Part shown: positions 1 to 64,000 of the stretch, piece by piece | Layout of the letters: the number at the start of each line of letters is the position of its first letter | Numbering within the stretch: position 1 is the stretch's first letter | Source: Siphonodentalium dalli | Taxonomy: Eukaryota; Mollusca; Scaphopoda; Gadilida; Siphonodentaliidae | Reading direction: 5' to 3' | Length of the DNA: 64,000 bases | Assembly: GCA_032622095.1 (NCBI GenBank) | Contig: CP136062.1 | Span: 133,753,282 to 133,817,281, forward strand | Made by a program: the position numbers and the translations under genes | Notes under the pieces: generated by a model | Database searches by the model: none | What the model was told of the DNA's origin: nothing | What the model saw: only the letters and a program-made list of their open reading frames with translations

Positions 1-850
1 CATCACGCGGTACGCTTGTCCATATTTACATCAACATTGATTCTCTCATGCATGTATGCTCTTTATATCTGTACTCAACATTTGCTTAGCACAGAAAATG
101 CATAGAGGTGTGTAGACAAACGCATAATCTGCAAATATTGCACTACATCGACGATCGCCAGGCAATTTTATTTGTTTCTTCGAAGTTCTATGTATTAGCA
201 CTTGATTGGCTCAGTAACAATGATTCGATTCGAGATTCTATTTGATTTTGAATCGTTTGCCTGATTCGATTCGAGATTCGATTCTAAATGAAAACACCCA
301 ATTCGCAGGGCCCTACTAATGATGACACTGCTTCACAGATTTCTTCGTGGTGACATCTGGATGATTTTTAATCTCAATATAATACAATCACGAGATAACA
401 TATTCACCGTTGTGCCTTTGAATTAACCTACATGTAGGTGTACATGTAGTGCTGATCGGAATTGTGACTCAGTTGGTAAGGTACATAGCACATTATGCCA
501 ACGAAGTTAAGTCATCCTGATCAGCACAGATTTAGTATCTACACTCAGGGAAGATACTCTCAGGTTCTTAATAATTGTGATGGCCTAATAATGTGTGAGG
601 ATTTAGTCTGAAAGTAATAATAGCAATGCCAAATAATAATGATCATTGGGAATTTTCTCCAAAATTTATAATTGGGCTGACACTATTATTAGGCACCTGA
701 GAGTAACTTGATTCGTGTACCTGGGCAAGTTTGTTAGTTACTTGCCATGGGTTGGTGCTTTCTATATGCAATGGAATGATTTCCCATGAAATTAACCCTC
801 TGCATGTTCTTTTATACACCCATAAAACTGACAATGTCATGATATGACTT
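1..850. other. Upstream intron or 5' flank, no gene seen
   Basis: No exon of the oxidoreductase N-terminus was found here. The one structure noted is a short inverted repeat, GTGCTGATC at about 451 and GATCAGCAC at about 519, enclosing about 60 bp. Confidence 0.4.
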
Positions 851-851
851 A

Positions 852-1039
852 CAGTAATAATCTAAATAATCGACTCCTTAACCACCGCAGAATTATGGGT
901 AATTTTTCAGGATTTAGTCGGAAATATGAGAGCGAGAGCTTTCCGATGAATGGCAACAAGCCATATTTCCGACTAAATCCTGAAAAATTACCCATAATTC
1001 TGCTGTGGTTAAGGAGTCGATTATTTAGGGCATTACTGT
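852..1039. mobile_element. Hairpin MITE, family H, copy a
   Basis: Near-perfect inverted repeat. The left arm (taatcgactccttaacca) reads through GGGTAATTTTTCAGGATTTA to the centre and is mirrored on the right arm. Outer ends resemble AGTAATGCCC as in the other copies (8587, 20066, 30107, 38789). No coding capacity beyond an accidental open frame through the arms. Confidence 0.85.
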
Positions 1040-1121
1040 ATAGTGCTGTTATTTTGGTAATTTTTATATCCTTTCCAGTGAAATTGTTTTTCTGAATAGT
1101 TTCTGATGTTTTTAATTAAAG

Positions 1122-1206
1122 GTGGTTGGGGTAGCAGAACCCAGAGAATTTCTGAGGAACAGAGAAAAAGATCTTCATGAAATACCAAAAGAGAATGTTT
1201 TCACAG
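1122..1206 (+). CDS. Oxidoreductase visible exon 1
   Basis: Opens in frame with [16 protein letters not shown], the end of the second strand of the Rossmann fold with the conserved 'AEP' segment. 85 nt, ends in phase 1 at a GTGATT donor. Its acceptor (AAAG) has only a weak pyrimidine tract, so the 5' edge is slightly uncertain. Confidence 0.85.
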
Positions 1207-4200
1207 GTGATTTTATCTCTCCCTCAATATTTCCTTCTATGTGACCATGTCTTTGTGGGCTTCGGGTGAAGGATATTTGATTTGATTCGAGGAACTAACC
1301 TTTCAATGCTCGCTCAGGCTATTTTAATTTAAAAAATTTATTATATTTTCTCCACTTCAAATTCCTTATATGGTGACGCCTGGTTCAAACTGGAATTCCC
1401 CAGCATGTGTCATCACAAAAAGTAAACAAACATCTTCTTTCACATGTGATTGGCATGGTATTATAACTTGTATATTTTCATGAATAAAACATGATTACTG
1501 AATGGGGAATAAGTATACCTATGTATCCGCATGCCATCTATAACAAGATACTATCAAATTTGTTTCTGGCAATAATTTTCGGCGTATTTCACTTACAAAA
1601 TAATATCGGATCTGCCAATGTCATCGCCAACAGTGACTCCCAAACTCTGGTTACGGTGTCTGCGTATGTCCATGGTAGAATCTTTGCTAGGCTGGATAAT
1701 AAGATATATAGATTTCAAAAATTTAAATCTAATATCTCTGAGCTTTGAAGGGTGGGTTCCTCGACTCAAATAAAATAATTCTTACCCCCGAAGCTAGAGA
1801 AATAGTAAATTAGCCCTGTTAAATCGGACATGGTATCTTTAATAAATCTATGACTTCAGACCATGTTGATTTCTTGGCTTCATATATTCTTGTAACGATA
1901 GGGGCCACATTTTGCTCTTTTTCAGACTGGCGTGATCTTGTGCAAAGAGAGAAGTTTGCTGACAGTGCAATACTGACAACTATCGATCAATATCATAAGG
2001 TTAGACACCGCACATGGACATCTTGTGATATCAAATGCATACTGACTTGGAGATGGTAGTTATGTGTAACATTTTGGTTACTTCACATTGTTCGCATTGG
2101 ATGTATTGCTTAGTGTGTACTTAGCTGGATTAAATAAACTGATTATTCGTATATACGTAGTACTATAAAGCAATTAGTTGCAAGGGTAGAAATAGTATCA
2201 GTTTGTCAAACGAGGTGATTTTTTCATCAATGTGGAAGAAAATAATATACAGCCACCATGGTACGCCACAAAAAACTTACGTATAATCATCCATTCTGCC
2301 TTACATTATATTGTTTCCACGTATCAAATGATTTTATCTTATTGGCCCTGTAACAACAAGTTTAAAGGCCCACTTAATTTTGCAATACCCAGATCACATT
2401 ATACACAACAAATTCCATATTATATACCATTTGGAAGAGGAACCAAAAATATATATGTTCAACCAGAAAACAGAACAGCTGTGGCGTAGGAGTGTCCACG
2501 AAGTGATAGAAATATTGTCAGATATTACGAGATAGAGTTATTCCCCATCTATTGGGAATATTAAACTGGCAGTATAGACCAGGTCAAAATTAAGCACAGA
2601 TGTACCTTGACAAAAACAACATGTTCACAGTTTATTCGGCCAGATAAGTTGATAATACAATGTTTTGGAGGAAGACACATTGTTGAGACTAATAAATTAA
2701 AAATTGGAATCTGATCATATAAAGTCAGTGGAAATCCAGAGAATAAAAAGAGCAGGATTGTAACCACTGATTAACCTCTGTACATTTGTATTTTGTAGGA
2801 GCCTGCTGTGGCACTAGCTAATCTGGGATACCACATACTTCTGGAGAAACCCATGGCGGTGCGTTATTATTGCATTCTGTGGGTCTTTATTTTACTTTTT
2901 CTGTTGTCATGATGATTACTATGGCTTCAATAAGTCTTCCAGGGTATAAGTTCATGATATTTGTATAAAATATTTCCCAAATTGATCCCCAAAACATGAG
3001 CATTACTAGGTTTAATTTGATCATGCTTATGCCTTTCTACACTAAATTGATTATCCACTCAGTTATTAAAGTATATCAATTGGAGTGGTCTATTATTTTG
3101 GAGGGGTATTTGGGGAATTTGATCAGATAAAAGACTAAAAAGCTAATAGCAATTCATTTGATAAAAGAATCTCGATTAAGATGTGCATGTATTTTCCCAA
3201 TCTCTACCAGAGCGCACCAGTCATACTTCCTTTCTGACTCTGTCACCGGCTGGGTACTAGTCTGCAGTTTCTATATTTAGCACGGGGTTTTCCAACCAAA
3301 ATGACGAAAATCGATTGCCCCAAAGTCAAATTTCGTATGTGCTTTGAGAACAATTCCCGCTCTAAAAACATAATGACAGAATGGAGGATCAGAGCGGTAG
3401 TTTTAATAATTGTTGACGATTTTCGCAAGCAACTTGTCAAAATTGCAGCAAATTATAACTCTTTGTTTGACTAGCCATGCGTGTTGTCGGGACATTGTCG
3501 TCCATGTGCGTTCAGACTTTTGTGTTGATAAAATAATCAGAGAACCAAATCACACCCTTTTGCAATATAGTTCTTTGGTTCTAGTGGGACTTTCCAAACT
3601 TAAGGTATGAAATCAAACAATTTTTTTTTATATTTTGTGTGCTTAACAAGGGCAGCATTTTGCTCTGCTTGCTTAGTATATATCTTAATATCGCGGAAGT
3701 CCACCAAATGTGGGTAAAATGTCGCCGGTATCAGCGGTCTTACCGAATCATCAAGGGAGGTAAACCCTGCATGGAGTTTGGTATTTTCCTTCGGCTGATT
3801 CCTGTAAACACTGTTTATCTGTAATCTCTTGCATTATGCACTATTTCTGATCAACTGATGAAGTATATATCTTTTATTTAGACAACAGCTGCTGACTGCA
3901 AGGAGATTGTTGCAGCTTGTAAGAAGAATAACATTATATTTGCTGTGGCTCATGTGTTGCGGTATACACCATGGGTCAAAAAGGTTAAAGAGGTCATAGA
4001 AAGTGGAAAAATTGGAGAGGTGACACACATAAGCCACACTGAACCAGTAAGATTTTATCATTAATATGCAATATCATGAATTTAAAAGCACTTTGTCTGA
4101 GATAGTGAACATGAATGCATGAAAGAATACTGTTACTTCTCTTTTGTTAGTCTTTCTTCAATAAAAAACAAAAGAAAAAGAAAAGAATTTAAAAAGCGAT

Positions 4201-7200
4201 GACCCCCCCTAGAAATTGCCATTACCTGGTAATGTGAAAACTGATTGAATTTATAACCCCCCCCCCCACCTGCCAAAAGCCAAAATATTGAGTATATACC
4301 GTATCCCCAATTACTACAATTAAATACATAAAGCCCAGAACTCGAGCTATCTCTCCAATGTACAGTAATTAATCATTTCTCAACTCGAACATCAATCAGT
4401 CGAACTTGAATTGAAATGTGTCAAACTAAAATCTTATATCTGAACATCTTTCTTTAAAAACATGAGTGTTATGTTACCTAATCGCAAGCCGAATAACAGT
4501 CTACTTATTTCCTAAAAATAATTATGGCAGATTTAATATAAGCTATGCTTTCCTTAATGTCGCCAGTGAGATAGTGGCTAAAGTGGGATTATACATCTTA
4601 GATTTCTGTATTTGTATTTTTGGCCAATCCTATTCAATTATTTGATGAAGTTTCTGCATCTTTGCCAGCCAGTCAAGATAGATTCTTAGTGATCAGATAT
4701 ACACATTTTATTAACTAAGCATTTCAATTACTATTGTTCATGTTTTATTTCATAACAGAATAAATTATGAAATTCCTCTAAATATATGAATATGATCACA
4801 TAAGGTCTGCTGATGTTGGGTGTTCAGTTCAAGTTTCATATGGAATTGTTTATGTTGTTGTTTTTTTTTCAGTCATTGCAGTTGTTTTTACCTTTTGAAT
4901 CACATTGTCTTGCCTGTTAGTTTCTAATTGAAAGGGCTTAGTCACAAGCCAAGGTTTTTGTAAGCCGGGCTGCAGAGGTTCCAAATAATACATATATAAA
5001 CCCTTATATTATTTGCAGATTGGTTTTTGGCACTTCGCCCACTCGTTTGTCAGAGGGAACTGGAGGAATGAGAAGGAGAGTTCAAATATCTTGCTGGCGA
5101 AATGCTGCCATGACGTCGATCTGATCAGATACTGGATGGATGCCGAGTGTACTCAGGTGTCGTCATTCGGCAACCTCTTGCACTTTACTCCTGAAAATAA
5201 GGTTTGATTTCTGCGCTATTTGCACAATATGCTCAACTTATGCAACATTCTCATCTACATTTCAGTATATCTAAATGTCTGACCACAGTGTTACAATTTT
5301 CTAGTAATCAAGAGGGATACATGTACATCAGTTGATAAAGCCCATTTCCAGAGGCGGGATTTTTGGCTAAAATACCCCTAAATTCTTCGCATCGAATTCT
5401 AATGGGTCATCGTTCATTCATTCCTGTGACTACGGTCACAATTTATCACTGCCTCCAGAAATGGCATGTCCAAATCTAACAATAAACGCCATTCCCAGAA
5501 ATATGTTGGTATCCATCTTGTATTTTACTCTTTGCATGACTAAATCCTTTAGCACGCTCTAACACTAACATTTACCAAACAATTGATCCAATACTTCATA
5601 GAGATCTTTGGAGTGACCTTTAGATGAGAGATATCAAACTTTCAATTTCAATCAAAAACATGGCCGTCGACAGCCATCTTGGATATCACTCTTCGCCCTA
5701 CAAACAACATTTTGTATCTGATTCATCCCAAACTTCTTGTGAATCTTCAGGGTGACCTATAGATGGGAGCTATACAAGTTTTCTTAATTTCGTTGAAAAA
5801 TATGGCTGTGAGTGGTCATTCTGTATTTATACCCCCCGCAACGAAGTTAGGGGGGGTATACTGGAGTCAGCTTGTCCGTCCGTCCGTCGTCCGTCCGTGG
5901 ACACAAATTTGTTCGGAGTTATTCTCAGTTGTTTTTTGATCAATTTCCGTGAAACTTGGCACAGACATCAACCACCATGGGAACCTGTGCACCTGCGATT
6001 ATGACGTCTGTCCGACTTTTTGTGGTGGAGTTATTCCCCCCTTTTTCGACTTAGAAATTTTTTGCAACATGTATAATTTTGTCCGAGCTTTTATTCCTAC
6101 ATTTTTAGGTCAATATTTTTGTTTAACTTGGCACAGATATTTAGTACCATGGGAATCTGTGCACCTGCGATTATGACGTCTGTCTGGCATTTTTTGGTGG
6201 AGTTATTCCCCTTTTTCGACTTAGAATTTTTTTTGCAACATGCCTAATTTTGTCCGAGCTTTTATTTCTACATTTTTAGGTCAATGTTTTTTAATCTTGG
6301 TACTGATATTTAGTACCATGAGAACCTGTGCACCTGCGATTATGATGTCTGTCTGAATTTGTTTTCGACTTTTGCAAAATGCATAATTTTGTCCGAGCTT
6401 TTATTCCTACATTTTTCGGTCAATAGGTTAGGTTTGTGCACCTTCAATGGGAACTGTTATTTTATTATTTTAACTAAATGTTTACTGACATGTGAAACAT
6501 CTTAGTATTTTAAAAACACGGGGGGGGTATCCTTAGTCCCATTGGGACAGTCACACCTCTAGTTCATATCTAAATCCACTGGCACACCCTGCAGCCAATA
6601 TTTATTGGAGAAATGTTTTGAAAGTTTATAAACATGTTTAGGATCACCTATAGATGGCAGCTATTGAATTTGAATGATTTCTGATTAAAAATGTGGCTGC
6701 TGACAGCCATCTTAGATTTTGCTCTTTGCATGACTATAAATCCTTCGTCACACCCTATAATCATTGCCTATCCGATTGATCACAAACTTCATATTGGTCT
6801 CCGGTGACTCCAATATTACTTAAATATTTAAACTTTCCACATTCTTTATTGCTCCATTGACTGTAATGTATGAAATTATCCCCTATCCATGTTGACTGCA
6901 GTGTCATTGACACTTTCATTATACAAACCCTACTAAGGCCAACATAAAATAATTGCCATGTTTTCATCCACACTCACCTCTATTTTTTAATTCTGCCTGG
7001 AAAACATTTATTTACTTTAAAATGGCAATCAGACATGAAAATGCTTTCACATTCCCTCTTGAAGGAAGTAATTTATTCACATTGTTAACAACAACTTTGT
7101 AATGTTATAAACAAATAGGATGGTTTCTGCTACATTACGAATTGAATCTGCCAGGATCATGCAAAATGGATATGGGTGCATGGTAGGCAAATCACTATTA

Positions 7201-9304
7201 TGCTTCCCATCAATAACTAAGTTCTCATTGACTTTTAGACTGATCTTGCATTCAATAATGATATTGACTTTAAATAAAAATATTAAAGTACTTCTGAAAA
7301 AAATTTGGATTAAAATCTAGGTATTTTTTGTTGTGGTCTAAAGTATATATATTTGTTGATTTATCACTTACAGCCAACAGGAGCAGCATCTCGGTGCCTT
7401 GATTGTCCACAGAGTGTGGAAAGGAGATGTCCATATTCTGCTAAAAAAATCTACCTAGAACATGCCAAAATGGTAACTCATTGAATTATTTGTTATAAAC
7501 TATAAATGTTTTGTTATCTCTTTTTTCGACCAAATATTTTTTTTTTTTTATCAAATTTTTTTGTTAAATCCACTTTTGGCACTCTGAGACCATGAATGAA
7601 TAAACAATACAAGGCCCCACTAGTACTTTAGCCAGAGCAAATGTTCATGTTCATGTTGTAAACATGTCGTATAATTCATGAAATCAAAATATTCATCAGA
7701 AAGATATATATTTTAATTTTCCCTTGCTTTATATATGTTACGGTATATTTATTATGCCCCTGACCCACGGAGGAGTTCAGGGCATATATTCGAGGGTCTC
7801 ATCTGTCCGTATGAACACATCATCTTTTAACGTGTGAATTATTGTATTCCATTGCTGGTATGGTGATAGTCTAGCTTAGTTTAGAACTTTTAAACAAGAC
7901 TATCTAATTCTGCGGAGTTTAATTGTTATTGTCTGTCCAACTTCCGAGTACTGCCGAAGATTTTCTGTAAATTGTTAGCTGTTTTGTCCCAATTGTGTTG
8001 TTCCATGCAGGAAGTGTTGTTTATTTAAAGGATTTTAACAAACAAAGAGGTGAAAATTTTACTTTGATTCTCAGAGACAGCAGAGCTGGTGGTGTGGGGG
8101 GGGGGGGGGGGGGGGGTGAGTTTGTCTGCATAAATGCATAATTTACATTGGGAAAAGTGCCCTTCTGAATATTGTGCCTACAATGCTTTCTTTTAATTCT
8201 AGTATACAAGTTTTATATAAAATATATGATCTAGATAGATGATTTTGAGTTGTTAAATGAACTAACGGTACTACGTTTGTGACTCGGCCATGATAACAGT
8301 CTACATACATGTATATATATTCTAATTGATTGATGAACAGAGAGAAGTGTTTTCTCTCAAATTGAATCTATTCTAGCCGAAGGTACTGCTTCCTCAATTA
8401 TATCAACATCTTCTCATGATAGCTTATATTAAAGCCACTTGGCAGTTTGCACTCAAAATACACATAGTATTATTCCCTTTTGAATTTTTCCTGATATAAA
8501 GATAGGTTGTTAAATCCTTGATAAACCTTTATACGAGCATTTCAACACTTCAAACACAAATAGCGGGAGCCAAAATCTTAGTGTACAGTAATGCCCTAAA
8601 TAATTGACTCCTTAACCACAGCAGAATTATGGGTAATTTTTCAGGATTTAGTCGGAAATATGGCTTGTTGACATTCATCGAAAAGCTCTCACTATTTAGG
8701 GCATTAATTTACCATTCCAATTCATTCAGGTTTTGGAATTGGAATCGGACAAATGCGAAACTGTCCAGAAAAAGTATATTGCATTATCTTTTAACACCCC
8801 AATCAGCCATCGACAAATGAAAGTTATCCAATGAAATCCGGTGACTGACCTATATAACTATAAAGACCGTTAAGTCACCACCTGCGCTGTAAATGGTCTG
8901 TCATGATTACAATGGGCCTTTGCAATGTATTAGCGCCACTCTCCTTTATGGGAACAAGTATGCACTCCCGATCATTCAAACAAAAGATTTGTTCAACGAG
9001 CTGATCGTTACTATTATGGGCTTTCTTACAACAGGAACGTAGTGACAATGGATCTTGACGGAAGGCAGGGAGGCGACACATCATGCCAAATATTTCAATG
9101 TTGAGAATCTAAATCAGGATTAATTCTGAGTTACATGAGGTTACTTTGGAATAATATATTAAAATGGTGGTTGCGGAGCGATATTGGGATGATCAAGCCC
9201 CTCCACAGATGGGAATGTTTCATGCTGGAAATCTAATCCAAAGGTGGGCTCTTTCGGCTATATCCTGCAGTTAACTTCCCTGAACAGTGGCACATTTGGT
9301 ATAT

Positions 9305-9343
<39 letters not shown>

Positions 9344-12300
9344 ACCTCACACCAACACAATCAATACACAAATGTAATTGTGACAAAATGTTTTACAGTG
9401 CAGGTAACGACAAAATGATATCTACATTAAATAAATGTCAGCAACCGGACCTCATTGGATAACTGACATTGGTCCAGAGCTGCTTGCGGTATTATAAATC
9501 TGGCTTTGAATTCATGGAATAAATGAATCTGTTAACTAGGTATAATGCACAAAAGAAAAAGGCTCCTCAGAAGAATTGCTATTATCTTTTAATCCAATAT
9601 TCACGGAAAGCTTCAAAGGGATCAGTGGTCGGATCATCATTTGTATTCGTTAACTTTAGCTACATGTAAATGGATTCACGCAAGTTTCCTAGTAGAATCT
9701 TTGATAATGACTGTACAATGACTTGATACTCCCTTGGTGCAACTCTCGGCATTGTCCTTCGGTTGCAATCTCAAAAGCACTGATTAAGTCACTGCAACAA
9801 TACTTAATTGGTAGTCAAAACTCATCACTGATTGTAATTTTTCTTGGGGTTAATTGGTTGTTATAAATATGTTTTAAGCATGGCATCTGTTTTATCCACA
9901 GTATAAACTCCACACCACTTGTGATCTTTATTTCATGTATAAAACGGATACCATGCTTATAACATATACATTGTATTTAATGGAAATTATTTTGACCTCA
10001 TGCGTCAGTTTCAGTATAATAATCACAGTTATTACAAAGGTTTCAGAGCGATGATATTTCTGGATTTTCATTCCATACTCTCCAAGTGCAATTTTCACAG
10101 TACTCATAAGGTTAGCTGATTTCAAAATTTTAACTGGCACAAAGGGAAGAAACTCCAATTAACGGGGAAAAAAATAAGAAGCAAAACACTTTTTTCAGCA
10201 CTATATTGACAATTTATTTTTTAAATCTTCTGTGTAGGTATCTTTTGAAATATCTTTTTTACCAAATCATATATACATAATTTTGGGTTTCGAAACATAT
10301 GGGAGGCCATTTTCACATTTATTCCTGATTTGCACTTAAGCGCAAATAATTCTTGTTATTTGCGCTTAAGCGCAAATAAATCCAGATATTTGCGCTTAAG
10401 CGCAAATAATAGAAATTATTTGCGCTTAAGCGCAAATCATTTGCGCTTAAGCGCAATTCATTTGCGCTTAAGCGCAAATAAATATCAAGAATCCTTTAGG
10501 GAAACTATTTGCGCTTAAGCGCAAATCATTTGCGCTTAAGCGCAATTCATTTGCGCTTAAGCGCAAATAGATCTTCCTTTTTAGAAAAACCCCCTTCATA
10601 TCAATGGCTCAAGCCTTGCTACCATGTGATCATAAGGGGAGGACTTCCAGTGATGCTTTGCCAAATAAAAATGAATGGGAACAGTTCATTGTGCAACCAT
10701 GTCCTACTCCGAAGGCTACGAAAGACAGTTTTCACATTCAGGCTATCACCCCCATAAGATTTTTAGGAAGGTCTAAACCAATTAAGTTATCATTTTTCAT
10801 TAGGAATCCATTTTCCCTCCTTTTTTCATTTGATCTTGGGGCAGCTGGGTGTACATGTACATCATCTATAAGTATTACAATGCAAATATCATTTCTAAAT
10901 AATTATGGATGTTGATCTAACTATGACAACATTGAGCAGGATTTTGCGAAAAAAAATTAATTTATGATGGATGACAGGACTGTTCAGTCAGCAAATGAAA
11001 GATACTCATTAAAGTCTGAATTGGATCAGTGTATTTGGAGAGGATTAAACCTTCAATGGCTTCATCATTCTGTTCATTGAGGTGCAGTCTCCATAGGATA
11101 AGTTGAAGGCTTTGTTTGGTATTTAAGACATTTTTCTCCAATGAATCAAGAGTTGAATCAAGAACAGAAGATAATTCATTCACAGAATCAATTGCCGGAG
11201 GAAGAGGTTAGTATCAATTTAACCAATGATTGGATTTTAAATTAATTAGATCGATCGGTCTTATTAATATTAAAACCAATTGAATTGGTCTTTTCCAGAC
11301 TTGCATGTACGTTAACTGGAATAAGGGGAATCACTTTAAACTGTTCTATAATTAACCCAATTGTGTTGTAACATCATATAATACATAGATCTCTGTCAAT
11401 CTGTTAGGTTTCCAGATTATTTGCGCTTAAGCGCAAATAAGTTATTTGCGCTTAAGCGCAAATAATCTAATGGTTACCAAAGCTCTCAGTCTCCATTAGA
11501 TTATTTGCGCTTAAGCGCAAATAAATTATTTGCGCTTAAGCGCAAATAAAGCCTGGCATCTTCATACCATATAAAGTTTTCATTCAAAACCGATATGGTG
11601 CACAACTGCACATGGTAGTTCTGTCTTCAACCCCTGATTAACCCTTTCATGATGGGAGCTGCACTATTGCAGCATTAAAGATCCTATGCCCGTGAATTTT
11701 CTTATAGATGCAAGTTTCCCATAGGGAGCCTCGCATGTATTAAAGAATGCACTAGCTTACAAGGTGAATAATTTTAGGCCAGTCAGGGACGCCGGAGAAG
11801 GGGGCATGAGGGATGCAAGAAGGAAACATCATTTCTTGTACTTCTGCAACTTTATTAAGCACTTATCAACTATTGTCTCAATCAAATCAATTCACTAATA
11901 AATTCAGCCTAAAAACAAAAACCAAAAAAAAACAAGAATTGTCCTAGTAACATACTTGTATTTTCACATTAGTTCAAATCAGTCTTTTCATGTCATCTAG
12001 AATTGATACAGTGACATAGCTAAATGAATACTGGGCTACTTACTATTTGAACTCTTACCCAGCACCTATACCCCGCTCCCAAACCAAAGTAACCTAAAAT
12101 AACATGTATTCTTAAAACATTTATCTTTTTTTTTTCAGCCAAGACCTAGTGGTACTCATAATTCTGCACCTGTATCAACTACAGACAGACACGCTATTTC
12201 AAGGCTTGACAATGACATGATTATCAAAGTGGGACACTTTATTAATCTATTTTTAGAACAGACAATATCGTATAGCGATAGAGATCATTAGGGTGTTCCT

Positions 12301-15300
12301 GTAGCTATGCACAAAGTGTCAAATATCCCAGGTTGCTTGTTTGTATTGTGTTATTACATTGTTATAAGCGATAAAGAATCTAATTAACTTTTATTTGTGA
12401 CAAAATTACACAATAAAAATTCTGGTCTCTGTTAACAATAACCACTATTGTTCGTTCGCTAAACTGTCGCACGTTTTTAGACCCGAAAATATTTGAAATA
12501 TAATGAATATTAATCAATTTCCGGACAGGGGTCTTTGATTCATATCTAATATTTTATACCCCGGTAACTATATTATATAATATAACACATGTTTACAAAG
12601 AGATAGATCATCTTTAAGACTTCGTTCCTTCCACAAAAAACTAGAACAATTTAATGTCACTTTCAACATCTATGGTCATGATGTGAAAGGACACCTATAT
12701 TCAGGCAATGGCATTCGTTGATATTTACTAGTACCCCATGCTGTGTCCCGAGTCTTAGACTATAAAAATGTCCCATCTTGTTCTTCAGGGAACAATACAG
12801 GGGTAATTGGGTAATTTGAGTTAGAAACTGATTGATTATTCAATATTATGAAGAAGTATTATACAATAACTCATATATACCAGTATCTGGAGCCATAAAT
12901 TTTGTACAGTGAAGCCTCTTTAAATGAAAAATGACACAAGAATAAAGAGATAGTAATCTCTTTGACCAATTTATTTCATCACTTGCACCATTAGCATTAT
13001 GTGAGTGTCCTGGTAGGGACTATAATTATGTAGACTGTGAATGTTTGTAATACATCAATAGTTTCAAGCTACAAATATATCTTACTAGTATACTAAGTAC
13101 ACATATGATTAAGATATACAAAGTAAATTAAAGAATAAAATATATGCATACTGATCGGTCAGTCATTGGTCAATATGAGAATATGTAGCCAGGGATGAAT
13201 CGCCTCATCACAAGTATTTACAAACTAGTACTACAAGCACGATTTTGCACTGGGTGAAGGACAGAGTACAAATGCAGCAAAGCCCTGTTGAAATGCAATA
13301 GAATCACACATTGACGATTAATAACTTGTTAATAGGCTATTGAACAATGACTATTTATCTATTCAGGAAAGCTTGGCATATTCATATCGTAGGAACTAGA
13401 ATTTTTCACATTTTCCATTTTAGAGTTATCCTTCTTTGCTATCTGACAATCGTTTCTTTTTGCTTTCAAAAGAGTGCCAAATGACAGAGTATGCATTTTC
13501 ATTTTGTCTGAGTTATCACCCTTAGTTTGTAATTTTTTGCTGTTTGTCCACCTTGATAACTCTAACAAATATAAACCAACTTCAATAATTGTTGGTAATC
13601 ATGCCAGTTTTATTCAGTCATCACAGGCCAGATTAAGACATCTTTCAAATTAAGACACATAATCAAATGAATGAACTTCACAGGAAAGTCAATTTGGCAG
13701 GGGGATAGTCTGGGCGGTGCACTTGTTGGAAGGCATGGACGGCCTTGGTTGTAGGTTATAATTTTATAAACAAGTTTCCAAATTATGAAAATGTCCTCAA
13801 GAATATAGTAAAACAATATAATGATGGTATAAATGGGACATTATCAACAAAACACCCTTTGTGTGAGCTGAGAATTTGTCTATATACAGCACATCAAGAG
13901 TAAGCAAAAGGGTATTTTTTTGAGAGAGTGATTGACAGTGATCGACCCATTCAAAAAACGATATCTTGAGTGGCAAGGATCATAAGAAAGTGCTAATGCT
14001 ATACAGTTTGAACCAAAGTCCACTTTGTGGTGTTGAGTGTTTTGCTTTTGTACGATCTTTACATACTGTACTTTAACAGAATTTGGCTTTCTTTTACATA
14101 ACACTGCATACAAACTTGACAACATCATATTATTTACACAAAATTTATGATTGGTATAAAGAACAAAATCTGTCTATATTTTAATATTCTTTCTGTTTAA
14201 TGGATGTAACTATTTTAACAGCAATACCACTGTGAAGACACCCATGCCTTTAACTTTGCGAAACATAATGTTAATCCGTAAAATTTCAAAAGTCTTAAAA
14301 CTTAAAATTTTGGTACGTCACTTGAATGTATCACAGATACAATGGTAATATTTCAAATGTGTTGATAAACAAATATCACTGATACACACAATTACAGTAG
14401 TCCCTGCTGCCAACCAGCAGAATGAATTATAATTTATTGTTTATTTAATCTGAGAGACCAAGTGTATGATGATTGATGGGCCAATTCTATACCACCCAGA
14501 TGATGGATCATTGATGGACTTGATGGGGTACCTACCCAGGTGCTATGCCAACCTGGGGAATGTAGCATTCTAATAACATCACCGAAAACTTCAAAGAAAT
14601 CGACCATACCACTTCATAGAAAACATCATCTGAACTACGCCCAATTTTAAATATTTACATATTGATTCGGGCGGCAACTATCAGCAATAATCTAACACAA
14701 ATAATTTTGATAGTCATTGCATTTAATTAATATATATATATATATATAACCCGTCATCTGTTTGTGTCTATCTACATGTTTGTAATTCTGTCACGCTTTT
14801 GGCGCGTTTATAACTTTTCAGCAAATTTGGAACAAGGCCTACAGTTAATCATAGAAGACGACTTAACAACTTTCATGCCGATTGGTCAAAGAGAACCTGA
14901 GTTCAAACTTGGTCCCCCCAAATGCCGTATTTGCATTCAAGTAGACACTATTAATTTTGTTACAACGTTTGTCCAAATGACATCATGTGATGTACACAAA
15001 CCCACACTTGCATTGCTATTGTATTTTGACAAAATTTCCATGCGCTCAACCCATGGTTGGAAATGGGTGATATAATTTAATTTGTCAGTTCAGGTTGAGT
15101 GTGAATAAAAGTTGAAATGCATGTTGATTTTGTCATGGAAGTGCATGGGGTTTAGAGTGGAGACTCAAACTTTCTATGCCATCATTGAAAATGGGTGCTA
15201 AATGGTCTTTCCATTTGCCACTTCAGTGTGAATATAAGTAATGGATGTTGTCTTTGAAAGTTGTGCATTGAGTGTGGATTCGAAGGAGTATATATCTGAG

Positions 15301-18300
15301 TAATGGCAAATTTTTATGTATAAAATGTTGATACAATACCAAAATGGGCGGGAGGTGTGCAAATGGGCCGCAGTGCAGGGGCCTATGGTCTTATAGGCCT
15401 ATATATGCTGCTGAGTAAAATCTCCCAAAGGGAGCCTGTTCAAGATCATAATGCATGTGTGCAAAGGGCACAGATGGCCTGCAGGCCACACCTTCACTGA
15501 ATAAAGGCCCTGTTTCAGTTACAGTAGTACATATAGTAATAAAGTAATATATGTTGATTTTGTTGCATTTCATATGTGCATGCATATATGTGGGTGGTGA
15601 TATAGAAATACAGTTTTAGTGAACAAAAAGTGTTCCCGAGCCATAGGCTTATAGCCGCGGAATAAATGCTGCCAATGGAGTCTGTTTTCTGTTTACTTAC
15701 TTATAATTTGAAAGTCTGTTCAGTACCGTATGAAGTAATATTATATACCTTGCCGATGGCAAAATTACATACTCATTTAAGTTACTGCATATAGTCCCTA
15801 GTCATTGAGTGGCTTCAGTTCACGCTCCGCGTCAATATTATCTTTTACATGATCATGTGTTCCACGTGTTGCCCAATCCAATTTCTGTCAAATTAATTTG
15901 ATTTTCTATGTATTATTGATATTAGATCATTGTTATTACTGGGGATTTATTGAAATTGGTGTACAGTACCCCTTTAAGATTACTACGAGACTTATCATTT
16001 AATATTCAGAATGGAAATAATGATATATAAAAGAATATCTAGTTTTTTGAGTGCATACAGCATTTATGTCATGAGTGAGCGAGACAAATGTTTAGTTTGG
16101 TAAAATAAACATTTGTCTCATTTACGAATGACATAATTGTCATTATGCATTAATAAAACACTAGATATTCTCTTTATTATATGCATTACCAAAGAAATTC
16201 ACCATTTAGACGATAAATTTTCTCACAATCGCCTTCAATAGATGTATCAAAAGTCAACAGCTGATCACTGTCTGTTCACTTCACCATCCGCTGAATAGAT
16301 AATAGCAGGTTATATATAACCATTTTTATGTTTGAGACGATCTGGCGATCGGTTTCATGATTGCCTGCAGTCAGTTTTGGTGGAGACTGTACGTAATGTA
16401 ATTTATACTTTTGGTCACGTGAGCGGCCTTCCTTATCAGTCGCCATTTAGCAAACCAGTAAGATCTCTCTCTGGACGTGGGAAGGTTATTCAAAAGTTAT
16501 GTAGTTTAAAATATTATATTAGTAATTCATACACATCTCGGCATCGGTAATTGTTTCTTGACCCTCCCTCCCGCCCAGTATGGTTATTTTGTTAAGTTTT
16601 GTTATTCTCATGTGTTATGATGTTTTATTACATTTGTTACTCTTGTTTGACTTAATTGTATGGGGCCCTTTTTTGGTCCCCACCTTCACAATTTTATTAT
16701 TTCGGCTGATTAATGAAGATAATTAAACAGCCATTGAACGAGAAATTGTCTCATGTCTTGTGAACTAGCAAATCCCTCCTTGGGCTCAATATTATGTAAT
16801 CACAGAATATTTATTTAGCCATCTTCTCAGGGCATAAATAGACTTCTGTATTCGAGTTATTTCCCCCATAATTGGGTCGAATTTCAAATTCAATTTTTAA
16901 ATATAACTATAATAATAAGTTATTCTACTGATTCACAAGAATGTTAAAATATGCATGTACATTGTACATTGCTACACACAAGTGAATCGGTCTGGGGGGT
17001 ATTAAAATTTATTTAACCACAACTTGTTTTTAGATAAATTACTGTTTAGCATATAATAAATAAATTTACCATATGGTTTAGATTTTTAAACCATAAATGC
17101 TATTAATATACACCAGTGACTGCAACTGTTTTGATAGAGTTCTAATTTTGAGAAATTGATACATTGTTAGACAATATATTTGATTAAACTGCTTGACTAT
17201 ACTCATAGTTACTTTCTCTAGCAAAAATAATATATTTATAAATTAGAGATCTATTCCTAGACTTTGTATTTCATGGTGAGCTTTGGTGGCACCAGCCAGC
17301 AGTAGATCATGTCATTAATCTCTAACTGGCTATGCCTATAGAGATCATATTCCACAATTTTAAAACATGGGAACTTTGAAAACAATGAATTTATTGAATG
17401 AATAAAATTATTAATATATAATACCTGTTGCTATACCTATTTCACAGTAGGTGAAGGTCCCAGCTTGAAATTGTATGATTTAAGTGACTTTGGGGAGGCG
17501 ATTTTGCTTTGCGTCACTCACTGTAACGGAAATTCTCCTAGGTAATCAATTCAAAGTTTACTTCAATAACAGCTCACAAAAATCATGAAATCTCAAGCTG
17601 GAACCACTTCCTACTGTAAATTAGATTATTATTAATTAAGGAACAAGTATATTAACAAAGAAATATGGAATATGATCTCCTTGGTAGTATCCAGAGTAGA
17701 AATTCATGGCATGATCAACAGCCTGCAGCAGCTTAAATCACAAACCAAAATTATTTCTTCCCTGTTCCAACGCTAAGGCTGTGGGACAGCAAATGTAAAT
17801 ATTAGAGTATTTTATGATGGTCGTCCATCATTTCAAGTGGATAGTTGTTAGTCTGACAATGAATGACCATCATAAAGAATTTTGGGAAACAACATTATAA
17901 GATTTAATTATATATTGTTTGCCAGTAATAATCTATACCGGTATGTGACTTTTAATTGAGAATATCTCTTTATAAACACATTCAATTTGAATATTTGTTA
18001 AACAAGATGTTTCTAACAAGTTATAGTTACCAGATACTAATGAATGATGACGATTTATGAAATGGATGATATAGTTTATTTCTATCTATATGATATAAAT
18101 TTCAAGTTTGCTTTAAAGATTGGAAACTTGGAATTTCTATCATCCTCTAAAAGATACATAGAAACGCATGGGACATTAAATGATGGTAATAGTACTATAA
18201 TACTGTCATTTTATTTAATATTTTAAGTATCTATGTTGAACAACTCCTTGCTGTGTGATCAGAAAATAAATTTAATAATTATTGATATTTATATATGAAA

Positions 18301-21300
18301 AGAATTGGTTAGCTTGATATGGACATAAACTGTAGAAAGAATTCATGTGATAAACTGTAGAAAGAATTCATGTGACTTAATTTTTGGTTGGCATTAACAC
18401 TTTTAAGTGATTCGATATAATATAATCTTGCCCAAGTTTAATAAGTTATTTTGATTTATTTCATATTCAAATACATGTAGGCAGAAAAAAAACACAATTT
18501 GTCCTGAATAAAGTAGTAAATATTTTCATTTGTGCATAGTTGTGTTCTCTGAAATGGCACAGTCGATGTGGTTGGAAATTTCAACAAAATTAGTTGATTG
18601 CTACATTCTACCAGTGGAACTGTTGTTGGGTGCTAACTTCTGAGTTTAAGTCACTGAAATAATTAAATCAACAATTAAGATGTCACTAAAAATGTGAATC
18701 TAGAAGTTACTTATTCAAGCCACAGCTATGTAAATTTCCAACTAAACAATCAACTTCATTGGGGACTTTCTAATATTGACTTGCACACCAAATATTTATC
18801 TTTTGGATCTATAATGTTTGAGGTTCTTTGGAAAATTTCATTGCTCTGAGCTTCAGAAACTGGGATGGTGACTCCAGAAACATGGACAGCATCTGGTTCA
18901 GCTCCATCTTGAAGTGTACTATCTTGATTAGTACTGGTGAAATCTTGAACTCTCCTTCTAATGTCCTCAGCAATTGAGTTATTATCAATTCTACCAATTG
19001 TGCCTTGAATCCAAAGCTGTTCTGGAGACATATTTTGTTCTGAAGATAACTTATGAGAATTCCACGCCTGCATGAAAGCTTGTAAATCTGCATTTATACA
19101 ATCAATATAAGCATAATGTAAACAAAATTTATGTACATCATCACCAGGATCCAGAACATTCTCATCTTCAAAAGAATAAAACAATAAATAATACTTCTCA
19201 ACAACTTCCTTGTACACATCTCTCCACATTCTCTCAATCCTCTGATTATGAACGCTCTCTCCCGTCAGATGACTATTATTCATACTTTCGTCATTCAATA
19301 TATTCATTAAAACAGCAACCTGGACATTCTCGCCTCCATAATCAGACCTCACTCTCGATGGCACTCCATATGCAAGCACAGCTTGAAGAAATGATTCCAA
19401 AACAGTTGACGATGAGTTATCAGTTGAACATTTCATATATGTAATCATCCTAGTTTTCCCATCCACACAACCATGCGTTGCCAAGCCCCATCTGAAATAA
19501 AATGATGGGATGGTAATAATAATGGGGTATATCCACATACTTATTATGCCCCCAACCCGCTGAAGGAGGATTCGGGGGAATAAATTGGAGACGTCTGTCC
19601 ATCGAGCCGTCTGTCCATAACAAACATTTCTCAACACAGCTCAAGTATTTGATAGTCCAATTTGGATGTCCTTTGGTATGCCAGTAGACCAGCATTTTGA
19701 AAAGGATCTCCACATAGTGCAATTTTTTTCCAGCATTATGGCCCTTTGCTGGACAATGCGTCCATAACAAACATTCTGTGGATGTCTTTATTATTGGATT
19801 TCATTGTTCTTTGGCATAGCACATGTTGGGGAAAGGATATCCACGTACATACTATGGGTTTCGTGCATTAATTTTTGCCAGTTATGACCCTTGTTTGACT
19901 TGGAAATTTGTGTCTGAAAGAATATATCAGCTTGAAAAGCTGGGTGTTGATTATCGGATTTTGTTGTCCTTTGTCACGGTGATAGCACATGTTGGTGGAA
20001 AGGATACCCAGATACTATGGTTTTTATCCATTAATTTTTACCAGAATTACAGCTCTTGTTCTACTTGCCCTAAGTAATGGACTCCTTAAGCTTTCCGATG
20101 AATGGCAACAAGCCATATTTCCGACTAAATCCTGAAAAGTTAACCATAATTCTGCTGTGGTTAAGGAGTCCATTACTTAGAGCATTAATGCATGGGTCAA
20201 ATGGCTCAGTGATAATGTCCTATATGAAGTCTAATAGTCGATACTTATCAAGATGGAAGTTTTATGATGCCATTATAAATTGATTGATGGTATCTGTAAT
20301 CAAATGACAGATATTTAATGCCAATTTGCACAATAAGGAGTGGTATGGTAACTCCAAATTTGAACACTGGTAAAATATGGTAGGGGGAAGAATATTGATA
20401 AAAACTTTAAACATGAAAAATTCTGTGGAAGTTAGTTCTGGGTAAAACCATATATCATATAGTGGAATGAACCAGATAATAAGGATTTTAATTATTATGA
20501 GTATTAACTAGTATGCAGATAGTATGGGACATTGCAGTTTACTTACCGAACAAGCTTCATGTGACCATCCATGTGCCACAAGCTATTTGGATGGGGTACA
20601 AAGTAGCGTCGTCTGACAACTGTTCTGGACCAGCGAGATGCTACCGATGCAGGATCTATTCTCCTGAGTGATTGCCTTACTCTTTCTCTTTGAACATTGA
20701 AACCACTTGTCATTAAATATGCCATCATCATCTGTAATTGAAGAGGAATTATTTCATATTTCTCCCTTAATCATTTATATACTAAAATCTCATTGATGAG
20801 TAGTTAACGACAATTGGCTGTTTTGTTAAACTTATTATCTGAACATTTTCCAGCAATGAATATGAATCCTTCTGTTCTTCTATTTATAACCTGAACATAC
20901 TTAAAAATGAACAATAGACCATTCCACTGACTTTTAATACTGAGTGGGAGCATCAACTGAGTATAGAAGGGGTTGAAATTAAGGCTGATGCTAGTGGCAC
21001 AATAAGGCGACAATGTCCACAAATTTGAAAAGCCAAGCAGAGACCCATGCATTATCATAATAATATCTAAGTATTTTGTATGTATAATCACTGCAATAAT
21101 ACACTTAAAAACACTTCGCTCTTTCATTAAAAAACTGCAAAAATTTAATTTGTAATACTATAGTAAAAAAAAACAACAAAAGCTCTCTGGATGTACAATG
21201 TAGTGACTTGAAGCAAATCAATACCACTCCACAGAAAACATCGTCTGAACTATGCTCACTCAACTAACAAAAACGATTTTGCCATCGACAGTCACTGCAA

Positions 21301-24300
21301 TTAATTAATGTATAAGAATGATGGATTGTGTTGTCAATTTGGATATAATATTTGTAAAAATAACGACCGGTACTTTGAGCATGATTATTCTCCATTTCTA
21401 TTTGATCACCCTATCGGATTGTTTCACATCAGTTTAATATCGTTAGTCTTACCTTTACTCCAGCATTTGGATGCTTCTCATGTAAAGTTGTAACAATCTG
21501 GTCCAAATCTGTGTTTGAAATATTTGAATATTTGTCTCTCTGCTTTCCTCCTTTGGCATAAAGGGTGTTGTAAACATGACTTCGGCTACAGCCCAAAACC
21601 TTTATACAGAAGAGAAAAAGGTTTTATGAATAAATACAATGGGGACCATAAAGACCGGAACTATTTAAAATTATGATCTATGTCCTTGACAATATTAAAT
21701 AACAGAGTTGCTACAAAAAACTAATAAATCATTTACTCCTGCATGTATTTTCTCCATTAAATTTGAAAGTATAGGTTTAAACATTATTCTTAATTTGTGA
21801 GGGATGTTCAGAGTATAATCACTGACAACAATATTGTTGAAATTGAGCATGAAATACTTATGTAATCTGCCCACTAGAAATATGTTGTAATTTTGTTGTC
21901 TGACATTTTCAGGTGAGGAATCACATTCCACACAAGTGGAATTACATTCCACACAAAATTTTAGACCAGCCTAAACCAACTTGCATTTGCAGGGTATTTT
22001 GGGTCAATGGAAATGATATGGTCCCCTTAAATTTCCATGGTGATCCATTCACAGATGTGAGCATCTTAGATGCCATCTCCTGCATTTGTGGCCTTTTCCT
22101 ATAACTCAGAACTTCTCTGAAAAAGACAATTTATTTAATATTGAATTTATTCATCAGACTCATGGATTGTTGTTTTTAAGGTTTTGTCTCAACTCTGTTT
22201 ATAGTTCCAATCGCCCAATACATGTAGTTTTTATGGTGAACAGAAAATTGGTCCCCCATTTTTCAATTTGTCAATTTTCTGTTTCCCTCAAATTTCATAT
22301 TATCCTTAATACAAAATCTATATTTGAACCAAATTAAAAAAAAAAAAAAATGGTATTGAGCACATATGATTAGATCAATGTACCAGTAGTTATTTTAATA
22401 TCTTTTGAAATTGAATTTTTTAGTTTTCACTTGTAACTTAAAGGTACTCAATCCGATAAAACTCCTCTCAATTACTATTTCAATGACTTCGGGGGTCAAA
22501 AATATTTGATTTGAGTCGAGGAAGCCACCCATCAAAGCTCAGATTTTTTAGATATCGATTTTAGAAATCTATTATTTTTCATTATCGGGAATACTTTCTG
22601 GCCCAGATCACAGTCAAAATTGCGTTATTATTACCTCTTGATTTTAGAGTTATCCATCCTTGTCTGGTTGAATAGTGTTTTGGTGTATACATCTCGAGCA
22701 TATTACGAAGTTGAAGGCAATTATTAGTACTCATCTCGAGAAAATAACAAATTTCAAAAATCAATATCTAATAACTCTGAGCTTTGTTTGATGGGTTCCT
22801 CGACTCGAATCAAATATTTTTTACCCCCAAAGCCAAAGAAATAGTAATATAGGACCCTCTGATCGGATTGTTGTTGTTGGAATCTGTTGAGATGGGGACC
22901 CTCTGATCGGATTGAGTACCTTTATATTACCTTTGAAATTTGGGATGCTGTGAAGTTCTTCTCCTGCAGAAACTTTATCTGTGCGATTGACACACCAATC
23001 TTTGGTCTCCCTAAAGTATAAAATGGTTACACAAACGAGAGGCCGATCACGATCGGCAGATGTTTAACCCATCCCTTGGCGATAGTAAATTGTTATAATC
23101 AGAATCATAATCTTTTAATGTTGAATTATAGAGTATACTGTTATGATCTAAAGTAGTATATGGCAAATGTACATAATAACCAGTAATAACACAAATTATT
23201 GGAATGTATGAGTCAATATAGAAGGGTTAAATAACATCTAAACTCTAGAGCCTGTCACCACTATCATAGTGTACGCAGTTCTATTCATGTTGTTGCAAAT
23301 TGCCATGTGAGATGCCAAAATAATATAATTATTTATTTAATGGAAAAGGTTAAAAGACATGGAATGGGTAAAAGGGGTTAAATCACCTATCTCTGCCCTG
23401 TTTGATACAATGTAGTCCCATCATCCAAGGACTTAGAGAGCTCCATTGGTCTAGTTAAATAAATTCACATTAAGTTGTGGTTAATAAGATAGCTAAATCA
23501 ATTTATCCAATAATTCACCAATTTGTGTCTCTTATACAGAGGGAACATATGAGGGCTATAAATAACTCTCAATAAACCATGTCTTTTTATCTCTCTCACA
23601 GAGAAGCTGTGAGGCTGAGGTATTCATTAATTGTAAGTTACTTGGGTTATAATTGGATAATTCTTAGTTGATAAAGGGCCATATCTCTGGTATAACAAAT
23701 TGGATCTAACCCATATTCAAACTCGTTCTGTATTTTGAGTTGAGAAACTCATATACCAAATTTGGCTCCTATCAGATGAAAAATGGTTGCTTTATCGAAG
23801 TATGTGTGAACTATATGTCAAAGGACCATAACTCCATTAAAAAACATCCGATCAAACCCATATTCGAACTCAATCAGTCAGTATGTTGGTCTGAGAACCT
23901 CATATACCATATTTGGTTACAATCAGATAAAAAATGTTTGAGTTATGGCAGAATTCATGAATTCTAAGTAAAAAAAAGGGCCATAACTCTGTAAAAAAAA
24001 CTCGGATCAAACCCATATTCGAACTCGGTCTGTATTTTGGGCCGAGAAACTCACATACCAAATTTGGTTCCGATCAGATAAAAAATGTTTGAGTTATGGC
24101 AGAATGCGTGAATTCTAAGTCGAAAAAGTTCCATAACTCTGTAAAAAAAAGTCGGATCAAACCCATATTCGAACTCGATCTGTATTTTGGGCTGAAAACC
24201 CCATATACAAAATTTGGTTTTAATCAGGTAGAAAATGTTTGAGTTATCGCATTACACGTAAAGTGTCTACGGACGGACAGACGGACGGACAGACGGACGG

Positions 24301-27300
24301 ACGGACGAACGACGAGTGGTCAATCCGGACAACGACACTATGTTTACCATACATGGTATGGGTAAACATAAAAATCAATAGTCATAAAATACTATGAAAT
24401 CAGCTCTGCACAGGAGATCGGTGATAATACACATAGGTTGGAAATTTTCCAACTGGTGACCATTTGAGTCCACAATTTTGACCAAATGTAGTAAAACATT
24501 GTTTTCTTAAACTCGTTAGCAGTTTTTATTGGGCCACGGGGAAGAGACTAGGACACATCGGAGCGGCCAGTGTAGGAAAATTTTGAAATCTGAACAAGAA
24601 AATCACAAAATCCTAGCATCTAGACTGGCCTCAAGCCTTGCAAGAGTTGGAAATTTCAAACCTGACACCCGACTTAGGTTGGAAAATTTCTAACTGATGA
24701 CAATTCCAGTGACAATTTTTACCAAATGTAGGATAATATTGTTTTCTTAAATTAACTAGCAGTTTTTGACTGGCCATGAGCTTTCCCAGTGTTAGAAATT
24801 TACAACCTGACACCCCTCCCCCCCACCAAGGTTGGAAAATTTTCGATGGCCATTTCAGTCCAATATTACCAAAAGAAGGAAAACAAGCAAATATTGGTCC
24901 AAAAACAATAAATTGTTTGAAAATCAAACTACAAGAAAATTTTCAATAAATTGTTGGTGTGATATTTCCAACCAATGTTGTGTCCATTATGAAATTTCCA
25001 ACTGTTGAATATTTTGACCAAATTGAGACACCTCCCAAAACCCCCTCCCTGTCGCCATGGCTCTGCAAATAATCTCATACTTGACCTTTATAAGGGATAT
25101 GAGTATAAAACTGTGTCAGTACTGTGTTTCTACTTGTCAGAACCCTGAATATCTATTTAGCTCAATACTATTTATGTAAGTATCTTCTCTATGAAAAAAT
25201 AAATGGAAATAAATAACTGTGATATACTGAAATGCTGTGCTACACGTATTTGCAGGTAATTTCAAAAGTTCTTTGCCTCAAAGCCTAAAATAATGAATAA
25301 AACAATTTGAATAAATACAAATGGGTGCATGGATACCCAAAAATATGCAGTAACAAAACTTATAAACAAGAGGTTGCACCTGCAGTGCTGGCATACCAAC
25401 CACAGTGGTAAAATCAAGCCAAAAAAGTATGGTTGAGATATCTGACGGAAAAAGAAAACAATATTTTCATACTGATCAAAGATAAATAACTCAAGAAAAG
25501 AAAACAATGAATGAAGGATGGGATAGGATAATTTATTTCCAATATACACATATACATACATATATAAACATAGAAACAACAAGATAAACAATCACAAATT
25601 GTGATATATTGAGAGGGGGCAGCTTAGTCTAATATAAACTGTCACCCCTGTTTAATGAGTGTAATAAATATTAGATGGCTATAAGATGAATGAATTGATT
25701 GAACAATTAATTGATTGCCACCATAGTAGTGAACATCCATACCAAATTTCATTGATATCCGTCAACCAGTGGTTGAGATATCTGCTTGGACAGACATTTC
25801 CAGATAAACAAAGATGAATACTGTGTATTACATGTAACTCTAGAACAAAAAACCCGAAAAAAAAGATTGAACACTCCATTGAATGGCCTCATAGTAATGC
25901 CATCCATTATACCATTCAAAATTTCATTCAGATCTGACAACCAATGTTTGAGATATCTGCCCGGACAGATCGACAGAAGTCTGCCGATATCTTTGGTCTT
26001 TCCTTGTTGTTTTTGACAGGTTTGACCACTTAAGACTGCCCATGAATAATGGGTTTTAGGTAGTAGTTCGAAATTAGATGGGTTAAACTTTCTTTTGTCT
26101 TCGGCTCCTTCCATGACAACGTGCACCTTAGGCTCAAATGTGCACCCAGACGGACGGCCGGACGAACAGATAGAAAAACGGACAGACATCGTCCAGATAC
26201 CCCATCTTTCAACCAATTTTTGTTCTCAATTTTATTCAAGAAAATAGAGTTCCCTCTCTTACACCAGTGAGCACTGTATGTTGAAGACCAATCGTCTATT
26301 TTTGAACAATCAGTCTAATAAAGATTGACGACCTGTGTATGTAAGACTTTATTTGCGCTTAAGCGCAAATACTTATTTCTATTTGTGCTTAAGCGCAAAT
26401 AAAGCCTTAGGCCTACATACAAATGAAATAAGCTATTTGCGCTTAAGCGCAAATACCTATTTCCTTTCTATTTGCGCTTAAGCGCAAATAAAGTATTTCC
26501 TTTCTATTTGCGCTTAAGCGCAAATAAAGCCTAACACACAGAGATTGACAGCTTTGGTAAGCATGAAAATTGATAAATTATAAAACAGATGTATGATATG
26601 ATTTTATTAAAAGGTACTCAATCCTGTGGTATAAAATTTCCCAAAACATGTTAATTATCAACATGTTGTTGAATGAAATATGGCCATATTATCACTTGAT
26701 TATCACAAAATTTGGCCATAGTACCACTTTATTTTAGAGTTATCCATCTTCATCTGCAATTTTGTCCGAGACCGTCACCTTGACAAATATTTTCCAGGCC
26801 ACAAATAAGTAGGTATCTCGAGAAATAAAAAATTTCAAAAATTAATATTTGATCACTCTATTTTTTGCCCCCGAAGTCAAAGAAATAGTATATTTGGAGC
26901 TTTAATTCAGATTATGCATCTCTAATTTAGTTATATTTTTTTTTAGAAAATAAATTTAATTATACTGTATACAGCCTTATCAGGAAATATGTTTAATTTG
27001 TGGGAACACATGTTACTTATCTGAGGTGTTTGGTGCTTTGTATCAATCTAAAAGATACCATTATTCTTATTAAGAACAATTTAGTAGCTTATACAGCCTG
27101 CTAAATATCACATGCTTGATATATGTCACAAATTAATTCTGATTTCTTTTGAAAGACCCTGAATAATTATTTACTGATATTATTTAATAAACATTTACAA
27201 ATCTGCAAACAAACAAAATTTCAATATTCAAGAAATTTAGAGTTCGATCCCTCTCTTTAATACATAAGTGAGCACTGTGCCAGGAAGACTGATCGGTCTC

Positions 27301-30300
27301 ATAAAGATTTATCGATAGTTAACCCAGACATGTGTGTGTAAGAAATTATTTGCGCTTAAGCGCAAATAATTTATTTGCGCTTAAGCGCAAATAACCTATT
27401 TGCGCTTAAGCGCAAATAAAGCCTTACATACGTGTGTGTAAGGCTTTATTTGCGCTTAAGCGCAAATAATTTATTTGCGCTTAAGCGCAAATAACCTATT
27501 TGCGCTTAAGCGCAAATAAAGCCTTACATACGTGTGTGTAAGGCTTTATTTGCGCTTAAGCGCAAATAATTTATTTGCGCTTAAGCGCAAATAACCTATT
27601 TGCGCTTAAGCGCAAATAAAGCCTTACGTACACAGATTGATATGCAAATTTCTAAATTTTAAAGCAGAGATGTATGATATGTTTCAAGGGGGGGGGGGGG
27701 GGTGCAGTTAAATTATTTATATTACCCCCCCCCCCCCCCAATGAGGAGATCCTCAAGCAGCATCCCTGGGTGTGTAGATGTGTTCAATCAACATTCTTGT
27801 TTTATTTTAAAACAATCCAACAACAAACAAGAGGTATCCGGTGAGTAAAATATTACTTTTCTGTCCTAAATTTGAAAAAGGATTCAAATAAATTGATACT
27901 AACCTCTCCCTCTGGGAACTGATTCCGTTAAAGAACTAACTTCTGTTCTTGATTCATGTCTTGGTTCAGCTTCATTTGAAAAAAATGTCTTAACTAGTTG
28001 TAATGAGGCATTCAACTCATCGTATCGAGATTGCCTCAATGAAGGTTTAATCCTCTCCAAATTGAGAATACATTGATCCAATTCAGATTTTAATGAGTCT
28101 CTTTCATTTGCTGACAGAACAGTCCTGTTTCCTCCATCATAAATTAAAAACCGTTCGCAATTCCTGACAATCCTGCTCATAGTGGTCAGAATTTGATTAA
28201 TTTGAGCCGAATCCATAATTATTTAGAATTAGAAATGAAATTCACATTCCTGGTATTGTACACCCAGCTGCCACAATGAAAATGAAATAAGGAGGGAAAA
28301 TGGATTCCTAATGAAAACAATAATTTGGACTAGCCCTTCATAAAAATAATATGGGGGTGATAGCCTCAACTTATATTTGCGCTTAAGCGCAAATGATTTG
28401 CGCTTAAGCGCAATTCATTTGCGCTTAAGCGCAAATATTGTATTTGCGCTTAAGCGCAAATGATTTGCGCTTAAGCGCAAATGAATTGCGCTTAAGCGCA
28501 AATGAATTGCGCTTAAGTGCAATTGGGGAATAAATGTGAAAACGGCCTCCCATAGAAACAAGCCATATCTGTTTAATGAAGTCTGGCTGCTCAATTACAC
28601 ACTTACGTTTTTGTTAGGGTCACCGTGGATGGCCATTGGATGTGGTTACCCCAGTGCCAGATATAGAGAATCTCACTGAAGCTCTGAGGACTGGACCTTA
28701 TGGACGATGTGTTTACGAAAGTGATAATGATGTCGTCTCAAATCAGGTATTTGACCAAATATTGACTACCATTATGTAGAATTTGGATTTTCAAATTTCA
28801 GAAGTTTTAGTATACTTTTAGTACTCACAATCAAGTGAGATTCCATCCACAGGTGCAAATTACCAGTAATCTATATCATGTTCACATGTCCGTCTCATAA
28901 CCTTCATAGCAAAGTATTGTTTATGGGAAAAGCAACCATAACCATCTTAGTAAAATTGACTGCTATTCAGTTCTATTTTGACTAATCATTGTTGGAATTT
29001 ATATATACAAAAATAATACCTCCCTTCCTGACTGATTTTGAATAAAAAAAACTGTCTGTGAAACAAAATAAACGTTTTTGCAGGCTTAGCGTCTTCTTTC
29101 TTTAAGAGGGAAATAATATTAAGGGCCTTTAACTGGACATTAACCCTTTCTATACTAAATGGATTCTCCCATACAGTTATAAAATTATGTAATGGAATGG
29201 TCTATTATTCATTTGAAGGGATGTTCTCATAATAAAAGAAGATGACAGGCAGACAAAAAAATAATACAAGTACAGATGGATTCATATTCATTGGTGCGAA
29301 ATGTTCAAATAATAAGTTCAATAAAACCTTGAACTTATTATCTGATCATTCCTAAGGGAACTACTCATCAATGAGTATTTAGTGTAGAAAGGTTACATTT
29401 GGGAATAACCCATCTGTTCGTCTTTGATGGATGTCGGTTTACATAAATTCCTACCTGCAGAAATTTGGTCTCAACTAATTGTTACGATATTAACTCTTTC
29501 TATACTAAATACGCATTGATGAGTAGTTCCATAACAAATTATCATAGGCCATTTATTGAACTTATTTTCTGAAACTTTCCCACCAATGAATAGGAATTCT
29601 TCTGCACTTGTATTAGCTGTTTAACTGTTTGTCGTCTGCTTATAATTCCTGAGCATCCTTTCTGATGAATAATAGACCATTCCAATGTAGTCTTTTGTAA
29701 CTGATGAGAAAATCCATTTGCTGAAGAAAGGGTTAAGTGATGGCTATTATATATTTATACAAATCTGATATATATAAATAAGGGCTATACTATTGTCACG
29801 GCATTAAATAAAATAGCATAAATTAAATTTAAATGTTTGTTATTGTAATCATGTGATGTGGAACTCTTTAACATGAGAGATCTATTAAAATCAGCCCCAC
29901 TTGTACAATGGGCAATGTTGGGCGATGAGAACCTTTTCAGATTCTTTCATCATTTTATTTTGAACAGGTAGTCAACTTCCAATTCGCTGGTGGAAAAACT
30001 GCTTCACTGACAATGATAGCATTCACAGAACGAGTTTGCTCAAGACAAGTCAAAGTGTATGGCACAATGGTAAGAATGCTTAAACTATTTCATGATTTGT
30101 ACCCTTCAGTAATGCCCTAAATAATCGACTCCTTAACCACAGCAGAATTATGGGTAACTTTCCAGGATTTAGTCGGAAATATGGCTTGCTGCCGTTCATC
30201 GGAAAGCTCTCACAGAACTTTCTGATGAATGGTAACAAGCCATATTTCTGACTAAATCCTGAAAAGTTACCCATACTTCTGCTGAGGTTAAGGAGTCGAT

Positions 30301-33300
30301 TATTTAGGGCATCACTGTGTATGTAGAATTTGGGTTTTCAAATTGCAAAGGTCTTAGTAGTACAGTATTAGTACAAAGTTGTCAGTGAGAGGACCATGCT
30401 TTGATATCAACATCATTAGTATGGAATATAATCAGTGGGGGAAACAAGCAATTTTTGACATGCTTGATCAGTAGTAATCATAGACCCAGTTATCTCATTC
30501 AAGGAACAACTTGACTATTGCATCTTTGACAGGAATTTCCAGCATGACATTTACTAATACCAGAACTAACAGCCCAAATATGTCTTATTCTTTGTTTATT
30601 TGATATTTGATTTTTGCTTCAGGGTGAATTAGAGATCTCTGATGGCTATAGTGTGAAGGTCACAGATTTCAGAGATGGAGATATTGGTTAGTATTGCCAC
30701 CAATGAGGTCTGGGAGAGGTTGCTAGAGGGTCTCAGCTGCACCAGCCCCCCACCCCTCACACTTGAATCAGACAAAAAATTCCAAATCTGGGAAATTTGC
30801 ATCCCTGCAGCTTGGGATGGAATCTTCCGCCTGGTATCTCAAGCTCTCCAACTGTTGTAAATGTTCACCCTTTCGGCCCCCTATGGTTGGAATGGCCATT
30901 TCATAAAAAAAAATTGACATAAAGTACTGGCAAGTAGGGAAATATTCAAATTTTGGTCTAAAAACAACAGATCTCCCACTAAATTCTGGTTAGGATATCA
31001 AACTACAAGAACAATTTCAATGTATCTTGGTCTGAAATATCAAACTGATTTTGTGTCAGGCATGAACATTCTAGCTGTTGAATATTTTGTCCAAAGAGGT
31101 GCACATGGTGTCAACACTATTATCCCCCCCCCCCCCCCCACACACACCCACACCAGCCATGAATGGGGTGGACTGCCAAAAGAGCTGTGTAAACCATTTA
31201 TCAATGCTTTTGAAATTCTTAATATTAGTTGGCGTATACTGTTATATAAATAACACAAATATTTGCTATAACTTTATAACAATGGAAGCTTGAATGGACA
31301 CAGCTGTCAATCATGTAATTATTAGCAGATATTTTATAGAATTCAGCGACTGAGCCTGTTGCTTGTGACAATAAATATTCTTTGTTCCATCTAATTTTGA
31401 TATCTGCTCATATTTTCAGTGTAAAATTGTCTTTATTGTCCCCGACATTCTGTTGGAGGACTATAGTATTGACCCTCATCCATGCGTGTGCATCCGTCCG
31501 TCCATCCATCAATTATGTCCGTCCATCCATTCGTCAACAATTCTTTAAACATCTTCTTCTCCAGAATCATAACACTATTTGATGGGCTGTTCCCTAGGTG
31601 ACTCACATTAAGAAATTGTTCAAATGAGGTCACTGGGTCAAATAGTTGCAAAGCCAGGGCCATAACTCTTTTCCTCCATAGTAATTCTTAAAACAACTTA
31701 TTTTCAAGCACCATTTTTTTTTTTAAATGTGAATAATTTTTTATTTTTTTTATTAAATTTTCAAAAACTATCGCCTTTATAACATCCACTGGGGTACTCC
31801 GAATCACTGCACCAAATTTGGTTGAAATCAGTCTAGGGTCTGGGAGAAAAATAAGGAACAGACAGATTATCCTTGCCATTTGAAGAGTCAAATACCCATA
31901 CATGTATTATCTTGTTATTAGCTCAACTTACTTTGTAAGTTTGAGCTATTGCCATGGGTTGGCGTCTGTCGTCCGTGTGTCTGTGTGTCCGTCAACAATT
32001 TCCTTTGGCGCGGGCTACAGGTCGTACCTTTGGTCTGATCTTTATGAAATTTGTCATGAATGTTGACATTGACATGTAGATGGGAATGAGTCATTTTGGG
32101 GTCATTCGGCCAAAAAACATGGCTGCTGGTGGCCATCTTTGATTTCAAAATTAAATCCATTGGCGCGGTCTACAGGTAGTACTGTTCGTCTGATCATCAT
32201 GAAATTTGTCATGGATGTTAATATTGACATGTAGATGGGAACGAGTCATTTTGGGGTCGTTCTGTCAAAAACATGGCCGCCAGCAGCCATTTTGGATTTT
32301 ACTCTTTGCATGACTAAATCCTTTGGCGTGGGCTACAGGTCGTCGTAGCTTTGGTCGGATCTTCATAAAATTTGTCATGGATGTTAACAATGACATGTAG
32401 ATGGGAACGAGTCATTATGGGGTCATTTGGCCAAAACACATGGCCGCTGGCGGCCATCTTGGATTTAAAAATTCAATTCATTGGCGTGGGCTACAGGTCG
32501 TACTGTTCTTCTGATCATCATGAAACTTGTCATGGATGTTAATATTGACATGTAGATGGGAACGAGTGATTTTGGGGTCGTTCGGCCAAAAAAACATGGC
32601 CGCCAGCAGCCATCTTGGATTTTACTCTTTACATGACTAAATCCTTTGGCGCGGGCTACAGGTCGTAGCTTTGGTCAGAACTTCATGAAATTTGTCATGG
32701 ATGTTAACAATGACATGTAGATTGGAACGAGTCATCTTGGGGTCGTTCGGCCAAAAAACATGGCCGCCAGCAGCCATCTTGGATTTTACTCTTTGCATGA
32801 CTAAATCCTTTGGCGCGGGCTACAGGTCGTAGCTTTAGTCGGATCTTCATGAAATTTGTCATGGATGTTAACAATGACATGTAGACGGGAACGAGTCCTT
32901 TTGAGGTTATTCAGCCAAAAAACATGGCCGCTGGAGGCCATCTTGGATTTCAAAATTAAATCCATTGGTGCGGGTTACAGGTCGTACTATTCGACGGATA
33001 ATCATGAAATTTGTCATGGATGTTAATATTGAAATGTAGATGGGAAACGAGTCATTTTGGGGTCGTTCGGCCAAAAAACATGGCCACCAGCAGCCATCTT
33101 GGATTTTACTCTTTACATGACTAAATCCTTTGGCGCGGGCTGCAGGTCGTAGCTTTAATCGGATCTTCATGAAATTTGTCATGGATGTTAACAATGACAT
33201 GTAGATGGGAACGAGTCATTTTGAGGTCATTCAGCCAAAAAACATGGCCGCCAGCAGCCATCTTGGATTTTACTCTTTGCATGACTAAATCCTTTGGCAC

Positions 33301-36300
33301 AGCTACATATAGGTTTAGACATTTCAATTAGCACCTTTCCTATTCCTCCATTTACTGTCAACCATTACATTATTCCCTTACCTAAGTTGAGCTACAGTGT
33401 CATTGACACTTTCATTTCACATTTCCAATGAAACTTAATTTCTTTGACAGGTCACGACTTTCACTATCAACAATAAGCTTAATATCAAAAATAAGATTAA
33501 TAAATCAACACATGCCACCCTCTCTCATGTGGTGGTAATTACAGATGTTATCTGACAGTTTGACAAAAAAATACCAGAAATTGGGGGGGGGAATGGTTAT
33601 CTGTGTTATTCATTTCAATTCCCATGTGTTTGCAGTTTGCAGTTGTATACCTCACAGATCTTACAATATTATTTATATAAGCCATTAACTCCTTTTCATC
33701 TATGCTGATGATATATCTTATTTATTATGTTGATAATTTCAAGGATCAATTATCAGTGGTGAAATGATGATAACTAATAATTTTGTAACTACTTTTGAGG
33801 AAATTAATTCACTTCAGCTCCTAAAATATTCCCTTTGAGTTACTTGATAAATGGATCTGATAGATTGGGTTTTAAATTTGGTTCAAATAGGGGCAGATAT
33901 AGGAGATTTACCCCAGATATATGGAGTTCATGGGTTGATTTATAAGCTGAGTTTAGAATCACTTAATTGGGGTGGGGTTCTAGTTTTTACCCCAACTTGG
34001 GTATTCAGTGGCAAATATGCTGTAATTAGACCAACAAATGGCCACATTTAGAATATTTCTAACTTTATGAGGGATGTCATGTTGGAAATTTCCAACAGTT
34101 GGAGAGCTTGAAGTTCCAGTAGTAAAATATTGTTTATTTTGTATCCCAGATTTATACAATAATTTACAAGATGATGTACATATATATACTTAAGTATGGT
34201 AAGTCTGAGAGAGAAAAGGATTTTACATCAAGTGCTAGGCACTTATATGGATACATATAATTTGATCCAGTTGGGAGTCGACTGGCTTTAAGTAAGAGGT
34301 TTGTCATTGGAAATTTTAAGTTGCCTCCAGCCTGACAAAAAAGACCCTCAAGCTATGTCCCTGTTTATAACTACTTGTCTTAAAGTGATTTGACAAATAC
34401 TGACTATTGTAGTCTTCAGAGTCCCAGTCATTAGCCTAATCGTGACCATGTAAGCCAGTGCATTCTTTTAGATATGCGAGGCTCCCATATACGAGGCTCC
34501 CTATGGGAGACTCACATATATAAGAGAATGTACTGCAACAGGATCTTTAATGCTGCACCAGCGTGGCTCCCATCATGAAAGGGTTAAGATTAGATCATGG
34601 CATTGTGCTCGACTAATTTCTGGGAGTCAGGTGTGTTTCTGAACTCTTTAACACTGAACCATTTGGGAAATTGCTGATTTTGTTGTCTTTCTGATTCTAT
34701 TTATACATATGCTCTCATTTCAGAAGTACACAACTGTCCAGGAAATACTAGTAATGCGCCTCCATCCCTAAGTGGACATGGCGGTGCAGATTATCATACA
34801 ATCAGCGCATTTGTTGCTGCAGTACAGGTAATGTGCCTTATCTGTTACTTCTCACAATAATCTCTATATATAAAACCCAATATATGTCTGTAACTGTTTA
34901 CATATCTGTAAGACATAGATATGCCGCTTTTATTCCACACCCATTGACGTGAGGCACATGTATTCAACGGAATCCCAGCCATTGAATACATAGTAGTGTA
35001 TACCTCTAGTGGAATACAAGCCGGAACTGTTCTTGTTGACGTTGTCGCCAAGAAAGATGACGTACATTACGTCGATCATCCGCTTCCGGTGATCCCCCCA
35101 TAATTACTGGCTATTTGTCAGACTTAAATCACAATAAAGGTGGCTATAGTAACAATGGAGGTGACGTTCATGGATTGAACTTATCTGACTGAACGGTGTA
35201 GAATAAATGCAGAACACAACTTGCATCCTAATCTCGAATCTTTTATCGATCTCGTTGCGGAAGGCGCAAAGTTATATTTCGCTCGAGCTGCGATCTCGCG
35301 AAATATGTCCTTGCGCCATCCGCAACTCATTCGATAAAAGATTCTCAATTAAGATGCGCGTTGTATTCTGTCTATATATTGCTAAAACGGTAGACAAATG
35401 AAATCACACTCATAAGACGAACACTCACTGGACGGTGAAGACAAAACATTGGTGCTTCAACAATAAGACTAATTTTCGTGGCCAGAATGTTCATTGTTTT
35501 TTTGCTGGTCTTTAATTACAGACACATCGCAATTACCACTACCATCCAATGCATTGCAAAGGGGCAGGGGGATAGAGAAAATCATGAAAAGTTTATTTTA
35601 ATTTTTTATGCCCCCCCCCCCCCACCCCCTGTAATGAAGTTATTGGAGGTATACTGGAATCAGTTTGTCTGTCCATCTGGTGGTCCAACTGTCCATGAAC
35701 GCAACTTTGTCTGATCTTGTATTCCTTCATTTTTCAGTCAATTGTTTTGAATCTTGGCACATATATTCAGTACCAAGGGAACATTATGGGGTCTGTCTGA
35801 CTTTTTTTCAACTTAGAAATATTTGCAACCTTTTAATTGTGTTCAAGCTTGTGTTGGTCATATTCGAGCGTGCAGGCTGTAGCCAGCTAGGCATTCACAG
35901 TAGAAAGCTGTAGGCCATCCACAGCTACAGCCAGCTAGGCACGCACAGTAGAAAGTTACAGCAAGCCACAGCTGGTGGTCACTAAATATCATACCAGTAG
36001 GCTGTAACCCTGAGCTTGGAATGTGGTTGATAGATATATCGACAGAATGCCATATCTATACACCAATGGTCATGCTCACTGAAGCAATCACGTTTGAAGC
36101 AATGAATTTTCATTAAGCAACATTTGGCAATATTTTGGGTTTGGTCAGGTACCCCGGCCATTTTATATGGACACTTGCATTGTCAAATTGTTTACCAGTT
36201 GCGAAAAGGGTCATATATATGGTCACATATCCTACTCATTTATATATCAGATTTATGGAGGCATGAACTCAGTACGAATGTTCATTGCTTCAAATGTTCT

Positions 36301-39300
36301 TGCTTCAGTGAGCTTGACCATTGGTGGATAGATATGGCAACATTATCAACCACATTCCAAGATCAGGGTAGCGGTAAGATATTTAGTGACCACCAGCTGT
36401 AGCTTTCTACTGCACATGCCAAGCTGGCTGTAGACGATGCCAGCATACAGCTTTCTACTGCGCATGTCTAGCCGGCTACAGCTGGCTACAGCCTGCGTGC
36501 TCAAATATGTCCATTACTTGAATTATTAGTCATAGTTTTTTAATCTTGGCACAATTATTGACGATCCTAGGAACCTGTGCACCGGCAATTATGAGATCCA
36601 TCCAAGCTTTTTATATGCCTGTTTGAAATAATGGTCGTATTATGTAATCAGCCTGTCCCACCATCCTTCTGAATGTCTGTCCGCCATCAGTTAACACTTT
36701 TGGTTTTCGACTGATAACTCCAGTTTGGATTATTTGAGTTGTGATTTGTATTTCTCAGCCAAAAATACAGACCAAGTTAAAATTTGGGTTCCGTCCAATT
36801 ATTATACAGCCTTTTTAAAAATGGGACATATTACATTTCGCTTCTGTCGGTCCATCCGTTCATAATTCGTTTCTTGGCGATAACTTTACTTCTACTGAAT
36901 TAATGGAATGAAATGTGATATGTATGTTCACTATTTCAAATACTTTTCAGTTCTAACAATACAATACAATACAATACAAAAATTAATTTGTATAGCGCTC
37001 AATATTATGAGTACATATTCAACGGCGCTTTACATTACATCGAGCTCATTGCCTAATCAGCATAATACATGTACATGCACATATATCTAGGAATTAAATG
37101 CTACATCAAAGAGATATGTTTTGAGGCCGGTCTTAAACATATTTAAATCAGTGAATATTTTCAAGTGAGGTGGAATGCTATTCCATAGATGTGGACCTGC
37201 AAATGAAAATGCCCTATCGCCAAACGTTTTCTGTTTGTTGAAAGGAGTGTACAAAAGCATACTGCTATCAGATCGTAATCCATATGTACACACATTTCTG
37301 TCTTTGATCATATCCTGTATATACAATGGTGACATGTTATTACGAGATTTGAATACAAGCAAAATAATTTTGAACATGATTCGATACTCCACTGGCAGCC
37401 AGTGTAATTGCTTGAGAACTGGAGTTATATGTTCATGCCGAGGAGTGTATGATACAACTCGCGCCGCAGCATTTAGCACTTTTTGCAGGCGATCACACTG
37501 GTAATCCGGTAGTCCATACAGTAAAGAATTACAGTAATCTAAGTGTGACGTGACAAAAGCATGGACCAATGTCTTAGTTGAGTCTACATCGAGGTATTGT
37601 CTAATTTGTCGGATTTTGTATAAACCTCTGAACGCCTTCTTACACATATTAGAGATATGGTTATCCATTGTCATGTTTGTGTCAAAATACGATCCCAGGT
37701 TGCGAACAGTGTCCTTTGTTGGTATGTCGGCGTCTCCCACATGAATTGAACTGATGTTGACTTTCTGAAGTTGTTGTCGAGAACCAATGATTATGAATTC
37801 AGTCTTATCGTCATTTATCATGAGTCGGTTGGTAATCATCCACGCTCTAATGTCCACAATACAGTTCTCCACAATTTGACGTGCTTTAGTTTCGCCTCTC
37901 TCTGTCGGTCGAAATGAAAAGTAGATTTGGGTATCATCTGCATAGCCGTGAACATCGGGGAGGTGACTTTCAACAACAGAGAATAATTTTGAAATGTAGA
38001 ATAAGAACAGCACGGGTCCAAGACAACTTCCTTGTGGAACTCCGCACTCGATGGGGAAATTTGTAGACTTTGAGCCATTGATGGATATTTGCTGTGATCG
38101 GTTCGTGAGGTAAGATTTCAACCAGATAGCTGCAGTGCCGCGAACACCAAAGTCAGATTGTAGAGTATCTAGAAGAATATCATGGCGGACGGTGTCGAAA
38201 GCAGCACTCAAATCTAGTAGCACAAGCAGAGTGACCTTTCTTGTTTCCATGCTGCAGAGAATATCATTTTGGACTTTAAGCAGCGCGGTTTCAGTTGAAT
38301 GGTGTTGACGGAAAGCAGAAGTGTTTATTGGAAGAGGTGCATGTTGTTCGCTGTGCCGAACATAGCTCTATCAGGTGGAAGAAGTTTATTTACAGACATT
38401 GACTCTGTCATGGTCCGTCTTTGTATTGAAAATGGTCAATTTGAGTTAAAAATTTGGTAAAATTAAGTGTTTTGTGTGTGCAAACCAAGGGGCATAACGC
38501 AGTAATTTTTTATGAAGAAGCTAAAGTACAGACATTTGATTACACCTACAATATCAAATAGAGCATACTTGATGGTACCCAGGTCAAAGATAATGGTTCA
38601 ACATAGATTTGAAGTACAGTGTTGACCAAAATTGCTGGAAATTATGTGTTGCTGCCTTAAAGGGACTTTCAACCTCGATAAATTAGTAAAAATCTACTGA
38701 AATGTGTTATCTTTCCTATCTTCGTGTGTGAGTTACACAGTTTGGTATTGATAAGTTTTGAGCTCTGAATTACTACCATTTGCTAGTACAGTAATGCCCA
38801 AAGTAATTGACCACTTAACCACAGCAGAATTATGGGTAATTTTTCAGGATTTAGTCGGAAATATGGCTTGTTGCCATTCATTGGAAAGCTCTCGCCGAGA
38901 GCTTTCCGACTAAATCCTGAAAAATTACCCATAATTCTGCTGTGGTTAAGTGGTCAATTACTTTGGGCATTACTATACAGTATTTGTCTGAAGCTATAAA
39001 TACTATGGATTTCAGCTTGGGGAGTGGGGAGGTGATGTGATTATATATGCATCAGTTACTCCCTACGATTTGGGTGAAGTTTTGTGTTATTGTGTGTTAC
39101 ATAAAAATTACCTTCATTTAACAAAACGTGTTTCCACGCAATCATTTCCACAATGAAATTCCTTGGATACCTGGTACGAAAAGCCATATTGGTTATTATT
39201 TGGTTGTGTTTCCGAATGACCGAGTAATGTCAAAACAAATACTGGAGAGGGGGGGACAATTGGCTACTGATGTATCACGAACAGCGTATGTTCACCAGCA

Positions 39301-39737
39301 CAATAAAGATATGTTATAAATAATTATATAGTGTGGATTTCAATTTTTGACAAGCCATTGAATGCACACCAATAGGGGAAAATTCAAATTCAAGGTAGGA
39401 TGTTAAAAACATGGTTTACCTTGGGGGGGGGGGGTGATTATATTTGCATGATTTATTTCCTATGATTCGTTTGGGTACCATGTTTCAATTTGCCACAAGG
39501 TGGGTATGCAGCACTGCTGCACCACATGTGGTGCAACGTCTTGTTTGTATGACAAGACCTGTGATTATCCTCGGCAAGGGTTTCCATCTCTTGTGACTCA
39601 TTTATCTTTTTCATATACAGTCCAACAATCCAGATTTGGTGCTGACGGGACCCGATGATACACTTAGCAGCCACCTCCTAGTGTTTGAAGCAGAGAAGTC
39701 AAGAGTGGAAAATCGAGTGGTTGATGTTAAACTCTGA
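1122..39737 (+). CDS. Gfo/Idh/MocA-family NAD(P)-dependent oxidoreductase, 11 exons, 5' end outside window
   Basis: Spliced gene. Exons: 1122-1206, 1926-1999, 2799-2858, 3882-4046, 5019-5201, 7374-7472, 28618-28746, 29968-30069, 30623-30686, 34724-34827, 39621-39737. Every junction has AG/GT and the frame stays open (about 393 residues plus stop; phase 1 after visible exons 1 and 9, phase 0 elsewhere). Seen: [10 protein letters not shown] (end of the nucleotide-binding fold), LLEKPMA with the conserved EKP lysine (residue about 70 of the visible part), [12 protein letters not shown], the [12 protein letters not shown] box carrying the family's HDxD catalytic residues (about 159-162), a cysteine cluster RCLDC...[20 protein letters not shown], and a C-terminal [14 protein letters not shown]. 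The N-terminal GxGxxG segment is missing, so the first exon lies upstream. Family members oxidise or reduce sugars and related alcohols with NAD(P); the substrate cannot be read here. Intron 6 (7473-28617) carries an 18-kb transposon with its own antisense gene. Confidence 0.92.
1207..1925 (+). other. Intron with a decayed MITE copy
   Basis: From about 1263 to 1812 lies a diverged copy of the TA-flanked MITE found at 22441 and 62465. Recognisable parts are 'atttgattcgaggaa' near 1275 and the complementary 'gggttcctcgactc' near 1753. No coding signal. Confidence 0.5.
1926..1999 (+). CDS. Oxidoreductase visible exon 2
   Basis: Follows a CTCTTTTTCAG acceptor. Completes a split Asp codon and reads [19 protein letters not shown], the usual 'W-x-D-L ... 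D-x-V-x-I-x-T' helix-strand of the nucleotide-binding domain. Ends YHK before GTTAGA, phase 0. Confidence 0.88.
2799..2858 (+). CDS. Oxidoreductase visible exon 3 (EKP motif)
   Basis: 60 nt, exactly 20 codons, acceptor TTTTGTAG, donor GTGCGT. Encodes [20 protein letters not shown]; the EKP lysine is the family's cofactor/catalytic-site hallmark. Confidence 0.92.
3030..3195. mobile_element. Partial MITE (CTTTCTACACTAAAT family)
   Basis: Shares its end and internal motif (ggtctattattttggaggg) with the fuller copies at 29140-29395 and 29490-29736. The right half is not recognisable. Confidence 0.5.
3882..4046 (+). CDS. Oxidoreductase visible exon 4
   Basis: 55 codons, acceptor TTTTATTTAG, donor GTAAGA. 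Starts [18 protein letters not shown] and contains [20 protein letters not shown], the helix and strand linking the NAD fold to the C-terminal sheet ('R-Y-x-P ... G-x-I-G'). Confidence 0.9.
5019..5201 (+). CDS. Oxidoreductase visible exon 5 (HDxD active-site box)
   Basis: 61 codons, acceptor TTATTTGCAG, donor GTTTGA. Contains [16 protein letters not shown] and [16 protein letters not shown]. The HDxD His and Asp are conserved catalytic residues of the family. Confidence 0.92.
5832..6561. repeat. Dispersed GTCCGTCC-type repeat with three internal units
   Basis: Starts 'taccccccgcaacgaag', then stacked GTCCGTCCGTCGTCC, and ends 'ggggggtatcc...cacacctctag'. Inside are three direct units of about 170 bp starting near 5955, 6127 and 6295, each containing ACCTGTGCACCTGCGATTAT or a close variant. 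A second interrupted copy lies at 35619-36900. Confidence 0.75.
6590..6960. repeat. Fragment of the 'cagccatctt' tandem family
   Basis: Shares 'gacagccatcttagatttt', 'ctctttgcatgacta' and a terminal 'tgtcattgacactttcatt' with the large array at 31918-33418, so it is a short or decayed member of the same family. Confidence 0.6.
7374..7472 (+). CDS. Oxidoreductase visible exon 6 (cysteine cluster)
   Basis: 33 codons, acceptor ACTTACAG, donor GTAACT. Encodes a CxxC...C cluster ([17 protein letters not shown]) followed by [10 protein letters not shown]. This insert is typical of one subgroup of the family. It is the last exon before the 21-kb intron. Confidence 0.9.
8587..8706. mobile_element. 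Hairpin MITE, family H, copy b, right arm mostly deleted
   Basis: Starts AGTAATGCCCTAAATAATTG, includes the full left arm, then jumps to the outer end of the right arm (atttagggcattaat). Confidence 0.8.
9306..9343. repeat. 38-base cytosine tract
   Basis: Uninterrupted run of C in the host intron. The assembled length is likely unreliable. Confidence 0.9.
10292..10297. repeat. Target-site duplication, left copy (GAAACA)
   Basis: Six bases immediately before TATGGGAGGCC, repeated exactly after the right end. Confidence 0.85.
10328..10568. repeat. Palindrome cluster 1, nine copies
   Basis: Nine copies of ATTTGCGCTTAAGCGCAAAT or near variants (first has TGCACTTAAG; two have an AATT end), spaced about 2-25 bp apart, subterminal in the left repeat. 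Confidence 0.95.
10905..11206 (+). pseudogene. Decayed second copy of transposase exon 1 in the left inverted repeat
   Basis: On the + strand the stretch AACAGG/GACAGG-ACTGTT, 'gtcagcaaatgaaag', 'tctgaattggatca' and 'ggagaggattaaacctt' matches exon 1 closely. It carries small deletions (about 7 bp after 'tgtatt') and stops. The splice donor context AGAG|GTTAGTATCAATTTA is kept. Read as the inverted-repeat mirror of exon 1, not an independent gene. Confidence 0.85.
11419..11547. repeat. Palindrome cluster 2, four copies
   Basis: Four perfect copies in two pairs, separated by about 45 bp, just inside the decayed exon 1 copy. Confidence 0.95.
11638..11785. mobile_element. Half MITE, TTAACCCTTTCATGATGGGA family
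   Basis: Starts at this motif and includes GCAGCATTAAAGATCCTATG and 'catagggagcctcgcat'. Related copies at 34436-34587 and 39767-40008. Confidence 0.75.
15845..15977. mobile_element. Single end of the TTAA-flanked element family
   Basis: Ends GTGTACAGTACCCCT followed by TTAA, and upstream 'gatattagatc...tattgaaattggt' matches 55210-55285, the right end of the 2.28-kb element. Confidence 0.65.
16015..16190. mobile_element. Hairpin MITE
   Basis: Inverted arms: GAATATCTAG...GAGACAAATGTTTA mirrored as TAAACATTTGTCTC...CTAGATATTC around an 11-bp loop. About 175 bp, no coding. Confidence 0.75.
17290..17720. mobile_element. Nested inverted-repeat elements
   Basis: Inner element about 17443-17627 with ends ACAGTAGG...CCAGCTTGA in inverse orientation. 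Outer imperfect inverted repeat around it (gatcatgtcattaatctct...gagatcatattcca against 17650-17720). Suggests a MITE inserted in an older one. Confidence 0.5.
18756..19491 (-). CDS. Transposase exon 5 (second Asp, Glu, C-terminus)
   Basis: 736 nt, acceptor TTTCAG. Contains [10 protein letters not shown] and [17 protein letters not shown], then a C-terminal tail ending in TGA. The 35-residue D-to-E spacing is intact. Confidence 0.9.
18756..28216 (-). CDS. IS3EU-like DD35E transposase (rve integrase fold), intact, five exons
   Basis: Exons on the minus strand: 28216-27904, 23010-22931, 21599-21453, 20731-20547, 19491-18756; 1461 nt, 486 residues plus TGA, with AG/GT at each junction and matching phases. 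Residues 1-104: polar N-terminal region without a known domain. About 105-155: GRPKIGVS...[19 protein letters not shown], a helix-turn-helix DNA-binding segment. About 190-240: [12 protein letters not shown] and [18 protein letters not shown], with catalytic Asp 235. [11 protein letters not shown] gives Asp 292 and HNQRIERMW gives Glu 328, so D-56-D-35-E. The tail includes [18 protein letters not shown], typical of this family in aquatic animals. The start is the first ATG of exon 1, which lies in the right inverted repeat. No stops or frameshifts, so it may be active or recently active. Confidence 0.9.
20066..20189. mobile_element. Hairpin MITE, family H, copy c, left arm mostly deleted
   Basis: Outer left end 'gccctaagtaatggactcc' then directly the full right arm ending 'ggagtccattacttag'. 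Lies in the transposase intron between exons 4 and 5. Confidence 0.8.
20547..20731 (-). CDS. Transposase exon 4 (first catalytic Asp)
   Basis: 185 nt, acceptor TTACAG, donor GTAAGT, phase 2 at the end. Contains [20 protein letters not shown]; the Asp of MDGH is the first DDE residue. Confidence 0.9.
20765..20960. mobile_element. Partial MITE, CTTTCTATACTAAAT family
   Basis: Shares 'attgatgagtagtt', 'aacttattatctgaac' and 'gaacaatagaccattcca' with 29490-29736 in the same orientation. Outer ends worn. Confidence 0.6.
21453..21599 (-). CDS. Transposase exon 3 (HTH recognition region)
   Basis: 49 codons, donor GTAAGA. Reads [20 protein letters not shown] then [19 protein letters not shown], the family's 'P-N-x-G' lead-in to the catalytic domain. 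Confidence 0.88.
22441..22922. mobile_element. 482-bp MITE with TA target duplication, copy 1
   Basis: Ends AAGGTACTCAATCCGAT and ATCGGATTGAGTACCTT, flanked by TA on both sides (22439-22440, 22923-22924), as for Tc1/mariner-type elements. Nearly full-length relative at 62465. Located just inside the intron after transposase exon 2. Confidence 0.8.
22931..23010 (-). CDS. Transposase exon 2 (GRPK / first HTH helices)
   Basis: 80 nt, acceptor ACTTTAG, donor GTAATA. Completes the Gly codon to read [23 protein letters not shown]-flanked MITE begins within about 10 bp of the donor. Confidence 0.88.
23037..24372. repeat. Composite repeat: 'gaggccgatcacgatcgg' element with four 150-bp units
   Basis: The left part (CGATCACGATCGGCAGATGT) recurs at 41473. 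The right part is four tandem units of about 150 bp (starts near 23677, 23824, 23979, 24129) with 'ggccataactctgt' and 'aaacccatattcgaactcg'. Ends in stacked GGACGGAC and 'accatacatggtatgggta', as does the shorter copy at 41469-42311. Confidence 0.75.
24400..25060. repeat. Degenerate tandem repeat, 'ggttggaaattttcc' family
   Basis: Units begin near 24436, 24677 and 24831 and share 'accaaatgtag...aatattgttttctta' and 'tagcagtttttg'. A related block lies at 30700-31210 between host exons. Confidence 0.6.
25320..26215. repeat. Degenerate tandem repeat, 'ggttgagatatctg' family
   Basis: Recurring 'accaaatttcatt...gatatccgtcaaccagtggttgagatatctg', three to four diverged units, ending in GGACGG-type runs near 26150. 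Open frames here are accidental. Confidence 0.6.
26351..26525. repeat. Palindrome cluster 3, five copies
   Basis: Five copies, one with TGTGCTTAAG. Flanks match those of cluster 4 (e.g. 'gagcactgt' before, 'agatgtatgatatg' after), so this is a diverged duplicate of the inner right block. Confidence 0.95.
26611..26905. mobile_element. Diverged copy of the TA-flanked MITE
   Basis: Begins AAGGTACTCAATCC and ends near 'cccccgaagtcaaagaaatag', like 22441-22922, but is shortened and lacks a clear TA duplication. Adjacent to palindrome cluster 3. Confidence 0.55.
27348..27617. repeat. Palindrome cluster 4, nine copies in exact 100-bp higher-order units
   Basis: Three palindromes per unit. The units at 27421-27520 and 27521-27620 are identical over all 100 bp, and an earlier partial unit precedes them. 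Between triplets lies GCCTTACATACGTGTGTGTA AGGC, itself nearly palindromic. Confidence 0.95.
27904..28216 (-). CDS. Transposase exon 1 (inside the right inverted repeat)
   Basis: Begins [19 protein letters not shown], 104 codons plus one base, donor GTTAGT. Flanked on both sides by palindrome clusters 4 and 5, so promoter and 5' untranslated region must lie among the palindromes. Confidence 0.85.
28375..28524. repeat. Palindrome cluster 5, seven copies
   Basis: Seven copies next to the right terminus. The outermost has AAGTGC, mirroring the single variant copy (GCACTT) next to the left terminus. Confidence 0.95.
28555..28560. repeat. Target-site duplication, right copy (GAAACA)
   Basis: Six bases immediately after GGCCTCCCATA, identical to 10292-10297. 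Confidence 0.85.
28618..28746 (+). CDS. Oxidoreductase visible exon 7
   Basis: 43 codons, acceptor TTTTTGTTAG, donor GTATTT. Contains [15 protein letters not shown] and [21 protein letters not shown]. The right end of the intronic transposon (28554) is only 63 bp upstream of this exon. Confidence 0.9.
29140..29395. mobile_element. MITE, TTAACCCTTTCTATACTAAA family
   Basis: Ends with ATTTAGTGTAGAAAGG as inverted terminus. Lies in the host intron between visible exons 7 and 8. Confidence 0.75.
29490..29736. mobile_element. MITE, same family, opposite orientation
   Basis: Starts TTAACTCTTTCTATACTAAA and ends GAAGAAAGGGTTAA; interior is the reverse complement of 29140-29395 with divergence. Confidence 0.75.
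29968..30069 (+). CDS. Oxidoreductase visible exon 8
   Basis: 34 codons, acceptor TTTTGAACAG, donor GTAAGA. Encodes [19 protein letters not shown] and the following strand, part of the C-terminal beta sheet. A hairpin MITE starts about 37 bp past the donor. Confidence 0.9.
30107..30317. mobile_element. Hairpin MITE, family H, copy d, full length
   Basis: AGTAATGCCCTAAATAATCG at the left and CGATTATTTAGGGCAT at the right, arms nearly complementary throughout. About 37 bp after the donor of host exon 8. Confidence 0.85.
30623..30686 (+). CDS. Oxidoreductase visible exon 9
   Basis: 64 nt, acceptor TTTTGCTTCAG, donor GTTAGT, ends in phase 1. Encodes [20 protein letters not shown], matching the 'G-x-L-E' strand that follows the sheet in this family. 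Confidence 0.88.
30687..31380. other. Host intron 9, 5' part
   Basis: Holds a copy of the 'aaatatcaaactacaagaa' degenerate repeat related to 24.4-25.0 kb and a C tract near 31125 followed by CACACACCC. No exon. Confidence 0.5.
31430..31910. repeat. GTCCGTCC-type dispersed repeat fragment
   Basis: 'attgtccccgacattctgttggagg' followed by CCGTCCGTCCATCCATC runs and 'aggtcactgggtcaaatag', a layout like the other molluscan-style repeats here. Confidence 0.5.
31918..33418. repeat. Dimeric tandem array in host intron 9
   Basis: Unit boundaries ('ttggcgcgg...') near 32004, 32160, 32323, 32481, 32646, 32810, 32965, 33130 and 33294. Spacings alternate roughly 155-158 and 163-165 bp, giving a dimer of about 321 bp. 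One subunit ends 'caaaattaaatccat', the other 'ctttgcatgactaaatcc'. Bounded by 'gctcaacttac...' and 'taagttgagctacagtgtc'. Confidence 0.85.
33419..34435. other. Host intron 9, 3' part, nothing recognised
   Basis: AT-rich, no repeat family or coding signal that I can support apart from short 'ttggaaatttccaac' stretches near 34080 and 34310, related to the 24.4-kb repeat. Confidence 0.5.
34436..34587. mobile_element. Half MITE, TTAACCCTTTCATGATGGGA family, reversed
   Basis: Ends CTCCCATCATGAAAGGGTTAA and includes 'aggatctttaatgctgca'. Confidence 0.7.
34724..34827 (+). CDS. Oxidoreductase visible exon 10
   Basis: 104 nt, acceptor CTCATTTCAG, donor GTAATG. Completes a split Glu codon and includes [18 protein letters not shown], the conserved 'GHGG-D' helix. 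Confidence 0.9.
35213..35371. mobile_element. 158-bp hairpin MITE
   Basis: Left arm 'gaatcttttatcgatctcgt' and 'ttgcggaaggcgcaaag' mirrored on the right as 'ttgcgccatccgcaa' and 'attcgataaaagattc'. Arms of about 64 bp around a short loop. Confidence 0.8.
35855..36513. mobile_element. Hairpin MITE of about 660 bp, inserted in a GTCCGTCC-type repeat
   Basis: Ends GGTCATATTCGAGCGTGCAG and its inverted partner CTGCGTGCTCAAATATGTCC. Arms of about 230 bp contain repeated 'acagctggctac' and 'cacagtagaaagct' motifs. The sequences on either side (35619-35850 and 36514-36900) look like one interrupted dispersed repeat. Confidence 0.8.
36957..38370 (-). mobile_element. 5'-truncated L2/CR1-like non-LTR retrotransposon
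   Basis: Minus strand. Reverse transcriptase open frame, then a short 3' region with 'aagcgccgttgaatatg' and 'gagcgctatacaaat', typical of L2-like tails, ending in (TATTG)n. The 5' boundary is about 38366-38370, where the frame meets TGA TAG. Confidence 0.85.
37087..38363 (-). pseudogene. Reverse transcriptase fragment of the L2/CR1-like element
   Basis: About 425 codons open to a stop at 37087. It starts inside the RT domain ([19 protein letters not shown]) and runs through [20 protein letters not shown] (motif A Asp), [17 protein letters not shown], the YADDTQIY catalytic box, then thumb/connection segments [18 protein letters not shown] and [10 protein letters not shown]. The endonuclease and the RT N-terminus are missing, so the copy is dead on arrival, although its remaining frame is clean and therefore fairly young. 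Lies antisense in the last intron of the host gene. An internal Met at 38250 is not a real start. Confidence 0.88.
38789..38975. mobile_element. Hairpin MITE, family H, copy e, full length
   Basis: Left end CAGTAATGCCCAAAGTAATT, right end AATTACTTTGGGCATTACT. Arms differ from other copies at several positions, but the same changes occur in both arms. Confidence 0.85.
39621..39737 (+). CDS. Oxidoreductase final exon and stop codon
   Basis: 39 codons including TGA, acceptor CATATACAG. Carries [20 protein letters not shown], the usual C-terminal helix, and ends VVDVKL. A candidate poly(A) signal AATAAA lies at about 40836; closer ones are not obvious. Confidence 0.9.
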   Translation, partial: SNNPDLVLTGPDDTLSSHLLVFEAEKSRVENRVVDVKL

Positions 39738-39766
39738 ATACCTATCAGGTGGTTGCCTGGTTGCTT

Positions 39767-40008
39767 TTAACTGTTTGATGACGGGAGCAGTGCTGATGCA
39801 GCATTAAAGATCCTATGCCAGTGCATCCCATAGGGAGCCTCGCATATATGAGAGAATTCACTGGCTTACAAGGTCAAGGTAAATATTGTTAGGCCAATGC
39901 ATTCTCTTATATATTTGAGGTTCCCTATGGGAGACTCACATATATAAAAGAATGCATTGGCACAGGGTGTTCGCAAAATTTCAGGAAGCTCCAGTCATGG
40001 AAGGGCTA
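39767..40008. mobile_element. Full-length MITE, TTAACCCTTTCATGATGGGA family
   Basis: Ends 'ctgtttgatgacgggagc' and inverted 'agctccagtcatggaagggc', flanked by TAA. Interior has 'cagcattaaagatcctatg' and 'tccctatgggagactcaca'. Confidence 0.75.
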
Positions 40009-40041
40009 AACTCTGAATGCCTATCGAGTGGTTGATTTTAA

Positions 40042-40113
40042 CACATTGAGTGCCAACTATGAGTTATCTCATACTTTTTGCATGTAATTGAATGTGAGCC
40101 GGCACTCAATGTG
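40042..40113. mobile_element. 72-bp hairpin element
   Basis: Perfect 13-bp inverted ends CACATTGAGTGCC and GGCACTCAATGTG, flanked by TTAA and TCAA. Confidence 0.7.
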
Positions 40114-40135
40114 TCAAACTCTGAATATCTTTGTG

Positions 40136-41380
40136 CATTACAACTTACACACTCAGGAATTAATCTCAGACATTGTTGTTGATCTTACTGGTGCATGTTA
40201 TTCTGAAATAGTTACCTTGAGTAATGTATAAACTTTATCGGGCTTTGAATGAGTTTCGACATAATTCTTTAATTGAACCAAATAGCAGTTATATAAATAT
40301 TCTCAATTTTTAAATCCTATGTACTGTAATCAATATTTCCGAGATCCTGGGTACGGGATCAAAGTCATGAAAACTTGAGCAATTCAGCCTGTGTTAAATC
40401 AATATATTTCAGTGCACATCTCTATTCAATTTCCTGTTTCTCATGCCAAAATATTTTGAAAAATCTTATTTTTTATATCTGGTGCACACACCAACATAGT
40501 ATTCCACCTCCATTTCAGCTAGCTGTAGGTCTATAGTTGCCAATTGCCAATAGTTCCCAAAGATATGTCAGTAAAAATTTCATTGATCGATTGATTCTGT
40601 GTAATTTAATTTGTCCAAAATTACCCAATCAAGATTAACTAAAACACATTTTTGACAAATTTGACTGAGATTGCAGGCACCATTCTTCACATTTACAACA
40701 CATGTTTGAATGCAGTTACCAATTACAGTCATAATTTATAAGAAAATATGAACCAGGAACGGGTCTGTTTGATCTCACTTCAGTGAATGTTTGCATTAAA
40801 TATGAACCACAATTATTTCATACAGATTTTCAACGAATAAAAAATTCAGAGTTTCGCGACCATGTGCAGGCCTGATTCATGGGAAATTTACTTTTCGTGG
40901 CTTAACAAACTGCAACATTTACTTCCTTTACGAACTTGATAATAAATTATCTGCTATTGCCAGTTTTTGCTGGAATTATTGTTATCTCTGCAGCTGGTAT
41001 TAAAGCTATGTACACGTCATACAACAATATATCTATACATGTACTTCTTTCACTATAATGATATTTTTATATTTGTCGTATGATTTTATACCATTCAGCA
41101 TATTTGTTATCATCTTGTATTGTTAAATATATTGCTAATATGGAAATGTATAACTCTCATTTAATTGTAGCTGTACTTTGAAAATCATGTTTGGTCAAGA
41201 AATTCATTTATTGGAACATTTTCATTTCATACTCTTCGTTTATTTGGGCAACTTTAAATAAAGGACAATTTTTCAGCCACACATCGTATTCAACTATACA
41301 GGTGAGAGGTGCATCATCATAATCCTGCACATAAAACATGAACACAACGCGATAAAATATACTCAAGTTATCGATCAGAT
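40136..41380. other. 3' flank of the host gene, nothing recognised
   Basis: AT-rich, no repeat family or coding signal. Contains the candidate poly(A) signal at about 40836. Confidence 0.5.
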
Positions 41381-41468
41381 CGCATATGTGTCTACGGACA
41401 AACAGACAAACCCGATGGTTGATCGAAACATTGGCATTATGGGTACCATACATGGTGTTAGTACATGT

Positions 41469-42311
41469 AACGAGAGGCCGATCACGATCGGCAGATGTTT
41501 AACCCATCCCTTGGTGATAACAAATTTCTAGGATCGAAATCATAATCTAGAATTTTGATGTGGAATTATAAGTATACTCTTGTGTACTACTTTACAAATG
41601 TACATAATAACACAACTTATTTGAATTTATGGGTCAAAAGAGAAAGGTTAATAGGAATTTATGATCAAAAGAGAAGGGTTAATGTAACATCTATAAAGCC
41701 TGTCACCACTATCATATTGTAAGCAGTTCTATTTATGTTGTTGCATCACTACAGGCTAGAGTAGAGCTCCATTGTTCTAGTTAAATAAATTCACCTGGCT
41801 CAGAAGTGGAGGTGCTAACAGAGCACCCTTTATAGACAAACAATAGTATCCATGCTCTGTGGAACCTTTGTTTATTCAATTGTCAGATAAGATAAAATCT
41901 GACATATCATTTGGTCAGGTAATTAATTGTGGGTATTGTTCTCAAAGCAATAAGAAAGTATAACTTTCACAAGGATTTGTGGTAGGAGGACGGATAAGGA
42001 TAGGGAAGAGGAGGTGATGGTATGGGAGGGTTATTATTTATCTTTTTATTTAAGACTTTTTTTTTTAATTGAACAAGAAGTTCAATATTTTTTTATTTTT
42101 TTTTTGGTCGAAAAAGGGCCATAACTCCTTTAAAATAAATCGGATCAAGCCCATATTCAAACTCGATCTGTATTTCGGGTTGAGAAACCCATATACAAAA
42201 TTTGGTTCCAATCGGATAGAAAATGTTTGAGTTATCGCATTATGCGTAAAATGTCTATGGACAAACGGACGTTGACACTATGTGTACCATACTATGGTAT
42301 GGGTACAAATA
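41469..42311. repeat. Second copy of the 'gaggccgatcacgatcgg' composite repeat
   Basis: Left portion matches 23037-23460; right portion has one 'gccataactcc' unit instead of four and ends 'accatactatggtatgggtac'. Confidence 0.75.
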
Positions 42312-43640
42312 AAAACGCACATGTCAAAAAAACTCACACTTATATATGGCCTACAGGTGTTTACTAACTTATAGAAATCTCATGATAGAACAAAGTGGAT
42401 CCCTGTATTTTTACATTCCTCATTCGATGAATGCTATAGGTGGCTATAAAATTGTTTGGTCGGTTCATTTAATGGGACCATTTCATAATCATTACTAATT
42501 TGGGTAACCTTGGATCATTTTAAAGATATGTATACATTATATTCAGGTTCATTTTTGGTCAGATATTGTTATACATGTATAGGAACATCATACAAATCTA
42601 TGATTTAACCTCAATGTTTAATAAAGTATATCTTAGGATAATGTTGACTTATTGGTGTATTGTCTCAAATAGACAAAGAGCGCACAACATACAAGGGCAT
42701 TAAGGTGGAAATAGCGGCCCTTCAGTAAATATTGACAGTCCTCCACCCTATTATCGACAATGTGATGTTTGGCTGTTAATAATTTCTGTTGGGCTGCAAT
42801 AAACCTCGAAATTAATAGGGGAACTAAATTATTGAAGTGACATGTGGTTGTTCCTATAAGGCACCTAACTATTTCAGTGCAAGTATTTTGAAAGAAAATA
42901 ACATCACATGTGCGATTCTCTTCCTGTATAATCTATATACATTCTGGTCAAGTTAAAGTAATTGATTCAGATTATGTTTATGCGAAAACAAGTATTCAAT
43001 TATGCCCAAACTTTTCTACAATAAATGCGGACTGTTGGCCCCATTTTCCAACAAAATTGGGGAAAATTCAATAGCTCCTATCAAGATGTCATCCCGAAGA
43101 TCCATATGAAGTTTGGTGATGATCGGATAACAGATGTATATAGGGCATGCAGAAGGATTTAGTCATGCAAAGAGTAAATTTAAAATATTTTTATAACTCG
43201 TGTGAAGTTTGGGATCAAGCGGATGAAAATGTTAGCCGTCGGATGTGACGAAGGATTGAGTTCCCATTTAGAGGTGATTCTAAATATGCCTGTAAATTCT
43301 TAAAACATTTCTCCAATAAATGGGCTGCAGGGTGTGCTAATGAATTTGAATGTGAATTTCAAAAAGGCTGCTGGCAGCCATGTTTATCCATTTTTGAAAA
43401 AAAAAAGGATGGCTCCCATTTAGAGGTCACCCCGATGATCCACATGAAGTTTGGTGATGATCGGATAAGGGATGTGGCCTGTATGGTGTGCTGAAGGAAA
43501 TTGAAGGTAATAGCTCAAACTTGACTGTAAAGTCGAGCTAAAAAAGGTTTTACAAGCAGTGGTACTAGGTTGTTTGATACTTGTCAAAGATGATATTGAG
43601 AACTACTGGACAATGGATATAAAATCTTGATCTGATTCCT
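42312..43640. other. Intergenic, with reversed fragments of the 'cagccat' tandem family
   Basis: 43020-43540 carries 'gatccatatgaagtttggtgatgatcgga' units and 'tggcagccatg', reversed relative to 31918-33418, ending 'ttgactgtaaagtcgagct'. The rest shows nothing recognisable. Confidence 0.5.
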
Positions 43641-43689
43641 AAAATCCTTTTAATTATCCGTTTAGCTGGCAAGCCCCGGTGCCCTCGGC

Positions 43690-44155
43690 ACATTGCCTGC
43701 CTACGCAGTTCAATGTGTCAACTGCCACTGCTTCCACTCCAGGGGATTTGACCGCACAGGTTCTGACCTGTCCTCCATTCGTCAACGTCTTTTCCGGCAT
43801 CTGTCCCTCCCGGTTTTGGGGTGGGTATGTATCCCTATTATTCACCTGTGTTCTTTCCTCCACCAGTGTGGCCTTGCTTTGTACAGTTTCTGGCCTCTTT
43901 TGGGCTCCTAGGCCAGAACTTAGACTTAGTTTCCTTTCCGAGGCTCCGGAATTTCTGGCCTCATCAAACCAGGTGACCTGGTCGGGATACTTGCCCCTTT
44001 CCCCCCCATCTCCGGGACTGACGGCGCTGTTCAGAGACGAGGACGTGCTGTCGCAACATCTCCTGGATTTGGCAGCGTTTGATGCGTGTCTCGAGTTTGC
44101 CATGCCCATCCGAGAGTGCCTTCCCTGAGGGTCATTTCGGATGGGTCAGTCCTTC
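43690..44155 (+). pseudogene. Inverted copy of the DIRS gag 5' end
   Basis: On the + strand, LTCPPFVNVFSGICPSRFWG and RDEDVLSQHLLDLAAFDA match the start of the minus-strand gag (MTCPQFVGFISGFCPSRFWG, RDEDVLSIHPLDCEAFDA). It is open on both strands because of high GC content. Either the 5' end of a second DIRS copy facing the first, or an inverted terminal region of the same element. Confidence 0.65.
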
Positions 44156-44420
44156 GGTCTTAGGATAACAATTGCACACAATTTTGCATGCATTACCAGC
44201 ACGATACTAACAGCACAGAAAAAGGAAGAACAAACAGCGCCATTCTCTTGCTTCCTCCATTCACATGGAGCCTCCGCTGGAGTCGGTTGCGGGACATGCC
44301 TCCTCCTTATTGGTCGCGGCCTCCCGAGCCATCAGCAGAGAAGTACGCCTGTCTTCCACAACCAAAGGACTGCATGGGGCCCACATATCAAGAACAAAAA
44401 CCAACGTGTGACGATTTTCC

Positions 44421-44771
44421 TCTGCCAACTCGATACAGCCTGCGCAGCAGGCTCAGGGTCTGTTAGTGGTCATGCCTCCTCTATTTGTAGTCGCAGCTTC
44501 CACAACCTTCGCAGAGACGGTCAACAATGGATTTTCCTCTGCCAACTCGGTACAGTCTGCGCTGCAGGCTCGGAGTCTGTTGGTGGTAATGCCTCCTCTA
44601 TTTGTAGTCGCGGCTTCCACAACCTTCGCAGAGACAGGAAACAATGAATTTTCATCTGTCCACTCGATACAGCCTGCGCTGCCGGCTCGGAATCTGTTGG
44701 TGGTCATGCCTCCTCTATTTGTAGTCGTGGCTTCCACAACCTTCTCAGAGATGGGCAACAATGAATTTTCA
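44421..44771. repeat. 117-bp tandem repeat, three units plus a diverged fourth
   Basis: Units start at 44421, 44538 and 44655 (period exactly 117, a multiple of three). Contain GTCATGCCTCCTCTATTTGT and 'gcttccacaaccttc'. A diverged unit precedes at about 44290-44340. Open frames on both strands repeat accordingly (VMPPLFVVAASTTFAET). Confidence 0.85.
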
Positions 44772-47313
44772 TTGAGACCTTTTAATTATCAATAAATGAA
44801 TAGGAGATGGGTAGTGGGAGGGAAGCTGAGTTTTGGAGAGAAAACCAGGATGAGGAAGCAGGTCAGCTTCGAGGGCTGAAATTCGTAGACAACCCGGGGA
44901 TGTTGATAGGGCATGAATCTCACTAACCCGACGCGCCGAAGCAAATGTAAGGAGAAATACTGTTTTTAAAGTCAAATTTACAAACGAGCATGTAGTATTT
45001 AAGGGGTTCGAAGGGAGGACCCTGTAAAAACGTGAGGACAAGACCGAGATTCCACTGTGGAGACAACAATCTGGTACGTGGCCGGGACAGGGCACAACTA
45101 GCCAGGAGATCAGAAAGGGCTTGGCAAGTTGGCATGACCCAATCCAGTGAATGCCACGATGTTTGAAGGTATTGGATAACATGGACCGATAACCCTTGAT
45201 GGCAATGACCGAGAGACCTTTGTGCTCGAATAAAAACAAAAAGAAGTCAGCCAAACGGCGGCGAGATGGAGACCTAAAGTCATAATGGTGATCCAAACAC
45301 CACTGTACATACACGGACCACTGGTAGCGGGCAATAGTGGATCTGGTCTGGAAGAAATTATTCGAGCAGCAACTCGTCTTGAGAAACCGCGGCGCTAGAG
45401 GCCCGACCGGACAAAAGACAGCCGTGTCGGCGGAGGTCTGGTCGCGGGTGATAAATGGGGGGGGGCGACCTTGGCTGAGAAGGTCCGAGGTGAGAGGGAG
45501 AGGAACCGGAGGGGCCTGAATGAGGTGGGGAAGCTGGTTGGTCCAAGACCGACGAGGGTCCAATGGGCAAACCATGAGGATCGTGCAAGGGGTGCAGCGA
45601 ATCTTTTCCAGGACACTGGGAATAATGGCTGACGGAGGGAATGCATACCCGTAGAGATTGCACCACGACAGAGATAGGGCGTCCACCCCTATCGCCAGAG
45701 GATCCGGACAAGGTGACACAAAGCGAGGTAACTGGTGATTGAACCGAGTGGCAAATAGGTCAGAGAGGGGCACCCCCACTGAGCACATAGTGCCTGAAAT
45801 ACTGATGGTTGGAGAGCCCATTCGGTTCCCACCGGAGCCTTCCCGCGCGACAATCGATCGGCCAGGACATTCAGACGGCCCTGAATGTGACGAACCGACA
45901 GGTGAATCTGTTGAGAGAGACAAAGATGGAACACCCGTTGGGTGAGTGAGCAGAGTTGAGGGGACCGGGTGCCCCCCAGATGTCGAAGGTAACTCACCAC
46001 AGTGGTGTTGTCCGTGAGAATCAGAACAGACTTCCGTCTGAGATGTACCAGCCAGTGAATCAAGGACAGTAGAACGGCCAACAGTTCTTTGGTATTGATG
46101 TGTTCGGAACGTATTGAAGGATCCCAGGTGCCTTCCACCGTGAGGTGAGAAGGAAGGAGAACACCCCCACCCGTGAGAGCTGGCATCTGTTGCCAAGGTC
46201 AGCTCGGGCGGGGGAGAGACCAGAGGAATCCCCGATATTAACCAAGGGAAATCGGACCAAATCAGAACAAACCTGCGGAGAGGAGGAACACGCTGGCTGA
46301 GGGGGTCGGTTGCATGACACCACCGACTCCGGAGATAGTACTGGAGGGGTCGGATAAACAATCGACCGCACACAATGAGCTCCGCTGCTGAATTGACCAT
46401 GCCCAGAAAACTGAGAAATTTTCGGGCCGACACCTCCGTTTTGGCAGACATGAACAATGCCTGAGTGTGCATGAGATTCTGCGCGCAAAATAGGAAGACC
46501 CGATTGAGATTCGTTTGAAAATGCATCCCAAGGTGAATGAAATCCTGGGATGGGATCAGAGACGATTTTTTCCAGTTGACCAGAAACCCCAGGTGTAACA
46601 GAAGTCTGTCGAGGAACGAGTCCCGCTCTTGAGCCAAGAGCAGGGGGTCTAATTGAGTCAAATATAGGTCGTCTAGGTACCCGATCGAGGTCACCTGCGA
46701 CCATGTTCGGAAATGGGCCATAACCGCGTCCATAACCCGAACGAAGGCCCACGGACTGAAGTTTAGTCCGAAAGCGAAGGTCCGGAATTGGTAGACTATA
46801 TATACCTCTGTAGCTGAAACGGATGTATCGACGAGAGGCGGGATGGAGCAAAATGTGAAAGTACGCATCCTGTAAATCTATGCTGATTCCGAAACTCATT
46901 GGAAGGGTCAAGGGGCGAACAGTCTCTGGTGTGTCCATAGTGAAGTGCGGGGGATCTATGAACTGATTGAGATTGGAGAGATCGATCACAGGTCTGAATT
47001 TTCCGGGACCCTTTGTTACCAGAAAAAGACGAGAGTAAAACCCCGGCGAAGAGGGGTCGTGAACTATTTCCACAGCCTGCTTGTGTAATAACGTCTGAAT
47101 TTCTAAATCAAACTGACGAGCTGCCTGACAATCTAGCGGAACCGCTGTTGGGATAGGACTCGATGTGAGGGGAGGAGATGACTGAAACGTGACTTGCAAT
47201 CCCTCCCTGATGGTGGCCCGGAGCCACAGATCCTGATGGAAAAGACGAGTCACTCGGGAGCAAATAAAGCTAGACGGCCGCCGACTGGATGAAGAACAGA
47301 CTGTGAACGTCAA
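44769..47313 (-). pseudogene. DIRS reverse transcriptase, RNase H and tyrosine recombinase, frameshifted
   Basis: RT: LFLVTKGPGKFRPVIDLSNL, then SIDLQDAYFHI (motif A), a frameshift near 46830, FGLNFSPWAFVRVMD and the YLDD box (about 46680). RNase H: LTLATDASSHGWG, frameshift near 46150, SEHINTKELLAVLLSL, LILTDNTTVVSYL, HIQGRLNVLADRLSR. After another shift near 45700: RSTIARYQWSVYVQW and FASARRVSEIHALS, the first Arg box of the recombinase. The HxxR and Tyr boxes are absent. Confidence 0.8.
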
Positions 47314-48853
47314 AAGCGACGTGCATTGCGGGAACCCCGACGACCCCCCGGCGAGCGAAAATACTGTGAAGGCCTCGAACTCTGACTAGAACGACCCTGA
47401 GGATGATGTGAAGAATCCACAAGCGATTGTACATTCTGTACAATCTGCTGGGCATTGGATCGGAGCTGTTGTTCCCGATCTGCCCGAGGGATCCGCATAG
47501 GCTGAGAGGTGGCCGGAAAAGGCAATCCTGACGTCAAATCACCGGAGGTAAATTGAGGTTGGGAAGAACCCGATTGAGACTTCTTAGGCGGAAAGCTGTG
47601 ACCAGAGGAAGTAGATTTTTTCTTGGCCTGAAAAGTCACCTTAGACCCGGGTCGCTTTCGACTGGAGGACGTGTTCTGAGACTTAAGCAGGGGAGCCTCT
47701 TGGGCCATCATGTCTCTAGTCTCGGCAACCTTATTATTAAATACAGCAGAACCACCGAGTGGTTGACCCATGAGATAATATCTGTGATGAGGCGCCATCG
47801 ATGCGCCCCTGAGGGAGGTATGGCGGAATAACAGGTCAAGATTAGTGGAAAGTGCGGTAACGGTGGACATGGCATGTCCGATGCTGCGATACAGGATCTT
47901 TGTGAGATCCGCGACATCTGTGGAGGATGAAGGGCTAGCCTGCCTATCCGCCATATAGAGTGCTGAAGTAGTTAAGTCTGCGAACGAGAGGACTTTTAAT
48001 GTCTTTCTGTGGAGTTTGAACAGCCTCGAACTGATTCCGGGAGAGAAATATGGAGCCAGGGTCTGTAGCCCCGATACTGGACGCGTCGCGATCCAGTAAC
48101 GGACCATGTTCCAAATCCACCGGGTTCAGGGTGGTATCGTAGGTGCGGCCAGAATAGCCCAGTAATTTTTCTGAAGGAGGCAACAGTAAGCCACTCTGCT
48201 GAGGTCCCCGGCAGGGACCTGAAAACACTGCCGCCACAGCTGCATTGTAATGATCATTCCATGATTTAATCTGAAGGGACTGAGGCAACTTCAGCTGAGA
48301 GACAGGATCCGGAGGAACGTCAGTTAGGATGTCGATACTAGACGAAACGCCTTGGCGAGTCGGGGGCGGAGGAGGCGGACACAAATCAGTTGGTAACAAT
48401 TTATAGATGAGGGCCAACGAATCCTTATAGTCGCGGGTCAAAGGCCCAGCAATCGACGACCCATCCGAGAGTGACCCCACTTGTGAAGCACTCTCGGACG
48501 AGCAAGGATAACCCGGGTCAGCATCGAATGCTTCGCAATCCAGGGGGTGTATTGAGAGCACGTCCTCGTCTCTATTGGGCGTCGTCCGTCGAGGCGATGG
48601 AGCATGAGGAGGGCAAGCATCCCGGCTAGGCGGCCTGCTGGAACGAATTCCGGTGCCTCGGGGTTTAAGTTAGAAGCCTGTACTGGTTCTGGCTGAGGAG
48701 CCGAAGAAGGCCAGGAACCATAAGGCCAAGGCCACATCGGGGGGGGGGGGTGTGGCGCAAATGCAGGAGAATAGCTGGGATACGTACTGGCCCGCCCCAA
48801 AACCTGGAGGGACAGAAGCCGGAAATGAACCCGACGAATTGAGGACAGGTCAT
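47310..48853 (-). pseudogene. DIRS gag-like protein, frameshifted
   Basis: Begins MTCPQFVGFISGFCPSRFWG, then shifts frame at or before a homopolymer G/C run (48738-48749), again near 48560 (RDEDVLSIHPLDCEAFDADP) and near 48000 (FKLHRKTLKVLSFADLTTSA). The C-terminus is Ser/Arg/Gln-rich (SSRPSQYFRSPGGRRGSRN), a nucleic-acid-binding tail as in DIRS gag proteins. Confidence 0.7.
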
Positions 48854-48900
48854 GGCCCGTGCGGTCGAGCCGCCTGGACTGGAGGCTTTATTGTTATATA

Positions 48901-50237
48901 TATTGTTGTCACCTTACCAAAGAAATCATCTCTGAGTTTCCTAATAAAACAGCAGAGTAAACTCTCATCAATGGCCAGGAATGAAACTGCCATCCTCACC
49001 TCTGTTGGTCCATCTTTGCTTTTCTCAATCGATATCACACTGTAGTTGTTTACTAGGAATACAATACGAGATTCTGATCATCCATCAATATTGCAAAACA
49101 TAACTACCCTATAGGGCCAGGGAATTTTTACATACCAGAGGGGGTAATAATGATTTCAAAAATATGAACGAAAACATTAACAGTATGACCGACCTGATAG
49201 TCATTTGTGGAACAGGGACCCGGAAATAGCTTCGAACAATTTGTGAATGACCCACATGCTGTCCTCTGATGGCTGGATGATCGCCTAGAGTAACAGAACG
49301 AAAGAAAGAACTGCGGGAGTTGCACTGAAAGTTAGCCGCGCCCAGAAACGCAAATCAGTTAAACACTCAAGAATTGACTAACGGAGCTCGCGATGTTGCT
49401 ACAATTTTTTTATTTTTTTTAAAATATTTTTATTAGGATCCTGGTATGCATATCTCATAAATAAGTGTATACACATTCATGTATATGTAATATGATGGTT
49501 AACAGCTTGAGATTTATTCTATTGAACATAAAGTATAAATTATATGTTTATATATTATTGCTTGTGCATAAAACTTTGTATAATTATAATAAAAAAATTA
49601 ATTTGAGCATTCCATCTCAGTGGAGAATACATGTGAGCTAGATTTCCCTTCATCCCCACACCCTTGCCTAGATGCATGCAAAAACATTAGTTGAATTTGG
49701 GATTGACGGTGATGTAAACAATTTCTTTCCAGTTTTCTGTTGACTTATTGATAATGTTAACAGTGGTTTCAAGTCTTCCCATCTTGTTTTATAATGAGCC
49801 GTACTGACTTCTAATTGACTGTGCTGAGACATGTAACAGAACGAAAGAGAGAACTGCAACCGTTACACATGTTCCCTAATTGACGCTTCGGCAGATATCG
49901 GCATTATCCAATCAGATAACGGCATCTTTCACTGAGATCCTAGCGTGATTTCCGGTAAGACATCAATGAGTGTTGATAGCGTAGCAACACTCAATATCGG
50001 CGGATGTTTGTTCGGAATGAACATCATTTTTTGTGTAATTAGCAAGACTATTAAATTTCATACTAAGTATCCGTGCATCACCTTATCATCCAATCAGAAA
50101 ATGTTGTCATTTATTCCTGGTTTGGTGATTAATTTCGACGCCCGGCGAGAGATTTCGTTTGTTTTATTAACAGTTCATAAGGATAATTTGTTCGATGTGC
50201 ACCAGAATATTTCCAAGCTGAGTCGGGTTTTCATAAA
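48901..50237. other. Intergenic, no supported gene
   Basis: Two segments (49195-49320 and 49680-49860) share 'catgtaacagaacgaaag' style wording ('agtaacagaacgaaagaaagaactgc' at 49291 and 49836), suggesting a repeated element. Nothing else recognised. Confidence 0.4.
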
Positions 50238-50351
50238 ATGGTGAAAACGTGTAGCCATGGGAGGTGTAACACTGACAATCGATACCCGGATAGATGTATC
50301 GGAGTGAATTTTATTCCGCTTGCGACAGGCTGCTTGCGAAGCGAAAGTTGA
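50238..50351 (+). pseudogene. THAP-type zinc-finger N-terminal fragment
   Basis: MVKTCSHGRCNTDNRYPD then GVNFIP resembles the first 30 residues of animal THAP proteins (C-x(4)-C start, NTD-RYP, G-V-x-F-x-P). After that similarity is lost and a stop follows; no clear splice donor. Could be the first exon of a gene or a fossil. Confidence 0.4.
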
Positions 50352-51476
50352 CATTGACAAACTATGTTATTATAATTGAATAGTTATTGTGTTCTTATAT
50401 CTGACTGCTAGAAAATTTGAGTAGGCAGTTCATATGAGGTGTGTTCACAGTTCGTGAGCTGCAACTAATTATGGGATTACGTAATGATGTAATTATGTGA
50501 AAATGGGGTCTCAGTCCCGGCCCAATAAAACCATGTTTAACCGGATCCATGTCATGCTAATCACATCTGTTAATGAGTCTGCCAAATAACGAGAGTGTCA
50601 CTTACACCCTGGCTGCATTAGTAATGCCGTGTGAAGTAATTGATTTATAATATGTGTTGTCTCAATGACAGTTATACCTAGTATTCCCAATTCGACGTTA
50701 CAATAAACAACTCGAAATATTGCAAATAAGCCGATCCATAGTCGTAAGTCAGCGTTTATTAAGGATTGCATGTTTACAGAGAATATTGTGGGCACATGTA
50801 GACATACATGTTATTGTACATATCGAGAAAACTGCGCAGTCGGCCAGGAAAAACCGCCTAGGTAAAAAAACCCTTTATTTTCTGGGGGAAAAACAAGGCG
50901 GAAACCTGTTTTCCGAACCCCCATTCGTACGCAGCGGCAATGTTTGTATATTTGTATTGTATTGTGTTTGTGTTTTTTATTTGATTAAAAAAATTAAATA
51001 TTGTTTATACACCAACCAGACTTGATGCTAATTTGTGTTAACAAACACAATAAATTTAGGTGGTGATAATAAATGTTGATTCTTACGTTTAAATCGTCAT
51101 TTAGCTACAAAATGCCGTTATGGTCAAACTAGTTTTGAAGAAATGTACGTTACAATGAAAAAAATCAAACGAGCAGCCTTGACGTTGCGCGTGATCGCTG
51201 ATCGGGAGGGGCGGCTTGACCAAAATCAGTAGCAACACAAACGTTCTGAGCGTCATAGCATACGAACATAACACCATAGCATACGAACATAACACAAAAA
51301 TGTATATAAACATCAAAATCACTCGTTATGAATAATAAGCTCGGAATTTACGGATCGGAAATATATTCCACATATTGATCGTATAGTTTCGGCAAATGTA
51401 TGGTGGGTTGCACAGCACAAACTTGTATATTCACAAAAATAATGCAGCATTAAAAAGATATAATTATTGCACCCAC

Positions 51477-51772
51477 CCAGCTTGACAAGAGCAGTGGACA
51501 TCGGAAATATTCGATGAATCAACCTCTAAATCAACCTGGAGTGGACTTTCATTTTTCCGCTGGTTTCGGTGACATTTTGCTCCAACAAACAGTTTATTTT
51601 CCAACTTATTTATTGACACGTTGTGGACATAACCTTCGCTATAGTATCTGAAACCTTGCTGACGGGGTTTTAAAGATGTTCCCACCGAATTAAAAAAGAT
51701 TTTATCGAAATTGTCCGGCAAATCCGACAGAGCTCCTATGCGCGGCTTCACAGTTTCACTCATATTTACCAT
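51477..51772 (-). CDS. First exon of a SWIM zinc-finger protein
   Basis: Minus strand from ATG at 51772. FRYYSEGYVHNVSINKLENK, then GAKCHRNQRKNESPLQVDLE and DVHCSCQAG match the lead-in and the first CxC of a SWIM domain as seen in YqaJ/SWIM proteins of aquatic animals. The exon appears to end at GCTGG|GTGGGT, where the C-x-H half would follow. No matching downstream exon was found between 48.9 and 51.5 kb, so the gene continues further left, is broken, or is a mobile-element gene fragment. Confidence 0.5.
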
Positions 51773-51779
51773 TTGATTG

Positions 51780-53004
51780 TCTTACCGCAGCCAGCTCTAA
51801 GCTGTAGGCGAGGTTATCGGCCGCTGGCCGAAAGGTGAATTGGCAAAAGTAAATGAATCATTAACTCCCTTGTGCCAATGAGATATCTCGTCGCCCAACG
51901 TCATGCCATTCAACGCCGGCAACGATATCTGTATCTGTATCAATATGTCCCAGTGACCAGTTTGACTTTTATGGGATATTGAGAGAGCACATTATTTTTC
52001 TCTCCGAGTGAGTGCCGCCTTGACTGTTTCAATATATGCAGCATTGACTGCATCGTCGTCAAGTTTATTCCAGTCCAGGATGGTGCGCGGAAAGAATGAA
52101 TTCTTGAACTGGTCTGAGTTTGTCTGGATTGGTTTGAATGATATACTAATTGTTAGTTCTACAATGTTGGTATAATATCACAGTCCTCAAATTTCTTTGC
52201 CATGATGTTCCTTTTCGTTTGATTTGTTTGGTTTTCGTAGTTATCGGGTAATATTGCGGAGGCCGATCACTGAACCACTTTCTATAATAGGGCTAGGCAT
52301 TTGTTTATAATTTTTCGAGCATTCTTGTGACACAGTCCTTATCTAATGACATGTAGTCTCTGGTGATAAACTGTGCATCAATAATTATTTGGCCGTGTTG
52401 ATATGTCATAGCCCATCGGCCATCGCCCGTTATTATGATCTTATTATGTTTCCACTGTATTCCTTTCCCACAGTTTGTTCTATTTATTTTGAGAAATAAT
52501 ACAAACTTATGATATTGAAATTATTACTCATTGACCAAATATAAAATGGTTTAGTGAAATCATATATTAAAACATATTTTTATATTATGGCAAAGATGCT
52601 GCTACAACCTGCAGTCTTGCTGATCACAGGGTCTGCAAAGAACAATTAATTTGACAACAATCTTCAGAAACAAGACAACTGATGGAAGGCATTAAACAAT
52701 TTAATTTAGGACTTGGAAAATCAGGTTACCGTATACCGTGCTGGTACCGGTATTGAGTTCTGAAAATAACTTTGGTATATCATGTGTTTGAAAAAATAGT
52801 TGACGCAATAAGCCAATTAAAGCTACCATTGCTGTGCATGTAAGTCTGCGGCAGGCCAGCTAGAGCTAACATCCACCAATTCGAGGAGTTAATAGAAATT
52901 TTGAGAATGCCGGATACGGTACCGGTACCAATAAAAATTCATAGGAATGTCAGTGTTGCATATTGATATTGAAATTAAAAAAAAAATGTCGTCGATCGGG
53001 TCAC
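51780..53004. other. Intergenic, nothing recognised
   Basis: No coding signal. Contains imperfect inverted 'ggtaccggta' motifs near 52741 and 52918. Confidence 0.4.
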
Positions 53005-53008
53005 TTAA

Positions 53009-55285
53009 AGGGGTACTGTACACAGAGATAGACAATTTTTTTATTTACTCCCATTGACATAACTTTCAAGTTAGATTGTGTTCGTGTTATATGAGTTTCG
53101 TATAAACCTAATTTAGCGACGAAAATATTGATCTTGGAAATAAAAATATTACGATTTCAAACTACGCGCCATGTTTTGACCTTCACCGGAAAAGACGCAG
53201 GTTGCAGGATGAACCGGAAGTTTAATTGATGCCTGCAATCTCTTCCATCGAACAATCTCACCCCCTATAAAAAATACTTGACGCTTTATGAATCTTGTTT
53301 CTTCTCTTTTTCCCCAAATTGGTTATAGCGGCAGGGGGGGGGTCTGGAAAAAAATTGCACATATAGGGCCCAAAAAGTTTTTTTCCGACCTCAAGGGACC
53401 CACCACCCCATTTTTGCAAAAAAAATATTTTTTTCCTCCAAAATTTTGGGGACCCACCCCCCGTTTCTCATGTTTTTATCAAAATTTCAGAGGTTTTTTT
53501 TAGCTGTTCTTCAATAACTGTTAACTGCCTTACTAATTGGTAAACACAGATCAGAAAAACGAAAAATATACTGTATTTCCATGTGTTTCCTGGTGTTTTA
53601 AGTATCTAACAACAATATTAATTAAGCATTGTGTAGGTACACTATATGTCACAAATTGCCCTAGACCCCATTATAGCCTTAATATATCGAGTGTGTTGTG
53701 TCTGACAGAACACTGGCCAGTGTAAATAGTGGTAAACAGGTCAGGGGTTCCACAATTATATGTGCATGATCAAAGAACTCTTTTCTTATCCAACAGGATG
53801 GGGTGGGGAGGGGAATTGTTTTTTGGTTATGTATACACATATATATATGGTTATTATACTGCCCGATATTATAGTCGGCGGGTATATAGTTGACGTCTCG
53901 AGCCGTCTGTGCGTACAAACATTTTGAATTTTAACTCAAGAGTCAGTTGTCATATTTGATGCCCTATGGCATGGTGACGGACCAGAAATGGCGGACGAAT
54001 ATGCATAATATCGCGGGTTGTGACCACCAATGCCTACCAGAGTTATGGGCCCTGTTCGACTTTATGAAATTCAGTCCATACAAAGTTTTTGCAATATAAG
54101 TTAAGTGTCGGTTGTCAAATTTTGATGTGGTTTGGTATGGTGATAGACCAGAATGAAGAATTGAATGTCATTTCTCAATGCATCTGAATGCATCACATTA
54201 TTTCAGTTCATCTATTTGTAACTGATAACAGTATACAATTAGTATTTTAGTTTCGTCTTGTTGAGCAGTAAAGCTCCCAGATGAAGTTCGGAAATTCAAT
54301 GAGAATAGCGTCACCTTCATTTGGGATTGTCTGAGCAGTAAACAGTAATGTCATTCATCATAACCAATTCAGTTTTATTTGGATAATTGTTGCAAATTAA
54401 CATTACTTGCAATCATTCAAGTTGAGAAATAACCAGAAGGAATGAATTTGATTACATGCCAGAACAAGACAGTACGTATTTCAGAAATTAGAAATTTATG
54501 AGATACCCTTTTCAATTTCATGTTATGCAACAATCAGGTTAATGATATCTACTAGTAGTCATCATTGAGTATTCACCATGTAGTATCCAATTTGCGATAA
54601 GAGTTTTTTTTTTTTTTTATTACGTTTATTCAGGTAATACAACTGGGTAATATATTAATTTTGTTACTAAATATTTCTTCCGTTGATCATAAGTTTCCTG
54701 AACGTTAATACTGTGGTCCACTGTGCATTGGTCTGGGATACTGTGAAATCCAGAATGTTGCTAAATCTGAGGCTAAAGAGTCACTTTAGCTGCCTATGTA
54801 GCCCTATACCAACAAGCATGGTACTAACATGCTTACAAACAACATTACATGGTCAGTACTTGTAAATTGTTTGAAAAAAACCCATTTTGGAAAAAATTTA
54901 CAAGCACCATTTTTTCCGCCTTTGGACCACCCACCCACCCCGGCCCTATATACGGAATTTTTTTGCAGACCCCCCCGACTTCCTTTTGCGTGTAACATGT
55001 TTTGTTCGCAACTCAATAATGTTCGTCGTAAACGGCCGTCGATAAAAGACACCCAACATGTGAGATTTCAAGAACGGTAACTCGTAATGGCATAATTCTC
55101 CATTTTATGACTCCAGCCATAAATTCATTTATATTAAATAATTCAATTTGACTTTTATGATAGCCTGTTAACCGGAACGTTTTCAGTAGACATCGTCGAC
55201 TCAAATACGTTATTTTAAAATATAATATTGATATTAGATCGCAATTGTTACCGGGAATTTATTGAAATTGGTGTACAGTACCCCT
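53009..55285. mobile_element. 2.28-kb non-autonomous element with TTAA target sites
   Basis: Left end AGGGGTACTGTACAC preceded by TTAA (53005-53008); right end GTGTACAGTACCCCT followed by TTAA (55286-55289). Subterminal parts are degenerate inverted copies (e.g. 'gggggggtct...aaaaaaattgcacatatagggc' against 'gccctatatacggaatttttttgcagaccccccc'). TTAA specificity fits piggyBac or Kolobok type. No transposase. The interior contains a dispersed repeat near 53850-54150. Confidence 0.7.
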
Positions 55286-55374
55286 TTAATTAATTTAACT
55301 ACTATTTCATTAGAAGTTTGATCTATGAAACTATAACCTGTAGGTGCACGTTGAACTTTGAAATTTGAAATGAG

Positions 55375-55758
55375 TCCATGGTTAGATCAGCAATATATTA
55401 TGGAGCGGAGATATGGGACCCGTACAAGAAGGAAGATATCAAGACACTAGAGAAGGTTCAAAGAAGGGCTGCAGGGTTTATCACCGGAAAGTATACAGAC
55501 AGAAAAAAGGGTGCAGTTACATTAGAAAAATTAAGGCGAAAAACTTCCCAGGCTTTGAAACGACAAACATCATCGAAACTCAAATTCATTCAAGCAAATC
55601 AGAGTTGTAACACCACAGTACGAAAATTCGTTCTTTGTTCGTACAATTCTCGAGTGGAATAGCCTGGATGTGAGCGTATGTGAAGAAACAACAGACAAAA
55701 CAGCTTATTAAAGTCCTCCCGACGGCGCACCTACAGTCGCAAGCCTCCTGCGCTGAGA
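55375..55758 (+). pseudogene. C-terminal end of a CR1/L2-like reverse transcriptase
   Basis: VRSAIYYGAEIWDPYKKED, LEKVQRRAAGFITGKY, then after a frameshift FVRTILEWNSLDVSVC and a 3' region reading like 'APTVASLLR', the usual end of such polyproteins. Interrupted by the 5-kb element; the tail 'acagatacagatacagat' resumes at about 60797. Confidence 0.7.
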
Positions 55759-57056
55759 TACTAGTCCGGCCGCCAGGTCACGGATGCGTGTTTTGGCGTA
55801 TAAAGTTTTTTTCTCTGCGGATTTTGTAGATTCAGGTATCCGACATCAAGATTTTATCGGCTGGCCATCTGTCAGCCTTGAGCAATTTTTTTTATAGCGC
55901 CCTAAAAAGTATACCCCCCCCCCCCAATTTTTTCCCAGACGTAAAACCAGTAACTTGGAATTTGTTGCAAATTCACATGACTAATCTAGTAAAATGTATA
56001 TATTTTCATGATACTAGTTTGGGCCAAAATTGAAACTCAACATCCAAGATGGCCACCACAATGGCCGCCGGAAGTTGAAAATATGACATTTTTTCACAAA
56101 TATCTTCTAGATCAGTTCATGCTGTTTGGAACTGGTTCTGTGAAATGACTTTATTTTGTATTTTGTATATTAACTGATCATTGGAGCAATTAAATATGCA
56201 ATTATTGGGGTCCTATCCACTTGTGATCCCTCAAAAATTCGATTTTACAGAACGCGTTATAAAATTTCACCAAAAAATCACAACTGGGATTCTAGTCATA
56301 TTTCAACAAGAAATGAACAGAAGGTTGCAATTAAGTAAGGCATACCATTACCTATGAATATTCCAACTCACTGGAACCAAAATTCTTACTTTGGCTCAAA
56401 ATGGCCGCCAAAATATGGAAAAATGGTAAATATCGTCCTAGGGTGTCCTGCAATCGCTTACAAGTTGTGGTTGATGTACAAAATTGGCTATTATGCCTTC
56501 TATACATTGAATACTAACATGTCTGCTGCACCATGGTTAATTGTTACTGTTGCCACCACTGACATCACCAAAACTATTGGACGTTTCTCTCAAAAACTTG
56601 ACATAAATATCGGCAAAAATTTACTTTTCAGGTTTGGACCATTTTTCTAGTAATGTAATTATCTTTGGATTTAAAGGTGTTTATTGTATTGGTCTATCTT
56701 AAATGTGTTACACTACGGTGTTTATAGAACAAATTGCTCAAGATGGCTTCCAATATGGCAACCAAATTGGTAATAAGTTATTTTTTTTACATATATCATT
56801 ATAACATTATATATATAACATTATTCTCTGCGTTATCCGAAAATGTACCAAATTGTGACTCACTTGGTTATTATATGTGTTAGTTAATTAACTCACAACT
56901 AAATGTTCTATTATGGTTGTCCCAGTTCCGTATGGGGCATGACAAATTTATTTTAAAGTATGGAATTTTGCGGAGAACCTCTTTTGTGATTCTGACCATA
57001 TTATTGAAAGGAAATGGGCAGAACTTTGAGACGGAACTGAGATGAACCATAATACC

Positions 57057-57385
57057 CTTCACCGTGGTGTATTTGCCGTTCAGCCGCGGTGCCAGAGTTT
57101 GTAACTGCAGTTGAGCACCGCGGCCGAACGGCATGTACACTGCGGCCAAACGGCAAGTACACCTTGGCCGAAAGGCAACTACAACGCGGCCGAATGGCAT
57201 GCACACCGTGGTTAGATTTCTGGTTTGTATCAGTTTAATGAACGTACACCGTGGCAACTACACTATGGTTGAATGGGAGGTACACCGCGGCCCAACTGTA
57301 GTTAGCCGGTGGAGCTGCGGTGTAGTAGCATTTCGGCCGCGGTGGCAACGCTAACCACACCTCGGTTAAGTGGACACTTGATTTG
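57057..57385. mobile_element. CCGCGG-rich MITE in the left arm
   Basis: Built of 'gcggccgaacggcaagtacacc' style units; right end 'ggacacttgatttgtcc'. The corresponding point of the right arm is uninterrupted ('gaaccataat|atgtg'). Confidence 0.7.
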
Positions 57386-57479
57386 TCCAGCAGGTATGTG
57401 GCTCTTCTGTTCCATTATGATAAACCAATATCAACTGGATACAGGATGGATGCCAAGATGGTAGCCAGGGAGTTACTCT

Positions 57480-58675
57480 ATGAATATTTGAGGTGAATAG
57501 GTATGCATGGAGTTAGTGTATGTCTTGGATGATGTGAATATGCATACAATGAGTGACTATATGGTTATGAGTGTGTTGTCCATAGTGAGAAGTATAGGTA
57601 TACAGGGAGATGTCATGGTCAGGTGTGGGCTGAATCGGTATGAATGGGGTGAGTGTATGGTGCATGGTTGTGTGTATCTTGTACTGGTGCACCCGATGTG
57701 CCTGTATGGACATTGATGTGGTGTATGGTTATAGCTACATGGCCATCTATGTATTGATTATGTATATATGGAGTGACTGTAAGGTCATGGGTGGGATGTA
57801 CATGTGTTTTCTGTATGATCATGGATGGGGTGTGTGGATAAATCGTGAGTGAGTTTATGGTTACGGGCAATGTGTGTAGTATACGTGGAATGACTGTACT
57901 GTCATGATTGAAGTGTATATGTATAAGTGGAGTAAGCTGGTGGACATTATCGTGTGGGAGTGTCCTTGTGGTAACGGATGGGATGTATATGTTTATATCT
58001 CGTGGATGCATTATCATTGGTATGTGTGTAGGGATTAGCTGTATGATCATGGATGGCGTGTATGATTATACAGTACGTTGCTGAACTGTCATGTGTGATG
58101 TATATATGCAAGTATGGATGATATGAGTGGTCGTGTGTGCGGGTTTTTTGTATATCTGGAAGGACTGAATGACCAGTGGTGAGGTGCATATGTATACCTG
58201 GAGTGACTCTATAGTCTATGGTGGGCTTCATATGTATATATCGAGTGGTTACATGTATATGACTGTGTGTGGAATTTGTATACAGGTAGTGACTGTATGG
58301 TCAATGGTGAAATGAGTACATGTAGGTATACAAGGAGTGACATCAATGTAATGAATATCTATGCCGGGAGTGACTAAATGGTCATGTGTCAGATGTGTGA
58401 GTATACCTGGTGTTCCTGCTTGGCGACTCGTGGCGGTATGGTTATGTGTAGGTTATGCGGATATACAATGATGTTGCTATATGGTCATGTACGAGGTGTA
58501 CATGTATGTGTATATAGCGAGTGGCTGTATGGCCATGGATGATGTGCATATGCACATATGGAGTGACTATACTGACATGGCTGGGGTGTATTAGTATATA
58601 TTGAGTTGCTATTTGGCTATGGTGTGACAAATAGGGATACAGTGAGTGACATGGCCAATGGTGAGGTAAATATGT
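57480..58675. repeat. Degenerate minisatellite at the centre of the palindrome
   Basis: Irregular units of about 60-70 bp with 'gtatggtcatgggtg', 'gtgtatatgtatac' and 'ggagtgactgtatgg'. Orientation flips near 58650. Confidence 0.7.
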
Positions 58676-58844
58676 ATACCATACACATTACCCGTAGCCA
58701 TAAAATCACTCACTATTTATGCACACACCACATCCGTGATCATACAGAAACACATGTACATTCCACCCATGACCATGTAGCTATATCCATACACCACCTC
58801 AATGTCCATACAGGCACACCGGGTGCACCCGTACAGTATACACA

Positions 58845-59215
58845 CAAACAAGTGTCCACTTAACCACGGTGCGGTTAGCGTTGCCACCGCGGCCGAAATA
58901 CAACAACACTGCGGCTCCACCGGCTAACTACAGTTGGGCCGCAGTGTACTTGCCATTCGGCCATGGTGTAGTTGCTGCGGTGTACGTTCATTAAACTGAA
59001 AAAAGATGATACAAATCAGAAATCTAACCACGGTGCACATGCCATTCGGCCGCGTTGTAGTTGCCTTTCGGCCATGGTGTACTTGCCGTTCGGCTTCAGT
59101 GTACTTGCTTTCGGCCGCAGTGCTCAACCGCAGTTACAAACGCTGACACCGCGGCCGAACGGCAAATACACCGCGGTGCCAATGGACACTTGTTTTGTCG
59201 AGCGGGGTACACCAT
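58845..59215. mobile_element. CCGCGG-rich MITE in the right arm
   Basis: ACAAGTGTCCACTTAACC at the left and TGGACACTTGT followed by TTTGTCGAGCGGGG at the right form inverted ends. Same family as 57057-57385 but inserted at a different point of the mirrored arm. Confidence 0.75.
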
Positions 59216-60796
59216 ACAGTCAACTCCATTCATACCGATTCACCACACACCTGACCATGACCTCTCCCTGTATACCTATACATCTCACTATGGACAACAC
59301 ACTCATAGCCATATGGTCACTCATTGTATGCATATTCACATCATTCATGACATACACTAACTCCATGTATACCTATTCACCTCACCTATGACCATAGAGT
59401 AACTCCCTGGCTACCATATTGGCATCCATCCTGTATCCAGTTGATAGTTTTTATCATAATGGACCAGAAGAGTCACATATTATGGTTCATCTCAGTTCCG
59501 TCTCAAAGTTCTGCCCATTTCCTTCCAATAATATGGTCAGAATCACAAAAGAAGTTCTCCGCAAAATTCCATAATTTAAAATGAATTTGTCATGCCCACA
59601 CGGAACTGGTACAGCCATAATAGAACATTTAATTGTCAGTTAATTAACTAACACATATAATAACCAAATGGGTCACAATTTGCTACATTTTCGGATAACG
59701 CAGAGAATAATTATATATATATAATGTTATAATGATATATGTAAAAAAATAACTTATTACCAATTTGGTTGCCATTTTGGAAGCCATCTTGAGCAATTTG
59801 TTCTATAAACACCGTAGTGTGACACATTTAAGATAGACCAATACAATACACACCTTTCAATTCAAAGATAGTTACAATATTACTAGAAAAAATTGTCCAA
59901 ACCCGAAAAGTTAATTTTTGCCGATATTTATGTCAAGTTTTTGTGAGAAAAGTCCAATATTTTTGGTGATGTCAGTGATGACAACAGTAACAATTAACCA
60001 TGATGCAGCAGACATGTTAGTATTCAATGTATAGAAGGCATAATAGACAATTTTGTACATCAACCACAACTTGTAAGCGATTGCAGGACACCCTAGGGCA
60101 ATATTTACCATTTTCCATAATTTGGCAGCCATTTTGAGCCAAAGTAAGAATTTTGGTTTCACTTAGTTGGAATATTCATAGGTAATAGTATGCCTTACTT
60201 AATTGCAACCTTCTGTTCATTTCTTGTTGAAATATGACTAGAATCCCAGTTGTGATTTTTTGTGAAATTTTATACCGTGTTCTGTACAATCGAATTTTTG
60301 AGGGATCACAAGCAGGTAGGACCCCAATAATTGCATATTTAATTGATCCAATGATCAGTTAATATACAAAATACAAAATAAAGTCATATTACTCAACCAG
60401 TTCCAAACAGCATGAACTGATCTAGAAGATATTTGTGAAAAAATGTCATATTTTAACTTCCGGTGGCCATTTTGGTAGCCATCTTGGATGGTGAGTTTCA
60501 ATTTTGGCACGAAATAGTGTCATTATGTCTTAGCTTAATGAAAATATATACATTTTACTAGATTAGTCATGTGAATTTGCAACAAATTCCAAGTAACTGG
60601 TTTCACGTCTGGGAAAAAATTGGGGGGGGGGTATACTTTTTAGGGCGCTATAAAAAAAATTGCTCAAGGCTGACAGATGGCCAGCCGATAAAATATTGAT
60701 GTCGGATGACTGAATTAACAAAATCCGCAGAGAAAAAAACTTTATACGCCAAAACACGCATCCGTGAATTTCGGGGGTTTGGCGACCGGACTATAC

Positions 60797-60820
60797 CTAC
60801 AGATACAGATACAGATATTT
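60797..60820 (+). repeat. Retroposon 3' tail separated by the 5-kb insertion
   Basis: 'acagatacagatacagatat' follows directly after the 5-kb element; together with 55375-55758 it forms the end of a CR1/L2-like copy. Confidence 0.55.
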
Positions 60821-60899
60821 CTCACGCAAATAATGGTTCTAAACATGTCAAACATGGTAGCCAGCTGATGCTAATAGCAGTAGTAATAATAGGCCTAAG

Positions 60900-61700
60900 C
60901 CAATAATTTGCGAAGGTGTGTCCACTAAATTTTAATTCTATTTTATTCATTGTAATCACCGTGTGAATATCCACCGATCATCTTTTTGGGAGATTTCTGT
61001 TTTTCCATTTTATATAGAAAATAAAAATTCTGTAAAACGTTGTCAAGCACGCTCGCCGATAGATGGCGTTCAAACAGGTGCTCCTTTTTCTTTTTGATGT
61101 GGCCTAAAAAGTGGGAGTCAACATTTTGTCACCGTGACTATTTTCCCAATTTCGCTGCTCGTTTGTGACTTGTGAGTGGAATTGTCCAACACACTGATAA
61201 TTCTATTTTGTTTTATGCAATCATATAAGGAGTTCATTTATCAAATCTAGTTTTAAAACAGATCATTAAGAATTTAAATTAAGATTACCATTTATATAAG
61301 ACAACTGATTGCTGATTGTAAACACTGGTAAACAATAAATAGGCATCACATATTGCATTCTGTTGTTTTGGGCTATTTTGAGAAACGCGTCATATAAACT
61401 CACCATAAGATAAGATAAGATAAGATAAGTTTATTGGCACTAGAATCATGAAACATTGTAACAGAGTAAGACAAGAAAACTATAGTCAGAAATGGTAACG
61501 CCACCAATATCATATTATTAGCCATAAATATAAATTATAATACAATTATTCTATAAACTAGCTAGCTTTCAAATTTTATGTGGGAAATTTGCATACTTCC
61601 ATATTTCAAGTTTTCCCGTTTCTCGTGTTATATACATTACTTTCTTCAAACTGTCTTCTTTATTACACAAGCTGATGGGCCCGACTTCGTCCGGGCTGTT
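60900..61700. other. Intergenic with an (ATAAG)n stretch
   Basis: A pentanucleotide run (about 61405-61430) followed by 'tttattggcac' looks like the reversed tail of a short retroposon. Nothing else recognised. Confidence 0.5.
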
Positions 61701-61729
61701 TCCCATCTGATTTCCAGCGAAAGGCGCGA

Positions 61730-62250
61730 TTTAAAATTGACCTTCAATTGACTATTTCGAAAGTCAAGGTCAGGTCAGGGTCATGATTTGACCTGTCCAA
61801 AACACACCACCCAGAGAAAAGTACCCCTAGGTATCAAATTTCGTCGAAATCCGTCCGTTTTACCCCACTTGACCTTTAATTAACAATTTTGAAGGTCAAG
61901 GTAAGGTCGGAGTCATGATTTGACGCGTCCAAAACACTCCCTGACAAAAGTACCCATAGGTATAAAATTTCGTTGAAATCCATCCGTTTTACCCGATTTG
62001 ACCTGTGAATGACCACATTGAAGGTCAAGGTCATGCAGATGTTACGATTTGACCCATTCAAAACACTCCCCGGACAAAAGTATCCCTAGGTATCAAATTT
62101 CGCCGAAATTTGTCCGTTTTACCCAAATTGACCTTGCATTGACAGTTTTAAAGGTCAAGGTCATGTCGGGGTCACGATTTGACCCGTCCAAAACACTTCC
62201 CGGACACAATTTATACCCATAAGTATCAAATTACGTTGAAATCTATAGAA
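61730..62250. repeat. Tandem repeat of about 130 bp, four units
   Basis: Units start near 61739, 61871, 62000 and 62130 and share 'aaggtcaaggtca', 'gatttgac', 'ccaaaacac' and 'tatcaaatttcg'. Fourth unit incomplete. Confidence 0.8.
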
Positions 62251-62464
62251 AGCCGAAGAGGACATGTTAGTTGCTAATTGCTAGATATACGACGCACGAC
62301 TTGTCGCGGTATTTTAAAGGTGTTTCAAACTAGGAGATAGAAGTATTCTGCGTTTCAAATGGTGATGAATTATAGTATTTTATTCAAATTTTATGGCATA
62401 AATTGTTATTAAAACTGTATATACTATAAAAAAATGAATGACTCGAAAATTAAGTGGGCCTTTA

Positions 62465-62935
62465 AAGGTACTCAACCCGATAAAACTCCTCTCAATTACT
62501 ATTTCAATGGCTTTGGGGGTCAAAAATATTTGATTCGAGTCGAGGAAGTCACCCATCAAAGCTCAGATTTGTTAGATATCGATTTTATAAATCTATTATT
62601 TTTCATTATCGGGAATATTATCTGGCCCAGAACTCATTAAAAATTGCGTTAAAATTACCACTTGATTTTAGAGTTATTCATCCTTGTCTGTTTGAATAGA
62701 TTTGAGGTACACATCCAGAGCAGATTACGGCAGTTATTGGTACTCATCTCGAGAACATAACAAATTTGAAAAATCAATATCTAATAACTCTGAGCTTTGT
62801 TTGATGGGTTCCTCGACTCGAATCAAATATTTTTTACCCCCAAAGCCAAAGAAATAGTAATATAGGACCCTCTGATCGGATTGTTGTTGTTGGAATCTGT
62901 TGAGATGGGGACCCTCTTTACGGGTTGAGTACCTT
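62465..62935. mobile_element. MITE with TA target duplication, copy 2
   Basis: AAGGTACTCAACCCGATAAA to GGGTTGAGTACCTT, flanked by TA at 62463-62464 and 62936-62937. The interior closely matches 22441-22922. Confidence 0.82.
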
Positions 62936-63179
62936 TAAACAAAGTCACAATTGCAGTTAGGCTCATCTCATACTCGTCTATTCAGCGATATTCTGCTGCG
63001 CAGTTTGTTATAGCCTCCAGTATTCATTGAGCGTTATAGCCCCACTGTTATAATTCGCCTTTAGCAGGCGTACTCTTGCCTCAGATTATTGAGATATTAG
63101 GTCACACGTAATGACATTTTAAAAAAATCGCATGGAAACATAGCAATTGTGTGGGCTGCTTGGCGTGAATATGTAATGA

Positions 63180-63960
63180 GAAATAAGGTACGTAATGACA
63201 TTAAACTCAAGAAAACCTGCGAAAACAAAACAAAATCACATTTAATGTTTTAAGTTATATCCTTCATAAAAAGAATCTTCGTGATAATGAGCCCTCTCAA
63301 TACTTTAGAATATAGAATTAACCTTAAAATAACAAAAACCTTCGGAATATAGAACCTTCGGAATAACGAACCTTCGGAATAGCGAACATTCAGAGAAATT
63401 TCGGAATAGTGGACCTTCGGGATAGTGAACCTTCGCAATAGATACATGCCCCCCAATATTGATATTATATGCCCAGAGTTCAAAGGTATGGGTCCATACA
63501 ATTCTAAATTTGGCCCTTAAAATATTGAACTCCAAATTGGAGCCCACACAGAACATCACTTAAGTCAACTGTACCTGTATCATGTCCCAATGCGGGAGGG
63601 TCCATATATACTACAACATTAATATTATATGCCAAGAATTCAAAGGTATGCGCCCACGTAATGACATTAAATCTCAAGAAAACCCGCGAAAACAAAATCA
63701 CATTTAATGTTCTAAGTTAAGTTATTTCCTCCAGTATCTGTATCGGTATGTGCGCTGGATCAGTTCGGATGTGAGTGCACACTCCATAAAAAGAATCTTT
63801 GTGATAATGAACCCTCTCAAATTAGTTTCAATACTTTAGAATATAGAATTAACCTAAAAATAACAAAAACCTTCGGAATAGAGAACCTTCGGAATAGCGG
63901 ACCTTCGTGATAGCGAACCTTCATAATATAAACATGTCCCCACAATTACACCGGTGACGT
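63180..63960. repeat. Tandem duplication with CTTCGGAATAGCGAAC-type units
   Basis: 63180-63440 and 63655-63930 are near copies: 'cgtaatgacattaaa', 'cacatttaatgtt', 'tttagaatatagaattaacc' and then short 'gaaccttcggaatag' repeats. Confidence 0.75.
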
Positions 63961-64000
63961 AAACACATGTGCTAATCTTTGTCGTACTACCGTGACTCTA

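Follow-up and report, generated by a model that had tools for sequence, protein, structure and literature searches.

Elements of the IS3EU superfamily have TA..TA termini and usually generate 6-bp duplications, and 17 autonomous families were held in Repbase in May 2022, while IS481EU duplications are about 4, 15 or 25 bp (PMC10045372). The termini of fungal IS3EU elements are given as TAYGG..CCRTA (PMC12730594). Styx of Zymoseptoria, 7,927 bp long with four open reading frames, combines an IS3EU-type transposase with 6-bp duplications and is demonstrably mobile, as are its degenerate copies (PMC10853768). The superfamily as a whole is sparsely described.

Several other systems have transposases or integrases of comparable type. 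Polinton/Maverick elements are self-synthesizing, 15-20 kb in size, with a 6-bp duplication, AG..CT termini, an integrase-type core and genes for a protein-primed DNA polymerase B, an ATPase, a protease and a capsid. Ginger1 has an HHCC domain, and both Ginger1 and Ginger2 have TG..CA termini and shorter duplications. The IS21 transposase IstA and the TnsB transposases of Tn7-like/CAST elements work with ATPase partners.

A large transposon family in Siphonodentalium dalli

The window, a stretch of 64,000 nucleotides of the Siphonodentalium dalli genome, contains a DNA transposon of 18,257 bp with both boundaries exact; its termini are TATGGGAGGCC (left) and GGCCTCCCATA (right), i.e. TAT..ATA, in detail TATGG..CCATA. 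The main boundaries are as follows.

10292..10297, no strand: left target-site duplication GAAACA
10298..28554, no strand: whole element, 18,257 bp
28555..28560, no strand: right target-site duplication GAAACA
10298..11550, plus strand: left terminal inverted repeat of about 1.25 kb, with patchy homology and an approximate inner limit
27340..28554, minus strand: right terminal inverted repeat, its inner limit likewise approximate

The preliminary description had reported this transposon from the letters alone, and the observation is confirmed: the boundary pair that it proposed stands, as the GAAACA duplication is exact on both flanks and the bases beyond it differ (gtttc vs agcca), and so do the inverted ends and long inverted repeats, the outermost 54 bp being 89% complementary, with patchy homology to about 1.25 kb. 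Its term 'complete' needs two structural qualifications: a foreign repeat of 1.34 kb lies next to exon 2, and the left arm (left end to window position 11560) measures 1.26 kb, compared with 2.6-3.3 kb in six of the seven other subfamily-A copies, a difference that reflects either loss in the window copy or gain in the others.

A 28-base end pattern gave 159 exact matches in the 2.2-billion-base genome (reversed control, 0), and exact 6-bp duplications, every one different, were found in 19 of the 21 end pairs read. Because the ends recur in this way, as the preliminary description had proposed as a check, a chance origin is excluded. The remaining two pairs (C3:137755462 and C9:100229475) show no matching duplication, and the pairing of the second is uncertain, there being two candidate partners, neither of them matching. 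The end at C3:116794587 pairs with that at 116810871, with TTAATC on both sides, and the C3 end at 116813708 pairs with 116764189 (duplication AACATG); a pairing of 116794587 with 116813708 was rejected, as it yields no duplication and 116810871 is the nearer end with TTAATC. Empty sites of sister insertions also break at the proposed boundary, two of them to the base and a third approximately. Neither of the two outcomes that the preliminary description had named as counting against it was obtained.

Large copies with intact ends number 14 and range from 16.3 to 30.9 kb, and small derivatives, one of them of 1,054 bp, retain the ends and palindromes and are without the transposase core. Between the window copy and its seven closest copies, intron 4 differs by only 0.1-0.7%. 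The element has thus been recently active, as had been suggested, and may be active at present.

We are highly confident that the element is an autonomous DNA transposon of IS3EU/GingerRoot type, probably moving by cut and paste, with a single recognisable gene encoding a transposase of 486 residues that would bind the palindromes near its ends. The class proposed in the preliminary description is supported by the termini, the 6-bp duplication and the rve-type transposase, all compared with the published description; none of the 120 protein matches listed, out of 579 for the transposase, is named IS3EU. The fit to that description extends to TA..TA termini (TATGG..CCATA agrees with the fungal TAYGG..CCRTA), to the duplication length, to a DDE transposase lacking the zinc-binding HHCC domain and to the position of the first catalytic Asp, which lies 100-300 residues into the protein (residue 235 here). 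From the published description the present family differs in its size and single recognisable five-exon gene, in its arms of about 1.25 kb containing exon 1 and in its arrays of perfect palindromes. Styx shares the transposase type and the 6-bp duplications and differs in being fungal, less than half as long as the window copy and endowed with four open reading frames. Ginger1 and Ginger2 were rejected as candidates on the HHCC domain, the TAT..ATA ends and the 6-bp duplications, and IS481EU on duplication length. Retroviral integrase is a viral component with an HHCC domain, for which the element's transposase has no match at E<=1; IstA and TnsB are bacterial and work with ATPase partners, whereas no partner gene is seen in the element.

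In its size, 6-bp duplication and integrase-type core the element resembles a Polinton/Maverick, and a decayed one of which only the integrase is left would account for these features. Such an origin is highly improbable. The termini are TAT..ATA instead of AG..CT, and a six-frame Pfam search of the window copy (11560-18701 and 19600-27903, E<=0.01) found no passenger gene besides the transposase, and hence no Polinton polymerase, ATPase, protease or capsid. Moreover, two subfamilies have much of the left interior in common, so that the present state is not the private decay of a single copy. Frames without a recognisable domain are also present in the element, e.g. one of 158 aa at 25749-26225 on the minus strand.

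The transposase gene

The transposase is modelled from five exons on the minus strand, every intron being GT...AG, with the first exon lying inside the terminal repeat.

27904..28216, minus strand: exon 1, within the right terminal inverted repeat
22931..23010, minus strand: exon 2, where the helix-turn-helix-like region starts
21453..21599, minus strand: exon 3
20547..20731, minus strand: exon 4, first catalytic Asp (D235)
18756..19491, minus strand: exon 5, with D292 and E328 of the catalytic core and the C-terminus, stop at its end
23034..24374, no strand: foreign nested repeat, 1.34 kb, with a 151-bp tandem array, just upstream of the exon-2 acceptor

Splicing of these exons in vivo and the position of the promoter are predicted from the sequence. 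The product is of DD35E type (D235, D292, E328, with 35 residues separating the second D from the E), so that the length and motif given in the preliminary description are correct, while its 'unbroken' frame is in fact spliced. The left terminal repeat contains, at about 10,740-11,221 (about 0.5 kb), a diverged counterpart of the exon-1 region in mirror orientation, about 74% identical to it.

We found that the transposase matches Pfam rva_4 (E=2.7e-84) and rve (E=4.7e-7), the second match being just below the rve cut-off. Its helix-turn-helix-like matches are all below cut-off (HTH_23, 19.9 against the 24.6 bits required), and no zinc-type integrase (HHCC) domain was matched ahead of the core at E<=1 in Pfam. 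A sequence search of solved structures returned two matches, both on the helix-turn-helix part and none on the core, which was placed instead by its integrase-type fold, shown for a homologue.

All seven copies examined encode 486 residues, and a pN/pS of 0.34 shows purifying constraint on the frame. Such constraint would also be expected of an IS3EU transposase gene that the host had domesticated; the multi-copy structure, with about 20 near-identical dispersed copies that have ends and duplications, refutes this, and we give domestication practically no weight.

Whether the window copy moved by its own product is a separate matter. Two of the seven copies, both young, have GA in place of GT at the exon-2 donor, so that the modelled splicing is impossible in them. 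The nested repeat of the window copy, present at 96-99% identity at 27 or more other loci and missing from at least six close sister copies, is only about 24 bp away from the exon-2 acceptor, and the gene of this copy may therefore be spliced badly. Movement in trans, with an intact frame and productive splicing blocked by the repeat, is thus plausible for this copy, if somewhat doubtful: the frame is intact, as are the acceptor AG and the roughly 24 bp that precede it, and the nested insertion may postdate transposition.

Palindrome clusters near the ends

A perfect palindrome is clustered near the element ends (31 exact 16-mers) and occurs genome-wide as 4,201 exact 18-mers. Sites were scored at <=3 mismatches to TTTGCGCTTAAGCGCAAA.

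10329..10567, no strand: left outer cluster, 9 sites
11420..11546, no strand: left inner cluster, 4 sites
26352..26524, no strand: intron-1 cluster, 5 sites
27349..27616, no strand: right inner cluster, 9 sites, 100-bp higher-order repeat
28376..28523, no strand: right outer cluster, 7 sites

The palindrome is a candidate binding site for the transposase. In the autonomous IS3EU-type reading, the helix-turn-helix part of the protein would bind the palindromes near both ends, the bound transposase would bring the two ends together, and the retroviral-integrase-type DD35E core would cut at TAT/ATA and join the element to target DNA at strand positions staggered by 6 bp; movement is probably by cut and paste instead of copying. 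The palindromes stand in tandem arrays with periods of 21, 25, 30 and 100 bp, and arm types can be mixed, as in L058, where a left-type arm lies next to a right arm; both features would suit satellite-like DNA that gene conversion had spread and that had no binding role. We consider this unlikely, as the palindrome sequence is kept across spacers of variable length and in diverged small derivatives, and the CpGs within it change about one sixth as often as the other CpGs of the left arm. An exception is L081, one of two diverged relatives retrieved, in which a single decayed site is left. The folding score of the left outer array as DNA (z -17) is what any palindrome array would give and hence does not support a function.

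The family has many large copies that are intact, its ends are exact, empty sites are known at sequence level, and there are miniature derivatives and a clear candidate binding site; together, these would allow a direct test, with purified components, of how ends are recognised and targets chosen.

Insertions into older copies

Three young subfamily-A copies sit in the left arms of older copies, a different one each time, and in a fourth case a right end adjoins the left terminal repeat of another copy; all four cases lie 0.4-4 kb from the left end of the resident copy. Inner and outer copies are 98.3% alike and inner copies among themselves 99.3-99.8%; a sister-chromatid hop, i.e. insertion of a copy into its own sister, is therefore unlikely. 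Our estimate of the probability of self-insertion by chance assumed a target size, which was guessed, of 2e-4 or 1.3e-3 of the genome, with n=17 (18 large elements on recount).

Tentatively, and with rather low confidence, we suggest that the palindrome arrays may do double duty, array-bound transposase both synapsing the ends and marking resident copies as landing sites, so that the family would home into its own left arms. We found neither palindrome arrays nor self-insertion reported for IS3EU in the portions of the literature searched, which does not prove their absence. If new copies do seek the arms of older ones, the family would provide a clear-cut example of a eukaryotic DNA transposon that targets itself; insertions would be confined, composites of 50-80 kb built and arms reshuffled. 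Elsewhere in the window, a reverse-transcriptase frame is present at 37087-38250.

Boundaries, class and recurrence of the element

The IS3EU-type DNA transposon at 10298-28554 is real, correctly bounded and recently active, and belongs to a known superfamily. The preliminary description proposed a single element with these limits, inverted TATGGGAGGCC ends and a GAAACA duplication, and each is borne out by the sequence: 18,257 bp lie between two exact copies of GAAACA, the bases beyond these copies are not alike, and the outermost 54 bp of the two arms (terminal inverted repeats) are 89% complementary; further in, arm-to-arm homology is patchy and extends to ~1.25 kb. The class, also proposed there, is assigned by published descriptions, excerpts of which give as traits TA..TA termini, usually a 6-bp duplication and no HHCC (PMC10045372) and, for fungal members, TAYGG..CCRTA termini (PMC12730594); all of these are found in the element. 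Styx, a mobile element of Zymoseptoria (PMC10853768, in excerpt), is likewise of IS3EU type with 6-bp duplications, but it has 7,927 bp and four open reading frames, whereas our element has 18,257 bp and one recognisable gene. This size with a single recognisable gene, an exon within an arm, palindrome arrays and nesting are the new points, although catalogued families may share them; further study is best directed at the arrays of palindromes and at where copies land.

Recurrence of the ends with other duplications, suggested earlier as a check, was found in the genome to which the window belongs (2,226,750,531 bases, nine contigs); counts there are lower bounds. A 28-base pattern for the ends, one position of it free, matches exactly at least 159 times (reversed control, 0), and the catalytic frame has at least 16 stop-free matches at 98-100% identity; among four further near-full-length frame matches (L017-L020), three contain a stop. 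Positions are listed for 100 of the 159 end-pattern matches. We read 21 end pairs, two small derivatives among them, and 19 carry an exact 6-bp duplication, all different from each other; the remainder are C3:137755462 (GCATAA/GTTATA) and C9:100229475, where end pairing is uncertain. Fourteen large copies with duplications measure 16,285 to 30,935 bp, a range that omits two containing another copy (49,520 and 79,657 bp), and three small derivatives measure 810, 975 and 1,054 bp. At C2:102345619-102452442, family ends recur in the same orientation at spacings of ~4.7 kb and 102 kb, perhaps a tandem segmental duplication bearing a derivative.

Empty sites, another check suggested earlier, were sought for sister insertions; two bear out the boundary to the base, with the target sequence present once. 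The insertion at C9:57593313 sits in a satellite; its flanks, once joined, align along their full 380 bases with six adjacent monomers (93.7-99.7%), the best empty monomer being gap-free with a single GATCTG; the site of C9:100253430, within an older family copy, is uninterrupted in two other copies, with GAATCT once. For C2:183567724, in a tandem repeat, spanning matches are partial and gapped.

Transposase gene, protein and age

The 486-residue DD35E transposase of the preliminary description is present, as the joint product of five predicted exons whose introns are all GT..AG:

28216-27904, minus strand: exon 1, inside the right arm; weak homologue match, splice sites
23010-22931, minus strand: exon 2; weak homologue match, splice sites
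21599-21453, minus strand: exon 3; clear homologue match, splice sites
20731-20547, minus strand: exon 4; clear homologue match, splice sites
19491-18756, minus strand: exon 5, the last; splice sites

When homologues were compared with the window, exons 1 and 2 were only weakly matched (best E 0.002 and 0.004). The left arm holds a diverged mirror copy, ~74% identical, of the exon-1 stretch. An open frame at 18756-19640 (minus strand, 294 residues) is the last exon extended back into its intron. The catalytic residues are D235, D292 and E328, with 35 residues between the latter two, and all three are invariant in 18 aligned homologues, including fish and other animals, at 32-44% identity. The integrase core domain rva_4 spans residues 223-415 (Pfam, E=2.7e-84); helix-turn-helix matches at residues 105-145 fall under Pfam cut-offs. 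The model of a homologue, P0018 (mean pLDDT 84.1), resembles retroviral integrases (Z up to 17.3), CAST TnsB (17.0) and IstA (16.4), with most of the matching region in residues 211-440. Pfam searches in all six frames across 11560-18701 and 19600-27903 turned up the transposase alone. More distant relatives of the transposase in this genome, at L025 (C6:47372037-47372786) and other loci, the better ones 41-69% identical, appear to be other families of the superfamily.

Against the intron 4 of the window copy, six relatives show 1-5 differences in ~1,050 bases and a seventh shows 7, while the most distant of the 19 compared shows 28 in 1,042. Seventeen of 20 copies keep exons 4-5 open (pN/pS = 0.34), and the adjoining splice sites are retained in all 20. 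Over the left interior, subfamily A is 98-100% identical to the window, and subfamily B mostly 95-98%, with other blocks missing. Six more copies (five of A, one of B) were read across the whole five-exon gene, each giving 486 residues without internal stops and with 2-7 residue differences. Two of them, C8:120077136 and C1:167958821, have GA as their exon-2 donor and so were probably moved by transposase supplied from elsewhere.

Two features of the window copy call for caution. A 1.34-kb repeat at 23034-24374, which stops ~24 bp short of the exon-2 acceptor on its upstream side, matches at least 27 loci elsewhere at 96-99% identity, whereas six or more close sister copies lack it; it includes an ACGG microsatellite as well as a tandem array of 151 bp, and its internal tandem repeats and hairpin-like end lead us to guess at a non-autonomous Helitron-type derivative. 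The length of the left arm, taken as the distance between the left end and the point equivalent to window 11560, is 1,262 bp in this copy, 1,239 bp in C3:116794587 and 2,578-3,284 bp in the other six subfamily-A copies.

Insertion into family copies

Among the 18 large elements that we read, three (C9:100253430, C3:137755462 and C3:116794587) sit within an older family copy. At L058 (C2:124813478-124816883), a right end (C2:124814977) directly joins the inverted left terminal repeat of another copy, the two termini lying 406 bp apart; this junction is possibly a rearrangement, and its other side was not found. The four lie 3,950, 2,757, 2,837 and 406 bp from the left end of the outer copy. Inner copies are 99.3-99.8% alike, and inner versus outer 98.3%. 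If the target is guessed to make up 0.02% or 0.13% of the genome, the probability of three in 17 is 5e-9 or 1.5e-6. These figures come from a small sample, in which one inner copy has no duplication.

Palindrome arrays and neighbouring repeats

The perfect palindrome TTGCGCTTAAGCGCAA occurs exactly 31 times in the element and 0 times in the rest of the window, and all 34 sites with up to three mismatches to the 18-mer are within the element. Clusters of them lie at either end and within intron 1; inside the clusters, successive sites are 21, 25 or 30 bp apart in 22 of 29 steps. Genome-wide, the 18-mer TTTGCGCTTAAGCGCAAA has at least 4,201 occurrences (control, 0). The 50 sites listed form 29 groups; each of the three groups inspected combines palindromes with one family end or more, and in two of the three both ends are present with duplications. 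An end is also retained by each of two diverged relatives, of which one has six palindrome sites and the other a single decayed site. Across 18 left ends, gaps excluded, changed bases at CpGs number 7/524 in the palindrome versus 18/216 in other sequence, and outside CpGs 9/1,719 versus 220/14,883 (8e-6 and 6e-4 by Fisher's test, which are not true probabilities given the excluded gaps and the relatedness of the copies). On the simplest reading, the palindrome is a candidate dimer binding site of the transposase.

Elsewhere in the window, 37087-38250 (minus strand) holds a reverse-transcriptase frame of 387 residues (RVT_1, E=1.8e-21), apparently part of a non-LTR retroelement. The GC-rich (~52%) stretch at 44769-48561 (minus strand) has overlapping frames with one weak RVT_1 match just under the cut-off (E=8e-7); by resemblance, we take it to be probably a DIRS-like retroelement. 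A tandem array at 32001-33298, with eight copies of ~164-bp units, resembles sequence past the outer copy at locus L056.
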